From positions 1 through 64,000 of the forward strand of contig URAJ01000006.1 in assembly GCA_900545715.1 (NCBI GenBank): a stretch of DNA of 64,000 bases, written 5' to 3'. Shown here one piece after another: positions 1-64,000 of the stretch. The first letter of the stretch is position 1. The number at the start of each line of letters is the position of its first letter. The stretch comes from an uncultured Opitutales bacterium (GTDB taxonomy: Bacteria; Verrucomicrobiota; Verrucomicrobiia; Opitutales; Intestinicryptomonadaceae). The translations under genes and the position numbers were made by a program. The notes below the pieces were generated by a model. The model ran no database searches, was not told where the DNA came from, and saw only the letters and a program-made list of their open reading frames with translations.

Positions 1-146
1 ACTTTCCAAAGGGAATGGATTTGAGAAAAGCTACGGAAAGGGAACTAAAATTTGCATTGAATGAGATCAACTCTCGCCCCCGAAAGACACTAAATTGGAA
101 AAGTCCAAGCGATTATCTTCACGAACTAAAGTGCGCCGCCCCCTAG
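1..146 (+). CDS. IS30-family transposase, C-terminal end (partial)
   Basis: An open frame enters from the left edge and stops at TAG 144-146, giving 47 residues. The segment reads ALNEINSRPRKTLNWKSPSD. This matches the end of the DDE integrase domain of IS30-type transposases, where a helix carrying the catalytic Glu is followed by an N-x-R-P-R-K-x-L-x-W/Y-K-S/T-P motif. The catalytic residues and DNA-binding domain lie outside the window. The stop codon sits inside a perfect GC palindrome, so the right end of the insertion sequence is probably within the next few tens of bases, but no terminal inverted repeat can be defined without the left end. Family assignment is by motif and fairly secure. 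Whether the element is intact cannot be judged. Confidence 0.75.
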   Translation, partial: FPKGMDLRKATERELKFALNEINSRPRKTLNWKSPSDYLHELKCAAP

Positions 147-151
147 GGGGC
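138..151. repeat. Perfect 14-bp palindrome over the transposase stop codon
   Basis: GCCCCCTAGGGGGC is fully self-complementary and contains the TAG stop of the transposase. With no loop it is more likely part of the element end or a protein-binding site than a classic terminator. Confidence 0.5.
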
Positions 152-254
152 AATTAGTAAATGAATCAATAACTTTAATCTTTACAAACAATCAACAATA
201 TCTAAAAACATCTACCGTCAGTTATGCACTGGCGTTTTGAAAATAAAGAAAAAA

Positions 255-283
255 AAGACAAGAATCGGAATTAACTGTAAAAT
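255..283 (+). promoter_or_regulatory. Possible sigma70 promoter for the hyi-like gene
   Basis: AAGACA at 255-260 and TAAAAT at 278-283 are separated by 17 bp. The -10 matches consensus at five of six positions and the -35 at four. Transcription would start near 290, about 70 nt before the chosen ATG at 360. It lies in the short AT-rich space after the transposase. Prediction only. Confidence 0.3.
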
Positions 284-359
284 GTTAAAACGGTAAAAAT
301 TTGATTGAAGATTGCCTCTTAAAGAAAATTATAAGGATAAATTTACGGTAAATAATCTT

Positions 360-1247
360 ATGGACTCAAAAAAAACATCAGGGCAACCTTTCAACCTAAA
401 ATTTGCGCCAAACCCGAGCGGCTGGTGCCGGCATTTTTCCGGGCGCGCGGCAAAACTTTCGCCCGCCGACAAGGTTAAAGTTTTTTATGACGCGGGGTTC
501 CGCGCAATGGAGTTTAACGAATACGGCGAACTTCCCGTCGAGGAGCAAGAGGCTGTCGCAAGGCAGATGGAAAAGTTGGGGATGCAGATGGGCGTATTTG
601 CCCCGCGCGTCGGGAGCTGGGAGGTTCCGAACCTCACCGGAAACATTCTCGACCCAAAATCGCGTATACGCGACAAAGAGGGGGTTAAGCGCATGGTGCG
701 CTCCATTATGGAGTCGGCTCTCGAAGTCGGAAAGCGCGCGGGGGCTAAATGGTTTACAGTTGTAATAGGGGCGGAGGACCCGAGCCTCGAATACGGCTAT
801 CAATTTTCAAACGCTGTCGAGCACCTCAAATACGCCGCGGATTTTCTCGAGAAAAACGACGGCCCCATTATGGTGTTGGAGTCGCTCAATATAAAAAACC
901 ATCCGGGCCTGTGGCTTAAAAAAATTCCGCAGGCGTACGCCGTTTGCAAGGCTGTCGGAAGCCCAAAATGCAAGATTTTAAACGATCTCTACCACCAGCA
1001 GGTCACCGAGGGAAACCTTATTGAAAACATCGACGCCGCCTGGGACGAAATCGCATACTTCCAGATTGCCGACAATCCCGGGCGCAACGAGCCCGGCACG
1101 GGGGAAATAAACTATAAAAAAATTATGGAGCACATTTATAAGAAAGGGTACGAAGGAATAATAGGCCTCGAACTCGTACAATCAAAAGCGACCCCCGAGG
1201 GTGACGAGTTCTTTGTGGACAGCGTCCGCTCGATAGACGTTGCGTAG
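360..1247 (+). CDS. Hydroxypyruvate isomerase-like TIM-barrel protein (sugar phosphate isomerase/epimerase family)
   Basis: The 295-residue product belongs to the AP-endonuclease-2/xylose-isomerase-like TIM-barrel fold. It carries the hallmark of the Hyi family, QIADNPGRNEPGTGEINY, near residues 240-257, where metal and substrate ligands sit. ESLN (about residue 180) supplies another expected metal-binding Glu. Hyi enzymes interconvert hydroxypyruvate and tartronate semialdehyde, but relatives in this phylum act on varied keto-sugars, so the substrate is not certain. I use the ATG at 360 because the 16 codons before it (back to a TTG at 312) look non-coding. There is no strong Shine-Dalgarno at either start. 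No signal peptide is visible, so it should be cytoplasmic. The alkaline phosphatase gene follows 75 nt later on the same strand. Confidence 0.8.
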   Translation: MDSKKTSGQPFNLKFAPNPSGWCRHFSGRAAKLSPADKVKVFYDAGFRAMEFNEYGELPVEEQEAVARQMEKLGMQMGVFAPRVGSWEVPNLTGNILDPKSRIRDKEGVKRMVRSIMESALEVGKRAGAKWFTVVIGAEDPSLEYGYQFSNAVEHLKYAADFLEKNDGPIMVLESLNIKNHPGLWLKKIPQAYAVCKAVGSPKCKILNDLYHQQVTEGNLIENIDAAWDEIAYFQIADNPGRNEPGTGEINYKKIMEHIYKKGYEGIIGLELVQSKATPEGDEFFVDSVRSIDVA

Positions 1248-1322
1248 GCTCGGCATTTTTTGGCGATTCCTTTGCGGGAGCGGCTCTTGAGGGTTGAGAT
1301 AATCTTGGAAACGGAGTGTAAA

Positions 1323-2690
1323 ATGAAACTGCTAAAATACATATTTTTTACGGCGGCGATACTAATGTCGTCTTTGGCGCTTTATGCGGGTGAGACGGTA
1401 AAATATGTTTTCCTATTTATCGGAGACGGAATGTCTATACCGCAAAGAATGACAGCCGAGGAATTTTCACGCATAAATACGGGGAAGGGGCTTGCGATAA
1501 ATTCCATGCCGCACCAGGCTCTGACAATCACCCGCTCAAAGAACTCATTCATTACGGATTCCGCCGCGAGCGGCACGGCGATAGCGTGCGGCGTCAAGAC
1601 TAATAACGGGGCGATAGGCGTGGGGGCGGACGGCTCAAGGCTTCAATCCATTGCCGAGGTCGCGCGGGATTCCGGAAGAAAAGTCGGGATTCTCACGAGC
1701 GTCACCTTAAACCATGCGACTCCCGCATCTTTTTACGGACACAATCCAAGCCGCGGAAATTATTACGAATTGGGGCTTGATATGATAGCTTCCGGCTTCG
1801 ACTTTTTCGGGGGCGGCGGCATCGGCAAGAGCGACGACAAAAAATCGAAAGCCTACAAAGGAGACATTTACAAGCTGGCGGAAAAGGCGGGATACAAGGT
1901 TGTGCGCCGCGACATGGAATCTCTAAGAGCGTTGAAGCCCGGTTGCGGAAAGGTAATCGCGACGGGTTCTGACGGGGCGCTCGAATACTATCTCGACAAC
2001 CCTTCGTCTGCGCGCATATCTGAATTCACAAAGAAGGCGATAGAGCTTCTCGACAACGATAAGGGATTTTTTATCATGGTCGAGGGAGGGAAAATAGACT
2101 GGGCGTGCCACGCCAACGACGCGGCGACGGCGGTTTCGGAAATAATAGATTTTGACAAAGCAGTCGGAGTGGCGTTGGAATTTCTGAGGAAAAACCCCGA
2201 AGACACGCTTGTGGTAGTCACGGCAGACCATGAAACGGGCGGGCTCACAATGGGCAGCGACGGCACTGCCTACAATTCCTACTTGGAGCGCTTGAACGCA
2301 CAGAAAACTTCAAGGGGATTGTTCGACTCCCGCTTGCGCCGCCTTTTGAAGGAAAATGAGGCCCTTGAATTCGGCGGAGTAAAGGCGCTATTGTCTGAGA
2401 CGTTTGGATTTGTTTTCGAGAAGGACTCGAAGTCCGGGCTTGCGCTCTCCGACGATGAGGTGGACGAGCTTAAAGAGGCGTTCGAGGAGTGGAAAGACGA
2501 GCCAAAGGGCGATGAGTTGTCGTTTGTTGCGGCGAAGATTTTGAATAATAAGGCGGGGCTTGCTTGGACGACCCATGCTCACACGGCTCTGCCGGTCGAG
2601 ACTTCCGCCGCGGGTGTTAAATCCGAAAAGTTTTCGGGCACGATAGACAATACGGACATTGCAAAAATATTAAAAAATCTCGTCCGATAG
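1323..2690 (+). CDS. Alkaline phosphatase (PhoA family), exported
   Basis: A 455-residue metal-dependent phosphomonoesterase. Residues 1-22 form a clear Sec signal peptide, so it acts outside the cytoplasm. Motifs of the alkaline phosphatase superfamily are in order: FLFIGDGMS with metal-binding Asp35, TDSAASGTA with the nucleophile Ser80, VEGGKIDWACHAND, VTADHETGG, and a C-terminal THAHTALPV holding the last zinc His. All the main catalytic residues are therefore present. The ATG at 1323 is preceded by GGAG at a good distance and starts the signal peptide exactly. An upstream in-frame start at 1260 would bury the signal peptide behind 21 charged residues and is rejected. It may form a pair with the Hyi-like gene. 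No Pho-box was recognised. Confidence 0.9.
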   Translation: MKLLKYIFFTAAILMSSLALYAGETVKYVFLFIGDGMSIPQRMTAEEFSRINTGKGLAINSMPHQALTITRSKNSFITDSAASGTAIACGVKTNNGAIGVGADGSRLQSIAEVARDSGRKVGILTSVTLNHATPASFYGHNPSRGNYYELGLDMIASGFDFFGGGGIGKSDDKKSKAYKGDIYKLAEKAGYKVVRRDMESLRALKPGCGKVIATGSDGALEYYLDNPSSARISEFTKKAIELLDNDKGFFIMVEGGKIDWACHANDAATAVSEIIDFDKAVGVALEFLRKNPEDTLVVVTADHETGGLTMGSDGTAYNSYLERLNAQKTSRGLFDSRLRRLLKENEALEFGGVKALLSETFGFVFEKDSKSGLALSDDEVDELKEAFEEWKDEPKGDELSFVAAKILNNKAGLAWTTHAHTALPVETSAAGVKSEKFSGTIDNTDIAKILKNLVR

Positions 2691-3021
2691 CCTGATTTTT
2701 GATCGCATTTATATAGTATATAGCAGCGCGGGGTATGCGCTTTTACGCGCGGTGGCAGGATAGCGTCAATCCGCGCGGTTATTGTGGGCGGGCGTTGCGT
2801 TTTATAATGCGGAGCGTGCGAGATTCCTTTACGTCGGGATTTTCGCAGGTCTTGGGCGCGTATTTCGGCATTTTTTGAATGCATGCTCAGAATTTTAGCC
2901 AAAGAACGCTTTGATTCGCATGCTGGCGGGCTTAGACGCGAGAAATTTAGCGCGCAGGCGTCAATAAAAAATTGACGCGCGGGCAATAGCGTTTAAATCT
3001 TGACGCGATTTATAAAAAAAT
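2691..3021. other. Intergenic gap before glnS
   Basis: About 330 bp with no convincing gene on either strand. Frames that run through it are unbroken only by chance and lack ribosome sites. Several GC-rich dyads made of GCGC runs are present, but none has a T-tract that would make it a terminator. Confidence 0.5.
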
Positions 3022-4707
3022 ATGCCGGAAGAATCCGAAAACAAGCAAATGCATTTTATCAGGCAGATAGTTGCCGAAGACATAAAAAACGGGCTGCCGC
3101 CTTCAGCCGTGCACACGCGTTTTCCGCCGGAGCCCAACGGCTGTTTGCACATAGGCCACGCCAAAGCTTTTTGTCTCGATTTTGGGACTGCCATCGAAAA
3201 CGGCGGACTTTGCAACCTGAGGTTCGACGACACAAATCCGGATAAGGAGGACACCCGGTTTGTGGACTCAATCCGCGAGGACGTCCATTGGATGGGGTTC
3301 GATTGGGGCGACCGCGAGTTCTATGCGTCCGACTATTTCGAGCGCCTGTACGGCTTTGCCGAGGAGCTTATAATGAGCGGCAAGGCGTACGTCTGCACAT
3401 TGTCGCCCGAGGAATTTAAGGAATACAGGGGAGTTCCCGGACAGCCCGGCAAGCCGAGCCCGCACAGGGACCGCCCGCCGGAAGAAAGCCTCGATTTATT
3501 CCGCAGAATGAGAGCCGGCGAATTTGAGGAGGGGCAATACGTATTGCGCGCCAAGATAGACATGGCCTCCCCAAACCTTCATATGCGCGACCCCGCCATA
3601 TACAGGATAAAGAAGGAGGCCCACCACCGCACCGGCACAAAGTGGTGCATATACCCTATGTACGACTTTGCCCACTGCCTGAGCGATGCGATAGAGGGCA
3701 TAACCCACTCTCTATGCACTCTCGAATTTGAAGTGCACAGGCCGCTTTACGACTGGTTTATAGACAACACGAGCATTGTTAAGATGCTAAAAGTCCATCC
3801 GCGCCAATACGAATTTGCGCGCCTGAACTTGTCGTACACTATGATGAGCAAGCGCAAGCTTCAGCAGCTTGTTGCCGAAAAAGTAGTGGACGGCTGGGAC
3901 GACCCCCGCATGCCGACTCTTTCGGGAATGAGAAGAAGGGGATACACCCCGGAGGCAATCCGCGACTTTTGCGAAAAGATAGGCGTAACAAAATTTAACA
4001 GCCTTACCGACATCGCCCTGCTTGAACATTGCGTGCGCAACGATTTAAACAAAATATCCTTGCGCAGAATGGCGGTGTTCGACCCCCTCGAAGTGGAGAT
4101 ATCCAACTGGGGCGATGACGAGATAGATATGCTCGACGCCGTAAACAACCCCGAGGACGAATCTGCCGGAACCCGCAAGATACCTTTCTCTAAGCGGATT
4201 TACATCGAGCGCGAAGACTTCATGGAAAACCCGCCGAAAAAGTTTTTCAGGCTTTCTCCCGGAAAAGAAGTGCGTTTGAGGTATGCGTACTTTATGAAGT
4301 GCGACGAGGTTGTGAAGGACTCTTCCGGAAATATGGTAAAGCTGATATGCTCGATAGACAGGGCGTCGCGCGGGGGAAATTCTCCCGACGGGCGCAAGGT
4401 AAAATCGACCATTCACTGGGTGGACGCGTCGGCGGCGAAGAAGGCGAAGGTTCGCCTCTTTGAGAATTTGTTCACGCGCGAGGATATGTCCGATTTGCCC
4501 GAGGGAAGCGACTTCAAGGAATTCTTAAATCCGAATTCGGTTGTGGAGTGCGAGGCACTTGTTGAGCCCTCGCTTATGGAGGCAAAGGCGGGAGAGCATA
4601 TACAATTCGAGCGAAACGCCTACTTCATGCCAGACTCCAAGCTCTCAACGCCCGGGAATCCGGTATTTAACAGAACGGTGACTCTGAAAGACTCGTATGG
4701 CAAGTAG
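3022..4707 (+). CDS. glnS: Glutaminyl-tRNA synthetase
   Basis: 561 residues, close to the 554 of the E. coli enzyme. It charges tRNA-Gln with glutamine in the cytoplasm. The class I signature HIGH is at residues 43-46 within [16 protein letters not shown], and the second signature reads MMSKRK at about 274-279. The N-terminal Rossmann domain is followed by the two anticodon-binding beta-barrels, as expected for GlnRS rather than GluRS; the bacterial GluRS family has an alpha-helical C-terminus instead. A dedicated GlnRS suggests that this organism does not depend only on the transamidation route for Gln-tRNA. The last 11 nt overlap the start of the GH43 gene, so the two are likely co-transcribed although functionally unrelated. 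Confidence 0.96.
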
Positions 4708-5722
4708 TGATACCCTGAAGCGTAGCGCGCTTTTGTCCGCCGCAATTATCGCCTTTTCTCTCTTTGGTTACGCGGGAGTAGGCAATGAGCCCGTGGATTC
4801 GGGCTACGATATTCCCGCCGCCAATCTCAGAATGCGCGATCCCTACGTTTTTGCAGACAAAGAGAGCGGCAAATACTACATGCACGCAAATGGCTTCAAA
4901 TTGTCGGACGCCGAAATATCAAAGTTTGGCGTGGGGCGCAGGGCTCTGTATGCCTACGAGAGCAAAGACTTGAAAAACTGGAAACTGTTAGGACCATCCT
5001 TCATAGCTCCCGCAGACTTTTGGGGAAAATCGGACTTCTGGGCGCCGGATATGTTTTATATAGACGGCAAATATTATATAATAGCCACATTCAGCGCCGA
5101 AAAGCCGTCCATAAAAACCGTGAGTGGAAAATTGGTGCCGATGCGCGGTTGCGCGGTGCTTGTATCCGACAGGCCCGATAAAGGCTTTAAGCCGCTTTCC
5201 GGCAAGCCCATAACGCCCGAAAACTGGATGGCCTTGGACGGCACGCTGTTTGAGGACGGCGACGGCGAACTTTGGCTTCTGTACTGCCGCGAATGGCTGC
5301 AAGTTGGAGACGGCGAAATAGTCGCCCAAAAAATATCCCGCGATATGAAGAAGACGCTTGGAGAGCCGAAGGTTCTGTTCAAGGCGTCGAGCGCGCCGTG
5401 GATAGCGGACAAATCCGGAACGCACGTCACCGATGCGCCGGTCGTAAACCGCCTTCCCGACGGCACTCTATATATGACTTGGTCTTCTTTCTCCGGCAAG
5501 TACCGCATAGGCGCGGCGAAATCGCCTTCCGGAAAAATAGACGGCGAATGGGTGCACTTCCCGCGCGCTTTGAACGACGACGACGGCGGTCACGCGATGG
5601 TTTTTAAAACATTTTCCGGCGACACCAAAATATCCTACCATTCGCCAAATTCAAAAAATGAGACTTTGACGATTCGCGATTTCGGGTTTAAAGACGGCAA
5701 ATTCTTTATTGGCGACAAATAA
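4697..5722 (+). CDS. Glycoside hydrolase family 43-like protein, exported
   Basis: 341 residues with an N-terminal signal peptide (about residues 1-26), so periplasmic or secreted. The five-bladed beta-propeller of GH43 is indicated by LRMRDPYVF with the catalytic-base Asp48, by [14 protein letters not shown], by the conserved Asp in [12 protein letters not shown] (about 180) and by [10 protein letters not shown] followed by ISYHSPN near the C-terminus. Family members remove alpha-L-arabinofuranose or beta-xylose from plant or mucin-type glycans. At the usual general-acid position, often EGP, this protein has TDAP inside [10 protein letters not shown]. That spelling is known in some GH43 subgroups but leaves the exact activity open. 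The start overlaps glnS by 11 nt and is supported by the signal peptide. Confidence 0.8.
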
Positions 5723-5831
5723 TTCATTTGACGATTCGGATTTCAGATATAGAAAATGCCGAAAATGCGAAATTCGCGGGAGCTTAGGCAAAACCGCATT
5801 TAAGAGAGTTTTTTACTTTGAGGAAAAAATT

Positions 5832-6698
5832 ATGAAAGTCTATATAAACGGAAAATATTACGAAAAGGACGACGCGAAAGTGTCGGTGTTCGACCACGGT
5901 TTTTTGTACGGCGACGGTATCTTTGAGGGTATCCGCCTATATAGCGGAAACGTGTTTAAGCTCGACAAACACATAGACAGGCTTTTCCGTTCCGCCCGCG
6001 CAATAATGCTCGATATGCCGTGGACGAAGCAGCAGATAATCGACGCCGTTTGCGACGCATGCCGCACAAACGGGCTTCAAAACGGCTACATACGCCTTGT
6101 CGTGTCCCGCGGCAAGGGAAAGCTCGGGCTCTCTCCGTTTTCGTGCGAGGATCCCCAGCTTGTAATAATCGCCGACGAAATACAGCTTTATCCGCAAGAA
6201 CTTTATGAGTGCGGCTTGAAAGCCTTGACAGTTCCCACGCGCAGGAACTCGCAGGCGGCGCTTCCGCCCATGGTTAAGAGCTTGAATTACCTCAACAATA
6301 TTCTCGCGAAAATCGAGGCCCACAATTCAGGATACGAAGAATGCCTGTTGCTCAACAATGAGGGGTATGTTTCCGAATGCAGCGGAGACAACGTATTTAT
6401 AGTTTTCGACAACAAGCTGATTACGCCCCCGATAAGCTGCGGCTCGCTCGGCGGCATGACGCGCGGAACTGTCATAGAGCTCGCCAAGTCTCTCGACATA
6501 GATTTTGACGAAAAACCGATTACGCGCTTCGACATCTGGACTGCCGACGAGTGCTTCCTTACCGGAACAGCCGCCAAGCTCATTCCGCTTGTAGAGCTCG
6601 ACAAGCGCGTAATAGGCGACGGCAAGCCCGGCAAAATCACAAAGCGCCTGATAGACGCATTCAACGAAGTAGCCCCGAAGATAGGCGTGCATATCTAA
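5832..6698 (+). CDS. ilvE: Branched-chain amino acid aminotransferase (class IV, PLP)
   Basis: A 288-residue fold-type IV aminotransferase that exchanges amino groups between glutamate and the 2-oxo acids of Val, Leu and Ile. The N-terminal MKVYINGKYY and VFDHGFLYGDGIFEGIR are typical of IlvE. The PLP lysine is Lys149 in MVKSLNYLNNI, and ECSGDNVFIV follows as expected. D-amino-acid transaminase and aminodeoxychorismate lyase share this fold, but the GIFEGIR and SLNYL motifs favour IlvE. ATG 5832 has GAGGAAAA just upstream. An in-frame extension of 41 codons back to 5709 is GC-poor, Cys/Arg-rich and overlaps the GH43 stop, so it is rejected. A strong terminator follows. It acts in the same pathway as ilvC 3 kb downstream but is not in an operon with it. 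Confidence 0.88.
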   Translation: MKVYINGKYYEKDDAKVSVFDHGFLYGDGIFEGIRLYSGNVFKLDKHIDRLFRSARAIMLDMPWTKQQIIDAVCDACRTNGLQNGYIRLVVSRGKGKLGLSPFSCEDPQLVIIADEIQLYPQELYECGLKALTVPTRRNSQAALPPMVKSLNYLNNILAKIEAHNSGYEECLLLNNEGYVSECSGDNVFIVFDNKLITPPISCGSLGGMTRGTVIELAKSLDIDFDEKPITRFDIWTADECFLTGTAAKLIPLVELDKRVIGDGKPGKITKRLIDAFNEVAPKIGVHI

Positions 6699-6742
6699 CA
6701 GAGTTGCGGTCTATGCGCTTTTGCGCGGGCATTAAAATTTAA

Positions 6743-6770
6743 GGGACGCCATTTGGCGTCTCTTTTTTTT
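6743..6770 (+). terminator. Rho-independent terminator after ilvE
   Basis: GGGACGCC and GGCGTCTC pair over eight positions (one G-T) around an ATTT loop and are followed by a run of T. Confidence 0.9.
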
Positions 6771-6846
6771 CGCGCCAGTAGTTTTTTTTAGAATAACGGC
6801 GGTAAAATTGTGCGGGTTTAATTAAGCCTTGTGGGGGGGGGCCGTA

Positions 6847-6865
6847 AATTTTTATCATAAAAATT
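6847..6865. repeat. 9-bp inverted repeat, possible operator
   Basis: AATTTTTAT and ATAAAAATT flank a single C, making a near-continuous AT palindrome. It follows directly on a run of nine G (6833-6841). It lies in the 320-bp space between the ilvE terminator and the thioesterase gene, which holds nothing else I can identify. Its tight centre suits a protein-binding site better than an RNA hairpin. Confidence 0.35.
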
Positions 6866-7092
6866 CGGCAAATGGATTTTTATGCGGGCACATTTTTTTT
6901 TTCGATTTGGCATTAAAGAAATCAAATAGAAATGCGATGTAGCCGCTGACTTTTACAATAAAAATATTTTTACGATAATAAATTCGCGCCGCATCGAGAT
7001 TAAATAGTGGAGCGAAAAATAAAAATTTTATATGAAGCAGGGCTATATATTTGTCTTGCGATTTAGCGCCGATGGGAGAAGTTATTTTACAT

Positions 7093-7476
7093 ATGCCAAG
7101 TACAGACAACGACTCTTTTGCAAAGAAACTTGAATTTGAGGTTTTGGAAAGCCGCTTTGGATATTCGCGCGTAAAGGGCAGGGTGAAGCCGGAATTTCTG
7201 AACGGGCTTGGAATAGCGCACGGCGGATATTTGTTCTCAATGGCGGATTTTGCGCTTGCGTTAGCCTCCAATACCGACGAACGCTCGGCAGTCAGCGCGA
7301 GCGCCTCTGTAAACTACATAAGCCCATGCCCGGCCGGCGCGGAAATCACTGCGGAGGCAAAATGCACGTTCTCTGACGAGAAGGGCGCAATATTCGATGT
7401 CCGCGTTTTTGGAGAGTCCTCGGAAAGACCTTTTATGATTTTTCAGGCGCGCGCAATTTTTAAGAGAAAGAAGTAG
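7093..7476 (+). CDS. PaaI-type hotdog thioesterase
   Basis: A 127-residue hotdog-fold protein of the PaaI/YbgC-like acyl-CoA thioesterase group. The motif NGLGIAHGGYLFSMADFALA (residues about 36-55) contains the HGG turn and the central-helix Asp used for catalysis in this group. The following SASASVNYISPCPAGAEI strand is also typical. It probably hydrolyses a small or aromatic acyl-CoA in the cytoplasm; the substrate cannot be read from sequence. ATG 7093 has GGAGAAG 12 nt upstream. ATG 7072 and a TTG at 7051 are possible alternatives. It stands alone between the ilvE terminator and the oxidoreductase gene. Confidence 0.8.
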   Translation: MPSTDNDSFAKKLEFEVLESRFGYSRVKGRVKPEFLNGLGIAHGGYLFSMADFALALASNTDERSAVSASASVNYISPCPAGAEITAEAKCTFSDEKGAIFDVRVFGESSERPFMIFQARAIFKRKK

Positions 7477-7503
7477 TATCCCGTTTTTAGCAGATAAAAA
7501 TGG

Positions 7504-7533
7504 TTGACTAATTAATAAAACGTTAAGATATTT
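7504..7533 (+). promoter_or_regulatory. Possible sigma70 promoter for the Gfo/Idh/MocA gene
   Basis: TTGACT at 7504-7509 and GATATT at 7528-7533 with an 18-bp spacer. The -35 is good and the -10 only fair. The leader would be about 85 nt. Confidence 0.35.
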
Positions 7534-7623
7534 GTAGAGTTCAACGGCGGTACGCATATCCCGGGTGATGGGGGTTTGTCATTTAACGTCGCAGGACAAC
7601 GTCAATTCAACAATTATAATAAT

Positions 7624-8964
7624 ATGGATAGAAGAAGTTTTGTAAAAAATAGTGCAGTAATAGGAGCAGCGGCGGCATTGCCCCGTTTTAGTTTTGCGCA
7701 GGTTAAAGGCAGCGACAGAGTCAAAGTGGCGCTCGTAGGCTGCGGTGGCCGCGGAACGGGAGCTGCATGCAATATGATTGCAGCCGACCCCAATGTAAAA
7801 TTCGTTGCTCTTGGCGACCTATTCAACGGAAGGCCCGACAGAGCCGCTAACAAGATTTATGAATTTGCCAAAAAGACTGTCGGCGAAGCGAAGGCCTCCG
7901 AGATAATCGACACTTCAAAAGTAAAGAAATTTGTAGGTTGGGATAATATTGACCAAGTTCTCGCAGAGGATGTTGATTTGGTTATCGACGCAACCCCGCC
8001 GGTATTCCGCACCCCCCACTATGAAAAGATAGTTGCAGCCGGGAAGCACGCCTTCCTCGAAAAGCCGGGCGCTGTGGACGTAATCCAGGGCCGCAAGATG
8101 TACGAGCTCGCCAAGGAGGCGGAAAAGAAGGGTCTTTGCGTTGTATGCGGCAACCAGCGCCGCTACGACAACCGCTACCAAGACTTGGTAAAGCGCATGC
8201 AGGACGGCGAAATAGGCGAACTCCTAGCCGGACAGTGCTATTGGAACAACGGCGGCTATATTGGCGGTTCTGCCGAAGGAGGCCCTTGGGGCGGCGGCAA
8301 GGAGGGAACAGAGGACACGCTCGAATACCAGATACGCAACTGGTGGAGCTTCATCTGGGTTTCCGGCGACCATATTGTCGAGCAGCACGTCCATAACATC
8401 GACGTATTGATGTGGGCGTTTGGCGACGACCGCCTCCCAATCGAAGTGACGACAGCTCTCGGCGGCAGAAGCACTGACTTGCCTTGCCCGCGCTTTGGCG
8501 ACAGATTCTCGCACTTCGCAATCGACTTTGATATGGGCAACGGCCTTCGCATGGAAAGCTATTGCCATCAGGATCCGAATACGTCCCCGAACGTCAGCGA
8601 GAGAATCGTTGGTTCTAAGGGCATATTCCAGGGATTGCGCCTGACCGACCTCAAGGGTAAGACGATATACGCTCCCGCAAAGCTCGAGCTCGACCCCTAT
8701 ATTGCCGAACACAAATATCTGCTTTCTGCAATACGCAGCGGCAAGAGGGTAAACGAGCTAAAGAACCTCATGAATTCCAATATGGCCGCTATCGCCGGAA
8801 GAATGAGCGCTTTCTCCGGAAAGAGGTTCAAGTACGAATGGATGGTCAAAAAGTCCACGGAAGACATAGTTCCCAAGAATGTCGATTTGATGGGCAAGAC
8901 GCAGGATCTGAGCTTGAAGAATCCGGTATCGGTTCCCGTTCCCGGAAAATACAAGCTTGTATAA
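7624..8964 (+). CDS. Gfo/Idh/MocA-family oxidoreductase with Tat signal
   Basis: 446 residues. The N-terminus MDRRSFVKNSAVIGAAAALP is a twin-arginine signal (RRSFVK) followed by a short hydrophobic stretch, so the folded enzyme is probably exported with its cofactor. Next comes a Rossmann fold with VKVALVGCGGRGTGA for NAD(P) binding, then EKPGAVD, the usual EKP motif carrying the catalytic-region Lys, and a C-terminal alpha/beta domain. Family members oxidise or isomerise sugars and inositols, and Tat-exported versions are very common in Verrucomicrobiota and Planctomycetota. The substrate is unknown. ATG 7624 was chosen because it begins the Tat motif; the 16 codons before it look non-coding. 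The gene has its own terminator and no operon partners. Confidence 0.88.
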   Translation: MDRRSFVKNSAVIGAAAALPRFSFAQVKGSDRVKVALVGCGGRGTGAACNMIAADPNVKFVALGDLFNGRPDRAANKIYEFAKKTVGEAKASEIIDTSKVKKFVGWDNIDQVLAEDVDLVIDATPPVFRTPHYEKIVAAGKHAFLEKPGAVDVIQGRKMYELAKEAEKKGLCVVCGNQRRYDNRYQDLVKRMQDGEIGELLAGQCYWNNGGYIGGSAEGGPWGGGKEGTEDTLEYQIRNWWSFIWVSGDHIVEQHVHNIDVLMWAFGDDRLPIEVTTALGGRSTDLPCPRFGDRFSHFAIDFDMGNGLRMESYCHQDPNTSPNVSERIVGSKGIFQGLRLTDLKGKTIYAPAKLELDPYIAEHKYLLSAIRSGKRVNELKNLMNSNMAAIAGRMSAFSGKRFKYEWMVKKSTEDIVPKNVDLMGKTQDLSLKNPVSVPVPGKYKLV

Positions 8965-9014
8965 TCCATTCATTGATGCCTGAAGCGGGGTTGTTTCCCG
9001 CAGATGTAAATTTA

Positions 9015-9047
9015 GAGGTCGCCAATTATCTTGGCGGCCTTTTTTTT
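9015..9047 (+). terminator. Rho-independent terminator
   Basis: AGGTCGCCAA and TTGGCGGCCT pair over ten positions with one T-G, followed by eight T. Confidence 0.92.
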
Positions 9048-9048
9048 A

Positions 9049-9447
9049 GATAGCCTATTCGGTAATCGAACCGTAGAATTCTAAAAAAATCTTTTTTATA
9101 GTTTTTTAGTATAAAATTTTTTATATGCGAAAAAAATGCAATCTAAGATACGTTGGTTGCACAGAAAGAATCCAAATAAAGAAGCACTGAATGCAAGATG
9201 ATTCCAATATTTTATCGCGTATTTTTCCGCTTAAAAAAATCGCAAAAGAAATAAAATACGCGGAGAATCGCTTTGAATTTTTTTGCAATGGAATGTCTGC
9301 AAAGTGTTTATTTTAGGGAGATGGAGGCTTATCGGGCGCCTGCAAAAATACAAAGTTTTTGAGTGTTAAGGAAGTGTCATAAAATAGTTGCAATTTATTT
9401 TTTAAGCATCATATTTCTTTAACTAAATTTTTTAACAGGAAAAAAAT
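9049..9447. other. AT-rich leader region upstream of ilvC with an inverted repeat
   Basis: About 400 bp without a gene. It holds a 10-bp inverted repeat, CGCGTATTTT at 9216-9225 and AAAATACGCG at 9253-9262, with a 27-nt spacer. A weak promoter candidate is TTGCAA at 9388-9393 followed 16-17 bp later by CATATT. No leader peptide with a run of Val, Leu or Ile codons was found, so classic attenuation is not supported. Confidence 0.4.
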
Positions 9448-10533
9448 ATGGCACCAGCTAAGGTATATAAGGAAAAGGACGCTAATAAAAACATCCTTAA
9501 AAATAAAACGCTCGCCGTAATCGGCTATGGTTCCCAGGGGCACGCGCATGCGCTCAACCTCAAGGACAGCGGTTACAATGTAATCGTAGGGCTCTATCCC
9601 AAGAGCAAGTCGATAGAGGTGGCCAAGAAGCAAGGCTTCAAGGTTCTCCCCACAGCCGAAGCAGTCAAGGCCGCCGACATCATAATGATTGCCGTACCGG
9701 ACATGATTCAAGCCGATCTCTATGAAAAGGAAATCGCGCCGAATCTCACAAAGGGCAAGACTCTCGTGTTCTTGCACGGGCTCTCAATCCACTCCGGCCT
9801 CATTAAAGTGCCTGCCGGCATAAATGTAATTATGGTTGCCCCCAAGGGCCCCGGCCACACTGTTCGTTCGCAATACCTCGAAAACAAGGGCGTACCCGCC
9901 CTCATCGCTGTTGCGCAGGGCGGAAAAGACGCAAAGGCAATCGCCTTGGCATGGGCTGACGGCATAGGCGCAACCCGCGCGGGAGTAATCGAAACCACTT
10001 TCAAAGAAGAAATGGAAACAGACCTCTTCGGCGAACAGGCGGTTCTCTGCGGCGGCGTGAGCGCGCTAATCCAAGCCGGTTTTGAAACTCTCGTTAAAGC
10101 CGGATACAAACCCGAAATGGCATATTTTGAATGCTGCCACGAGCTCAAACTTATCGTTGACCTCATAAACCAAAGCGGCATAGCCGGCATGAGGTTCTCC
10201 ATATCCGAAACTGCAAAGTACGGTGATGTCACCCGCGGTCCGCGCGTAATCACCGACAAGACAAAGAAGGAAATGGAAAAAATCCTCAAAGAAATCCAGT
10301 CCGGCAAGTTTGTGAAAGAATGGGTTGCCGAATACAAGAGCGGCCTCAAAAAGTACAACAAACTCCTTGCTGAAGGCGAAAAGCACCCGATAGAAAAAGT
10401 CGGCCAGCGTCTGCGCGCGCTAATGCCGTGGGCTGCAAAGCAGAATATCAAGGGCGCACAAGCCTCCTATTCCGCTGTTGTGGAAGCGCCCAAGGCGCCT
10501 GCGAAGGCTCCCGCTAAGAAGGCGAAAAAATAG
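9448..10533 (+). CDS. ilvC: Ketol-acid reductoisomerase
   Basis: 361 residues, matching the short class I enzymes. It converts 2-acetolactate or 2-aceto-2-hydroxybutyrate to the dihydroxy acid with NAD(P)H and Mg, the second step of Val/Ile synthesis. The Rossmann motif [13 protein letters not shown] is at residues 23-35, then GLYPKSKS in the cofactor-specificity loop, [11 protein letters not shown], and the metal-binding [14 protein letters not shown] with the second-domain [11 protein letters not shown]. All are intact. The C-terminus carries an extra Lys/Ala/Pro tail, [15 protein letters not shown], which the enzyme does not need. The start is supported by AGGA eight bases upstream. It is monocistronic, with a terminator directly after it. 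IlvBN and ilvD are not in the window. Confidence 0.96.
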
Positions 10534-10551
10534 CGATTCTATTTAATCAAA

Positions 10552-10588
10552 GGACTCGGTTGCGAAATCGACCGGGTCTTTTTTTTTA
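10552..10588 (+). terminator. Rho-independent terminator after ilvC
   Basis: GGACTCGGT and ACCGGGTCT pair around a ten-base loop, followed by nine T. Confidence 0.92.
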
Positions 10589-10685
10589 ATGCCAGAATCC
10601 AAGGCGCGCAAATAAGACAGTGCGCCGCGGGTTTATTTAAGAACTGTGCGGATTCTATAAATTCCCGCCGAAAAATATATATTGA

Positions 10686-11552
10686 ATGAAGAAAATAAGG
10701 CTCGCAACACGTTCAAGTCCGCTGGCAATGGCGCAAGCGCACATGGCCGCCAAATATATAGGCTCCCGCATTCCAGGGGCGGAGTTTGAAATAGTTGAGG
10801 TAAAAACTTCCGGCGACAAGCGCCAAGATTGGTCTCTTGAAAGGTACGGCGGAAAGGGGCTTTTCACAAAAGAAATAGAAGAATCTCTACTTTCGGGCGA
10901 GGCCGATGTTGCCGTCCACAGCGCGAAAGATCTCCCCACGGAAACTCCAGAAGGGCTGGTATTGGCAGGTTGTATGCCGCGCGACGGTTGCGCCGATGTC
11001 TTGATTCTCCGTTCAGGGGTACAGGTTCCTGAACTGATAGCCTCTGGAAGTCCGCGCCGCCGGGCGCAGCTAAAAAAAATTTTTCCACAGGCAGTCTGGA
11101 CCGAGTTTAGGGGAAACGTGCATACGCGCCTTAAAAAACTTGCCGGAGGTTTTGCCGACGCTTCGGTGCTTTCCCTCGCCGGTCTTGAAAGGCTTGGAAT
11201 CGAGTCTTACGAGGGGTTGGAATTTAAGCCGATAAAGCTTGACGTATGCGTTCCTGCGGTGGGGCAGGGAATAATAGCGCTTCAATGCCGCGCAGAGTAT
11301 GCCGAAATTTACCGTCCGATTACCGATTCGCAGACGAACATGGCGTTCGCGCTTGAGCGGGAGTTCTTGAAGTCGCTTGGCGGCGGTTGCCAGAGTGCGT
11401 ATGCCGCAAATTGCGAAGGCGATGTATTGAGGATATACCACGAGGAGTGCGGGTTTCAAAAAATCGTGTTTCCGGAAGGCGGAGATTTTGCGTCGAGAAT
11501 GGAGATAGTGCGCGATTTAGCCGGCGGATTGAGGGAAAAGAAACTGCATTGA
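10686..11552 (+). CDS. hemC: Hydroxymethylbilane synthase (porphobilinogen deaminase)
   Basis: 288 residues, slightly shorter than the usual 305-320. It joins four porphobilinogens into hydroxymethylbilane for haem and related tetrapyrroles. The N-terminal RLATRSSPLAMAQA, then GGKGLFTKEIE, VHSAKDLPTE with the catalytic Asp region, ASGSPRRRAQL and FRGNVHTRLKKL are all diagnostic. Cys235 in LGGGCQSAYAA is the attachment site of the dipyrromethane cofactor. The shortening lies in the C-terminal domain after that Cys, which is reduced but not disrupted. A TATAAA at 10656-10661 may be its -10 box, although no good -35 is seen. No other haem genes are adjacent. Confidence 0.93.
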   Translation: MKKIRLATRSSPLAMAQAHMAAKYIGSRIPGAEFEIVEVKTSGDKRQDWSLERYGGKGLFTKEIEESLLSGEADVAVHSAKDLPTETPEGLVLAGCMPRDGCADVLILRSGVQVPELIASGSPRRRAQLKKIFPQAVWTEFRGNVHTRLKKLAGGFADASVLSLAGLERLGIESYEGLEFKPIKLDVCVPAVGQGIIALQCRAEYAEIYRPITDSQTNMAFALEREFLKSLGGGCQSAYAANCEGDVLRIYHEECGFQKIVFPEGGDFASRMEIVRDLAGGLREKKLH

Positions 11553-12299
11553 TTTTTTAATGCGGGTAAAATTTTTAAAATGTTTTGCGGGCGGGTTGGC
11601 TTTTAGCTAAGCCGCCTTTGATATTGCAGATTGGGGCGGCATGTTTTGCGAGAGTGCGCGGATTTATGCGCGCGTATGCGAATCTTGCCGCTTAATATTT
11701 TTAGTTTTAGCCTGCGTTGCGGCGGCGGTTTCCATAAGAAGGGCGGAATCTCGCTAATATTAAACAGCGGGGCGTGGAAGATTTTTAGTCCTAAAATTAT
11801 TTCCGAAGTTGGTATTTTTTTGAGGTGCTTTAAATTTTTCTGAATAGAAAATAGACTGAGGCGGGGTTTAAGAATTTTATTGAAATGGGCAATAAACAAT
11901 TTCCCGCGCCTTAAATGAAATGGCTGGAAAGTTGTATTTGAGCAGATGGGCGGATTTCTTAATGCTTTAAAGTTTTTAAAAGGTATGCGGAATGCGGCGC
12001 ATTGAGAAAAATATTTTTTCTTGGATTGGCATAGCCATGGATAATAAACAGTGGGAGCAACACGGAGTTTTTTGTTGGCGGGAGTAAAAAATCTTTGTAG
12101 TGAAAGAAAATTTTTCCCCTCGGTTATATATATGTGAGATTTTTTAGAGTATGTTTGGGAACGTGAATATAGTTGGGTTAGAATACTTGGTTCTCTGTGC
12201 GCATATTCTGCCAAAACATTGGATGGGCGATTTACCGTGGATTGCAAAACAGCCTAAAAAAAGCTTGAAATTTTCCGCCTTGCCGCTTCAATAAACCTT
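11553..12299. other. Gene-free region upstream of the pilus-like cluster
   Basis: About 750 bp, AT-rich. Just after hemC, a GGCTT/AAGCC hairpin (about 11595-11612) could be a weak terminator, but it lacks a real T-tract. A 214-codon minus-strand frame spans most of the gap. It is Ser/Lys/Phe-rich, has no ribosome site and resembles no family, so I do not call it. A promoter candidate for the cluster is TTGGGA at 12155-12160 and TAGAAT at 12179-12184 with an 18-bp spacer. Confidence 0.4.
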
Positions 12300-12977
12300 A
12301 TGAAGTCCATGAAACATGTATTACTATCATTTGTAGCATTAGCTTTTGCAGCGGCAGCCTTTGCGGCTCCTTCCAAAGAAGACCCCATAATAATCCAACA
12401 TTCTAAGCTCGACGCAAAACGCTTGCAGCCCGGCGCAGTGCCGAGTTCAAGCGGGCAGTGGACCCGCATAGAGATTCCGTTGTTTGCGAAGGAAAATCCC
12501 GACAACAAGGCGAACAACCAAAAGTGGATTCGCAATGTGGACGTCGATTTGATATTGGTGTATAAGGATCAGATGGCGACCGACAAGCGTTCGCTGGACA
12601 GCCTTATTGTATTGCGCTCAAAGGCGAAGTTGTTCGCCTTGGAAATAAACAAGAAGACGCCGGTAGTGTTCTATATTCCTTCCGAGGCGTACGAAATATA
12701 CAGGCTTGCGGCGGATCCGTTTGCGTGGAAGATAGAGGTGTCGATAAACGGTACGCCGATAGAATTGACGAAGCAAAACATAAAGACAATGCTTTCGAGG
12801 AACATTTACAAGAATGATGATCCGAAAGCGGTGTACGAATCGTTTATGAAATTGGTGGAGAAATCGGCCAAGGTAAACGACGGCGTGCTGATGTCTTTGC
12901 CTGAGTGCCCGTTCAACGTAAAGTTGTACGAGTATGGTAAATCGCAGTTGGTGCCGAATTACATTACGACAAAATAG
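12300..12977 (+). CDS. Amuc_1102-like exported protein, first gene of the pilus-like cluster
   Basis: 225 residues with a clean signal peptide ending at AFAAP (about residue 22). The rest is beta-rich: paired strands such as WTRIEIPLF and NVDVDLILVYK, a helix with YESFMKLVEKSAKV, and a C-terminal strand. It is not a pilin: there is no prepilin peptidase motif. Size, signal peptide and place directly before a PilM homologue match Amuc_1102 of Akkermansia, which has an immunoglobulin-like fold. The assignment rests on synteny and general features, not on an alignment. A 160-bp gap separates it from the pilM-like gene, so it could be a separate transcript. An ATG nine bases downstream is an equally good start. 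Confidence 0.7.
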   Translation: MKSMKHVLLSFVALAFAAAAFAAPSKEDPIIIQHSKLDAKRLQPGAVPSSSGQWTRIEIPLFAKENPDNKANNQKWIRNVDVDLILVYKDQMATDKRSLDSLIVLRSKAKLFALEINKKTPVVFYIPSEAYEIYRLAADPFAWKIEVSINGTPIELTKQNIKTMLSRNIYKNDDPKAVYESFMKLVEKSAKVNDGVLMSLPECPFNVKLYEYGKSQLVPNYITTK

Positions 12978-13137
12978 GGCCGAGGTACAGCGCGCAACAA
13001 TGTGCGGCAGAGCGCGTTGCATGCGCGCGGTGCAATTTGTGCGAAGTAAATGCAAAAAATGCTTTACTAAGCGGCTGAAAAGGTATTAGATTTATTTTCA
13101 TTCCGAATTTTTATTTTACCCCCGTTCACATTCAGAA

Positions 13138-14772
13138 ATGAGTTCTAAAAGCAAGCTTATAATAAACTGCGGAGCAACCCACGTTAGCGCGTCGGAGTTT
13201 GGAGTATCCGCCGGCCGTCTTGTTTTGGAAAGTTTTCAGGTGCAAGAACTGAAATACGACTATTCCAACCAGGAAGAATGGCTATCGGAACTTGCGGCGA
13301 CGCTAAAGATGATGAGAGTATCAGGTAAGGCGACAGTAATAGCGCCGTCGATGCTCCTGCTCACAAAGACAATAAAAATACCCCATGTAGACGAAGCCCG
13401 CAGGGCCGAGGTTATACAATTTGAGGCGGAAAAGAATATTCCGTACCCGATAAACGAGGTTTCGTGGGATTACGAAATAATATCCGACGACGGAGTCGAA
13501 ACGGAAATATTCCTGACCTCGATGAAATCGACGGCTGCGGACGATTTTTGCATGGCGCTTTCGCAAGCCGGCGTAATACCAGAGTCGATAGAGGCGTCCT
13601 CAATACTCGACTACAACGCGTGGAAGTATTGCGGGCTTGAAAACGACGTAATTCTCCTAAATGTAGGGTCGCGCTTTACGAATTTGATGATAGCGCGCGA
13701 GGACGGAGTTTTCGTGCGAAGCATACCTGTTGGAGGAAATTCGATAACGCAGGCAGTTGCCGATTCGCTCGGGCGCGACTTTGTGACAGCCGAGGAGCTG
13801 AAGCGCGGATTTTTTGCGAATGCGTCGCTTTCCTCGAATGCGGGAGCGGAGCACTTTACAAATGCGGCGACGTCCGTGATGCGCAGGATAGGTGTTGAGA
13901 TAAAGCGCTCTATAGTAAATTACAGACGTACTTCGCGCGTCGAAGCCCCGAAGAAAATATATTTGTGCGGCCGCGGGTCGCTCTTGCCCGGGTTTGCCGA
14001 ATTTTTGGCGGAAGACCAGAAGATGAGCGTGGAATACTTTGACGCTCTGGCGAATGTATCGGTGAGTCCGCGTGTAAACCAGGAATTGTTGTCGAGCTGC
14101 GCGTCGCAGGTGAGCGAAATAATCGGCGAGGCTGCAAGGCTGGTAATTCCCGGCTTGATGAGCGTAAATCTGCTGCCCAAGCACATTGTTGAAGAAACGG
14201 CATTCGCAAAGACGAGGCCGCTGATGGTGTTGGGTGCGGCGATATTGGTGGCCGCAACATTGCCGCCAATGTTCTTATTTACAAAATCGATAAGCGAGAA
14301 GACTGAAGCTACCGCCAAATTCCAGTCGATGATGCTCCCGATAGAGGACAGGGCTGCGGAGTTCAAGAAGAACGGCGAGACTGCGAATTCTTTGGAGGCA
14401 AAAATAAACGGTTTGGAAGGTTTGGCGAAATCGAAATCTAACTGGATAAATCTGTTTATAGATATAGAGAAGCGTCTGATGGAGCAAAAGGACGTCTGGC
14501 TCGACAATCTGAGAGTGCACCGCGCAGTAAAGAACGGCGTGCAGGAGTACAAGCTCGAGTTGACGGGAAGGCTTTTGATAAGAGACGTGGATCCGGAAAA
14601 TTTGGAGGCGTACGATACGCAGAAGGCAATAGACAGAATAACAAAGCTGCTGAATTCCTTTGTAAGTTCCGAATTTTTGAAGTCGTTTGAGAATGTGAGG
14701 ACCGACCCGTCGAATCCCCGCATTTTGAAGTTTGACTTTACTCTTGTTGTAAACCCCGACAAGCCGATATAA
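13138..14772 (+). CDS. PilM-PilN fusion, type IV pilus-like inner-membrane platform (Amuc_1101-like)
   Basis: 544 residues. Residues 1-335 are an actin-like PilM domain: LIINCGATHVSASEF at the nucleotide-binding start, a conserved AEVIQFEAEKNIPYPINEV segment, a second phosphate loop around LNVGSRFTNLMI, and CGRGSLLPGF. Residue 341 begins MSVNLLPKHI, which matches the (I/V)NLLP peptide at the N-terminus of PilN that normally docks into PilM. A membrane helix follows (about 360-382), then a coiled segment and a ferredoxin-like PilN periplasmic domain. In Proteobacteria PilM and PilN are separate proteins; here they are one chain. It should anchor the PilO-like and secretin partners encoded next. 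The gap to the next gene is 19 nt. Confidence 0.88.
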   Translation: MSSKSKLIINCGATHVSASEFGVSAGRLVLESFQVQELKYDYSNQEEWLSELAATLKMMRVSGKATVIAPSMLLLTKTIKIPHVDEARRAEVIQFEAEKNIPYPINEVSWDYEIISDDGVETEIFLTSMKSTAADDFCMALSQAGVIPESIEASSILDYNAWKYCGLENDVILLNVGSRFTNLMIAREDGVFVRSIPVGGNSITQAVADSLGRDFVTAEELKRGFFANASLSSNAGAEHFTNAATSVMRRIGVEIKRSIVNYRRTSRVEAPKKIYLCGRGSLLPGFAEFLAEDQKMSVEYFDALANVSVSPRVNQELLSSCASQVSEIIGEAARLVIPGLMSVNLLPKHIVEETAFAKTRPLMVLGAAILVAATLPPMFLFTKSISEKTEATAKFQSMMLPIEDRAAEFKKNGETANSLEAKINGLEGLAKSKSNWINLFIDIEKRLMEQKDVWLDNLRVHRAVKNGVQEYKLELTGRLLIRDVDPENLEAYDTQKAIDRITKLLNSFVSSEFLKSFENVRTDPSNPRILKFDFTLVVNPDKPI

Positions 14773-14791
14773 CGGTCAAAGAATTTGTCTG

Positions 14792-15898
14792 ATGAAATAC
14801 TTTAAGAAATACCCTATATTTTTTATAGCAATGTTCGTATTGATAGCGCTGTTTATAGCCGGCGCTGCGTACGATGTAATGCTTTATAATAACGATACGG
14901 CGTCGCTTGGGAAGCTGAATAGCGTGATGAGGCAGTACGACGATGTGCTTGCGACAGACCCGACCCAGCCCTCGATAGACGCTTCCGCGAAGAACATAAA
15001 GGAGCTTGAAAAGCACCTTGCCGACTTGGAGAAGGACTTGACCCGCGAGAGCGAGCATATATTCAAGCCTCTTACGGCCGAAGAAGGGTTCCAGTTGCGC
15101 GAGCAGTTGCGCGGTATGGTAAACTCATGGCGCGCCGAGGCGAAAAAGCGCGACATATACGTACCCGATGAAATGGACTTTGGGTACAAAAAGTACGTGG
15201 CGCCGACCGCCGACTCTCCGAAAGACGAGGCGATGCCAGCGATATGGAAACAGGTTTGCGTTTTGGACTACATCAACCAGAAACTTTTCAATTGCAAATC
15301 TAAAGAATCCCCCATGGCGATATTGAACGTCCAGCGCGAGATACTGCCTGAGGAAGGGATAAAAGAGGAAAAAAAGACGCGCCGAGTAAGGGCGTCTGCG
15401 CGATCGAAGTCGTCGGCTGCGCTGAGGGGCGACAACTTTAAGATAGACGAAAATATAACCGCCCGCAAGCCCGGCAGTTTGAACACTCTGGCATACAGGT
15501 TTGTGTTTACCGGGCATACTGATGTGCTCCGCAGGTTCTTGAACCAGTTGAAGGATTTCGACGCAATGCTCGTTGTAAGGAGCATAGATGTGAAACCCGC
15601 AGATACGTCGCTAATAATGATGGCGAACCCTGAGGAGGCCCTTGCCGAGGAAACGTCTGATGCGGCCGATGCGTTTGCATCGACAGGTTCCGAAGATGGC
15701 GGTGAAGCGCCTGCCGCGCCGGTGATAGACGAAAATAAAGTTCCTGTTGTGACGGACAACATTTCGGAATTCACAGTGGTGATAGAATACGTAGAAGTGG
15801 TCAAAGACGCGGCAAAGCCAGGTGATAAAAAGGACGCCGACAAGAATGGCGCAGCCGATAAAAAGGCAAAGGCGGCCACAAAACCAAAGAAACAATAA
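14792..15898 (+). CDS. Amuc_1100-like (PilO-type) membrane-anchored protein
   Basis: 368 residues. A short basic N-terminus is followed by one membrane helix (residues about 8-28) and a long helical region (NIKELEKHLADLEKDL), then a ferredoxin-like domain including YRFVFTGHTDVLRRFLNQL and a strand SEFTVVIEYVEVV. This is the plan of PilO and of Amuc_1100, the Akkermansia protein reported to signal through TLR2. Two features differ. A basic linker around residues 195-215 (KKTRRVRASARSKSS) is present, and the last 30 residues are a low-complexity Lys/Ala/Asp tail. Gene order supports the call, although sequence divergence is evidently large. It probably packs against the PilN part of the upstream fusion. 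Confidence 0.75.
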   Translation: MKYFKKYPIFFIAMFVLIALFIAGAAYDVMLYNNDTASLGKLNSVMRQYDDVLATDPTQPSIDASAKNIKELEKHLADLEKDLTRESEHIFKPLTAEEGFQLREQLRGMVNSWRAEAKKRDIYVPDEMDFGYKKYVAPTADSPKDEAMPAIWKQVCVLDYINQKLFNCKSKESPMAILNVQREILPEEGIKEEKKTRRVRASARSKSSAALRGDNFKIDENITARKPGSLNTLAYRFVFTGHTDVLRRFLNQLKDFDAMLVVRSIDVKPADTSLIMMANPEEALAEETSDAADAFASTGSEDGGEAPAAPVIDENKVPVVTDNISEFTVVIEYVEVVKDAAKPGDKKDADKNGAADKKAKAATKPKKQ

Positions 15899-15913
15899 AG
15901 AAGCGGCACAGAA

Positions 15914-16780
15914 ATGAAATACTACGATAAGATATTTTTTGTAATCGCCGTGATAGTGGCGGGTTTGTCTTGCGGATATTATTTTATGAACGAACCGAAG
16001 GGCGAACTATTGGAAGCGCGCGTGCAAACATTAGAAAAGAAATTGCCCGCCGGCATACCGTGGAAGAAGATAATAGTGCCCGAATTGAAAGTGACGTCGA
16101 TAGAATGGCCCGAAGTCAGGGCGCAAGACGAAGCCGGAAAATGGTTCTTCCAAGTATTTACGCCGCCCCAGATATGGGTTGACAAGAAGGGAAACTTCAT
16201 GACCGAGTCGCCTTATTACAAGGAGGTCGCGAGGCAGTCGTTTGCATTGAAGTATGTAGGCGTATCCAACGAGCCGTATCCGATAAAATACCTCGGATAT
16301 TTTGGGACAAAAGCGGAGCCGATAATCCAGTTTGAGAATACGGCTACGAACCTATCATTCATAGGTAAATTGAATGAGGAGATAATTGCGTCTGCTCCGT
16401 CAACCGGCAAAAAAATCAACCTCGGGCTGACTCCCAAGAAATTCGAGATAAAACGGGTTAAGAACGATAAAAACAATACAATATCGGACATTGTGACCGT
16501 AGTGTTGTACGATAAATCCCTTGGGAAGGACGTGACGATTTACTCCAATAAGGAGACCGTCATAGACGACCGCAGGAGAATATCGTTCTCTGCTCCCGAC
16601 GGCAGTGTATGGCATGTCAAGGCGCCAGGCGAATCGCGCAAGATTGGGACAGCTACATACAAGGTGAAGTCGATAGATTTTGATAAAGGCAATGCCGTAA
16701 TTGAGATGATTCCGGACAATGCCGATATCGAACCACAAACAATGAACCTAAGCGCGGCGGGAGTGACACCCGTCAAATAA
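15914..16780 (+). CDS. Amuc_1099-like membrane-anchored protein (PilP-like position)
   Basis: 288 residues with one N-terminal membrane helix (about residues 6-24) and an extracytoplasmic beta-rich body. It contains repeated short strands such as IIQFENTATNLSFIGKL and KKINLGLTPKKFEIKRV. In type IV pilus operons the place between PilO and the PilQ secretin belongs to PilP, which links the inner-membrane platform to the secretin. In Akkermansia it is Amuc_1099. No PilP lipobox is present, so the link to PilP is positional only. The gene lies 15 nt after the Amuc_1100-like gene and 70 nt before the secretin gene, on the same strand, and is surely part of the same operon. Confidence 0.7.
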   Translation: MKYYDKIFFVIAVIVAGLSCGYYFMNEPKGELLEARVQTLEKKLPAGIPWKKIIVPELKVTSIEWPEVRAQDEAGKWFFQVFTPPQIWVDKKGNFMTESPYYKEVARQSFALKYVGVSNEPYPIKYLGYFGTKAEPIIQFENTATNLSFIGKLNEEIIASAPSTGKKINLGLTPKKFEIKRVKNDKNNTISDIVTVVLYDKSLGKDVTIYSNKETVIDDRRRISFSAPDGSVWHVKAPGESRKIGTATYKVKSIDFDKGNAVIEMIPDNADIEPQTMNLSAAGVTPVK

Positions 16781-16850
16781 TTGAAAATAATTCTTTAAAA
16801 AACCCCAAAAAGTGTTAACGTCCATTTAACAAATTATAAATACAGCGAAT

Positions 16851-19640
16851 ATGAAAATAAAGACAACCCAACGAAAAGCGGCATTTGTCGCGGCGATATT
16901 AGCTTCCGCCGTGACGGCAAGCTTTAGCTATGCCAAGCCGGACCAGACCCAAGAGAAAATCCGTCTTATGGTTGCGGCCGTACAGGCGCGTGACGCGGGC
17001 GATCTTAAATCTTCCAAGCAATCGCTTGAAGAGTTATTGAAGATTGCGCCCAATGACGAAGGCGTACAGCGTATGCTTGCCGACGTGAATAAAGACATAG
17101 AGCGTCAGGCAAAAGGCGAAACACCTGTGCTTGTTGGTACAAAAGCCGCGCAAGAAGAAGCAGCCGCTAAGGATGCCGAAGCTGCGGAAGGCGAAGCAAA
17201 AGTCGAGCCCGTCGATGCTGCAATGTCCGACGCTCTGCGCAAACAGCAGCTGCAAGTTATAGCGGCATTTGATTTGATTGACGAAGCGTACGATCTCATG
17301 GACGACGGCAACTGGGATGAAGCCGCTAAGAAATTGTCATTTGCCCAGGAAAAACTCCCTGAAGAATCCTATTCCCCGATAGCCGACGAGGCTCGTTCAG
17401 AGCTCAATAGGGCGAAGGCTGCAATGGCGAAGTCCCGCGCGAAGATTGCAATGTCTGAAAGAGACACAGCCGCTGCAAAGTCTTTTGCCGCCGAGTACGC
17501 CGCTGCTGAAGAAAGCAAGGACGCCGGCAACGCGTTTGTAGAAGAGGTTGAAGAATTCACAGCCAATCCTTACAACAATTCGATATCCGATATAAGCCCG
17601 GATTACGCCACTCGCCAGAACAAGATTGAAAACCTTTTGGAAAAAGGGCGCAGGCAATATCTGTATGGCGACTATCAGGGAGCGCGTGCGACTTTCCGCC
17701 AGATTGAAACGCTTGACGCCGACAATATACAGGCGAAAGCGTATCAGCGTTTGATTTCTGAAAAGCTTGCCGACCGCGGCCGCTTGACTTATCTGGCAAC
17801 CCGCGAAGCGATGATGGACGAAGTAAGCAAGGCGTGGCAGCGCCCGCAAGTTTACACCGGCACGACAGTCGATAGAGGCGGCGCGAGAGCCGATTCCGTC
17901 ATCGACAAAAAACTCGCCGAAATCATCATCCCGAACGTGAGCTTCCCCGCTCCGGGCGTGACACTCGCCCAAGCGATAAACACTCTCTCTATATTGTCGG
18001 TTGAATACGATAAGTCGAACGACGCGAAGAAGGGTGTTAACATAGTTCTTTTCGGCGATAACGCTTCCGAAGCAAAGCCGGTAGTTCTCACACTCCGCGA
18101 TCTTTCCCTCGGTCAAATACTCGACTGGGTCACCCAGCAGGCCGGTTTCCAATACGATATTGAAAAGGATACAATCGTAGTCCGCAAGGCAATGGATAAC
18201 AGTGTCGCTTCGATGGACACTCTCGACTTCCCGCTCCCGACTTCGACTGTTATGCGCATGATAGGCTTCAAGGCTGCGGTTGGCGAGTCCGGCGATTCGG
18301 ACAATCCGTTCGGCGGCGGCGGCGGTGGTGCTGCAGCTGGCGCTGGCGACGGCAAGGAAGAGGCTATCAAAAACTTCCTCGTTAAAGCCGGTGTAGAGTT
18401 TGGTCCCGGAGCGACTGTCGCGTTTGACGGTTCAAAACTTTGGGTCACGAATACTCGCCGCAACCTCGATAAGGTTCGCAACATTCTCTTGCGTTATAGC
18501 GAAACCAAGCAGGTTGAAATCGAAGCCAAATTTATGGAAGTCAACCAGGGCGTCTTGAAGGAACTCGGATTCAACTGGAATGTTTCCAGGAAGAATGCTG
18601 ATGGCTCTTACAGCACTCTGTTCTCCACAGTTGGAAGAAACACAACCGGTCTGATAAGCACATATAACAATCGTACGCTTGCCGACTCTATAACAAGCGC
18701 GAGTGCCGGATCTACTCCGATAACAATCTTGAAGCCCGCCCTTGAGGCGACACCAGACGTTCCGAATCCGTACACTGTCGAACCTGTTGTTCCGATTTTG
18801 CCTTCAACTATAAATATGGCTTCCGGCGCGGCTCAGGCTGCCAACACAGTTCTTGGTGTTATAAACGGCTATGATGTAAGTTTGATAGTCAATGCTCTCG
18901 AACAGCGCCAGGGTTCAGACCTGCTCTGCGCTCCGAAGGTGACGGTTATATCCGGCAGCACTGCTTCGATAACGGTTTCGCAACGTATGCGTTATCCGGA
19001 ATCATGGGGCGACGTTCAATCTAACGTAGGTTCTTCGTCAGTCAGCGTCGGTGACACTCAAACTTCTTCCGCTGGTGTAACTATCACCCCCGGTACTCCT
19101 CAGGACTTCACTTCGGTTGACGTTGGTGTGTCGATGGAAGTAACCCCGAATGTTGAAGAAGACGATAGCATCAACCTCGTACTCAATCCGAATGTAACGG
19201 AATTTGAAGGGTTCATGGAATACGGCGGCGTTGCGGTCGCTATATCTTCCGGAACAACCGTGACGGTTCCCTCCGGATTCATTCAGCCGGTGTTCTCGGT
19301 CAGAGAAGTTAAGACTACTGTGACGGTATTCGACGGCGCGACGGTTGTAATGGGCGGTTTGACTCGTGAAGAAGTCCGCACAATCAACGACAGCGTTCCG
19401 ATTCTCTCCGATATCCCGTGGATTGGCAGACTCTTCCGCTCGAAGGGTGAATCCCGCCAGAAGAGGAATCTGTTGATATTCGTCACTGCGAACAGAATCT
19501 CCCCCGGAGGCAGCGTTGGCCGCGAACAGTTCCAGGATATGCGTCCCGGAAGCGTCTACCAGAATCCTGTCATAGTTTCTCCTGGTGGTGCTGTACATCG
19601 CGTACTTGAAGACGAAGCTACTGAAACTGTCACTCGCTAA
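16851..19640 (+). CDS. Secretin, PilQ/GspD-type outer-membrane channel (Amuc_1098-like)
   Basis: 929 residues. A signal peptide (1-28) is followed by an unusually long N-terminal region with TPR-like helices, at about 35-90 (ARDAGDLKSSKQSLEELL) and 270-310 (YLYGDYQGARATFRQIETL). Next is an STN/N0 domain at about 350-450 and an N1-type domain interrupted by a Gly-rich loop at 488-505. The secretin barrel runs from QVEIEAKFMEVNQG (about 554) to MGGLTREEVRTINDSVPIL and IPWIGRLFRSKG (about 832-870). It should form the gated outer-membrane ring through which a pilus or secreted protein passes. Codon use differs slightly from its neighbours, with many CTC and TCC codons. TATAAA at 16835-16840 could be an internal -10. 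Two terminators follow. Confidence 0.92.
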   Translation: MKIKTTQRKAAFVAAILASAVTASFSYAKPDQTQEKIRLMVAAVQARDAGDLKSSKQSLEELLKIAPNDEGVQRMLADVNKDIERQAKGETPVLVGTKAAQEEAAAKDAEAAEGEAKVEPVDAAMSDALRKQQLQVIAAFDLIDEAYDLMDDGNWDEAAKKLSFAQEKLPEESYSPIADEARSELNRAKAAMAKSRAKIAMSERDTAAAKSFAAEYAAAEESKDAGNAFVEEVEEFTANPYNNSISDISPDYATRQNKIENLLEKGRRQYLYGDYQGARATFRQIETLDADNIQAKAYQRLISEKLADRGRLTYLATREAMMDEVSKAWQRPQVYTGTTVDRGGARADSVIDKKLAEIIIPNVSFPAPGVTLAQAINTLSILSVEYDKSNDAKKGVNIVLFGDNASEAKPVVLTLRDLSLGQILDWVTQQAGFQYDIEKDTIVVRKAMDNSVASMDTLDFPLPTSTVMRMIGFKAAVGESGDSDNPFGGGGGGAAAGAGDGKEEAIKNFLVKAGVEFGPGATVAFDGSKLWVTNTRRNLDKVRNILLRYSETKQVEIEAKFMEVNQGVLKELGFNWNVSRKNADGSYSTLFSTVGRNTTGLISTYNNRTLADSITSASAGSTPITILKPALEATPDVPNPYTVEPVVPILPSTINMASGAAQAANTVLGVINGYDVSLIVNALEQRQGSDLLCAPKVTVISGSTASITVSQRMRYPESWGDVQSNVGSSSVSVGDTQTSSAGVTITPGTPQDFTSVDVGVSMEVTPNVEEDDSINLVLNPNVTEFEGFMEYGGVAVAISSGTTVTVPSGFIQPVFSVREVKTTVTVFDGATVVMGGLTREEVRTINDSVPILSDIPWIGRLFRSKGESRQKRNLLIFVTANRISPGGSVGREQFQDMRPGSVYQNPVIVSPGGAVHRVLEDEATETVTR

Positions 19641-19663
19641 TCCAGTATAATAAACCTCTTTAA

Positions 19664-19692
19664 AGTGCCCGTTTAAACGGGCGCTTTTTTTT
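19664..19692 (+). terminator. Rho-independent terminator closing the pilus-like cluster
   Basis: AGTGCCCGTT and AACGGGCGCT pair almost perfectly and are followed by eight T. Confidence 0.93.
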
Positions 19693-19734
19693 GCTAAAAA
19701 GGGGTGCCTAAGGTTAAAAAAATAGATTAAAATT

Positions 19735-19757
19735 GCCCGTTTTATCGGGTTTTTTTG
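19735..19757 (+). terminator. Second, weaker terminator
   Basis: GCCCG and CGGGT flank a six-base loop, followed by seven T. It lies 43 bp after the first and probably acts as a backup. Confidence 0.65.
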
Positions 19758-20916
19758 TAAAAACAGACGCGTAGTAAGATGTACCTATATTCTTGGGCTT
19801 ATTCTATTATTTTTTTGCCTATATGGGTCTGTATTCCAGCTTTTATAAAAAATATTTTCTCAGCTTAATAAAAATAGGGCGTGATTTTAAGCAATTTATA
19901 TTTCTACGATAAATCGGAAGATTCTAATGGTTTGACTCATTTATTTTTTGATTCTTGGAAAGCATAATACATCTTTTACAATTCGCTTTTTAGTTTACTT
20001 TTAAACTATATTTTATTTTTGCATTTGATGAGTTTTTTCAGGAATAAAGCTTCTTGCTTATAGGGAAAATCGTCGGTAGATTGATTGAATTATTCTCTTT
20101 TTCTTAGAAATAATTTTATATTTTATGCTAAGTGCCAATGCGGCAGGCAGTTAAAATAATAAAGATGTTTATCCTCCGTTTAAAAATTTTTATTATTGAT
20201 TAGTTCATTTATGGGCGTGGATATTCTGCCAAGCCCGCTTTGTGGAGTTATAATTGCACGTTTCTTTTCAAACTTAATGGGAATATTTAGTTTCAAAGAG
20301 TTCGCGCAGGGGTGGAAGAAACTATTAGAACTTGCTGTAAACTTTTATGTTTAAATTAAACAAAAAAAATTACCTATACAAAAAATTCAGTCCTTCCCAA
20401 ACAGTCATGCTCTAAGATATTAATTGCTTCGATAAAGCTGCAAACATTCTTTGCTTCGCAAAAACTATTATTTTATTTCCGAGACGACGAGGCTTGCTCC
20501 GCACGTTTTTTGAACGCGACATTTTATATTTCCTGACCGATATGAATCATACATAGTCTATGGTGATATTATTTCATTAGAACTGTAATTTTCTAAAAGA
20601 GAAAAGAAAATTTACGTCCTGACTCAACATAATAAATGCGGCAGATGATACGCATAAAAAATATGCGCGTCTTGCGTTTTCGCCGAGGCAATATCTGTTG
20701 CGTATGCAGATTAAAAATATACTAAGCTGTTCGTAAAATCGCTAATAAAACAAGATATTTCTAATTTCAGGCTTTATAAGATAATATTATATGGCTTTGC
20801 AGAAGGCGTCAATATACTGAAAATACACAGCTCTGCGCCGTTTAGCGCCAAGTAAAAGCCAATTTACATTGCATAGAATTGATAGTGCCCATGCTTGCAG
20901 ATAATCTTAATGAAGT
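19758..20916. other. AT-rich region without a recognised gene
   Basis: About 1.15 kb, the largest gap in the window and clearly richer in A+T than its surroundings. No tRNA, known small RNA or family-like frame was found on either strand. The best short frame is 20211-20354 on the plus strand (47 codons), whose C-terminal half includes an amphipathic GWKKLLELA. It has no ribosome site and could be chance. The region may be decayed sequence or hold an unrecognised RNA. Confidence 0.4.
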
Positions 20917-20957
20917 ACAAAAAAGCCCTCCGAATGAAATCGGAAGGCTTTTATTTT
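20917..20957. terminator. Bidirectional terminator
   Basis: AAAAGCCCTCCGA and TCGGAAGGCTTTT form a long stem with one mismatch, with A- and T-rich arms on both sides. It serves the minus-strand isomerase gene that ends at 21050 and would also stop rightward transcription. Confidence 0.85.
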
Positions 20958-21049
20958 TGCAGTGCCAGTTCGCTTGTTGCTTACAAGTGCATACAGAATA
21001 AACTAAAAATTTCTTTTTTTTGCAAACCGCTTAAATTCAGGCCTTGGGA

Positions 21050-22573
21050 CTATTTGCCGGCCGTGACATTTACGCATTCGATATTTAACACCTTTGCGAT
21101 TTTTTGTATCTCATCAGCGTGGTGCCCAATACCGAGTGCAAAGTGGTGGGTTGGCCCTTCCATGCACCAGCTCCGCAAGAATGTGCGAATATCAGGCTTA
21201 AACTTAGCGTGGGTGTTTGTATTCCCCGTGGGCGGAATGGCTCCCGCAACAGACTCTCCTTCAGCCACTATAAATTTAAATTTTCCGTCGGCTTTTACGC
21301 CTATTGAGAGTATGGTAATGGGCCCTTCCTTAATCTTGAACTCAACTCCCGCGCCCGCTCCGGGCTTGCCGTGGTATTTTTTTAATGACCTCAACACGGG
21401 CTTGCCGTCGGCAATATTTAGATGGTGGGGGCCGTCATGCCCGACAAGAACTGTCCCTTTGTTGAAGTCTATCGGGTGAAATTCGGCAAAGCTTCCGCCT
21501 ATTTCGAGCCTGTCCATTATCATCATTGCAATGCAATTTTTGATGTCAAATTCTCCGCACATTGGGAATCCGGCGGCGGTGAGAAGCGAATTGCCCACTA
21601 TCAGGTTTGTGACGAGCTCGCGCATTTTGGAGCCGGGAAGGGCTTCGTAATAGTATGCGAGCCCGTCGAGCTTCCTGTCGGCCGCGAACTTTTCAAGGGC
21701 AACAGCCGCCCTCGCCGCGACATCGAGATCCTTGTCTGTAAGCTTTTGGGTGATTGGGTCTGATACGGGATCCGGGGTGTCGAAAAATGAGAGAATCCGC
21801 TTTTTCATAGCTTCGACTGCGTCTTTATCGTCGGCGAGATAATGCTTTAAAATTTCGTCGGGCTCGCAAACTGCGACATGGCAGCCGAATGTGGCGGCGA
21901 CTGCTGTTGGGTCGGTCTGCATATCGTACATCGCTTCCAATACGTGACCCATTAACCCTATGCGGGCATAGCGCAAGTCGTGCAAAACCTTTGCAACCGA
22001 GCACCATTTCGAAATTTCCGCGTCTGCGAGTTTATCGCCCTCGCGCATTCCTATTATAATATCGTCCACGGGGTTTCCCATGCGCACGGCGACGTCCGCA
22101 AATTCAGGAACTGCGCACAAATCGTCGTTGCACAGCTGTATAAATGTAGTTGCTTTTTCGTACGGCATTGCGCTTTGCGGCTGCAGGGCCACCAAAACTA
22201 TCGGAATGGTAAGTTCTTTTGCCATTGCCGCGAAAGTCGCCGAGGTTGCGTAAGTCACCATATCGACAAAGAGAAGGTCGAGGTTCGACCGCTTGATTTC
22301 GTCGAGTGTCTTGCGCGCGCTTTCAGCGTTATCGACAAGCCCGAAAGAAAATGTTTTTACGCCGTTGGATTTGACTTTATTTTCAAACGTATCGAGTTTT
22401 TTGAGCATTACGTCTTTAAGGCCTTCAAATTGTTTCCAATATGTATCGAGCCCGACGCCGACTATCCCGACATTTGCAGTCAGCGGCTTTCTTCGTTCTA
22501 CCGTGCTTTTGGGTTCTGCCGACGCCACAACGCAAAGGGCGCATGTGCAAAATATGAGTATGATTCTTTTCAT
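21050..22573 (-). CDS. L-fucose/L-arabinose isomerase-like protein with signal peptide
   Basis: 507 residues. From about residue 35 it has the layout of the AraA/FucI isomerase superfamily: an N-terminal Rossmann-like domain starting NVGIVGVGLDTYW, a middle domain, and a C-terminal domain with GHDGPHHL (about 400) and EGPTHHFALGIGHHADEI near the end. These hold candidate metal-binding His and Glu residues. AraA and FucI convert aldoses to ketoses with Mn. Here, however, residues 1-19 are a textbook signal peptide (MKRIILIFCTCALCVVASA), so the protein should be outside the cytoplasm, where ordinary catabolic isomerases do not work. Whether it is an enzyme or an exported binding protein is open. 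Its terminator is at 20917-20957. Confidence 0.75.
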   Translation of the reverse strand: MKRIILIFCTCALCVVASAEPKSTVERRKPLTANVGIVGVGLDTYWKQFEGLKDVMLKKLDTFENKVKSNGVKTFSFGLVDNAESARKTLDEIKRSNLDLLFVDMVTYATSATFAAMAKELTIPIVLVALQPQSAMPYEKATTFIQLCNDDLCAVPEFADVAVRMGNPVDDIIIGMREGDKLADAEISKWCSVAKVLHDLRYARIGLMGHVLEAMYDMQTDPTAVAATFGCHVAVCEPDEILKHYLADDKDAVEAMKKRILSFFDTPDPVSDPITQKLTDKDLDVAARAAVALEKFAADRKLDGLAYYYEALPGSKMRELVTNLIVGNSLLTAAGFPMCGEFDIKNCIAMMIMDRLEIGGSFAEFHPIDFNKGTVLVGHDGPHHLNIADGKPVLRSLKKYHGKPGAGAGVEFKIKEGPITILSIGVKADGKFKFIVAEGESVAGAIPPTGNTNTHAKFKPDIRTFLRSWCMEGPTHHFALGIGHHADEIQKIAKVLNIECVNVTAGK

Positions 22574-23016
22574 TGCATTTATGAATATTGTTCGTTTCTT
22601 TCCTTAGAGTTAACGCACTAACTTTTTGCGGTCAATATTTTTCTTCCAATGATGTATATAAAAGCGCGGGAATTTTTGTTAACGCCTCTAAAAATACCGG
22701 TATTTTTCCTCGCGGAATTTTCTTATGGGGGAACTCTTGAAATGATATCGAGGCTTGCGGATAAAAAATCTCTTTATAGAAGTCGGTATGCCAAGCTGAA
22801 TGTTTATATTGTAAATTTGCGCGCCCTACACAGCGCAAAAGTTTTTGCCGGACACAATAAAAATTCTACGTGCATAACGGCATGTAAAAATACAGTGATT
22901 GCGCCTTTTTACATGGAAAGTTTATTGTTTTTGCGGAACTTTTTTACTTCCACAATAAGCGCGTATATGTTAACCTAAAAAAGTTCTTAGCATAAAATAC
23001 TTAGGGGGATTTATAT
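22574..23016. other. Divergent intergenic region, isomerase-like gene / beta-helix gene
   Basis: About 440 bp between two genes transcribed away from each other, so it should hold both promoters. A 109-codon plus-strand frame inside it has no family features and is not called. The ribosome site AGGGGG at 23003-23008 lies eight bases before ATG 23017. Confidence 0.45.
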
Positions 23017-24408
23017 ATGAGAAAATTATTTGCATTCGCGTTTTTGTCCATTCTTTCGGCCGCAGCTTTCGGGAGAGCGTACTATATATCCTCATCGGGC
23101 GGCGATGACTCTAACGATGGTTCGCAGGCGGCGCCGCTAAAAACTATCGCCGCCGCCCCAAAGGAAAATTCCGAGATATACTTAAAGCGCGGTGACGTTT
23201 TTTACGGGCCCATTACCAAGTTTAAAAACTGCAAAATATCCGCGTACGGCGAAGGCCCAATGCCTGTCATAAGCGGCTTTAAAATCGTAAAAAATCCCGA
23301 CGCATGGGAGCGCCAGCCAAACGATGTATGGCGCATAGACCTCACAAAACCAGAGAATTTTGACGGTTATTTTGCGGAGGGAAAAGCCAATAATATTGGA
23401 GCCGTTTACGATATGTCTTCCGACAAGCTTTATGGGCACCTCGTATGCAGGTACAACCAGCTGAACTCATACGGCGACTTCTGGGTATCGGGAGATGTCA
23501 ACCGCGTAAATGTTCAAGATAAGAAGGAAAATTTCCGCTATCTTTACTTCCGCTCAAAAGGCAATCCTTCGTCGGGAGGGGCGAAGATTGCATTCTCAAC
23601 ATACGGCACGGGCGTCACAAACCTCGAGAACTGCGAAGTGGACTCCGTTGCGGTGACGGGGTTTGGCGTCCACGGCATTGCGAGGGCATGGAACTGCAAA
23701 TTTAAAAATATGCGCGTAGATATAATAGGCGGGTCTGTCCAGCTTGGGTATGCCCATTGGGTTCGCCTCGGAAACGGCTTTGAGTTTTGGGTGTCGGACA
23801 AGCGGCCGTGCTCAAACAATCTTGTGGAGGGCTGCACGGTGTCGAGAACATACGACTGCGGCTCGACCATACAGGGAATCGCAAACGGCGACATGCTTAT
23901 CGAAAACGTGAAATTCATCGGCAACACTTTTATACATTGCCGCCAGGCGTTTGAGCATTTTATTCGCTCCAAAGAGGGAACCGCAAAATATTCCGACTGC
24001 GAATTTTCTTCAAACAGGTGCTTCGAAATGGGCGAAAACGAATTCTCAACCCCCGAGACGCGCGATGCCGCATTGCTTTCTTACGAGCGCAAACCAATAA
24101 CAGGCCTGTCGATAAATAAAAATTTCTTCTGGGGGTCGAGCGCATATTGCAACCAGTACTGCACGGCGGAGATGTCGGAGAATACTTTTTACGTATTTAA
24201 GGACCAATATCTGCTCTTTAACAGATGGCAGCCGCAGGACGCTGTATTCGCGGACGAAGAAGGTGGAATCGATAAAATGCGCAAGGTGCTCGGGAACGAA
24301 TCCGATAAAATATTCATAGTCGATAGGGGCGACTCTCAGCTTAGGTCCAAAATAATATCTGAACATTTTAAAGGTGCTGAAGACGACATAAAAAGGCTCT
24401 GCAAATAG
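23017..24408 (+). CDS. Exported right-handed parallel beta-helix protein (pectate-lyase-like)
   Basis: 463 residues with a signal peptide (1-19). Directly after it comes YYISSSGGDDSNDGSQAAPL, the GGDDSNDGS-x-APLKTI entry motif seen in secreted parallel beta-helix proteins (DUF1565/Pel9A-like). The rest is a series of short strand-turn repeats rich in N, G and C, such as NLENCEVDSVAVTGFGVHGI and NLVEGCTVSRTYDCGST, consistent with a beta-solenoid. Such proteins are polysaccharide lyases or hydrolases acting on uronic-acid-containing glycans. I do not see a catalytic triad that would fix the activity. The start is well supported by AGGGGG. It lies just ahead of another glycan-active gene, with 154 bp between. 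Confidence 0.75.
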   Translation: MRKLFAFAFLSILSAAAFGRAYYISSSGGDDSNDGSQAAPLKTIAAAPKENSEIYLKRGDVFYGPITKFKNCKISAYGEGPMPVISGFKIVKNPDAWERQPNDVWRIDLTKPENFDGYFAEGKANNIGAVYDMSSDKLYGHLVCRYNQLNSYGDFWVSGDVNRVNVQDKKENFRYLYFRSKGNPSSGGAKIAFSTYGTGVTNLENCEVDSVAVTGFGVHGIARAWNCKFKNMRVDIIGGSVQLGYAHWVRLGNGFEFWVSDKRPCSNNLVEGCTVSRTYDCGSTIQGIANGDMLIENVKFIGNTFIHCRQAFEHFIRSKEGTAKYSDCEFSSNRCFEMGENEFSTPETRDAALLSYERKPITGLSINKNFFWGSSAYCNQYCTAEMSENTFYVFKDQYLLFNRWQPQDAVFADEEGGIDKMRKVLGNESDKIFIVDRGDSQLRSKIISEHFKGAEDDIKRLCK

Positions 24409-24562
24409 CGCGCCGCTGTCTGCCGTTTCGTCGGGAGGTTGTTCTGATGTTGCGCGCAAAGTCTGCGTCGGGTAAAAGACCTCCTGCATCTTTCCAAGTA
24501 AAAAACTTTCGCGTTCTTTTAATCGTAGGTTAGTCTCTAAATTTAAAAATATTTTAATTGCT

Positions 24563-26442
24563 GTGAATAAACTCTTAATAGTTTTATTTTCAGCCGTTTT
24601 GGCTCTGTGCGCCCACGCGGGCGTTGCAGGAAAGTTTTTTGCGTACCGTTCTTTCTGGCCTGAAACCGAGGCGATGAAGCAGTTTGCCGACATAGGTGTC
24701 AATCTTTACGCCGTTATGCCGTCGAACTCTTTTAACAGCCTCGGGGAACCCTATTGTAAATTTCCCCCCCTTCTGGGTGTGGGACGAAACGTACCTTTGG
24801 GAAAATGTTGACGCGCAGTTCGACGTCGTCCTAAAAGCCAACCCGAACGCCCGTTTCATTTGCATGGTAGATATAAACAGCCCCTTGTGGCTCGTCCGCA
24901 GGCTCGATAAGAAATATGGTTTTGGCGGCGACAGCTACCAGCATATTTCAAATGCGCTGTGTATTCCGGAATGGAAAAACATCACAAAAAAAATGCTCCG
25001 CGCCTACGTGCTGCACATGGAGGAAAAGTACGGAGACAGGATAGTGTCGTACATAGTGGCCGGCGGTGGCACGAGCGAATGGTACTGCAACTCTCAGGGA
25101 TACGCGAATGTCCCAAAGCGCAATGCATGGTATAGATGGCTGAATAAAAACGGTTTTCCAAAGTGGGAAGTTCCCAGCCGCGAGCGCATGGACTCCCCCG
25201 CAATCGACGGAAATTACTTCGACCCTAAGACCCAGCGCGCGGAAGCCGAGTATTCGAGATTTCTCGAAGAGCTGATTTCCGACGGAGTCGATGAATTTCT
25301 CGGCGAGGTAAAAAAAAATAGTGGGCGATAAAAAGCAGGTTGGCGCATTTTGCGGATTTATACCATTGCGCCTGTACGGCAAGCTGGACAATTCGAGAAC
25401 GTTCGCGTCGAAGTCGGTTGACTTCGTTGGCAGCCCCGGCGGATATTTTAACCGCGACATAGGGCTTGGCGGCGGAATATCGTCGCCGCGGAAGTCGGTT
25501 GACCTTTACGGCAAGCACTGGTTTCAGGAAATAGACCATAGAACGCACACGTACAACGGTAAGCTTTCCCCATATGTTCAAATAGGGGGAATACACGCAT
25601 CGGGCGCAAAAAACCAAGCCGAGACAAACGCGATTTTAAAGAGGGAGTTTTCTTTGGCGGCGGTAATGGGGAATTCCCTTTGGTGCTTTGACATGTGGGG
25701 CGGGATTTTTAAGACTCCCGAGACAATGGAGCTCGTAGGCAAATCCTACGAAATATGGAAAAAGTACAAGGACGCCCCGCTCGACTACCGCGCGGAGATA
25801 GTAATGGTAATCGATCCGGACAGCGCTTTTTATATGAAAAATCCCTTGAAAATCGAGCGCATGATTAAAGCGCTTTATTCATGCGGAGCTCCGTTTGATT
25901 ATATTCTTTTCGACGACATTGAAAATCTGGATTTCTCAAAATATAAAATGGCAGTCTTCCCGTGGGGATATTCAATAACCCCAGAAAAGCGGAAGATATT
26001 GGAAAATCGAGTGATGAATTCGGGTAGGACTGTCGTGTTTATGGACGCCGCGGGAATGTCGGACGGCGCGCGCGCAGACCCCGCAAATGTCGAGAAGCTA
26101 ACGGGCTTTAAGTACAAGACCAAAGGTGTGTCCGAAAAGGACATGGGCGGCTGGAAAAGCGTATATGGCGGAAGTATTACGGACTTTGACAAGAATTCCA
26201 TAATGAGATTGGCCCGCGAAGCCGGTGTCCATATATATACGGACGAGCCCTTGCCCGTGTACTCAAACGGAAAACTTGTTGCAGTGCATGTGAAGGAGGG
26301 CGGACTCAAAAAAGTGCACCTGCCAAAGAAAGCCGGAATAGCAAAAGAGTTGTATAGCGGTAAGACTGTTGTTGAAAATGCCGATTCGTTCGAATACGAC
26401 TTCGCCTCTCCGGACACGGCTTTGTTTGAGATTTCGGATTAA
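24563..26442 (+). pseudogene. Exported GH-A-like glycoside hydrolase, frameshifted twice at homopolymers
   Basis: Three overlapping frames read as one 625-residue protein if one base is removed at each of two runs. At C7 (24764-24770), the first frame's GEPYCKFPP continues as FWVWDETYLWENV in the next. At A9 (25310-25318), FLGEVKK continues as IVGDKKQVGAFCGFI. The start is GTG 24563, opening a signal peptide MNKLLIVLFSAVLALCAHA. The N-terminal part looks like a TIM-barrel hydrolase; the Glu in AGGGTSEWYC is a candidate acid/base. The C-terminal part (for example ALYSCGAPFDYILFDDIENL and AVFPWGYSITPEKRK) resembles the Rossmann-like trimerisation domain of GH42 beta-galactosidases. Codon character is normal on both sides of each shift, so the event is recent or a sequencing artefact. 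Confidence 0.75.
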
Positions 26443-26765
26443 AAAATATCCTCGCGCTTAATCTGAAATGGCTCTGCCGGCTTACGCCTGCTCGAATTTC
26501 AGTTTGGGCGCGCGCTTTTTAACAGTGGTGGCTCTTTTGCATTTTGCATAGTTGCGCTAAAATTTTTACTTCTGCGCGCTTTGACGCAAGATCCGATAAA
26601 ATCTATTTGCGCGCAATATGTTTTGCAATGCCAATGTATTTTCCTCGCGCTCTTGCAAATTAAAATAAATGGAAAATTCGCTCCGCTTTTGCAAACATAG
26701 GCGGCTGAACTTAATTGAAAAAATTGTTTTTAGGCGGTCGTCTGCCGCGCGCGGAAATCGGGCGA
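26443..26765. other. Convergent intergenic region
   Basis: About 320 bp between the hydrolase and the regulator gene that meets it from the other strand. CTGAAAT at 26463-26469 and ATTTCAG at 26496-26502 form a small inverted repeat that might help end rightward transcription, although it has no T-tract. No gene is seen. Confidence 0.4.
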
Positions 26766-26797
26766 TAAAAAACGGCGCGCTCGAGCCTGCGCGCCGC
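26766..26797 (-). terminator. Rho-independent terminator of the DeoR-type gene
   Basis: Read on the minus strand, a CGGCGCGC/GCGCGCCG stem with an eight-base loop is followed by TTTTTTA. It ends 27 bp beyond the stop codon at 26825. Confidence 0.88.
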
Positions 26798-26824
26798 ATA
26801 TTTTAAAGGTTTTTTAGGCTTCAA

Positions 26825-27577
26825 TTAGATGACGTTGATTCCGGATTTGCGCAGCTTGTCGAGAAAGTCGGGGTCGGCGTCAGAATCGGTTATTACAGTG
26901 TCGATAGAGTTTATGTCGCAGAAAAAACGCAGGCTCTGAACGCCGAATTTTGAGGAGTCGCAGAGGAGGATTTTTTCGCGGCAGATTGACAGCGAATTTT
27001 CTTTGAACTCTGCGTGTATTTCGGCTACTTCGCTTGCGCCGCGCTCGAGATCCAGCCCGTTGCATGAAAAGAACGCCTTGTCAATCGAGAAGCGCTTCAT
27101 GAGCGAAAGGGCGGATATGCCGCAGTAGCTGTGGCTTACCCTGTCGAGCTTTCCGCCGGTTGTGATTACGTCGATATTGTCCTTCGACATAAGCGGAACT
27201 ACGCAGTCGTGGGCGTTTGTTATGACGGTTATTTTTATGTCTGGCAGCGATTCAGCAAAAGTTAACACTGTGGAGCTTGCATCGAGAAATATCGTGTCCG
27301 ATGGCGATACCAGCCCTATGGCTTTTTTTGCTATTTCCTGTTTTGCGGCGCGGTTTTCGTTTAGGCGCTTTTGCAGGGGCAGCTCTGCCGAACGCTTCTC
27401 GATTCTAAGCGCCCCGCCGTGGGTTCTGATAAGCTTGTTTTCAGCGTCGAGAGTTTCGAGGTCTCTGCGTATGGTTTCGTCGGTGACGTCAAAGTATTTG
27501 GCAAGCTCGATAGTTCTAAGGCTGGGGGAATTCTCGAGCATATTGAGAATGAGTCTTTGTCTTTGTCGCGCTAACAT
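26825..27577 (-). CDS. DeoR-family transcriptional regulator
   Basis: 250 residues, the usual length. Residues about 5-58 form the DeoR winged helix-turn-helix, with the signature VTDETIRRDLETLDAENKLIRTHGGA. The rest is the DeoRC sugar-phosphate sensor domain, including AKKAIGLVSPSDTIFLDASSTV and the later LLCDSSKFG, where DeoR proteins bind phosphorylated sugars. Members usually repress carbohydrate genes until the sugar phosphate appears. It lies next to a group of sugar-active genes on one side and is divergent from gdhA on the other. The unusual direct repeats in the divergent region are obvious candidate operators, either for self-control or for gdhA. Ligand unknown. Confidence 0.9.
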   Translation of the reverse strand: MLARQRQRLILNMLENSPSLRTIELAKYFDVTDETIRRDLETLDAENKLIRTHGGALRIEKRSAELPLQKRLNENRAAKQEIAKKAIGLVSPSDTIFLDASSTVLTFAESLPDIKITVITNAHDCVVPLMSKDNIDVITTGGKLDRVSHSYCGISALSLMKRFSIDKAFFSCNGLDLERGASEVAEIHAEFKENSLSICREKILLCDSSKFGVQSLRFFCDINSIDTVITDSDADPDFLDKLRKSGINVI

Positions 27578-27694
27578 AGTAATAAATATTTGTCGATTTT
27601 TAATAACATTTAGTCAAGACAATTCTGGCCTGAACACCCTGATGCTATGCGCTTTGCATGCGATATTTGGGCTTTTTTGCGAATTAAAACGCGG

Positions 27695-27714
27695 GAAAAA
27701 TGTACAAAAATGTA
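27695..27714. repeat. 20-bp direct repeat, copy 1 (candidate operator)
   Basis: GAAAAATGTACAAAAATGTA consists of two AAAAATGTA half-sites separated by one C, a 10-bp period or about one DNA turn. An identical copy starts 72 bp further on. It lies about 118 bp upstream of the regulator start and 175 bp upstream of gdhA. Confidence 0.75.
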
Positions 27715-27766
27715 TTTTTTAGCCTTTTATTGAAAATTTTAGCCCAAAAGATTTAAATAAGTCTCA

Positions 27767-27786
27767 GAAAAATGTACAAAAATGTA
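27767..27786. repeat. 20-bp direct repeat, copy 2 (candidate operator)
   Basis: Identical to the copy at 27695-27714 and in the same orientation. The spacing of 72 bp is close to seven helical turns, so proteins bound at both would face the same side and could form a loop. Confidence 0.75.
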
Positions 27787-27804
27787 ATAAATGCCCGTTT
27801 TTAA

Positions 27805-29232
<1,428 letters not shown>

Positions 29233-29280
29233 TAAAATTCTTTAACAGCCGCTTTGCGCGGGAACGCATGCGGCTTTACA

Positions 29281-29318
29281 AGGCGCTTGTCCCACTCTTG
29301 GGACGGCGCTTTTTTTTG
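29281..29318 (+). terminator. Rho-independent terminator after gdhA
   Basis: A GTCCC/GGGAC core is extended by GGCGCT and GGCGCT arms with one bulged T, followed by eight T. Confidence 0.85.
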
Positions 29319-29931
29319 TGTTAAAAAAGTTTAGCGCGGCTCAAAAAAAAGGGAGTTCGGCATAAAATTAAAATAATAAAAGCGGTGGATTAGAAAAAGC
29401 GTATGCCGCCTTTATTTGGAGTGCAGGCGGATTTTTTTAGTTTTCCTGCGTGGGGAAATGATTTGAGGATTTGTGTAGAATCTACTTTCGATTGGGAGGC
29501 TTGCGCTTTTTTATAAAAAATTTTGCACAGTTTTTTGCGAGTTTTTCAACGCGCCGCCGATTCTTGGCGTGAATGCGTTGTTCTTGCGCGCGGGGTAAAT
29601 CTGCGGCGGCTGTGGGAATGAGTGTTCTTTGCGGTGAAAAAATTTTCTTTTTGTTTTGCGCGACAAAAAAATCTATCTCTCTGCCGATTTCCTAAAAGTT
29701 TTATTTTATTGCAAAACGGTGGGCTTTTAGCGCGCAAAAGCTTTTTTGTTATGCGGCATAAAATAGATTTTTTTTGGGTGGGAGTGCGGGAAAATCTTTT
29801 GGATATAAAGTTTATTTTTAAAATAAACTGGGCAAAGGGCGTGAGCGCGTAAAATATCAGCCGCAGCCGCAAATAATAATGTTGCGAATGCGGAAGCGAT
29901 GTGAAAGACTCTCTAAATAATTTTTCGCATA
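29319..29931. other. Gene-free region before lysS
   Basis: About 610 bp of A+T-rich DNA with many A and T runs. A 183-codon minus-strand frame crosses it and runs into lysS. It is Arg/Ser/Phe-rich with no recognisable motif and is not called. No promoter stands out. Confidence 0.45.
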
Positions 29932-31422
29932 ATGAGCCAAGAAATAAATACAAAAGAAGACAACTCGCACGATTTGTTTGCGGTAAGAAAAGGCAAGCTC
30001 GACGCAATGCGCGCGCTTGGGTACGATCCCTTCCGCCAGAATTGGAAACAAACCCACACGTCAAAAGAGGCGGTGGAGTCGTTCGACGAATCCACACCCG
30101 AAGGCGAAAATTCGGAGCACGAAGTTAGCGTTGCCGGAAGGGTTATGGTTTTCCGCCTCATGGGAAAAGCGAGTTTTGTGAAGATAAAGGATAGAGACGG
30201 CGTTATACAGCTGTACTTCGCGCGCGACGGTCTCCCCGAAGGAGTTTACAACGACTGGTTCAAAAAATTTCTCGACATAGGCGACATAATCGGCGCCAAG
30301 GGAAAACTTTTTAAGACAAAGACCGGCGAGATAACCGTGCGCGTAAACGACTTTAAGATACTCGCAAAGAGCCTGCGCCCGTTGCCTGAAAAATGGCACG
30401 GACTCACCGACAGCGAGCAGATATACCGCCAAAGATACCTCGATTTGATTGTCAACGACGATTCGAGGCGCAGATTTATGTTGCGCACGCGGATTCAGCG
30501 CCAGATACGCGAGTTCTTCTGGTCGAGGGGCTTTGTGGAGGTTGAGACTCCCGTGCTGCACAATGTCGCAGGCGGCGCCGCCGCGCGCCCGTTCATAACG
30601 CATATGAACGCGCTCGACCGCGATTTCTACTTGCGCATAGCGCTTGAACTCTACCTGAAAAGAATGCTTGTCGGAGGGTTCGACAAAGTGTTTGAAATGG
30701 GCAGGGTATTCCGCAACGAGGGGCTCGACCGCAGGCATAATCCGGAGTTTACCATGCTTGAAGTTTACCAGGCGTATTCCGACCACATCGGAATGATGGA
30801 GCTTATACGCTCGCTGATATCCTCAATATGCGAGAACGTGCTCGGCACGACAGTCATAAACCGCGCCGACGGCGGAACAATAGATCTCGGCGGAGAATGG
30901 CGGAAGGCGACTTATATGGAGCTTGTCTGCGAGGCTTCCGGCGCACCGGATTGGTTCGAGCTCTCAAAAGAGCAGAAGGTTGCAATAGCGACGAAATTGG
31001 GAGTGGAAACCGACGTTTCAAAAGAACACCACGAGATAACCGACGATCTCTACGGGCGCCTTGTGGAGCCGAATCTTATCCAGCCCACTTTTGTCATGAA
31101 CGTCCCCCGCGAGCTTTGCCCGCTCGCCAAAATAAACCAGCAGGACGGAAGGGTATTGGACGTCTTTGAACTCTGCATAAACGGGCAGGAAATAGCGCCC
31201 GCCTACTCCGAGCAGAACGATCCGCTAATCCAGCGCGAAATGTTCGAGGCGCAGGTCGGCGAGGAGCGCCAAAAGCTGGACGAGGACTTCCTCACGGCGC
31301 TCGAATACGGAATGCCCCCTGCCGGCGGAATGGGCATAGGCATAGACAGGCTCATAATACTCCTCACCGGCGCCGCCAACATAAGAGACACGATATTGTT
31401 CCCGTCTTTGAAGCCGGAATAA
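29932..31422 (+). CDS. lysS: Lysyl-tRNA synthetase, class II
   Basis: 496 residues, typical of bacterial LysRS. It charges tRNA-Lys. An N-terminal OB-fold anticodon-binding domain (about 55-150, including VAGRVMVFRLMGKASFVKI) precedes the class II catalytic core: motif 2 with FEMGRVFRNEGLDRRHNPEF and motif 3 near the end, GGMGIGIDRLIILL. The enzyme is complete. The stop is four bases before the ATG of the LolC/E-like gene, and lolD overlaps that, so the three form one transcription unit, a linkage of lysS and lol genes also seen in other bacteria. Confidence 0.96.
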   Translation: MSQEINTKEDNSHDLFAVRKGKLDAMRALGYDPFRQNWKQTHTSKEAVESFDESTPEGENSEHEVSVAGRVMVFRLMGKASFVKIKDRDGVIQLYFARDGLPEGVYNDWFKKFLDIGDIIGAKGKLFKTKTGEITVRVNDFKILAKSLRPLPEKWHGLTDSEQIYRQRYLDLIVNDDSRRRFMLRTRIQRQIREFFWSRGFVEVETPVLHNVAGGAAARPFITHMNALDRDFYLRIALELYLKRMLVGGFDKVFEMGRVFRNEGLDRRHNPEFTMLEVYQAYSDHIGMMELIRSLISSICENVLGTTVINRADGGTIDLGGEWRKATYMELVCEASGAPDWFELSKEQKVAIATKLGVETDVSKEHHEITDDLYGRLVEPNLIQPTFVMNVPRELCPLAKINQQDGRVLDVFELCINGQEIAPAYSEQNDPLIQREMFEAQVGEERQKLDEDFLTALEYGMPPAGGMGIGIDRLIILLTGAANIRDTILFPSLKPE

Positions 31423-31426
31423 GTCG

Positions 31427-32665
31427 ATGAAGTGGTGGCTTTATATCGCGCTAAAACAGCTATTTCCCACTGGGAAAGGAGTGTCGTTTTTTGCGGCGGT
31501 GTCGCTGCTTGGTGTGGCTCTCGGTGTGCTTGGGCTTTTCGGCACGCAGAGCGTAATGAACGGTTTCCATTCCGAGATATCGCTCAAATTGCGCGATACT
31601 ACGGGCGATGTAATCATACGCAATTACGGTCGCCCGATGCACTCGCTTGAAACCTTGAAAGAGCGGCTAAAATCCATACCGGAGGTGGAGAGCGTGGAGT
31701 TTGTGGCGCAGGGGCCTGTGATGATGGTGGTAAACAACGTCCCGGTGTTTCCAATGCTTCGCAGCTACGACACAATAAGCGGCGAATGCGCTTTGCCAAT
31801 ACGGGAAAAAAATTTCGTCAGAATGGGCTCGATAGACGATCTCGACGACGATTCCATAATATTAGGCCAGAGGCTCGCAGCTTCCGTTGGCGCTGGGGTC
31901 GGCGACAAGGTGGACGTGTTCTCGCCCACGATGCTCGACAAAATAAAAAGGGACGAAGTTCCGATGGCGGCATCTCTCGACGTCGTGGGGCTACTTGCGA
32001 CAGACTATTCGCAGGTGGACTCAAACATAGCTCTCGTGTCGCTTCGCAGAATGCGCGACTTGTACAATCTTGGAGACGGCTCCCACTCTATTGCGATAAG
32101 GCTAAAAGAGTCGGCGAAGGATTCCGCCGAGGCGTTTGCCAAAAAACTTGTGGACGAGGATATTGTTCCGCGAAGCTATTATGTGACAACGTGGCTCGGG
32201 GCGAATGAGGCGTTCTTGCGCGTGATAAAAATGGAAAAGGTGATGATGTCGCTTATAATATTTTTGATAATATTGGTGGCGTCGTTTTCGATATGCATAT
32301 CGCTGTACACTTCGGTGTTGCGCAAGACGCGCGAGATAGGGCTCAGCGCGGCGATGGGGGCGAGGCCGCTGCAAATTGCGGCAACGTATTGCTTCCAGGG
32401 ATTTGCGATAGGGCTTTTCGGCTCGATATTGGGGCTGTTGCTAACGTTTCTTCTGTTGCATTTCCGCGCGCCGATTGCCGAGTTTATAGTGGGGCGCGAG
32501 GCGCTAATCGAATTTTACCACTTTGCGCGCCTGCCGGTGAAATACGAACTTAAAGACGCCCTTTGGGCGTGCGGATTTTCGATAGTGTTGTGTACATTGG
32601 CGGGCTTTCTGCCGGCTATACGCGCTGCGCGCCTTAAAGCATCGGAGGCAATGCGAAATGAATAG
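31427..32665 (+). CDS. LolC/LolE-type lipoprotein-releasing ABC permease
   Basis: 412 residues with the four-helix MacB/FtsX topology: one membrane helix near the N-terminus (about 18-42), a large periplasmic domain (about 43-265), then three helices (about 268-295, 318-345, 375-398). The N-terminal ALKQLFPTGKGVSFFAAVSL is typical of LolC/E, as is LRKTREIGLSAAMGARPLQI after the second helix, the coupling segment that touches LolD. It should extract lipoproteins from the inner membrane and pass them to LolA. Only one permease gene is present, so a homodimeric LolF-like transporter or a second copy elsewhere is likely. Confidence 0.9.
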   Translation: MKWWLYIALKQLFPTGKGVSFFAAVSLLGVALGVLGLFGTQSVMNGFHSEISLKLRDTTGDVIIRNYGRPMHSLETLKERLKSIPEVESVEFVAQGPVMMVVNNVPVFPMLRSYDTISGECALPIREKNFVRMGSIDDLDDDSIILGQRLAASVGAGVGDKVDVFSPTMLDKIKRDEVPMAASLDVVGLLATDYSQVDSNIALVSLRRMRDLYNLGDGSHSIAIRLKESAKDSAEAFAKKLVDEDIVPRSYYVTTWLGANEAFLRVIKMEKVMMSLIIFLIILVASFSICISLYTSVLRKTREIGLSAAMGARPLQIAATYCFQGFAIGLFGSILGLLLTFLLLHFRAPIAEFIVGREALIEFYHFARLPVKYELKDALWACGFSIVLCTLAGFLPAIRAARLKASEAMRNE

Positions 32666-33353
32666 CGCAAACGGCAAAATACTTTCCGCGGTCGAAATAC
32701 GCAAGGCTTTCAAGTCTCCCGGCGGAGGGCTTACGGAGGTATTGAAAGGGGCGTCGCTCGACGTTTGCGAGAACGAGAGCGTCAGCATATGCGGAGAGAG
32801 CGGGGCGGGAAAGACGACTTTCCTAAACATAATAGCCGGGCTTGAATCTCCCGACAGCGGAGAAGTTCTGTGGGACGGCCGTAGGATAGATTTGCTGTCA
32901 AACTCAAAACAGGCGGCGCTGCGCGCCAGATTTATGGGATTTGTATTCCAAAACTGCTGCTTAATTCCCGAGCTGAACGCCAGGGAAAACGTCGAATTTG
33001 CGGCGAGAATAGCGGGAATTTACGATAGGCGCAAGTCGAGGGCGCGGGCTGAGGAGCTGCTCGAGTTTACGGGGCTTGGCGGGAGAATGAAACATCTGCC
33101 GTCGCAGCTGTCGGGAGGCGAAAAACAGAGGGTGGCGGTCGCGCGGGCATTGATGAATAATCCGTCGGTAATACTCGCCGACGAGCCGACGGGGAATCTC
33201 GACGAAAAGACGGGAGAGTCTGTAATGGAGATGATGTTGTCGCTTTGCGGCAGCGGAAGGGCGTCGCTGATATTGATAACGCACAATCCCGATTTTGCCC
33301 GCAGGACATCAAAATGCGTGCGCATTAGCGGCGGCGTTGCGCAGTCAGTGTAG
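32658..33353 (+). CDS. lolD: Lipoprotein-releasing system ATPase
   Basis: 231 residues of a stand-alone ABC ATPase. Walker A is GESGAGKTT (about 46-54), the Q-loop lies in GFVFQNCCLIPELNARENV, the ABC signature is LSGGEKQR, and Walker B is VILADEPTGNLD with the D-loop following and a switch His in ITHNPDFA. The sequence GNLDEKTGESVMEMM is characteristic of the LolD/MacB group. It overlaps the permease gene by eight bases, so translation is coupled. It powers lipoprotein release at the inner membrane. Confidence 0.93.
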   Translation: MNSANGKILSAVEIRKAFKSPGGGLTEVLKGASLDVCENESVSICGESGAGKTTFLNIIAGLESPDSGEVLWDGRRIDLLSNSKQAALRARFMGFVFQNCCLIPELNARENVEFAARIAGIYDRRKSRARAEELLEFTGLGGRMKHLPSQLSGGEKQRVAVARALMNNPSVILADEPTGNLDEKTGESVMEMMLSLCGSGRASLILITHNPDFARRTSKCVRISGGVAQSV

Positions 33354-34069
33354 CTTTTATTATTTAGCCGCATTTTTTGCGGGGATTTTGAACGCAAGTT
33401 TTGTCCGCGATTTTTTAATGCGAGTTTGCGCTTAAAAAAAATATTATGTATGTAGTTTGCCAGATTGCGAATGGGGGAATCGCATTAGGCATGCGGCGGT
33501 TGAAGCGTTTGCTTATGCAATTTTTAAATAAATTAGGATTGTAAAATACCCACAATGGTGTGCGTTAAAAATATTGCATTTAATACAGCAATAATTGCGC
33601 AGCTTGGGATAAGCCGAGAGCTTTGCTATGCGCAAGGCAGAATAATCTGCGAACCTAAGATAAAGGCTATGAAAATGCTCTTGTTGCACAAATAAAATAG
33701 GCAATTTATAGAGAGCGAAATTGATTCAAAAAACTCTTAAAAAACGCGCGCTTGTAAAAAAATAATCTAAATAAAAAATATGATTTGCCAATGTTGGGGG
33801 GTGCCCAAAATAGTTTTCAATTTACAGGCGCAGAAGGTTTATTTTTTGTAGTGCATTTGAGTTTTTAAGGATAGTTGCGTAGGGTGATTCTTTTATAATT
33901 TCCAATAAAAATGCCTCTGCATTCTTTGTGAGAGATAATTGAATGCTCAACACATAAGAAGGAATGCCGCAATGCCACGCTCGCTTTTGTATGTACCCGA
34001 CAAACCCGCGTTAATTGCCAAAGCGCAAATGGCAAAGGCGTTTTAAAGTTCCGCAAACTAAAAAAAATT
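33354..34069. other. Gene-free region after lolD
   Basis: About 715 bp, A+T-rich. No terminator with a good stem was found directly after lolD. A plus-strand 46-codon frame (33555-33695) is the longest uninterrupted start-to-stop frame in that strand and has a few Cys residues, but no ribosome site and no family resemblance. Nothing else is supported. Confidence 0.4.
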
Positions 34070-34888
34070 CTATTTGGATTTTTCGGAAATCTTTTTGGAG
34101 AATCTATCGATTATAAATCCGGCGGGGTTTGCAACCTGAACGTGGTCGAGCCCTTGCAGCTCGTACAATTCAACGGTGTCGGTAAGCTTCAATTTCTTTA
34201 CGGCCGCGGCGAGCAGAAGATTTTCTTCCACCCTTTCAGGAAACTCGATTTTGCGGTCTCCTAAAACTATGCAGAGGGGTGGAATTGGATTGTCGAGGTT
34301 GCCGAGAATTGCGAATTCGTCAATTTTGGGTTTTAGGCTGCTCGTCTTGTCGCCGGAGTCGGCGCGGACGCGGAAGTGCGTCGTTGTCTGGCCGCTTACG
34401 AGTATTGTGCCGGCAATGTCGGTATTTTTTATGCCACGTTCTTTTAGGTATCGCGGGTTGAAGGCAACCATGCCGCACAAATAGGCGCCGGCGGAGTGTC
34501 CGCTAATAAAGATTTTTTTCGGGTCGCCGCCAAATTTTTCGATATTTTTGAAAGTCCACGCAATGGCGTCTGCGGCGTCATCAATCGCATTTTTTGCGTC
34601 GGATTTCGGGGAGAGCCTGTAATTTGCCGCAACTATCACAAAGTCATTTGAGACGTTTTTCGGAAAGTGCTTGTTGCCCGATGTAATGCCGCCGCCGTGA
34701 AACCATACGAGCACCCGCTTACCGCTCTGGCTCTTGTCGTATTTGACGTCGAGCTTGCACCTTTGGGCGGCGTATTCGTCGGACGACTGCGTGTAGGGAA
34801 TGTCCCTTTCGATTGACTGTCCGGCGGCTAAGCAATTTGCCGCAAAAAGCGCCACTGCCGCCAATATTTTTACGGTTCTTGTAAGCAT
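34070..34888 (-). CDS. Exported alpha/beta-hydrolase, esterase/lipase type
   Basis: 272 residues with a signal peptide (1-21). It has the HSL/BD-FAE esterase pattern: oxyanion-hole motif HGGG (about 64-67, in VLVWFHGGGITSGNK), nucleophile Ser in ISGHSAGAYLCG (about 130), then an acidic residue in LGDRKIEFP and a late His in GLDHVQVANP. The triad is therefore complete. Such enzymes remove acetyl or feruloyl groups from plant polysaccharides or short esters. The exported location fits a role in glycan deacylation, but the substrate is inferred. The start lies three bases after the stop of the upstream DUF6941-like gene, so they are co-transcribed. Confidence 0.83.
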   Translation of the reverse strand: MLTRTVKILAAVALFAANCLAAGQSIERDIPYTQSSDEYAAQRCKLDVKYDKSQSGKRVLVWFHGGGITSGNKHFPKNVSNDFVIVAANYRLSPKSDAKNAIDDAADAIAWTFKNIEKFGGDPKKIFISGHSAGAYLCGMVAFNPRYLKERGIKNTDIAGTILVSGQTTTHFRVRADSGDKTSSLKPKIDEFAILGNLDNPIPPLCIVLGDRKIEFPERVEENLLLAAAVKKLKLTDTVELYELQGLDHVQVANPAGFIIDRFSKKISEKSK

Positions 34889-34891
34889 TGT

Positions 34892-35311
34892 TTATTCTTG
34901 CGCAGGGGATTTTTTAGGCTGTATCTGCCTGAATGTCAGAATCCGCGACGCTATCGGTACGTCGTTGTACATTAATTGAAGCTCGTACGTTCCCGGAGCT
35001 TTTATAACGAGATTTTGTATGTCGAAAACCATCTCGGGAGTGTCGAGAGGCGTGTTGAAAGGTATTTTCCCGGGGAGGTCGAAGACGGTATCGCCGTTTC
35101 CGGCTTTGAGGCGCACGCTAAAATTCAATACTCCGTTGCCGTTTGTAATCGACGCAAAAATAAAAAATCGCGGAATAATGTACGGATAGCGAACTGCCCC
35201 GACCGAGTTGAATAATCCTACGAGCGTTTTCTTTCCGCTCTGAGCGTCAGTAATTACGGTGTCGCATACCAGAAGCGACAGAACCATTGGCGTTTCAAAG
35301 GAATCCATCAT
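34892..35311 (-). CDS. DUF6941-like small protein
   Basis: 139 residues, no signal peptide and no membrane helix. The pattern LSLLVCDTVITDAQSGKKTLVGLFNSV at the start, followed by alternating strands (VLNFSVRLKAGNGD and APGTYELQLMYNDVPI), resembles the DUF6941 family of small beta-sandwich proteins found in many bacteria, whose function is not known. Recognition is by the shape of the N-terminal motif and is moderate. Two ATG codons lie in tandem at the start; either may be used. It is the first gene of a two-gene unit with the esterase. No functional link between the two is obvious. Confidence 0.65.
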   Translation of the reverse strand: MMDSFETPMVLSLLVCDTVITDAQSGKKTLVGLFNSVGAVRYPYIIPRFFIFASITNGNGVLNFSVRLKAGNGDTVFDLPGKIPFNTPLDTPEMVFDIQNLVIKAPGTYELQLMYNDVPIASRILTFRQIQPKKSPAQE

Positions 35312-35422
35312 AATTTTATGCTGTTTTTGAGAAGGCGTTTTTTCAAGAAAATTTTAGTTGAAAAAAGAGAAAAGGCGGGGCAATCTCTTCAAAAAAAGAA
35401 AGGCAATTTCTTAGCATTTTTT

Positions 35423-35668
35423 ATGAGACGCACAAAGGCAAAACCAGATTCCATAAGCGACATCGCGCTCAAAAGATCCGATGTATATAAGGAATTTCTT
35501 GCCGAACGAGAGGAGATAATGAAGCACAAATGGCTCGAATCCGAAAAGGCCGGGCACGATATAGGTTACGACAAGGCCCTCCTCGATTGGATTATGAACC
35601 ATCGCGAAAAATGGCGGACTTCCTACCGCAGAAAATCGTCTTCGCCCAACCGGCATGCTTCGCATTGA
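35423..35668 (+). CDS. Small conserved-looking protein with an HKWLESEKAGHDIG motif
   Basis: 81 residues when started at ATG 35423. The core EEIMKHKWLESEKAGHDIGY followed by DKALLDWIMNHREKWR recalls the C-terminal motif of DUF4032-type proteins and of short proteins seen in other bacteria, so I believe the gene is real, although its function is unknown. An upstream ATG at 35318 would add 35 residues that are Lys/Phe-rich. That start is six bases from the divergent gene's start, which would leave no room for promoters, so the later one is preferred. A strong terminator follows 12 bp after the stop. No signal peptide or membrane helix. Confidence 0.6.
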   Translation: MRRTKAKPDSISDIALKRSDVYKEFLAEREEIMKHKWLESEKAGHDIGYDKALLDWIMNHREKWRTSYRRKSSSPNRHASH

Positions 35669-35680
35669 TATATGCGCAAC

Positions 35681-35711
35681 AACTCTTGCAAAACTGCGGG
35701 AGTTTTTTTTA
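35681..35711 (+). terminator. Rho-independent terminator
   Basis: AACTCTTGC and GCGGGAGTT pair over nine positions (two T-G) around AAAACT-type loop, followed by eight T. Confidence 0.92.
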
Positions 35712-35919
35712 TCTGTGTCGCCGATTCCTTTTTGTTAGCGGAAAGTATTGCTGTAATCCCACTAATTTAAGGTCATGCAATACGGCAAACTTGTTTTGCG
35801 CTTGAGTTTGGCGCGGCTTCTGATGCGTCGGGGAACACGCCGCTTGTTTATCCGCCGTATTAGAAAAAAACTTGTAATGGGGCGAACGCATCTATACAAA
35901 TTGGGAACTTTTTAGCACA

Positions 35920-37692
35920 ATGACGAACGTTTGGAAAATAATACCCATAATCTTTGCCGCGATTGTCTTAACGATAAGCGCCCGCGCCCAGTCCTTGCCC
36001 GATCTCCCAAAATTTCCGATTAGTCCGCTGTCAAAGGCGGACTACGACGGGCTTGCGAAGTCGGATAATCCGGAGGGGTGGAAGGCGCTTGCGGAGCGTT
36101 CAAAAAAGACCGCCGTCGAGTATTTCAAAAAACAGCTGTATGATGAATCCGCGTCGTGGATATATACGGGGTATGCGGCGAAAATGTTCGCAGAGCACGG
36201 CGAGGAAATGCCGTTTGAGCTTAAAAAGTCAATACTCGAAGATTTGCCGTCGTTTTTCGATTTCTACGAGACCTCGACGCCTTCCGACAAGTTTGGCGGT
36301 GCGTGCGAGATTTTGACTTCCGTGTATTCGCTGTATCCTGCCCAATTTAAAAAATTTATAAGGGCCGCATATGCGCTTGCGCTGATATACGACACCCCTC
36401 CGCCGCTCGAATGGCCGGAGTGCAATGTGCCGTCGAATCCGACGCAAATGAAGGTTCCGACCGAGATATTTTTTTATTTTTCAGAGAGCTCCGACAAGCT
36501 TAACTTTCCGCTTGAAAAACTGACAGTCGGTGAGCTGATATGGGTGATGGGCGTCGGAGGGCCGATGGACGAGCTCAAAGGGCTGCGAAACCCGAATGTT
36601 GCGCCGTACTCAATCGAGAAGCTCGCGACTTCAATAAAAACGGATACGTCAAGAATTTTGCTCGGCGTGTACCAGCCGTGGCCCGAAGACGTCCCCTACA
36701 CGCCGGAAAATATAAAGAAGCGCGGAGGGCTGCCGATAGACAAGGTATATTGCGCATGGCGCACTGCAAACGCCAACGGCATACCGTGCGTATATTTTTC
36801 ATACCGCAGCCCGACCAACGAAAAGGACGTGGGAACTGCGTGGTTTGCGTACATGGCGCGCGCGGGAGTGTGGAAGTATGACGTGGGCAGGGATCCCAGA
36901 GCTGCGGCCGCCGCGTTTGACCGCCCGATAAACCCGCAGACATGGAAGCCAATACAGATGTACGACCTGAATATGCTGGAGCGAAGGCATGCCGCCAACA
37001 TGAACAGCATGTATTCCTTAGTGTATTTGAGGATTTCCGAGATGCTCTACGAGGACGGCAAGTACAATGAAAGCGCGTATTTTGCGGACAAATCCAAGAA
37101 GGCGAATGTCGAGAACTGGAAGGCGTATGTTCAATATATAATGGCGCGCGCGCGCTTTGGGGCGAGCACGACGGAGCTCGACTCCCATTGGAGAAAGGCG
37201 TATGAGGCGTTCAGGAGGTATCCCGAAAAGTGCATAGAAATAATGGGAATGTTCAGGGCGAATTTGTCGCGCAGAAATCCGAAGGAGGCTTCGAGAATTT
37301 TAATAGCGGAAATGCGCAATATAGTAAAATCGGATCCGGTGCTTGCGCTGCATCTGTTCGGCGACGAGATAAAAAGCTATTTTAAGGGCTTAAAGAAGAA
37401 GTCGGATATTTTCCCGTTGTATTCCGAAATAATGCGCGCTTCGTCCGGTTCTGCGGATTTGGCGTACGACAAGATAGCCGAGCCGCTCATAGAGATGTTT
37501 GTTGAGGAGCTGGACGACGAAGGGGCAAAAAAGGCATTTGCAATATTTGAATCGTCAACAAGGTCGAATCCGATGTCTGAGCAGAAGCTTGAATCGGAGA
37601 AGAAGGCGCTGCTCCAAAAGTGCGCGGATATAAAAAAGCAGCGGGCAGAAGAGGCCGCATGGGCCGAGCTCGACAAAGAAAACGACGGGTAG
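35920..37692 (+). CDS. Exported protein with degenerate transglutaminase-like core and helical repeats
   Basis: 590 residues with a signal peptide (1-23). The middle (about 265-325) has GGLPIDKVYCAWRTANANGI, then PCVYFSYR, GTAWFAYM and WKYDVGRDP. This is the layout of exported transglutaminase-like proteins, where one expects a Cys after GGP, then a GGHAW His and a DVGR Asp. Here the Cys position reads LPID and the His position Thr, so a catalytic triad is not evident, although a Cys sits four residues on. The C-terminal half is helical with TPR-like segments (LRISEMLYEDGKYNESAYFADK). It is probably a structural or binding protein of the envelope. lpxK follows after 32 bp. The fold assignment is inference. 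Confidence 0.6.
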   Translation: MTNVWKIIPIIFAAIVLTISARAQSLPDLPKFPISPLSKADYDGLAKSDNPEGWKALAERSKKTAVEYFKKQLYDESASWIYTGYAAKMFAEHGEEMPFELKKSILEDLPSFFDFYETSTPSDKFGGACEILTSVYSLYPAQFKKFIRAAYALALIYDTPPPLEWPECNVPSNPTQMKVPTEIFFYFSESSDKLNFPLEKLTVGELIWVMGVGGPMDELKGLRNPNVAPYSIEKLATSIKTDTSRILLGVYQPWPEDVPYTPENIKKRGGLPIDKVYCAWRTANANGIPCVYFSYRSPTNEKDVGTAWFAYMARAGVWKYDVGRDPRAAAAAFDRPINPQTWKPIQMYDLNMLERRHAANMNSMYSLVYLRISEMLYEDGKYNESAYFADKSKKANVENWKAYVQYIMARARFGASTTELDSHWRKAYEAFRRYPEKCIEIMGMFRANLSRRNPKEASRILIAEMRNIVKSDPVLALHLFGDEIKSYFKGLKKKSDIFPLYSEIMRASSGSADLAYDKIAEPLIEMFVEELDDEGAKKAFAIFESSTRSNPMSEQKLESEKKALLQKCADIKKQRAEEAAWAELDKENDG

Positions 37693-37724
37693 CATTCCGG
37701 CCAAACGTTAGGGATTTATAGATA

Positions 37725-38936
37725 GTGAATTTTATAGACAGACTAAAACGGCGCCTAAAACGCGACGCCGAAGATTTTGTGCATATGACCGCCGACGTCA
37801 TATACGACCGCCGCGACGGTTTCTGGGTAGGGATTTATGCCGCCTTTTTGAAAGGGTTGTCGTTCATTTTTTCCGGAATAGTAAGGCTGAGGCATAAGAT
37901 GTACGACTCCCGGATATTGCGCGACTTCCCGCTGGGTTGCACGGTGGTGGTCGTCGGAAATCTCACAGTGGGCGGCACCGGAAAAACGCCGATAGTCGAG
38001 AAATTTGCGAGGTCGCTTTCGGAGCGCGGAAGGAAGGTTGCGATATTGAGCCGCGGGTACAAGAGCAAATCGGAAAGCGTGTTTACGAGGTTTGCAAGAT
38101 GGATTACGCACGGTGAGCCGCCGCCGCCAAAAGTAGTGTCCGACGGGCATAAAGTTTTGCTCGACTCCGAGCACGCCGGCGACGAACCGTATATGCTGGC
38201 GCGCAATTTGCCGGGAGTTGTTGTGATAGTGGATAAAAACAGGGTGAAGGCGGGGCATTATGCGGTTTCGCATTTTGGGGCGGATACGCTAATCCTTGAC
38301 GACGGATTCCAATACTTGCCTTTAAGGGGGCAAATACAGCTTTTGTTGGTGGACAAGACCAACCCGTTCGGGAATTGTTCCATGCTGCCGCGCGGGATAT
38401 TGCGCGAGCCTATTTCGCACCTAAAGCGCGCTTCGTATATTTTCATAACAAAGTCCGACGGGCGCAAAGATCCTGAGCTTGAGCATTTGATACGCAAATA
38501 CAACCCGACAGTTGAAATAATCGAGTGCGCGCATGTCCCCGAGAGGCTTGTGGACTTTGCGAGCGGAGTTCCGGAATCGCTATCCATATTGGACGGCGTA
38601 AAGATATCGTGTTTTTCTGCGATTGCGGCTCCCGAAAGTTTCGAGAAATTCCTTTCCGACCTTGGGGCGGATATAGTCTATAAAAAGCGGTTTCTCGACC
38701 ACCACAGGTTTGAGGATTCGGAACTCGACGAGTTTTTCAGAAAGTCGGCTGAGGCGGGCGCGAAGCTCGCTGTGACTACCGAAAAGGACGCCGTCAGGAT
38801 ACGCTCGAACTATGCGGCAGAAATTCCGTTCTATTACACAAAACTCGAAATAGAAATTCTCGACGGCTGCGACGACTTTGAATCGGCTGTCGAGCGGATA
38901 TGTTTCCCTAAAAGGCACGCCGACGAAGATTTTTAA
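37725..38936 (+). CDS. lpxK: Tetraacyldisaccharide 4'-kinase
   Basis: 403 residues, longer than the 330 of E. coli LpxK because of an N-terminal extension and a longer C-terminus. It phosphorylates the lipid A disaccharide precursor at the inner membrane. The P-loop reads [15 protein letters not shown] (about residues 75-89). It follows a membrane-associated N-terminal helix and precedes LSRGYKSKS and DEPYMLAR, both conserved in Lpx[11 protein letters not shown] is another strong signature, and TTEKDAVR occurs near the end. Start codon is GTG with TAGGGA ten bases before. It shows that the organism makes lipopolysaccharide. Other lpx genes are not in the window. Confidence 0.94.
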
Positions 38937-39191
38937 TTTTTTTGTTGGATAAAAAGAATTGCCGACCAATAGCGCGCGAAATCCGCGCATTTTTGTTTCG
39001 GCGGCACTTATTTTTTGTATATTTCTTTAAGCATTTAGGGTGCGCAATGAGGCATATTTTTAATTAGTTTTAAAATAATAAAATTCATTATGATTGGCAG
39101 AAATTGCAGTTGGGAAACTAAATAATTACAATAGTGGGCTATATGGTGATAAATAAAGGCAGGTGCTTGTAAATAGTGGTAATTACAAACC

Positions 39192-39219
39192 TTGACTTTA
39201 TAATAAAATATGCTATAAG
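39192..39219 (+). promoter_or_regulatory. Strong sigma70 promoter, probably leaderless
   Basis: TTGACT (39192-39197) and TATAAG (39214-39219) each match consensus at five of six positions with a 16-bp spacer. Transcription should begin near 39226, one base before the ATG at 39227. No ribosome site is present. A TATAAT at 39199-39204 without a -35 partner is an alternative -10 that would give a 16-nt leader. Confidence 0.6.
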
Positions 39220-39226
39220 CATTTTT

Positions 39227-40840
39227 ATGAAAACAATCCAACTCATCCGCCCTTCCGCCTTTTGTTTAATGGCGTTAACTTTTATATCTTCCGCCTACTC
39301 GGCAGATAAATATTTTGGGAATAGTTCTGCAATTTTTATAAGCGACAAAGCATGGTATTCGGACGAAGCGCTAACGCAACCGACTACGCACCCAATCGGC
39401 AAAGAAGATACTGCAATTTTCTATAAAACAAAAGGGAGTGCTACATATGCCCCAACATCGTGGGTGACGCAAGTAGACACATATGTGGGCAATGTCATAT
39501 CTTCCGGCGATAATGGAATAATAAATTTAGGGAAAGAAGTTTTAAATCAAGGAGTTCCCGTAAATTTTCAAATATATAATACGTTGTCTGTACAAATATG
39601 CGACGAAGCCGGCACAATGACTTTTGGAACTTCTTTCGACGATATAGAGGGTACGGCGGCGGTTGAGCTTACAATCGGCAATATCGACGTCGGAACGCAA
39701 GTTTACGGCGGAAGAACTTACGATTCATATCGCACAACTTCATTGAGCTTCTCATACGGGGATTCGAGGCTAACGAATTCGCTAATCAACGTAATCGGAG
39801 ACGTCAACTTGGGAGGCTGCGGAGTGAGCGGCGCAAATGACGCGGCACTCCTATATCTTACGGTTGATAAAATGGCGGTTAAGGGGATTATGAATATAAA
39901 ACGAAACGGGTGGGGGTATTCCAACGTGACGTTTAACAAGGCAGGCGTTCTCGAATTGGGCGGGCTCGTGGCAGAAAATAGAGACGGAGACTTTACAATA
40001 GCAAACGGCTCAGGCGGATCATTTACGTCGGAAATAGTTTTTAAAAATGCGCTTGGCATAGACTATCAATACATTGGCGCGATAGTTGACGACGGAAATA
40101 ATCGACCGGATATATCCGCCATAAATGCAACAATGAATGTGACAATGGACGGCGAAGGAACACAGAGAATATATCAAGCTATACAAACCAAAACCAATAT
40201 ACAAGGGCGCATGAGCGGGACGTACACTGTGAAAAACGGCCGGCTTTTTATGGATAATTCTCGGATAGCTGCGGATTATAGATTGGCGACATTGTCGCTG
40301 GAAGGCGGCAAATTTGGAGCCGGGCACTATGATTCTTTGCAGGTAGGGACTGCATATTTTAAGACTGCGAATTTTGTGAGCGGCGGATTTGCGTACGAAA
40401 ATTTTGCGAACCATAACCCAATGGAGACGGAAGTAGGCGATAAAATAATAATAACCGAAACCTTCACAAAAGCGGCCGGGAGCGGAAAAATAGCAGTAGA
40501 TTTTTCCGACGCAAGCGGTAATGCCCTGAACTTGGGGAATTATACTTTGGCAGAAAGCGCCGATTCAGTTGAATATTGGGCGGAAATACTGACAGCCGGC
40601 GAACTTTCGGGCTTCAATCTCGACACGCTGTTAAGCGACGGCGCGTACGACGCGAACGCCGACTTTTACGCCGAGGGTATAGAAAACGGGATTGTGGTGT
40701 TCAAATGGGTGGAATCGCTGGACAGCGGATATTCGCTGCAAGTTGGGTTTGCGCAAGTTCCTGAACCTGCGGAGGCGGTCGCGCTGGGTGGTTTACTCGC
40801 ACTTGTTTACGCTAGAATGAGGTCTAAAAGGCGCAGGTAG
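39227..40840 (+). CDS. PEP-CTERM-like sorted exported protein, autotransporter-style beta-solenoid
   Basis: 537 residues. A signal peptide (about 1-25) is followed by a long beta-rich passenger full of G, N, T and S. Parts such as TYTVKNGRLFMDNSRI and LSLEGGKFGAGH resemble the N-G-x-L-x-L repeats of autotransporter-associated beta-strands. The C-terminus is VPEPAEAVALGGLLALVYAR followed by a basic MRSKRRR: the VPEP motif, hydrophobic helix and Arg cluster of PEP-CTERM exosortase substrates. It should be processed and attached to or released at the surface. The 48-kb gene encodes a relative with the same G-x-G-x-Q-x-IY module. The ATG at 39227 opens the signal peptide; an earlier in-frame start at 39176 overlaps the promoter and is rejected. 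No exosortase gene is in the window. Confidence 0.8.
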   Translation: MKTIQLIRPSAFCLMALTFISSAYSADKYFGNSSAIFISDKAWYSDEALTQPTTHPIGKEDTAIFYKTKGSATYAPTSWVTQVDTYVGNVISSGDNGIINLGKEVLNQGVPVNFQIYNTLSVQICDEAGTMTFGTSFDDIEGTAAVELTIGNIDVGTQVYGGRTYDSYRTTSLSFSYGDSRLTNSLINVIGDVNLGGCGVSGANDAALLYLTVDKMAVKGIMNIKRNGWGYSNVTFNKAGVLELGGLVAENRDGDFTIANGSGGSFTSEIVFKNALGIDYQYIGAIVDDGNNRPDISAINATMNVTMDGEGTQRIYQAIQTKTNIQGRMSGTYTVKNGRLFMDNSRIAADYRLATLSLEGGKFGAGHYDSLQVGTAYFKTANFVSGGFAYENFANHNPMETEVGDKIIITETFTKAAGSGKIAVDFSDASGNALNLGNYTLAESADSVEYWAEILTAGELSGFNLDTLLSDGAYDANADFYAEGIENGIVVFKWVESLDSGYSLQVGFAQVPEPAEAVALGGLLALVYARMRSKRRR

Positions 40841-40870
40841 CCCTGAAAAAGTCGCAGTTTGGCATAATAA

Positions 40871-40904
40871 AAAACCTCCGCTTCTTATGGGGCGGGGGTT
40901 TTTG
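40871..40904. terminator. Bidirectional terminator between convergent genes
   Basis: CCTCCGC and GCGGGGG pair with flanking AAAA and TTTTT on either side. It serves both the PEP-CTERM-like gene and the minus-strand gene ending at 40971. Confidence 0.9.
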
Positions 40905-40970
40905 TAGATGCTTGCAATAAACTGGGCAGTTTCGTAAATTTGATTCTGCTTCTTTATAAATGTTTTTATT

Positions 40971-43685
40971 TTATGGAATGATTTTTAGCGAAAGGTCGTC
41001 CACAAATAGGAAATCTCCTCCTTTCATTCGGCTTGCAAATAGGCTAACCATTGCAGAGTCGGCATTCTCTGGGGCCATAGCCGCGCAGATAAATTTAAGG
41101 AATTTATCGCCTTCCGAGACGTTAAAGAGCGAGGACTTGCGCCCTAAATACTTTCCGCCTTTATCGAAAAATACAATTGTGGCGTAGCAGGCGGTACCGG
41201 GAGTTATTCGTCCGCAGTAGTATCCTTCAAAAACAAATATTTCTCCCGGATTTGCTTTTAGGCTCTTTGAAATTGCGGAGTTTTCGCACATGACAAACTC
41301 AGCACCGTATTTTCCCGTTCGAGCGGCGCGTTTTGATATTTTCATCTTTGCGCCGTCGTAGTCGCACTCAAACAATATCCATTTCTCTTTTGGGAAGATT
41401 TGCTCATCTGCACCGTTCATGCCTACATTTTCAAAACCGCCGTCCCCGCCAAATGCGTCGGCGCAATTTTTTATATTTGCAGCCGATGCTATCTTTATTT
41501 CTTCCTCTGTAAAAATACCGCTAATCTCGCGTTTACCTACGCCTTTTGACAACAAATATTGGGCAGCCTGTATGGAAGGATTCAGGTTGTCTGTAAATAA
41601 AAGCTCCGTAAACATTGCAGCGGGGTAGGCGCCGCCAGTTTCGCATGCTTTTAGTGCGTCGCGCTTTTTGTCCGATAGGGCGCGAAGTTCGGACATTAGC
41701 GACATTATCTCTTGCGCAGGTGCGCGTGAGTTTAGACGGTAAAAAATTTTCTTTTTTAGCCGGTACTCGCTATTGCACAATTTGCCGAAATTGAATGCGA
41801 GTTCGAGAGACTCCACCCGCTTTAAATATTTTTTATTTCCCGAGGTGGCGGCCGATATTTTTGCAAGCCTCAATGAATTTTCCATTCCTGAAATGTCGCA
41901 TTCGTCGAAAATTTCAGCGGAACTTTCAAGCTTGAATAGCCCAAGCCACCTCGCGGAGTCGCCGTGCGCGGCTCTCTTTGCAAATTGCGCGTTTTGGGCG
42001 GTATCGAAGAAATCTTTAACGTATTTTCCTGCCGCGCCGTAAAAATTCTTATAAAATTCTTCTCCCGCAATTTTCGCGGCATCGGGGTCTTCGGGGTTTT
42101 CAAGCGCGGCAAAAATCTCCGCGCATTTTTTTGCGTCGTATGCATATACAGGGTTCAATTCCGCATAGTATGCCCTCGCTCCAGCCTTGTGCGCACGCGC
42201 AATTCCTTCGGCAATCGCAGGGCCTATTTCCCTCGGGAAGGGATAGGGCGAGCCGTAGGCGTAGTCGTATATGCCAAAAGTTTTTGCAGTTTTTCCCCAG
42301 GCGTCGAGCGTCTTGAAATCGAGTTCTTTGTATTTTGCATCAAAGTAGTTCGCGCGGTCTGTCGTAAAGTACGGAACGAGGTTTTCCGGAAGCGTGAATG
42401 ATGGGGGATTTTCGCACGCCAAGTATGCAATGCAGCCAACGAGCTTTGATGGGTGCTTTTGTGCAATTAGTTTTGCGGACTTTGCCGAAAATTCAAATAC
42501 TGCGTTCGAGTAGTCGGGAAATCCCCTAAAATATCCTCTTTTGCGCGAAAGAGTCTGCGGGCGTTCGTCAAACTCGGAAAAATCGTCTATTCCTACCGAA
42601 AACATTTTGGCTTTCGGATATTCTAAAAAATATTCGTCCGCTTTTTTCGCGGCTTGTGCAGCCGCGGCGGGGTTTAGAATGTCATATTGTGCAAGATACT
42701 TTATTGAGCCGTCGGTGTTGCGCGCCAAAATTTCCGGATGTTTGCGCCTGAATTCTCCGTCAAAAATATTTTTTAAGTTGTGCGAGAAATTGCCGCCTAT
42801 TGAATGTGCCCCGTTTAGTTTCAGCCATTTATCGACTTCTCCCCTGCGCTTGGCGTCTTTTGTGGGCGCGTAAAATCCTATCGAAAAAAATGCGTCTTTA
42901 AATTCGGACTCTCCGTCGGGGATACTCAGGCTTTTCTTTTTTTCAAAGTGTGTGCCAAGCTCGCCGGGAGCGTAAAATCTCATTCCGCAAAATTTTCGCA
43001 GAAAGATTCCTACGGCATTCATTGCGCGGCTTTCATCGGGGTATTCTATTTCTATATTTCCGGAATCCGACTTTATCCTTATTGACGACAGCTCTTGCGG
43101 AGGCTGGGAGGTTGCGCATTTCTTAAAAAAAATTTTTGTTTTAGGCCGCGAGTTGCCGTCAAAAAAAGAGACTTTTATATTTCCGCCGCAAGCAAGCTTG
43201 GCAAGCTCTCGAGCAAGGGTATTTGCCGCCTCGGCGTCGGCTTTGTGCACGTTTTGGGGAAGGATTATTTCCATCTCGCAGGAGCCGTTCTCGATTATAT
43301 GTGTGTCCCCAAAAAGGTTTATGCAGGGAGTTGTAGCGGAGAGCGCAAGAATGCATATCGCGGCAAGTGCGCGCTTTCCCTTTATATGATTTTTAGCAAA
43401 AGCATTCTTCAATAAATAGAGAATAAAATTCTGAAATTTTAGAGCCGCCGCGCAAACAACCTTCAAAAAAACGGAAACATTGCGTAATTTTATAAGCCCG
43501 CAATGCCTCCAATATTTTCCGAACAAGCGCGCTATTATAAAAATGCCGCGTTTCGCAGGCTTTTTATTTGCAGTGGGCGCGCCTCCTAAATTGCTGTAAC
43601 CCGTTTTAGATATGTTATTGCGGCAACCGCCTGGAAGTCCGAGCGAATTTATGCGTTTTTGCAATTCTTTGCCAAAAAGCGTCAT
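40971..43685 (-). CDS. DUF4838-type large exported protein, putative glycosidase
   Basis: Up to 904 residues. The recognisable part begins with a signal-like segment (GKRALAAICILALSATTPC), then an alpha/beta domain with NTLARELAKLACGG and SRAMNAVGIFLRKFCGMRFYAPGE, the usual N-terminal half of DUF4838/GH20b-like proteins. A long TIM-barrel-like region follows with GGNFSHNL, FSVGIDDFSEF and GIYDYAYGSPYPFP, typical of DUF4838, then a C-terminal carbohydrate-binding-like sandwich. The ATG at 43685 overlaps the preceding stop as ATGA, but the roughly 90 residues before the signal look non-coding. A TTG at 43412 would place the signal peptide at the N-terminus, so the true start is uncertain. Function is probably glycan cleavage outside the cytoplasm. 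Catalytic residues are not assigned. Confidence 0.75.
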   Translation of the reverse strand: MTLFGKELQKRINSLGLPGGCRNNISKTGYSNLGGAPTANKKPAKRGIFIIARLFGKYWRHCGLIKLRNVSVFLKVVCAAALKFQNFILYLLKNAFAKNHIKGKRALAAICILALSATTPCINLFGDTHIIENGSCEMEIILPQNVHKADAEAANTLARELAKLACGGNIKVSFFDGNSRPKTKIFFKKCATSQPPQELSSIRIKSDSGNIEIEYPDESRAMNAVGIFLRKFCGMRFYAPGELGTHFEKKKSLSIPDGESEFKDAFFSIGFYAPTKDAKRRGEVDKWLKLNGAHSIGGNFSHNLKNIFDGEFRRKHPEILARNTDGSIKYLAQYDILNPAAAAQAAKKADEYFLEYPKAKMFSVGIDDFSEFDERPQTLSRKRGYFRGFPDYSNAVFEFSAKSAKLIAQKHPSKLVGCIAYLACENPPSFTLPENLVPYFTTDRANYFDAKYKELDFKTLDAWGKTAKTFGIYDYAYGSPYPFPREIGPAIAEGIARAHKAGARAYYAELNPVYAYDAKKCAEIFAALENPEDPDAAKIAGEEFYKNFYGAAGKYVKDFFDTAQNAQFAKRAAHGDSARWLGLFKLESSAEIFDECDISGMENSLRLAKISAATSGNKKYLKRVESLELAFNFGKLCNSEYRLKKKIFYRLNSRAPAQEIMSLMSELRALSDKKRDALKACETGGAYPAAMFTELLFTDNLNPSIQAAQYLLSKGVGKREISGIFTEEEIKIASAANIKNCADAFGGDGGFENVGMNGADEQIFPKEKWILFECDYDGAKMKISKRAARTGKYGAEFVMCENSAISKSLKANPGEIFVFEGYYCGRITPGTACYATIVFFDKGGKYLGRKSSLFNVSEGDKFLKFICAAMAPENADSAMVSLFASRMKGGDFLFVDDLSLKIIP

Positions 43686-44557
43686 TTCAGAAATGGGAAG
43701 TAATTCGTTTTTATCATGTCAATCCAAATGCGGGTTTTACCTTCCTGCGTAAATATGCCAGATTCTTCCGCATCAATTCCCGTATTTAACAAGCCGTCCA
43801 AAGCCGACTGGCTTTCGATTCCGCGCGTCATTTTTTCCACGTATTCGGCTGGCGTTTCGCGTATTTTGACAAATGTCTTTCCGCTTTTTTTCAAAATCGA
43901 CTCGTGGATTTTTATAAGTTTAAGGGGATTGCAGGCAAGCCTCTTGCGGAAAATTTTGCAGCCTTTTGGGGAAGAAAGCCCCATCGGGGTAGGGTTGCCG
44001 TCGGTTATCCAGCGGACTGATTCAGTGTCTTGTGAATATATGCTCGAGGAAACTATATAAGTGTTGCTGAACGGCACAAAGGTGACATCGAGCCGCTCTT
44101 TTGCGTCCGCCGAGTCAAAGAATGTGGATTTTGCCGACACTTCGCCGCCAAAATGAACCGTGAAGGCTCCGCTTTTTTTAAACCCGAGTACTTCTATTTT
44201 ACGTTTGAGCTTAATCATGGACGGCTCGCAGCTCCATGCGGATTCTGCGGGCGTGTATTTGCCAAACGGCGGAAGGCCCGATACGCTTGCTGCGCATATT
44301 TGAAGCCAATATATAAATGTCTCAACGAGAATGTATGTGAGCGCGCCCGCAATCGCGAGATCTACAAAGCTTTCGTCTGTAAAAAAATATTTCTTGGCGG
44401 CAAGCGCAAGCGCCAGGGAAAAAAATGCGAATCTAATCCATCTGCGGAGCGTCCGAATCCATGGTTGCAACGGAAACGAGTCCGCGAGAAATCCTGCCGC
44501 GACAAACGCCACAAACAATACGATAGACAATGTAAGTATCCAGGATTCCGTTCCCAT
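43682..44557 (-). CDS. Membrane protein of unknown function with C-terminal soluble domain
   Basis: 291 residues. Three hydrophobic segments lie at about 6-24, 40-56 and 66-90, followed by a soluble domain of about 200 residues rich in strands (SGAFTVHFGGEVSAKSTFF, RLDVTFVPFSNTYIVSS) and ending in a helix-rich part. I do not recognise a family. It ends in an ATGA overlap with the DUF4838 gene, which suggests coupled translation and perhaps a shared role at the envelope. A terminator of the dnaN gene lies just upstream, so this gene must have its own promoter in the 75 bp after 44557. Confidence 0.6.
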   Translation of the reverse strand: MGTESWILTLSIVLFVAFVAAGFLADSFPLQPWIRTLRRWIRFAFFSLALALAAKKYFFTDESFVDLAIAGALTYILVETFIYWLQICAASVSGLPPFGKYTPAESAWSCEPSMIKLKRKIEVLGFKKSGAFTVHFGGEVSAKSTFFDSADAKERLDVTFVPFSNTYIVSSSIYSQDTESVRWITDGNPTPMGLSSPKGCKIFRKRLACNPLKLIKIHESILKKSGKTFVKIRETPAEYVEKMTRGIESQSALDGLLNTGIDAEESGIFTQEGKTRIWIDMIKTNYFPFLK

Positions 44558-44581
44558 ATTTTATTATCGCTGTGCCGAGTT

Positions 44582-44615
44582 AAAACAAAAGCGCGTTCTG
44601 CTTGGAACGCGCTTT
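44582..44615 (-). terminator. Rho-independent terminator after dnaN
   Basis: On the minus strand GCGCGTTC and GAACGCGC pair around a six-base loop, extended by AAA/TTT and followed by TTTTGTTTTA. Confidence 0.85.
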
Positions 44616-44632
44616 GCCGAAATTTTTTTGCG

Positions 44633-45763
44633 CTAAATTCTAAGCGGCATTACGACGCATAGGAAGTTGTCGAGCGTCTTAAATACGCCCGGGCTCATCT
44701 CGTCTTTGAATTCAAAGAACACTTCGTCTTTCGTCAGGTTGCGCAGCGGGCTTAGCAGAAATTCGGGGTTGAAGCCAATTTTAACTTCCGGCCCAGTGTA
44801 TTCCACTTCTATCGACACGTTAATTTCGCCAAACTCCGCGCTCTCACCGGATATTTCAAGGTGGTTGTCGGCGATTTTTAGCTTAACTGAATTTTGCTTG
44901 TCGTTTGTCATCAAAGCGGCGCGCTGCACTGCTTCGAGCATTAACTCGCGCTCGACTTTTATGCGGTGTTCAGCTTCTTTGGGGATTACCTGCTTGTAGT
45001 TTGGATAGCTACCCTCGACGATTTTTGATACGAGGTATATGGACCCCGTAAGACCGCTGCTTGAGGATTCTTCGCCGACTTCTATATCGAAGGCTACTTG
45101 CCTTTCGTTAAAGCTAATTTTAACCATCTTGCCCTGCGACAAGAGTTTTTCAAGCTCGGTGACGGTTTTCGCCGGAAGAATGATAGAGCCTTCGTCTTCG
45201 TGGTCTATATTCATATCGCGGGAAATCATTGCGAGCCTTCTTCCGTCGGTCGCTACGAGCGATAGTTTGCCTTCCGAGAAATTGAAGAATACGCTGTTTA
45301 AGATATACCTGTTTTCGTCCGTGCTTTGCGCGTATGACACGGAGCGCAGCATAAGGGCCATTTCCTGTGGCGGGAGCTCGTAAGAATGTTGGTCCACAAA
45401 ATTCGGAAGGGCGGGAAAGTCTTCGGCTTTTAGCCCGTTGAACCGCTTAACTTCCGTGTCTCCGGAATGTATGCGCGCGGTTTGGCCGTCGGAGCTTTCG
45501 ACTACCACCTCTTGACGCGGCATAGAATTTATGATTGCAGCGAGCTTTTTTACTGGAAGGGTTATATCGCCCGGTTCTTCGACTTCCGCCTTAATCGAGC
45601 ATCTTATGCCGAGTTCAAGGTTGGTGGTCGTGAGCATTACGTTGCCGCCTTCCGCCTTAATAAGCACATTGTTCAGAACCGCCATCTGCGGTTTAGAGCT
45701 TACGACGTTTGTGACCTGTTTGAGGCCTGTCGAGAAGTGTTCCTTGCTGATTTTAAACTTCAT
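44633..45763 (-). CDS. dnaN: DNA polymerase III beta subunit (sliding clamp)
   Basis: 376 residues, the normal length. Three repeated clamp domains are present. Diagnostic stretches include [21 protein letters not shown] at the start, [14 protein letters not shown] in the middle and the C-terminal [10 protein letters not shown], matching the conserved V-x-P-x-R-(L/I/V) ending. It encircles DNA and tethers polymerase III and repair enzymes. In many bacteria dnaN sits beside dnaA and recF near the origin. Here neither is present and the neighbours are unrelated, so this is not evidence for an origin. It is transcribed alone, with its own terminator. Confidence 0.96.
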
Positions 45764-45891
45764 AATGGTGTTTCTGTTTTGCCCGGCGGCCGTTGACGCG
45801 GCGCCGTGCCATGGTATTCTTACGGGAATATATTGGATAAATTAAAGACTATATAATGCCGCCGCGCGCGAAAATCCAGAATATTTTTTGA

Positions 45892-46323
45892 TTATTGCGC
45901 GCCTTCGAGAAATTCGAGACCCTCAATTTTCCCGTCGGAGAATTTTATTCTGCGATAATAGCAGCCTCTGCGCGGTTTTCCCGACTTGTCTTTTGTGTGG
46001 CAAGAGCCTTTGCCCTTTAAGCGGACCTTGTAAACAATGGAGTTTTGTTCGCAATTTACGAGAATATCGACAATTTCGAGAAAGTCGCCGCTCGTTTTCC
46101 CCTTAATCCACAATTCGTTTCTCGATGTGCTCCAAAATGTTGCCATGCCCTCTTTGACTGCCGTTTCGAGCGCGAGCTTATTTACGTATCCGACAATTAA
46201 CACTTCGCCCGTATCGGCACATTGTGCGATTGCGGGAATGACGTCTTCTTTGCACTGGGCTATTTTTTTTAGTTTAGTGAAGTCGAGAGCCAGATTGAGA
46301 CCTTCTTCTATTTCCTTACTCAT
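45892..46323 (-). CDS. hisI: Phosphoribosyl-AMP cyclohydrolase
   Basis: 143 residues, the stand-alone HisI form without the HisE domain. It hydrolyses phosphoribosyl-AMP in histidine synthesis. Conserved motifs are GYVNKLALETAVKEGMATFW, then STSRNELWIKGKTSGD, and the zinc ligands Cys in VNCEQNS and in GKGSCHTKDKSG, with a further Cys in RRGCYYRR. The metal-binding and substrate residues all look intact. It stands alone; no other his gene is in the window. The divergent small membrane-protein gene begins 120 bp away. Confidence 0.95.
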   Translation of the reverse strand: MSKEIEEGLNLALDFTKLKKIAQCKEDVIPAIAQCADTGEVLIVGYVNKLALETAVKEGMATFWSTSRNELWIKGKTSGDFLEIVDILVNCEQNSIVYKVRLKGKGSCHTKDKSGKPRRGCYYRRIKFSDGKIEGLEFLEGAQ

Positions 46324-46443
46324 ATTTGAATGATATTGCCTTTCCCGCGCGGATTTTCAACACAAATTTTTGCCCGGGCGCCGTATTTTCTTGCCGTATC
46401 GAAAGGCGAATGCGATAAATCTAAAAGTCTTGCGTAAATCGGA

Positions 46444-46671
46444 ATGTTTTGGAGAAAAAAACAGTTGAAAGTTTCATCTTCGGCGCGGAGCGTGCGCTCG
46501 AAAGATCCGCTCTACGAGTTCAAGAAGGCGACCCGCAAAGAGGTTGGAAGGTACGATATGCCCGGGGAGCTTTGGAAGGGCGTAAGGAAGCTTGTGCTTT
46601 TGGCGCTCCTGCTCGCGCTCTTTTGGTTCGCGCGCGAATGTTATTTGGCGTGGAACATATTTGGAGGGTAG
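46444..46671 (+). CDS. Small single-pass membrane protein
   Basis: 75 residues. A basic, probably cytoplasmic N-terminus (MFWRKKQLKVSSSARSVRSK) and a short motif DPLYEFKKATRKEVGRYDMP precede one membrane helix near residues 49-66 (KLVLLALLLALFWFA) and a short tail. The charge pattern before the helix predicts the N-terminus inside. I do not recognise a family. Codon use matches real genes of the window better than its shadow frames do, which is the main reason to call it. It is short enough that a chance frame cannot be excluded. Confidence 0.55.
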   Translation: MFWRKKQLKVSSSARSVRSKDPLYEFKKATRKEVGRYDMPGELWKGVRKLVLLALLLALFWFARECYLAWNIFGG

Positions 46672-46885
46672 CGCCTACAATGTTTTTTTGAGTTGTGGCT
46701 AACTGTATAAGAGTCGGTAAATATTTTTTATGGGGCAATGTTTATTGTGGCGCGGGTTGCCAACGTTGCCGCGATTCTTCGCAAGTGGGCAGTTTGGCAT
46801 TAAAAGTCCTTTTTTTGCTTTTTTTTGTTGTATTTCATTAGCTCCGTGAAATAAAAGGTAGTTTCATTTTAACAAAAACAATATT

Positions 46886-47878
46886 ATGGTATCCTATAAA
46901 GAACTCGGTTTGGTCAATACGCGAGAGCTTTTCAAAAAAGCCATCGCCGGCAAATACGCAATCCCTGCGTTTAACTTCAATAATATGGAGCAAATGCAGG
47001 CGATTATACAAGCTTGCGTCGAGCAGAAATCGCCCGTCATTTTGCAGGTTTCCAGCGGAGCCCGCAAATACGCCAATCAGACTCTCCTTCGCTACATGGC
47101 GCAAGGCGCTTGCGAATACGCAAAGGAACTCGGCTACAATATTCCGATTGTTCTGCACCTCGACCACGGCGACACTTTTGAACTCTGCAAATCCTGCGTG
47201 GACTACGGCTTCTCGTCCGTCATGATAGACGGCTCGGCGCATTCGTACGAGGACAATGTTGCGCTGACGAAAAAAGTCGTTGAATATGCGCATGAGCACG
47301 ATGTCACCGTTGAAGGCGAACTCGGAGTTCTCGCCGGCATCGAAGACGAAGTTTCCCACGAGACACATTCGTACACCCGCCCCGAAGAAGTCGAAGACTT
47401 CGTAAGCAAGACTGGCGTGGATTCTTTGGCTATCTCCATAGGCACTTCGCACGGAGCTTACAAGTTCAAGCCCGAACAGTGCACACGCGACGCCGACGGA
47501 AGGCTCGTTCCCCCGCCGCTTCGCTTCGACATTCTCGAAGAGATTGAAAAGCGCATACCTGGGTTCCCGATTGTCTTGCACGGCTCCTCGTCAGTTCCGC
47601 AGCAGTATGTTGACATGATAAACAAGTACGGCGGAAAGCTCGAAGCCGCAGTCGGCATTCCCGAAGAGCAGCTTCGCAAGGCGGCGGAATCCGCAGTCTG
47701 CAAAATCAACATCGACTCCGACGGCAGACTGGCTATGACGGCAAAAGTGCGCGAAGTGTTCGCCACCAAGCCCGCTGAATTCGATCCCCGCAAGTATCTC
47801 GGCCCCGCCCGCGACGAGCTCAAAAAGCTCTACATGCACAAGGTCGTCAATGTTCTCGGTTCCGCCGGCAAGGCGTAA
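46886..47878 (+). CDS. fba: Fructose-bisphosphate aldolase, class II
   Basis: 330 residues. This zinc enzyme splits fructose-1,6-bisphosphate into two triose phosphates in glycolysis and makes it in gluconeogenesis. The zinc-binding HLDHGD (about 90-95) follows AIPAFNFNNMEQMQA; VEGELGVLAGIEDEV, IGTSHGAYKFK and VLHGSSSVPQQYV provide the remaining metal and phosphate sites. Length and the GASHG-like motif fit the longer class II type. Codon bias is strong, as expected for a highly expressed gene. It is monocistronic with an excellent terminator. No kinase or other glycolysis gene is adjacent. Confidence 0.95.
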   Translation: MVSYKELGLVNTRELFKKAIAGKYAIPAFNFNNMEQMQAIIQACVEQKSPVILQVSSGARKYANQTLLRYMAQGACEYAKELGYNIPIVLHLDHGDTFELCKSCVDYGFSSVMIDGSAHSYEDNVALTKKVVEYAHEHDVTVEGELGVLAGIEDEVSHETHSYTRPEEVEDFVSKTGVDSLAISIGTSHGAYKFKPEQCTRDADGRLVPPPLRFDILEEIEKRIPGFPIVLHGSSSVPQQYVDMINKYGGKLEAAVGIPEEQLRKAAESAVCKINIDSDGRLAMTAKVREVFATKPAEFDPRKYLGPARDELKKLYMHKVVNVLGSAGKA

Positions 47879-47907
47879 TTTGCGGAATAGGTTAAAGTTT
47901 ATGCAAA

Positions 47908-47939
47908 GCCCGTTCGAGAAAAACTCGGACGGGTTTTTT
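47908..47939 (+). terminator. Rho-independent terminator after the aldolase gene
   Basis: CCCGTTCGAG and CTCGGACGGG pair over ten positions around an AAAAA loop, followed by six T. Confidence 0.94.
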
Positions 47940-48179
47940 ATTTTATAAATGCTTTTAGGAATATCTGAAATAACCGTATTTTTTTGCGGTTTTTCTTCAA
48001 ATTTTATCAGAATTTTCAGATGGCGTGCCCGCCGCATATGCGAAGGAATATAATTCCCGCAAGCCAATAAAAGATTTTAAACTGTTTAAAAACATATTAT
48101 TAATTTATCTTGAATATATAAAAAAATGTTTTAGATATGAATCCACTGAGACAGGATAACAAATAAATAATTTGTAGGT

Positions 48180-49616
48180 ATGAAAAGCGCAACAAATCTT
48201 AAATATACTTTACGGCAATTTTATTATTACGCCAATACGCTGTTCTTTTATGGAATGTGCGCCACAGGCGTAAATGCGCTTGCGGAGAGTACCGACTATT
48301 ATTGGCGGGGAGGATCTACATGGGACGATTTGTTTATCCGTGCCGGAAATGTCGCAAATTGGAAGGCGGATGCCGAAGGAAATATCCCGCATTCAACTGT
48401 TCCGTCGGAGACTTCCAATCTGATATTTGACGTCGCAAATATGCAAAGAAACGGAAATCCGGACTATGCGAGAGTGAATTGGTATGTTGCCTATACTTCC
48501 TATCCGAGCATCAAGACGGTAAACAGCGTAACGGCGTACGTCCCTCTTGAAATACACATTACGTCTTCAATAAGCCTATTGGGAGATTGGCATGGAACTG
48601 TTTCTTCAGATTCCAAATATACTCCTTCATCAAGCGATATTGGCTCCAGAAAGTCGATGAGGCTCGTTGCCGACACCGCGAATTTTCTGACGGTCGGCGG
48701 AGATATGGCTTTGGAAACGGATAAGTATTTTAATTCAAGATTTCGTCTCGGGAGCACTTCAACGGCTTCCGCGTCTTACACGCTTGCAGTCAAAGGGGCT
48801 TTAAATTTTATAAAGAACGGCTCCGATACAGTCGGATACCACACTTTTGACATGGCAGCGTACGACACGACAACAGGCACATATTTTTCAATGGACTTGG
48901 GAGGATTGTCGTCAAGCGGCAAGGCGGTTTATATGACTTCCGCAAAAAATCTGTCGGTGAACATAAATTTCATGTCCAATGGCGGAGTATTTAAGGGTGG
49001 AGATTTTGAAGGCGTTTTTGCGACTGAAAGCGGCGTGAGTTCCAATCTAAGCATAAATATGAGCGGCGACGGAAGGCAGTCGATGACTATATATAAAGCC
49101 TCCAACGCGAGCCTGCATGGCTTTGAAAACGATTTGGATGGGAAGACCGATATGGCTATAAATTCCGTAGAAGTCAACAACGGAGAGCTTGTGCTCGACA
49201 GCGAGCTTTCTGTCGGAGACGTTAGGCTTTTGGGCGGGGCGCTAAAATTGTCTGCCCCGAAGGTTGAAAGGATAATTATCGATGGCGGCGGGAAGTTGAT
49301 TTATAGCGGCGCGATAGTCGCGGGCGAATTGTCTGTTTACGACGCGCCCTCTGTGGATGTCGTATTTTCCGCCGATGACTTAAAAAATATGGAAATTACT
49401 ATTTTTGAATTCGACAACCTGACGGACGAGTTTGACGCAAATTCGGTATTTTCGGCCTACGGGGAGTCGGGCGAGGAGCTTGGAGGGGAATTTTCCCTAA
49501 TAGGCGAGGTTGGAGGTCCCGGAAGCTTGATATATACTGTTCCAGAAGCTGCGGAGTTAGCTTCAATATTTGGTCTTGTAGCCTTGCTTTTCGCCGTATC
49601 AAGAAGGCGTAAATAG
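48180..49616 (+). CDS. Second PEP-CTERM-like exported beta-rich protein
   Basis: 478 residues. An N-terminal hydrophobic stretch (about 18-35) ending ATGVNALA serves as signal peptide. The passenger begins YYWRGGSTWDD, a motif common at the start of autotransporter-like proteins in this phylum, and contains SINMSGDGRQSMTIYKAS followed by VEVNNGELVLDSELSVG and a GGALKL turn. The same order is found in the 39-kb protein. The C-terminus is VPEAAELASIFGLVALLFAV followed by SRRRK, a PEP-CTERM-like sorting tail with PEAA in place of PEPA. It is probably a surface protein. GTAGGT just before the ATG is a weak ribosome site. A perfect-stem terminator follows at once. Confidence 0.78.
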   Translation: MKSATNLKYTLRQFYYYANTLFFYGMCATGVNALAESTDYYWRGGSTWDDLFIRAGNVANWKADAEGNIPHSTVPSETSNLIFDVANMQRNGNPDYARVNWYVAYTSYPSIKTVNSVTAYVPLEIHITSSISLLGDWHGTVSSDSKYTPSSSDIGSRKSMRLVADTANFLTVGGDMALETDKYFNSRFRLGSTSTASASYTLAVKGALNFIKNGSDTVGYHTFDMAAYDTTTGTYFSMDLGGLSSSGKAVYMTSAKNLSVNINFMSNGGVFKGGDFEGVFATESGVSSNLSINMSGDGRQSMTIYKASNASLHGFENDLDGKTDMAINSVEVNNGELVLDSELSVGDVRLLGGALKLSAPKVERIIIDGGGKLIYSGAIVAGELSVYDAPSVDVVFSADDLKNMEITIFEFDNLTDEFDANSVFSAYGESGEELGGEFSLIGEVGGPGSLIYTVPEAAELASIFGLVALLFAVSRRRK

Positions 49617-49620
49617 CATA

Positions 49621-49653
49621 AAAAAATCCGCTCTGATGAGCGGATTTTTTTTT
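49621..49653. terminator. Bidirectional terminator with perfect stem
   Basis: AAAAAATCCGCTC and GAGCGGATTTTTT are exact complements around TGAT, with a further T run. It lies between convergent genes and can serve both. Confidence 0.94.
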
Positions 49654-49771
49654 GAGAATAAGCGGATTCGCCTTATTTGATTGTACGGCGCATCTTTTGA
49701 AGTTTTATAGGTGCGCCAGACGCGGCGCGAAACGCGTTGAGTTGTTTCCTGCGCCGGCAAAACCGCGCGCA

Positions 49772-50461
49772 CTATCTGCGCGAAGAAATAAGAAATTGCA
49801 GGATATACCAGAACATGAGTGCTATTGCTGCGAACAATCCGAGCGCGGCAGCCACGTATTGGTCGTTTTGGTATTGCCTAATAATCGCGCTCGTTTGGTA
49901 TAGTACGACTAACCCGGCAAAAATTATCATAGCCCCAGAGAACCACAGCCCAAGCTGCATTCCAAAAATTATTGCGCAGACGATTATCCCGAGCGCCACG
50001 AAAGAGGCTATTGTCAGAAATGAGCCGAGAAATGAAAAATCTTTTTTCGAGAAGAAAGCGTATGCGCTGATACCGGCAGTGAGGGCGGCAGTGATTATGC
50101 CGGCTTGCGGGATAGTGTCGGGGGCGAACATATTGGCAAATATTAAAAGCGGCAGAAAGATAATGGATTCCGCAATTATGTATAGGGCGAATCCCGCATA
50201 TTGCTTTCCGAGAGTGGCGCCGTTGACAGCCCAAGAGTTTGCAAGCCACGATACTCCCATAAATGCGAGCAACACAATCAGCCAGTTGCTTCCCGTCACC
50301 ATTTTCTGGGCGAGTTCGACGGCGGGCTGCCATGTAAGCAAAAACGCTTCAAGGGCAATGAATCCGACGAATCCGAGCGCCAGATTCATATATACTTTTC
50401 TTATAAATTCCCCCCTCTCTGAAGCGAGAGCGGCAGTGCTTTGATATTGTTGGTAGTACAT
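49772..50461 (-). CDS. Bax inhibitor-1/YccA-family membrane protein
   Basis: 229 residues with seven hydrophobic segments filling almost the whole chain from about residue 22 to 223. The order and spacing match the TMBIM/BI-1 family: RKVYMNLALGFVGFIALEA as first helix, then SKKDFSFLGSFLTIASFVAL and LGLWFSGAMIIFAGLVVLY, ending in ALMFWYILQFLISSRR. In these proteins two Asp residues in the late helices form a pH-sensitive calcium leak. Here the corresponding late helices show no clear Asp pair, apart from the Asp in QYQNDQYV. The exact function in bacteria is not established. It faces away from rph, with 338 bp between the two starts. Confidence 0.88.
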   Translation of the reverse strand: MYYQQYQSTAALASERGEFIRKVYMNLALGFVGFIALEAFLLTWQPAVELAQKMVTGSNWLIVLLAFMGVSWLANSWAVNGATLGKQYAGFALYIIAESIIFLPLLIFANMFAPDTIPQAGIITAALTAGISAYAFFSKKDFSFLGSFLTIASFVALGIIVCAIIFGMQLGLWFSGAMIIFAGLVVLYQTSAIIRQYQNDQYVAAALGLFAAIALMFWYILQFLISSRR

Positions 50462-50799
50462 ATTTTTTATTTTCTGTATTTAGACAATGGCAAATTGTGA
50501 TAAGTTCTTCAATTTTTATTTTTACCAAATGTCGCGGATATGCTTACTTGCGTATTCGGGCATTTTTTTATTCCATTTTTTAGGTTTCGGATGCAAAAGA
50601 CATTTTCTCTATTTTAGATCCCGCATGCAGGCTAAAAATAAGCGGCGAAAGAAACCGGGAAGCTTCCAAAATAAAAATTATTTGTCGGCCGCAACATAGC
50701 GGTATTTGTTATTTATCGTAATCGCAGGCGCTTTATTTAGAATTTTTTTGTGGCTAATGCCGCGCGAATAATCAAAATTCTAACAAAACTTAAAATAAG
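50462..50799. other. Divergent intergenic region before rph
   Basis: About 340 bp. A 70-codon plus-strand frame inside it (50487-50699) is Phe/Lys-rich with no family features. The region should contain the promoters of both flanking genes, but neither is obvious. Confidence 0.4.
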
Positions 50800-51549
50800 A
50801 TGGAAAAAGAAAGTCCCAAAGTTCGTTTTGACGGAAGAAATTTTAACCAGCTGCGCCCGATAAAATTCGAGCCCGGAATTGCTCCGAACGCGACAGGTTC
50901 TGTGCTTGTGTCTTTCGGAAACACGAAAGTAATATGCGCGGCAACCGCGGAAAAGCGCGTGCCTTCGTGGATGAACTCCATGGCGGAGCAAAAGGGGTGG
51001 CTTAGCGCGGAATACTCGATGCTCCCGTACTCGACGCTCACCCGCAAACAGCGCCCGACTTCGTCCAATAAAGTGGACGGCAGGTCAGTCGAGATACAGA
51101 GGCTTATAGGCAGGTCTTTGAGGGCGGTTGCCGACTTGGAAAAAATTCCGGGAATCACCATATGGATAGATTGCGACGTCCTTCAGGCGGACGGCGGAAC
51201 GCGCACGGCGTCGATAAGCGGGGCGTATGTTGCCGCGAAGCTTGCCGTAAAGAAGCTGATGGCGTCCGGCGATATAGCGGAGGATCCATTCCGCGACTCG
51301 GTGGCGGCTGTGAGCGTTGGAATCTTGGGCGAATCGAAAGTGCTCGACTTGCCCTATGAGGAAGACAAAGACGCCGATGTTGACGCAAACATTGTAATGA
51401 CAGGTTCCGGGAAATTTGTGGAAGTGCAGGCGAGCGGCGAGGAGGCGGTCTTCGGCGAGGACGAACTTGCTGAGCTCATATCGCTTGCGCGGGGCGGAAT
51501 CGCGGAGATTACCGCTCTTCAAAACGAGGCAATTTCAAGTTCTATATAG
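50800..51549 (+). CDS. rph: Ribonuclease PH
   Basis: 249 residues, the usual length is about 238-245. It is a phosphate-dependent exonuclease that trims the 3' ends of tRNA precursors. Conserved features include GSVLVSFGNTKVICAATAEK, the RNA-binding PYSTLTRKQRP, IQRLIGRSLRAV with the phosphate-binding Arg pair, and the active-site CDVLQADGGTRTASISGA, followed by DLPYEEDKDADVDANIVMTG with catalytic Asp residues. It ends normally. The next gene begins four bases after its stop, so they share a transcript. Confidence 0.95.
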   Translation: MEKESPKVRFDGRNFNQLRPIKFEPGIAPNATGSVLVSFGNTKVICAATAEKRVPSWMNSMAEQKGWLSAEYSMLPYSTLTRKQRPTSSNKVDGRSVEIQRLIGRSLRAVADLEKIPGITIWIDCDVLQADGGTRTASISGAYVAAKLAVKKLMASGDIAEDPFRDSVAAVSVGILGESKVLDLPYEEDKDADVDANIVMTGSGKFVEVQASGEEAVFGEDELAELISLARGGIAEITALQNEAISSSI

Positions 51550-51553
51550 CCCT

Positions 51554-51892
51554 ATGGAAAACGGAAAAGTAGAAATAGCCCTTTCAAAATTCAGAAAGCC
51601 CTACAACTGCGCACAGACTGTGTACGCGGCATTTAAGGGCGGAGACGCCGAAGGCTTGGAGGAGCTTTCAAAATGCGGCGGCGGCAAGGCTCCCGAGGGG
51701 CTTTGTGGCGCGCTCTACTCGGCGGTCAAATTGTGCCCTGGGGCGGCGGATAAAATCCGCGCGGAATTTTCAGAGGCGACAGGCTCGCAATTTTGCCGCG
51801 AGATAAAAACGGTGTACCGCACTCCGTGCGAAAAGTGCGTTGAAGTTGCGGCAAAACTCGTTTGCGAGAACATTTCTCCTGAAAGCCGATAG
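51554..51892 (+). CDS. C_GCAxxG_C_C-family-like small cysteine protein
   Basis: 112 residues. Cys residues occur in the order NCAQTVYAAF, SKCGGGKAPEGLCGALYSAV, FCREI and CEKCV, which matches the C_GCAxxG_C_C family of small proteins thought to bind a metal or redox centre, often near metal or redox transport genes. Seven Cys are present; the expected GCAxxG element here reads GLCGALYS. Function is unknown. ATG 51554 lies four bases after the rph stop; an upstream in-frame extension to 51416 lies wholly inside rph and is rejected. The coupling to rph is probably transcriptional convenience. Confidence 0.7.
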   Translation: MENGKVEIALSKFRKPYNCAQTVYAAFKGGDAEGLEELSKCGGGKAPEGLCGALYSAVKLCPGAADKIRAEFSEATGSQFCREIKTVYRTPCEKCVEVAAKLVCENISPESR

Positions 51893-52311
51893 TGGGCAGA
51901 TGTTTCGGGCGAATGCGCGGATTTCTTTTCTGCCGTTTCGCAGCGCCGGTTGCCGTTTTTTGCGCGGAAAAGTGAAATTATGCTTTCCCTATTCGACTGG
52001 GGAAATACGAAATTGCCGCGCTCGGAAAATAAAACGGGGCTTCCATTCGCTTGGGTAAAAATAAGCGTACTAAAAAAATTGCGAGGGATTTATTTTAGCG
52101 CAATGCGCGTTGCGCGAGGCTGTGGAAGTGGTTATATTCGCTATTTGCGCAATGAGCGGTTGCGAGGCAAGGAAAATTCAAAAATTTCGTTTTTTTTTAA
52201 CATCGGTAAGGCGCAAATAAAAAAGTTTTCGTCAAGCAAGCGAAAGTTTTGCGGGGTGCGGAGTTCAAATAAAAAAATTGCTTTCGAATAATCCGCCGGA
52301 GTTTGGATTTA
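51893..52311. other. Convergent intergenic region
   Basis: About 420 bp between the small Cys protein and the anti-sigma gene. It contains T runs after weak dyads but no confident terminator. A 113-codon plus-strand frame is low-complexity Lys/Ser and is not called. Confidence 0.4.
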
Positions 52312-52797
52312 CTAATCTGCCTGTTGCGCGCGGGGTGCGGCGTTGCTTGCATCGGCGGATAATTCAGAGAGCGCGCTTGCGGGATCTTCGTCTGGGTCGC
52401 GAAAATATTTTGAAGCCTTTATGGCGGATATTGCGGCGCGTGTTGAGTTTTCCCACTCCCAATCGATTGTTGATATTATTTGTAGCTCTCCGTTGCGGAT
52501 TACAAGCTTTTCGCGGTTGGAAGATTCAACAACTATCGTCCCGATATTGTCTGGAATGTTCCCGCGCGGTTTTGAATTGTCTCCGCCTGCCTGCGAAAAA
52601 AATATGCAAAGTGCGAGCGCCGCGGCCGCCGCTATTAGCGGCGCCGTTGCGGCTGCAAATAATAAAACCCTATTTATTGCACGCCTCGGATTTGCCGCCC
52701 TGTGCATAATTTCCGCCATCTGCTTGTCGTCGAGCACGGCGTTTTCAAGCAGCGCGAACGCCTCTTTTATATTCTTTTGAATATTAGTGTCGTTCAT
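52312..52797 (-). CDS. Putative anti-sigma factor, single-pass membrane protein
   Basis: 161 residues. A cytoplasmic N-terminal part of about 40 residues (IKEAFALLENAVLDDKQMAEIMHRAA), one membrane helix (about 44-68) and a periplasmic remainder with two strands (GTIVVESSNREKLVIRNGEL) make the classic anti-sigma topology. The zinc-binding His-x3-Cys-x2-Cys motif is absent, so if it is an anti-sigma factor it belongs to a non-zinc class. The assignment rests mainly on position: it overlaps the ECF sigma gene by 14 bases on the same strand and is the last gene of the operon. Confidence 0.6.
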   Translation of the reverse strand: MNDTNIQKNIKEAFALLENAVLDDKQMAEIMHRAANPRRAINRVLLFAAATAPLIAAAAALALCIFFSQAGGDNSKPRGNIPDNIGTIVVESSNREKLVIRNGELQIISTIDWEWENSTRAAISAIKASKYFRDPDEDPASALSELSADASNAAPRAQQAD

Positions 52798-53296
52798 TTT
52801 TCATTTCTCTTCTGAGGGTTTCAAGCGCACGGGAAGCGGCTACGCACGCGTGGTTTTCCGATATGCCGAGTATCTCCGAGATATCGGCGTATTTTAGGCC
52901 GGAAAAATATCTGAGCATTAGAACCTCAGCCTGCAATTTTGGAAGTTTTGCTATAAGGAGCAAAAGATGTTCCTTGTCGGGGCTCGAAGCGTCGGATTCG
53001 TCGGCGAGCGTTTTTATATATTCTTCGTCGAATGGAACGCAGAATTTTTGTCGCCGCAGAATGTCTATTGTCCTGTTTCTGCATGTCTTATAGAGCCATG
53101 CGGATATTCTGCCTTCGTCGATATTTTTAAGGGAGCAAAGTTTTAAGAAAGTGTCTGCGGCGGCGTCGCGCGCAATTTCCACGTCGCGGCATATAAGCCG
53201 TGAGTAGGCTATGAGCTTTTTCGAATGGGCCGCGACTATCCGCGATATTTTCTCGCTTCGTTCGTCCACTTTATTTTTTCGCCCTTTTAGCCGCAT
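52784..53296 (-). CDS. ECF-type RNA polymerase sigma factor
   Basis: 170 residues. Region 2 (about 22-88) includes the core-binding helix YSRLICRDVEIARDAAADTF and the DNA-melting segment ISAWLYKTCRNRTIDILRRQ. Region 4 (about 108-165) has LPKLQAEVLMLRYFSGLKYADISEILG followed by the recognition helix SENHACVAASRALETLRREM. There is no region 1.1 or 3, so it is an extracytoplasmic-function sigma. It should direct RNA polymerase to an unknown stress or envelope regulon. The ATG at 53296 overlaps the upstream Sel1 gene by 26 bases. A GTG at 53269, two bases after that gene's stop, is an equally plausible start. Confidence 0.87.
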   Translation of the reverse strand: MRLKGRKNKVDERSEKISRIVAAHSKKLIAYSRLICRDVEIARDAAADTFLKLCSLKNIDEGRISAWLYKTCRNRTIDILRRQKFCVPFDEEYIKTLADESDASSPDKEHLLLLIAKLPKLQAEVLMLRYFSGLKYADISEILGISENHACVAASRALETLRREMKNERH

Positions 53297-56200
53297 TGGT
53301 TCTTGCCATTTGTAATTTTGCTTCTACGGCTTCTAATTTCCGCGGATTGTCAAAACCGTTTTTCGGGTCGAAGAAAGACAGTATGTCTTCATAGATTCGT
53401 AGGGCGCATATTGGATTTGTTTGTGTGTCGGCGAGAGCTTCGAGTTGGCTGAGCCAAAAGAGTGAAATCTTTTCGTCCTTTGGCAACACGGGGTCTTTGC
53501 ACGCGCGCAAAACACCACTTGTTGCGCGCGGGTTGAACCATTGCGCGTAAAATAAAAACGGGTGGCGCAGAGTGTTTTTATCGACGGGGATTTTTCTTAT
53601 TAGAGAGAGAATTTCGTCCAGCTTTTTGCCGTCGCCCTCTCCGAGTATTCCCTTCATGTGGCAATACGCAAGAATCCCGTAAGCCCTCCAGAGCAGTTTA
53701 TTGTCGCCTTTCGCCGCACATATTGCGCTTTCCAGATATTCTTTCGCTTTCTCCGGATTTTTCTCTACCCCGATTCCCGATATGTACAGCAGGGCAGCGT
53801 CAGTTTTAGCGTCGATGTTATTGGGGAAAAGTTCCAGCCATTTAAATGTTAAATTTGCGGCTTTTTTTTGGTCTTCTGCGATGCCCGATAATTTTAACAG
53901 CCTTGCCGCGTTTAGATAGACTGTTGAGACTTCGTTGGAGGGCCTTCCGCTTTTGTATGAGGCGATGGACATTTCATACAATTCCAGCGCTTTTTGAAGA
54001 TTGCGCTTTGCGAATTTTCCGTCTTCGCAAATTTGTGCGTACAAGATTATGGGAGTCAAAAATCCCTCATTTGCCGCCGCGCTTGCGGAGCGTTTTAGCA
54101 GTTCTACTCCGAGTTCCGGGCACTTTGGCATGCCTTGCGAATCCGAGAGATATCCACTTCCGTAAATCATTTGCAATGCGAGCGGGTAGGCGTCTTGGGC
54201 AAAATTCGGAGATTTTGAAAGCAAGTCTATATATTTGAGCGACGCCTCCTCGGATTTTTCCACGCCAAGCCCCTCTTTATGCATGAGCGCCAGCCATGCG
54301 CATGCGGACGTGTTTATGTTGCCGGGATCTTCTTTAAGCGCGCACTCGAAAAGCTCAATGGCCTTTTTGTAATCTTTCTGCGTTCCTCGCCCGTTAAAGT
54401 ACAGCCCGCCGAGGTAGGTGGACCCGAGGCCCGATTTGTGTATTTTGCAAATCAATTTAAACGCCTGCTTGTCTGTTTCGGGCTTTTTTTTGCGGAGGAG
54501 CCTGAGCGCCTTGTGTGCTATGGCATTTGCGTTGCCGCTTGCTATGAGTTTATTTTCAATGGCGTCGCGCAAAGATGTATATGCGTGCTTTTCAAGAAAG
54601 TTGAGAAGTTCAAAATACGAGCCGTCTTTGCGGTTGAGGGGGATTTTGCCAATATTTTTTATGATAAAGTCGGGCGGGATATTAGGCTTATAAAAATTTA
54701 CATAGTTCCCGGAAGATATGGAATTGATTACTATAAAATAGGCTTGTTCAGAATTGAAAGAGTCGCCGCCGAGACTTTCAAATAATTTGCCGTAGTATTT
54801 AAGCCCTTTCGCCTTGTCCGATTTAACTCCCAACCCGTAATAGTGCATGTCTCCGAGAGCCGCGCAATAGTTCAAATCTTCGGGCGAATTTTTGTGGAGA
54901 GTCTCAAAAAGTTTGAATGCGTCTTTGTAGTTTTTATTTTTTAATTCCGACTTTGCGAGTGCGTAGGACAGCGCCTCGTTTTCGGGATTGAGCTTGTGGG
55001 CGTTGCGCAAATCCTCCAATGGATTGTTTTCAAAGTAGTGGACGTCATAAGGATTGGAGGGAAAGATGGTGTTAAGGTACAATACAAGCTTCTCTTTCGC
55101 TTCGGGATTCGCGGTGGCGCTCCCGATTAGGGAATCGGGAGATATGTAAATGTCTTGGGTTATTCCGGCGGCGGATTTCGCGTAAGCCGAGCATAAGATC
55201 GGGTTCCCGCGTCCTTTTATTGCGCCCGAATATGCGTAGGACAATACAGCGAATGCGAGCTTTTTTATTTTCGGCATTTTTGAGAGCCTATTTAGGAGGC
55301 TTACGGCTTCGTCAAATTCGCCGGCAGATTTTTCTTGGGCTTTTAAAAGTTTTGCTATCGCAAGGGGGATTGAAAAGTTCGCGTTCTTGGAGTGCTTTGA
55401 GAGAGAGTCCAATATAAAGTCCGTCGGAATGTGGGCGTTTGAAACTTTGTATAGAAAGCCGTCGTCTCCTGTCTTGGCGTACATGCGCATATTGTATTCG
55501 GCGTCTGCGTCCGATGAGACTTCAATGGGAAGGTTCAAGTTTTTTGCGGACTGTTTGTATTTATCGGGGGCGTTGAGAATTATTGGAATGGGGTTTGACG
55601 ACATGATTTTTACCGCATCGGGGTATCCGGCGTCCGCGAGCTTCAATAGGTCGCCGCGCGCGGAGTATTTGTTTGCGGAATTTTGCATATCCAGCGGGTT
55701 GTACGAACATATTGCGCGCAAAAACCTGTTTTCGGTCGTTTGCGGCAGGGAAGCGAAATATTCGGCAAATTCTTCGCGCGCCTTTATGGGGCGCGGCTCT
55801 ATTTCTGAGGCGGAATTGCGCCAGTATTTCAGGCCGTCTTCGCTTTTGAATTTGCCCAAATTGTAAAAGGATAGAATGGCGTGGCTCCAAGTGTATTTGT
55901 CTATTTTTTTTCTAATGCTTTCGGCTTTCTCAGGGGGATATGCGTCGAGCTCCCCCCTTTCCGCCATGATTGCCGCGAGTTCGCATAGTATTCCGTTTTC
56001 GGAACCTCCGCTTCTTAAAAATTTTAAAAGGTATTTTTTTGCGAGGGGTATATTTTGCTTCACGCCACTGCCGAAATACAGGCTTAGGATAACTTCTCCC
56101 GCTTTTTCCATATTCCCGAGGTCGAGCGATTCCATTTTATACGCGAATGCCGCCCTCTCATTGGGCTCTATGAGATATTTTTCGCATGATATTGGTATCC

Positions 56201-57755
56201 CTTCGTAAATCTGCGCGAGCCTAAGCAGGGATTTAGTGTCGCCCAAGCAGGCGGCATCGTGGTACATCTTTAAGGCTGAATCGGCGGAGTCGGTCTTTAC
56301 GGTAAATCCGTCGAGCGGAAAATATTTTGGCAGGGACGTTTTTAATAAAAATAAATCTCCCAATATTCGCAGTGCTTGGGCTGTCCATGCGGCTTCTACG
56401 CTTTGGCGGACGGCTTCGCTGGCGTATAGGCGCGCCTTTTGGGCACTGAAATCAACGGGCATATTTACGACTTTAAACGATGCGTTTTCCGAGTTTCCGC
56501 CCGAATATAGCTCGGCGAGCGCAAGGCTTGCGTAGGCGTTTGATTCGGCCGACAATCTCTCGAGAATCGAAAGCGCGTCTTTGGCTTTTTGCTTGTCGTA
56601 TTTGCCGATTAGATAGTCGAAGGCGAAAAGAGTTTGTAAGCCGAGCAGCTTTTTTGCGTACACAACTTTTTCTATGTCGTCTGAAGAATTTTTTAGCTCC
56701 TCCAAACTTTTATTGTAGGCTTTTTTTATCTTTTCTTTGATTGAGGCGTTGTATTCGCGCAAGCGGTCGGTTGCGGAATTTTCAAATTCCCGCGCCATAT
56801 TTGCGTAGATTGCAGCTTCCTTCGGAGAGTCCGCGACAAACATGCGCTTATTCCCGTATGTAAGGGCAAATGTGCTTTCAAAGGACAAGCAAAAATGGGG
56901 ATTTTTTAGGCTTCGGATTTTGCCTTGCAAAAGTTCTGCCTTGGCGGGGTTGGTTTCGGTTCCCAATCCCTCGCGGTATGCGTGCGCGACAAGGGCGGCG
57001 GCTTTTGCTTCGCCGTAAAAATTTCCGCTCGTAAATCGCGCCAGCGACTGCGCCGCGGAAAATTTTTCCCGCGCGAGGAATTTTTCAGCGAGGGGTTTTA
57101 GGATCTCCATAGTCCCTTTCCAATCGCCGCGCTTTGCGAGCGCCTCGCCGCGTTTCATCTGGTAAAACTCCCCTTCTTTCGATGCGCGCGAGAGTATGCC
57201 ATATAAAGTGGGAAGCTCGGCGGCGGCGTCCCTAAAATTTTTTATTTTGCCGCAATTTGTCTCTATAAAAAACGCGAGCTTTACTGCCGCCGGCTGGAAT
57301 CCGCCTTTTGCAAGGCCCAATAGGCTGTCGAAGGCGGCGTTGAATTTTTTTGCGTCTGCCGCGTCTGCTGACGCTTTTAGATTGTCGAAGAGCAGATCGC
57401 ACTTTGCGGCGGAGCAAGCGTAATCATCGCCTTCAGCGGCGAGCTTTTCAAGCAGCTTCTCGCGCTCGGCTTTGTCCTTCAAAAAATTTGACAAGTAATA
57501 TCCGGCGAGACGCAACCCGCGCTTTTCATACAATTCCCTGATTTCCGAAACGGATTTTTCCCGTTCGTACGGGATATTGTCAAGGGCGGAGCGCAGCTTT
57601 GCGTATGGGTTGCCGCTTTCGGAAAGTTTTTCGGCTTCAGGCGCGGGAAATTGGTAGGCGTCTTGCAGCTTCTTGTAGTCGGCATAGTCGATTTTAGCCG
57701 AGGCGCAAACGGAAAGGGCGAGGGCGGTTATGGAGAGCAATATTTTTACCGTCAT
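53271..57755 (-). CDS. Giant exported Sel1-repeat protein (1494 residues)
   Basis: A signal peptide (1-20, MTVKILLSITALALSVCASA) is followed almost entirely by Sel1-like/TPR helical repeats. Clear Sel1 units include GDMHYYGLGVKSDKAKGLKY, AYLGGLYFNGRGTQKDYKKAIELF-type (about 1120) and YISGIGVEKNPEKAKEYLES near the C-terminus, each with the G-x-G-V and alternating Ala/Leu helix pattern. Such solenoids are protein-protein scaffolds. It is the longest gene of the window. It lies 55 bp after another exported protein and directly overlaps the ECF sigma gene, which suggests that it belongs to the sensing system, for example as a periplasmic input protein. No enzymatic domain was seen. Confidence 0.85.
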   Translation of the reverse strand: MTVKILLSITALALSVCASAKIDYADYKKLQDAYQFPAPEAEKLSESGNPYAKLRSALDNIPYEREKSVSEIRELYEKRGLRLAGYYLSNFLKDKAEREKLLEKLAAEGDDYACSAAKCDLLFDNLKASADAADAKKFNAAFDSLLGLAKGGFQPAAVKLAFFIETNCGKIKNFRDAAAELPTLYGILSRASKEGEFYQMKRGEALAKRGDWKGTMEILKPLAEKFLAREKFSAAQSLARFTSGNFYGEAKAAALVAHAYREGLGTETNPAKAELLQGKIRSLKNPHFCLSFESTFALTYGNKRMFVADSPKEAAIYANMAREFENSATDRLREYNASIKEKIKKAYNKSLEELKNSSDDIEKVVYAKKLLGLQTLFAFDYLIGKYDKQKAKDALSILERLSAESNAYASLALAELYSGGNSENASFKVVNMPVDFSAQKARLYASEAVRQSVEAAWTAQALRILGDLFLLKTSLPKYFPLDGFTVKTDSADSALKMYHDAACLGDTKSLLRLAQIYEGIPISCEKYLIEPNERAAFAYKMESLDLGNMEKAGEVILSLYFGSGVKQNIPLAKKYLLKFLRSGGSENGILCELAAIMAERGELDAYPPEKAESIRKKIDKYTWSHAILSFYNLGKFKSEDGLKYWRNSASEIEPRPIKAREEFAEYFASLPQTTENRFLRAICSYNPLDMQNSANKYSARGDLLKLADAGYPDAVKIMSSNPIPIILNAPDKYKQSAKNLNLPIEVSSDADAEYNMRMYAKTGDDGFLYKVSNAHIPTDFILDSLSKHSKNANFSIPLAIAKLLKAQEKSAGEFDEAVSLLNRLSKMPKIKKLAFAVLSYAYSGAIKGRGNPILCSAYAKSAAGITQDIYISPDSLIGSATANPEAKEKLVLYLNTIFPSNPYDVHYFENNPLEDLRNAHKLNPENEALSYALAKSELKNKNYKDAFKLFETLHKNSPEDLNYCAALGDMHYYGLGVKSDKAKGLKYYGKLFESLGGDSFNSEQAYFIVINSISSGNYVNFYKPNIPPDFIIKNIGKIPLNRKDGSYFELLNFLEKHAYTSLRDAIENKLIASGNANAIAHKALRLLRKKKPETDKQAFKLICKIHKSGLGSTYLGGLYFNGRGTQKDYKKAIELFECALKEDPGNINTSACAWLALMHKEGLGVEKSEEASLKYIDLLSKSPNFAQDAYPLALQMIYGSGYLSDSQGMPKCPELGVELLKRSASAAANEGFLTPIILYAQICEDGKFAKRNLQKALELYEMSIASYKSGRPSNEVSTVYLNAARLLKLSGIAEDQKKAANLTFKWLELFPNNIDAKTDAALLYISGIGVEKNPEKAKEYLESAICAAKGDNKLLWRAYGILAYCHMKGILGEGDGKKLDEILSLIRKIPVDKNTLRHPFLFYAQWFNPRATSGVLRACKDPVLPKDEKISLFWLSQLEALADTQTNPICALRIYEDILSFFDPKNGFDNPRKLEAVEAKLQMARTNAAKRAKK

Positions 57756-57810
57756 ATATTGTTATACGAATGACGGCGCAATTTTATTACAAATCTGATA
57801 AAAAGAAACG

Positions 57811-58344
57811 CTATTTTTTATTAAGAGTAATTACAATGTTTTTGCGTATGATTTTATCATTTTTCCCGTCCGTCCTCTCTGTTCTTGTAAGGCATCCTAA
57901 TACAAACTTTTCTCCGAGCTCAATGCCTACTGTATTTGATATTTCCATAATAATTGGGGTCATGATAGGCGTATTGTCCAATTCGGTAGAGTCTAAATAT
58001 GCATGATAAAAATATATATCCAAACTGTAAAACTTGTCGCGTTCGGACTTTTTCAATCTTACGGAAAATTTATCGCCTATAAATTTGGCGCCTGACGACG
58101 CAAGAGCGTCCTTTTCTTTTGGCGAAAGTCGCATGATGTCGGCGTAGTCTTTCGCTTCCATTCCTATTTCCTTTGAAGCGTAGCCGCGGCCGCAAAGCGC
58201 GCTGATTTCAAGGGGAATTTTTACTATGGTTTTTTCGTTCTCTTGGAGCTCTATTGAGCAGACGTAATTTTCAGGAGCGCGCGTGCTTGCAACGCAGATA
58301 AATGCGCTCGCAAATAATATTATAAAATATAACGCATACTTCAT
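57811..58344 (-). CDS. Exported protein of unknown function, head of the sigma-factor operon
   Basis: 177 residues starting at ATG 58344. A signal peptide MKYALYFIILFASAFICVAS is followed by a beta-rich domain with two Cys (VCSIELQENEKTIVKIPLEI, SALCGRG) and ending in GEKFVLGCLTRTERTDGKND and a short strand. I do not recognise a family. Twelve upstream in-frame codons cover the promoter and are not used. It is 55 bp ahead of the Sel1 gene on the same strand, so the operon probably begins here. Its own promoter sits so close that the mRNA would be leaderless. Confidence 0.65.
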   Translation of the reverse strand: MKYALYFIILFASAFICVASTRAPENYVCSIELQENEKTIVKIPLEISALCGRGYASKEIGMEAKDYADIMRLSPKEKDALASSGAKFIGDKFSVRLKKSERDKFYSLDIYFYHAYLDSTELDNTPIMTPIIMEISNTVGIELGEKFVLGCLTRTERTDGKNDKIIRKNIVITLNKK

Positions 58345-58351
58345 AGGGAGC

Positions 58352-58380
58352 TTGATACGATTATTGCAGTTAAACGTCAA
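58352..58380 (-). promoter_or_regulatory. Sigma70 promoter for the sigma-factor operon, probably leaderless
   Basis: On the minus strand TTGACG (58380-58375) and TATCAA (58357-58352) are separated by exactly 17 bp. The ATG at 58344 begins seven bases after the -10, where transcription should start. No ribosome site precedes the ATG. Confidence 0.55.
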
Positions 58381-58444
58381 TATAATTGCGGGGTATATAG
58401 TTAATAAATTATATGTAAGATTAAAAAATATAAATTTTTAGAAC

Positions 58445-58473
58445 TTGAAAACAGATGCGCATTTCTATATAAC
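58445..58473 (+). promoter_or_regulatory. Sigma70 promoter for the SecD-head fusion gene, probably leaderless
   Basis: TTGAAA (58445-58450) and TATAAC (58468-58473) each match five of six consensus positions, 17 bp apart. The ATG at 58480 is exactly at the expected transcription start. No ribosome site is present. Confidence 0.6.
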
Positions 58474-58479
58474 AACTAT

Positions 58480-59952
58480 ATGAAAAAGAGCTCTGCGGTA
58501 TTCATCTTCACTGTATTTATTTTTTGTTTTTCTCTTATGTGCGGGGCCATTCCCACACAGCAATGTCCGCGCCCGCAAGCGACGATGGACGAATATTTTG
58601 ACGAAGCGAAGTCTGAAAACAAGCTTGTCGCCTTTGTATGCTGCGAGAAGTCAAATCCTGTGACGAATTCGGAAGCTTTCAAAAAATACGCCTCTGAAAA
58701 CCTGTATTTGCTTGGCATGTATTATGACGGAGAAACGCTTTACGTTTTTAAAAACGGCAAGGAAGTAGAAAAATCGCGGAACTATGATTTCGCCAAAGAA
58801 ATGTGCAAGGAAATGCTGGGCTCTGAGCCTCCGTGCATTGCCGTCTTAAACGATGTGGGGGAAATAATTTTTAAATCGTCTCTAAAATCCGCATCCGCTG
58901 AAAAACTCTGCGAAGAAATGCAAAAGGCGGCAAAAGCAAACAAACCCGTATATTGCGGCGGAGAGTATTCCGTAAAAAATGCGCTCGCTACAAGCAGAAT
59001 GATAAAGGCGCGCAAGAAGTCTTTGGAAAATTCTCCCGAGCCCGCCGCCTTCGCAGTATTTGTCGATTTGTGGACTTGCATTGGCATAAATGATGTCCAA
59101 ACCTTTGACCTTAAAAAACCCGATTCGATAGAAAAATTTTATAAAGCGCAAAACTCAAAAGAGACGGTCTTTGCCGGTTGCTTTCCCGCCGGAAAGACGG
59201 AAACTTTGAAGTCCGAAAACGGCAGTTGCGCGGTAGAGTTGGAGCTAAACCCGAAGTTGGCGGAGCGCGGCGAGAATGTCGTGGATTGCGAAATAGGCTT
59301 GAAGGCGTCTTTTGGCGGTGAGGAGGTCTCTTATAAGGGATTTACAGAATTCAATATGTCGCAAAATAGCGTGGTTGCGTTCGTTCCGTTTAGAGGTGCA
59401 GTGAGGGATTTAAAAACAGGGAAAGTATCTGCCACCGAACACTTCAAGTGGATAGGAGTGCGCATTGAGCCGATATATTCCAAAGGCAAGCCCGCTTGCG
59501 GAGACGAATTCTTTTGCTTAAAGCGCGCGGCTCTGCCAAAAAATGCCCCCGAAGGTTTTGTAAAAGACAAGTACCCTACAATCATAAACCCCTGCGGAGA
59601 TAGCGAGAAAACGGAGGAGGATTGCTTTGTCGAGAAAACGCCTTTCCTTAACTTAAAACATGTCAAATGCGCTTATGTAGAACCCTCACTTTCAGATGGC
59701 AAGTTGGGCTATTCTCTGAAATTAGAGTTGACCGGCGAGGGCAGGGAAATCATGGGAAAGACCACCGAAAATATGGTTAAAGGCGGCTCTGCGCGCAATA
59801 TTGCGGTTGTAATCGACGGCAAGATTGCAAGTCTGCTATTTGTATTATCTAAGGTTGAGTCAGTTAATGTTTATTTTCCCGACGGTTTCGAAAAAGCCCG
59901 CAAATATGCCGATATGATAAACGAATGTGTTTCTGGAAGAAAACTCGACTGA
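58480..59952 (+). CDS. Exported thioredoxin-like / SecD P1-head-like two-domain protein
   Basis: 490 residues with a signal peptide (about 1-23). Residues 35-150 look like a thioredoxin fold of the secreted type that begins with an E-A-K-x-E-N-K-L-V helix-strand (DEYFDEAKSENKLVAFVCCE). The CxxC is missing, so it is probably not a redox enzyme. The C-terminal 95 residues (about 393-488) have SLKLELTGEGREIMGKTTE, then NIAVVIDGKIAS and the closing FEKARKYADMINECVSG, the pattern of the SecD P1 head subdomain, in which a translocase contacts emerging proteins. No SecD membrane part is present. The middle is strand-rich and unassigned. It is transcribed away from the sigma-factor operon. Domain calls are by eye. 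Confidence 0.6.
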   Translation: MKKSSAVFIFTVFIFCFSLMCGAIPTQQCPRPQATMDEYFDEAKSENKLVAFVCCEKSNPVTNSEAFKKYASENLYLLGMYYDGETLYVFKNGKEVEKSRNYDFAKEMCKEMLGSEPPCIAVLNDVGEIIFKSSLKSASAEKLCEEMQKAAKANKPVYCGGEYSVKNALATSRMIKARKKSLENSPEPAAFAVFVDLWTCIGINDVQTFDLKKPDSIEKFYKAQNSKETVFAGCFPAGKTETLKSENGSCAVELELNPKLAERGENVVDCEIGLKASFGGEEVSYKGFTEFNMSQNSVVAFVPFRGAVRDLKTGKVSATEHFKWIGVRIEPIYSKGKPACGDEFFCLKRAALPKNAPEGFVKDKYPTIINPCGDSEKTEEDCFVEKTPFLNLKHVKCAYVEPSLSDGKLGYSLKLELTGEGREIMGKTTENMVKGGSARNIAVVIDGKIASLLFVLSKVESVNVYFPDGFEKARKYADMINECVSGRKLD

Positions 59953-60200
59953 TTTTTGAAAGCTTCGCGCTGGCAATTCCGCGCGCCCAAAGGTATTTTC
60001 TTTTCCCCCGCATAGACATGCGCAAAGAGAGCCGCGCCGGGAAATCTGGCGGGTTGCAAATTTATAAAATAATAAAATTTCATAAATGCGCGGCGGGGCT
60101 GCTCTCCACTATAAAAAGGCTGATTTCCTTCTGTCGCGTAAGAAAAATTTTGCGCCGTAAAAAAAGCCTGCCGCAAATGGCGCTTATGCGATTGCAAACC

Positions 60201-60836
60201 CTATTTGTACGATTCTTTCAAATATTCCGCGACTCCTTCGCTCGTCGGCTTCATTGCATCTTCCCCTTTGTGCCAGTTCATTGGGCAGACTTCGCCGTAG
60301 GTCTCAAAATGTTGGAGGGCATCGACCATTCTGATTTCCTCTTCCGTGGAGCGGCCGAGCGGGAAATTGTTTACCACTTCGTGCTGGACTATTCCATTCT
60401 TGTCGATGAGAAACAGCCCCCGGTAGGCAACCATTTCTCCTTCGACGCACACTTTGCCGTCGGGGCAGGTTTTTGAGGCTCCCGCTAAAACTCCGTAGTC
60501 GCGGGCGATGGTCTTGTTCGTGTCTGCGACAAGCGGATATTCCACGCCTTCTATCCCGCCTTTTGAGCGCGGCGTTTGCGTCCATGCGAGATGGCAAAAT
60601 TCGGTGTCTGTCGAGCATCCGATGAGCTCCACATTTCTCGCGTCAAATTCTTTTTTTGCCGCCTGAAATGCGAGAATTTCGGTAGGGCACACAAAGGTGA
60701 AGTCTTTGGGATAGAAAAAAAGTATCACATACTTTTTGCCTATGAATTGCGAGAGCGTAAAGCCGCTTTGTATTTTGCCGCCGACGACGGCGTTTGCCTT
60801 GAAGTCCGGCGCTTTTTTGCCAACGAGCACTGACAT
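60201..60836 (-). CDS. 2-Cys peroxiredoxin (AhpC/Prx1 type)
   Basis: 211 residues. It reduces hydrogen peroxide and organic peroxides. The peroxidatic Cys50 lies in YPKDFTFVCPTE, and the resolving Cys184 in GEVCPMNW near the C-terminus, so it is a typical 2-Cys enzyme. It has an insertion around residues 118-131 reading SKTCPDGKVCVEGE, placing an extra CX6C pair just before the conserved RGLFLIDKNG strand. That is not part of the standard fold. AAAGGAAAA lies close before the ATG. The reductant (AhpF or thioredoxin) is not encoded nearby. Confidence 0.93.
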   Translation of the reverse strand: MSVLVGKKAPDFKANAVVGGKIQSGFTLSQFIGKKYVILFFYPKDFTFVCPTEILAFQAAKKEFDARNVELIGCSTDTEFCHLAWTQTPRSKGGIEGVEYPLVADTNKTIARDYGVLAGASKTCPDGKVCVEGEMVAYRGLFLIDKNGIVQHEVVNNFPLGRSTEEEIRMVDALQHFETYGEVCPMNWHKGEDAMKPTSEGVAEYLKESYK

Positions 60837-60956
60837 ATTTTTTTCCTTTTTTTAATTTCTTGCCTATTTGCCGCAAACTGAAAAATTCTTTGTAGAATTT
60901 AATTTGCCGGCTTTGTATTCGGACACTCCGAATGCGATTGCGGTTCCGTTAATATT

Positions 60957-61760
60957 ATGAAATACGCAGACACACACGCGCATCTGGACACGTTTGCCAA
61001 CAGGGGCGAACTCGAAAAAATTGTCGAGAGGGCGCGCTTGGCGGGAGTTGAAAAAATAGTAGGGTGTTCGACAAAGTCCGACGAATGGCTCTTGTACGAA
61101 CGCGCCGCCGCAGATTTCCCCGGAGAGGTTTATTGGCAGATAGGAATACATCCCGGGGAAATATCGGAAAACTGCGAAATTGCGCTCGATTCTCTCGGCG
61201 CGTTTTTCGCCTCGGAGAGGCCGCCTGTGGCGATTGGAGAAATAGGCCTCGACTACTATCGCCCGCCGGCCGACGCGGAAGAATTTGAGGCTATGAAGGC
61301 GCGCCAAGCTGAAATATTTGCGCGCCAGCTCGAGCTCTCAAACTCCTTTCCGGACGCTAAGATATGCGTGCATGCAAGAGAAAGCCTTTCGGACTGCGTA
61401 AGGCTCATATCGGAGGCGGGCGTCGATTTTTCGAGGGTAGTTTTCCATTGCTATTCTGGGACGGCGAAGGAGATTTTTGAGATAAACGAACTTGGGGGCA
61501 GGGGCTCCTTTACTGGAATTATAACCTATAAAAATGCGGGCCAGATGCGGGAGGCTATGCGCGCGCAAGGAATCGGCAAGTTAATGCTCGAAACAGACTG
61601 CCCGTACCTTGCGCCTGTTCCGTTGCGCGGGAGCGTTAACGAGCCCTCCAACATTCCGCTTATTTTGAGGGCTGCCGCCGAAATTTTCGGCGTTGATGAA
61701 AAATATATCGCCGACGCCGCATACGAGAACTCTGTGGAATTTTTCGGTCTTTCCGACTAA
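60957..61760 (+). CDS. tatD: TatD-family metal-dependent hydrolase/DNase
   Basis: 267 residues, a TIM-barrel amidohydrolase-type nuclease with two metals. The first metal motif is DTHAHLD (residues 5-11), then GIHPGE (about 64-69), the bridging Glu in IGEIGLDYYR, and ETDCPYLAP (about 206-214) with the last Asp. Spacing is standard for TatD/YcfH. The strand VFHCYSGTAKE, which carries a His ligand, is also present. Family enzymes show 3'-5' exonuclease activity on DNA. The physiological role is unclear. Divergent from the peroxiredoxin gene with 120 bp between starts. Confidence 0.93.
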   Translation: MKYADTHAHLDTFANRGELEKIVERARLAGVEKIVGCSTKSDEWLLYERAAADFPGEVYWQIGIHPGEISENCEIALDSLGAFFASERPPVAIGEIGLDYYRPPADAEEFEAMKARQAEIFARQLELSNSFPDAKICVHARESLSDCVRLISEAGVDFSRVVFHCYSGTAKEIFEINELGGRGSFTGIITYKNAGQMREAMRAQGIGKLMLETDCPYLAPVPLRGSVNEPSNIPLILRAAAEIFGVDEKYIADAAYENSVEFFGLSD

Positions 61761-61805
61761 TTTTTTCTATCTTTTTTCTTCGCGGATTATCGTTTTTTAG
61801 ATGTA

Positions 61806-61879
61806 TTTGCCAGCCGCAGTCCAATGGCGTTTACCTTCCGCAGTCTACAAAGGCGTTTGCCAGCCGCAGTCCAATGGCG
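61806..61879. repeat. Three tandem 24-26-bp repeats
   Basis: Units 61806-61829 and 61856-61879 are identical over 24 bp and begin TTTGCCAGCCGCAGTC. The unit between them (61830-61855, 26 bp) is a diverged copy keeping CCGCAGTC and the final GGCG. Each outer unit contains TGCCA and TGGCG that could pair as a small hairpin. They lie between tatD and the convergent amidohydrolase gene. Confidence 0.75.
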
Positions 61880-61987
61880 CGCGCGGTGCGAGGTTTACAA
61901 ACGCATTGCGGGATTTTCCCCCCGAGCAATCTGCCCGAGACAGAAAAAATTTGCGCAAGTCCCGCAGCGAAAGAATAAAATATTTTG

Positions 61988-62887
61988 TTATTTTATGCCG
62001 ATAGCTTTATGCGCGCCTGCTTTGTAAAGCGACTCGAAATTTTCTGAAAAGAATTTTTCTTCGTATTCCGCGGGAACCGCCGCTTTTGATTCCGCCGCTA
62101 TTGTGCGCATCTCCTCGCACGCAAATTTGCGCGGGTACAGGCGTATCGGATAGTCGGTGCCGTATATGGCGCGGCCGTTATTTGCGGAAACCGCACGGGA
62201 GACGTCGGCGGGCGTGTTTGTAAACGGAAATGCCGCTGTGTCGAAAAAAACATTGTCGGGGGGTGAAAATCCGTCAATTGCCGCGTCGCCGCCAGAAAGG
62301 TGGGCAAAAATAAATTTTGCAGACGGGCATTTTCGCGCGGCGGCGTATGCGGACTCAAAGTTCGTCGGGCACTTGCCGAGATATTTGCGGGGCGATTTTT
62401 CTGTGAGGTGCACGCAAATCGGGAAACCGCATTCCGCGCAAAGTTCGGCAATTTCCGTAAACTGCCCAGATAAAAAGTCGAACCCTTGGACTCCGTCGTG
62501 CAGTTCTCCGACACCTATGAAACCGAGATTCTTTGCTCTCTTTATCTCCGCTATTGACTCCTTTGGAAAGCTCGGATTTATGGAGGCGAATGCCGAAATC
62601 CTGTCCGGATGGCGCGCGGCGAAATCGGCAATTTGGCGGTTTAGAATGGAGCATGTGCCGGGATTTTCCCAATACCAGCCTTGGATTATGGCGCGCTCCA
62701 CTCCGGCGGAATCCATGTCCAAAAGAAATTTCTTTTCGCTTGGAAATCCCTGCAACGATTTTTTCCCGTCGGGGCGCTTGCCAACGAGCTTTCCCCAGTA
62801 TCTCTCCGCGGCGCGTTCCGCCCATGCTTCGGGAGCCGACGCGATGTTTTCGGGATAAAAATGCGTATGGGCGTCTATTATTTTCAA
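61988..62887 (-). CDS. Amidohydrolase-2 family metal-dependent hydrolase
   Basis: 299 residues. The first strand MKIIDAHTHFYPENIA gives the H-x-H metal pair. CGFPICVHLTEKSP (about 160) gives the middle His, FAHLSGG the next, and IYGTDYPIRLYP (about 249) the final catalytic Asp. The layout fits the ACMSD/uronate-like amidohydrolase-2 group of TIM-barrel hydrolases and decarboxylases. The substrate is unknown. The start codon is TTG at 62887, chosen because the IIDAHTHF strand should begin right there and no ATG is available. The uppP gene lies 45 bp upstream on the same strand, so they are probably co-transcribed. Confidence 0.82.
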   Translation of the reverse strand: MKIIDAHTHFYPENIASAPEAWAERAAERYWGKLVGKRPDGKKSLQGFPSEKKFLLDMDSAGVERAIIQGWYWENPGTCSILNRQIADFAARHPDRISAFASINPSFPKESIAEIKRAKNLGFIGVGELHDGVQGFDFLSGQFTEIAELCAECGFPICVHLTEKSPRKYLGKCPTNFESAYAAARKCPSAKFIFAHLSGGDAAIDGFSPPDNVFFDTAAFPFTNTPADVSRAVSANNGRAIYGTDYPIRLYPRKFACEEMRTIAAESKAAVPAEYEEKFFSENFESLYKAGAHKAIGIK

Positions 62888-62932
62888 TGCTTTTGGATTT
62901 TGTGCGCGCTTGCGCGGTTCGTTTGAGGGGCG

Positions 62933-63979
62933 TTAGAGAATATTGAAATACACGAATGCAGAGAGGATTGCCGCGAGGATTATTCTATAATATGCAAACG
63001 GCGCGAGCCCCCTGCGGTTTAAAAATCCAACGAGCCATTTTACGGTGAGCGCCGCAGAGACGAATGCTACAATTATCCCGAACAATAGCGGCCCCGCAGA
63101 AATCGCGCGCAAAATACTTGCTCCGTCGGTGTACATCTTGAATATCGACGCCGCAGAGAGCGTTGCAAGCCCCAGCAAAAAGCTGAATCTTGCGGCGTCC
63201 GCCGGTTTGAGACCCACTGCATATCCGCCGATAATCGTCATCATTGAGCGGCTCGTGCCGGGCCACATTGCAATGCACTGCAAAAAGCCTATTATCAGCG
63301 CGTCTTTGACTCTCATATCCCTCATCTTAAGATACGCGCTCGAGGGATACGAATGCTTAGAGTTGTATCTCTTTTGAACCCAAAACATAAGCAGCCCCCC
63401 GAAAAACAGCGCCGCTATTATGGGTAGCGTCCCGAAAAGCCAGCTCTCGATTAGGTCGTGCAGCAAAAACCCGATAACTGCCGCTGGCAAAAAAGCCGCT
63501 ATGATATTTATAAGAAGCCTCAGCCCCTCCGGATTTCTTCCCAGAAGCCCGAAGAACATTTTTAAGAGCCATTCCCAATAGATAAATGCGACAGCGGCAA
63601 TCGCGCCAAGTTGTATGACTATGGCGTATGCGTCGGCGGCTGATTTGAGGGTCAGGGGCTCAAAGTCATCATTTAAAACCGGGTTGCCAGCGGCGTCCGA
63701 GAGCGGTTCGTCGGCATCGAGCCCAAGGAACGCGTTTGCGAGCAACAGGTGCCCGGTGGACGACACAGGCAGGTATTCTGTAAGCCCCTCAACCAATCCC
63801 AATACGAGCGAGTCACAATATGATATTCCGTTTTTTATCACCGCGTTTGATTGGCTCGCCGACGTTTCGACGATTTCAATCGTCACCTTTGGCGGGTCGG
63901 ATTCAACTTCGTTTATCGTTTGCGCGCAAAGGGTGAAATTCGCGAAATATGCGATTAGTAAAAGGCGTAGGATTTTCAT
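62933..63979 (-). CDS. uppP: Undecaprenyl-diphosphatase (BacA/UppP)
   Basis: 348 residues, longer than the usual 265-280. The enzyme recycles the lipid carrier of peptidoglycan and O-antigen by removing one phosphate from undecaprenyl pyrophosphate in the membrane. The catalytic motifs are intact: LGLVEGLTEYLPVSSTGHLL (about 60-79) and WPGTSRSMMTIIGGYAVGLK (about 237-256). Seven or eight membrane segments are visible. Two additions are unusual. The N-terminal 45 residues include a cleavable-looking signal (MKILRLLLIAYFANFTLCAQ) and a polar linker, and an acidic insertion of about 25 residues follows the first motif (DADEPLSDAAGNPVLNDDFE). It is likely in one unit with the amidohydrolase downstream. 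Confidence 0.92.
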   Translation of the reverse strand: MKILRLLLIAYFANFTLCAQTINEVESDPPKVTIEIVETSASQSNAVIKNGISYCDSLVLGLVEGLTEYLPVSSTGHLLLANAFLGLDADEPLSDAAGNPVLNDDFEPLTLKSAADAYAIVIQLGAIAAVAFIYWEWLLKMFFGLLGRNPEGLRLLINIIAAFLPAAVIGFLLHDLIESWLFGTLPIIAALFFGGLLMFWVQKRYNSKHSYPSSAYLKMRDMRVKDALIIGFLQCIAMWPGTSRSMMTIIGGYAVGLKPADAARFSFLLGLATLSAASIFKMYTDGASILRAISAGPLLFGIIVAFVSAALTVKWLVGFLNRRGLAPFAYYRIILAAILSAFVYFNIL

Positions 63980-64000
63980 AATGCAGTTTTATTTGGCAAC

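Follow-up and report, generated by a model that had tools for sequence, protein, structure and literature searches.

An Akkermansia-type five-gene cluster in Opitutales probably encodes a type IVa pilus alignment complex with its outer-membrane pore

Gene content and surroundings of the cluster

The DNA analysed here, called the window throughout, is a stretch of 64,000 nucleotides from an uncultured Opitutales bacterium. ORF calling placed five consecutive open reading frames on the + strand between positions 12300 and 19640 (Table 1), separated by 160, 19, 15 and 70 bp. We name them 1102, 1101, 1100, 1099 and 1098 after the Akkermansia genes Amuc_1102 to Amuc_1098, whose order had been recognized here in the original prediction and is confirmed by the reading frames, NCBIfam matches and a comparison of loci. 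Hydropathy placed a hydrophobic stretch at the N-terminus of 1102, 1100, 1099 and 1098 and internally in 1101 (residues 362-380). The 5' neighbour of the cluster is a porphobilinogen deaminase gene (10686-11552) and the 3' neighbour, on the - strand, belongs to the L-fucose/arabinose isomerase family (21050-22573). A terminator-like hairpin starts 22 bases 3' of the stop of 1098; since the pattern scan gave 13 sites in the region against 12.0 expected in its shuffles, it is position and length, and not the number of such sites, that support it. Scans for tRNAs and Rfam families gave no match in the 64-kb window.

Table 1. Positions of the cluster genes and the adjoining hairpin in the window
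Feature	Positions	Strand	Length or basis
Amuc_1102-like exported protein, Ig-like beta fold	12300..12977	+	225 aa
PilM-PilN fusion, Amuc_1101-like	13138..14772	+	544 aa
Amuc_1100-like inner-membrane protein, PilO position	14792..15898	+	368 aa
Amuc_1099-like single-pass beta protein, PilP/GspC position	15914..16780	+	288 aa
Amuc_1098-like secretin, PilQ role	16851..19640	+	929 aa
Terminator-like hairpin, 11 pairs + T tail	19662..19687	+	pattern scan

Family assignment of the five proteins

Profile searches against the Amuc families, a check suggested in the original prediction, placed 1101, 1100 and 1098, gave a marginal match for 1099 and, with the single sequence, none for 1102. The NCBIfam scores of 1101, 1100, 1099 and 1098 were all under the curated cut-offs, so these proteins are classed as homologues and not as equivalogs of their namesakes. 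The matches identify the genes, weakly so in the case of 1099.

Firstly, 1102 has the Amuc_1102 fold, as the original prediction had supposed, and its N-terminus reads as Sec-type. Searched alone, it gave no Amuc family in NCBIfam and nothing useful in the PDB (phmmer). Matches to SrfG (E 0.0012, 18.3 of 430 bits) and Ecotin (E 0.092, 13.2 of 22.2 bits) were rejected as chance.

Secondly, 1101 matched Amuc_1101_fam in NCBIfam (E 4.6e-83, 280 of 650 bits) and PilM_2 in Pfam (E 9.6e-21). Its profile (A3) matched PilM and then PilN of PDB entry 3jc8 in register, with E 1.8e-71 at profile positions 3-355 and 1e-9 at 360-494, which bears out the PilM-PilN call made earlier for this gene. Judged from its sequence, 1101 is one fused protein, with a predicted actin-like PilM part, the helix at 362-380 and then a PilN-like part. 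The Pfam PilN model (PF05137) alone misses this last part, matching 3 of 38 members. Over 15 whole genomes it gave a match at E<=1 in 10 and above its cut-off in five; of the places listed, none lay within the Amuc-type cluster of a relative and two lay near a gene set resembling type II secretion (T2SS).

The third protein, 1100, belongs to Amuc_1100_fam in NCBIfam (E 1.2e-20, 74 of 180 bits) and matched the T2SS GspM model at E 0.013. Nothing useful was returned by phmmer with the single protein against the PDB; the 1100 profile (A4) found the Amuc_1100 structure 6lad at E 1.4e-30. Its hydrophobic helix spans residues 9-27, and PF04350 (PilO) matched one of 38 homologues (E 9.1e-6).

For 1099 the match to the NCBIfam Amuc_1099 family was marginal (E 0.056, 13 of 50 bits), its profile gave weak unrelated rows only in the PDB, and a Foldseek search with its structural model returned nothing useful. 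The model has a helix at 3-42, and by our reading the protein is predicted to be helix-anchored, without a classical lipobox. No TSP3 match was found in the 1099 of the window at E<=0.01; 16 of 38 aligned homologues have one. We tentatively place 1099 in the PilP role.

Lastly, 1098 matched the Pfam Secretin domain (E 2.8e-36), with weak matches below cut-off to STN (0.0056) and an N-terminal TPR_2 (0.0019). In NCBIfam, Amuc_1098_fam (E 2.9e-123, 413 of 750 bits) outranked the GspD, MshL and PilQ models, of which MshL and GspD (E 1.8e-37, 129 bits) were slightly above PilQ (E 6.4e-32, 111 bits) and none was over its cut-off. With 1098 the cluster has the PilQ-type secretin of a type IVa pilus.

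We compared 50 loci, namely the window, nine relatives and 40 loci of the phylum hand-picked down a ranked list, all 40 with a strong 1101 match. The full five-gene order was present in 46 of the 50; since the loci were chosen for a strong 1101, this number measures how regularly 1101 is joined by the other four genes and not how frequent the cluster is. The partial loci were L004, where the contig ends before 1098, and L070, L086 and L090, where no 1102 was found. The profiles used were built from these same loci and ten more (L054-L063), and the E-values are therefore partly so by construction; the independent part of the comparison lies in order, strand and a single frame match per locus. 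That match was single in all loci for 1102, 1101 and 1100, while 1099 matched twice in 4/50 and 1098 repeatedly in 18/50. The alignments took in 47 of 55 sequences (A1), 15 of 18 (A2), 38 of 50 loci (each of A3-A5) and 31 of 47 (A6).

Across 194 genomes of the phylum, the Amuc_1101 model matched 187 at E<=0.001, 15 of them above its cut-off, and 169 at E<=1e-30 (table read by eye). At least one of these genomes, G120, is Akkermansia or a close relative: its 1100 matched Amuc_1100 6lad at E 1.7e-171 and its 1102 matched 7dsz at 3.2e-132. The stretch covered there holds 1102-1101-1100 and the start of 1099, and the genome has PilT above cut-off and PilB-family matches as well.

Motor genes in the window and in related genomes

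The earlier observation that genes for a pilin, ATPase, PilC or peptidase do not adjoin the cluster agrees with the searches of the window. There, a tblastn search whose queries were both ATPases, the PilC and the PilT of relative G001 found none at E<=1e-5, and Pfam on 35 of the ORFs, the five of the cluster included, gave no further pilus gene. A prepilin-motif scan of all six frames found none either, with a motif that misses some cases, as it gave three matches on the + strand of control L113 where five N_methyl-type ORFs lie. Such a neighbourhood would fit a motorless, stripped-down secretion or surface-anchoring machine, as the original prediction had suggested, and so would the reported location of Amuc_1100 at the cell surface; passages of Ottman (2017; PMC5332112) report this location and an enrichment of all five Amuc_1098-1102 proteins in an envelope fraction.

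Evidence against a motorless machine comes from whole genomes. The search for motor genes that had been proposed for the full genome was run in the genomes of nine relatives, which by record title are Puniceicoccaceae bacterium Marseille-Q1082 (L001), five Opitutales, two uncultured Verrucomicrobiota and one Verrucomicrobiaceae. L001 is nearest, with 78% DNA identity over 7.5 kb and five proteins 83-90% identical to those of the window over the aligned parts (1101 90%). All nine encode a pair of PilB/GspE-type ATPases adjoining a PilC gene, an A24 peptidase and 4-10 N_methyl proteins, and eight have PilT above the curated cut-off, the exception (G003) being a many-contig assembly. Each has one strong PilM, which is the Amuc-type one. 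The N_methyl gene noticed closest to the cluster of a relative lies ~12 kb away (G008). Both ATPases of G001 carry a Walker A motif, and a rho gene (Rho 514 bits against a cut-off of 509) adjoins the first ATPase gene there; a rho gene also lies ~1.1-1.3 kb past 1098 in 4 of 49 other loci searched. In G001 and L109 the first ATPase of the pair was best as PilB and the second best as GspE, and since both scored below the PilB and GspE cut-offs, pilB1 and pilB2 are used here as working names.

In three other genomes of the phylum (L108, L109 and L110) motor genes lie beside the cluster, with a PilB-family gene 5.0, 9.2 and 7.7 kb from 1101 and pilT genes scoring 457, 461 and 435 bits against the PilT cut-off of 319. 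L108 reads pilB1-pilT-pilB2-pilC-1102-1101-1099-1098 on one strand, 1100 not being called in that listing. L109 reads pilB1-pilT-pilB2-pilC, two pilin-type ORFs, a 704-aa ORF and then 1102-1101-1100-1099, where the stretch ends before 1098; one pilin-type ORF matches N_methyl (22.0 of 21.2 bits) and the other was called by us from its GFTLVE start. L110 reads 1102-1101-1100-1099-1098-1098, with two secretins, followed by pilB1-pilB2-pilT, where the stretch ends with no pilC seen within it. Five further same-contig cases were noticed at distances of 32-119 kb between a PilB-family gene and 1101. This linkage in three genomes, within ~10 kb, speaks more strongly than any other finding for a single system of cluster and motor that was split up in the lineage of the window, and it ties the cluster of Amuc_1100 to the type IVa pilus through gene neighbourhood. 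Together with the motor genes of the nine relatives, it argues that the stripped-down machine is probably wrong; we give it very little credence. The missing motor genes beside the cluster most likely reflect gene scattering rather than loss.

The wider phylum agrees with this. A strong PilB-family match was found in all 169 genomes with strong 1101 against 18 of the 25 others (Fisher p 2.6e-7), the 25 being genomes with a 1101 match of E > 1e-30 or none, taken from the table by eye, and the model used, over its cut-off in 2/194, does not separate PilB from GspE. PilT passed its cut-off in 49 of the 50 cluster-bearing genomes chosen, G145 being the exception, and in none of seven lacking strong 1101 and PilB, a comparison of 57 hand-chosen genomes (40 sampled, ten with Akkermansia-type high 1101 scores and the seven).

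The cluster could instead act mainly in T2SS-like protein secretion or in taking up glycans, together with a GspE-type ATPase, and not as a retractile pilus. The slightly better score of 1098 as GspD than as PilQ and the GspE-like ATPase of the pair in both genomes tested point in this direction. However, PilM is typical of type IV pili, and pilT over cut-off lies beside the cluster in the three genomes above and occurs in nearly all chosen cluster-bearing genomes. Furthermore, in 7/9 relatives a second secretin gene shares a contig with an ATPase and a GspF gene of its own, a separate T2SS-like set, and two of these seven encode a PilN-like protein a few kb from the set on that contig. In G003 the second secretin, ATPase and GspF are fragments across two contigs, and in G005 the second secretin is only a partial match, with other ATPase and GspF-type genes next to it. 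Because the second secretin has its own ATPase and GspF, the ATPase pair and PilC are left for the Amuc-type secretin. We therefore regard a T2SS-like role as improbable, even with the statement, in passages of a 2026 paper (ISME J, PMC13174399), that the MUL2 locus, which is the Akkermansia cluster, likely aids attachment 'similar to a secretion system'.

The proposed pilus machine and its likeness to known systems

We consider it highly probable that the cluster supplies a type IVa pilus with its alignment complex and its pore in the outer membrane, the motor genes lying at other chromosomal loci. The genome of the window would then carry, elsewhere on the chromosome, two extension-type ATPases, the platform PilC, the retraction ATPase PilT, a prepilin peptidase and pilins, and these parts and the cluster would form one machine. 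PilM-PilN (1101) would supply a cytoplasmic ring and an inner-membrane helix, 1100 the PilO-like protein, 1099 the protein in PilP/GspC position and 1098 the PilQ secretin. By homology, PilM-PilN, 1100 and 1099 would bridge the motor and PilC across the periplasm to 1098, through whose channel a pilus would be extended by the PilB-type ATPase and retracted by PilT. The 1102 protein may be a lineage-specific exported Ig-like accessory, probably periplasmic or secretin-associated.

The same type IVa machine might serve DNA uptake (competence) instead of attachment or glycan capture, so that purpose and not machinery would differ. A ComEC-family protein is present in 9/9 relatives, but ComEC is widespread (10/14 control genomes), and passages of the 2026 paper connect MUL2 in Akkermansiaceae with the use of mucin and with attachment to particles (PMC13174399). 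We find this purpose unlikely, with a somewhat better chance than a T2SS-like role.

A broader reading of this type IVa pilus, which may hold though we lean slightly against it, is that the Verrucomicrobiota share one ancestral variant with fused PilM-PilN, 1102 as a standard part and loci scattered in some lineages. If so, Amuc_1100 would be an inner-membrane alignment protein of PilO type, and another route, by shedding, lysis or vesicles, would have to account for its reported presence at the surface and its host signalling.

In the literature, passages of a 2023 review treat these genes as a type IV pili cluster in which Amuc_1098 is PilQ (PMC10688800), a 2024 paper names Amuc_1100 PilO (PMC11573778), and PilQ, Amuc_1098 and Amuc_1099 are noted as abundant in passages of another (PMC9415379). 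Type IV pili genes are noted, in passages of a further paper, in a reduced-genome Opitutales family (PMC12306168). As far as its passages go, the 2026 paper reports MUL2 in Verrucomicrobiales, likens amuc_1102 to an archaeal type IV pilin, draws 1102 as a homotrimer in a figure legend and calls amuc_1099 and amuc_1100 uncharacterized; 'Opitut' as a word start is absent from its main text (PMC13174399). The literature search returned no paper joining PilM, PilN, fusion, secretin and Verrucomicrobi. Within the literature searched, which left subscription papers outside, the extension of the cluster to Opitutales looks new. Here 1101 is read as a two-domain PilM-PilN and, tentatively, 1099 as PilP, and the location of Amuc_1100 becomes open to direct test.

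Compared with the Akkermansia Amuc_1098-Amuc_1102 cluster, the window has the same five genes in the same order, the same 1102 fold and the same 1101, 1100 and 1098 families. The proteins are distant, however, with 25% identity for 1101, E 0.002 for 1100, no BLAST match below E 0.3 for 1102 and NCBIfam scores below every curated cut-off. The architecture is also homologous to the GspD/GspL/GspM/GspC proteins of type II secretion, as the matches of 1100 to GspM and 1098 to GspD illustrate, but 7/9 relatives have, apart from the cluster, that T2SS-like set and a secretin belonging to it. The canonical PilMNOPQ order of type IVa pili (Myxococcus, Pseudomonas, Thermus) recurs here as PilM, PilN, PilO-like protein, beta protein and secretin; the window cluster differs in its fused PilM-PilN, the extra Ig-like 1102 and the predicted helix anchor of 1099, and in the nearest relatives of the window the motor genes are unlinked.

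Variation within the five-gene cluster

More than one reading frame matches the profile of 1098, the secretin in the PilQ role, in 18 of the 50 loci, and L110, a locus that joins the cluster to pilB1-pilB2-pilT, carries two secretin genes in tandem within the cluster (L110 5030-9692). Matches to the bacterial TSP3 repeat were found in 16 of 38 aligned homologues of 1099 from other loci, and these matches suggest that the repeat-bearing homologues of this protein, tentatively placed at the PilP position, may bind calcium. TSP3 repeats were also looked for in the window's own 1099 and none were found.

Position of rho

The rho gene lies ~1.1-1.3 kb past 1098 in four loci (L066, L067, L083 and L094) and adjoins pilB1, a PilB/GspE-type ATPase gene, in the relative G001 (L111). 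This distribution could be the remnant of an older joint locus.

Other genes of the window

Features outside the cluster (window coordinates)
Feature	Position	Strand	Remark
Fucose/arabinose isomerase-family protein	21050-22573	-	directly downstream of the cluster
Overlapping ORF pair	24696-25331 and 25321-26442	+	different frames
Secreted protein	39176-40840	+	C-terminal PEP + hydrophobic + arginine tail
Secreted protein	48180-49616	+	C-terminal PEP + hydrophobic + arginine tail
Sel1/TPR-repeat protein	53271-57755	-	1494 aa

The isomerase-family protein and the Sel1/TPR-repeat protein each have an apparent signal peptide, as read from their sequences; the isomerase stretch shares 79% identity with the nearest relative (L001). 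Neither member of the ORF pair had a Pfam match at E<=0.001, and the two look like halves of a single protein split between frames. An ORF lying close to pilT in G001 (L114) aligns with the second tailed protein (48180-49616) across 451 residues at 57% identity. Both C-terminal tails are PEP-CTERM-like.
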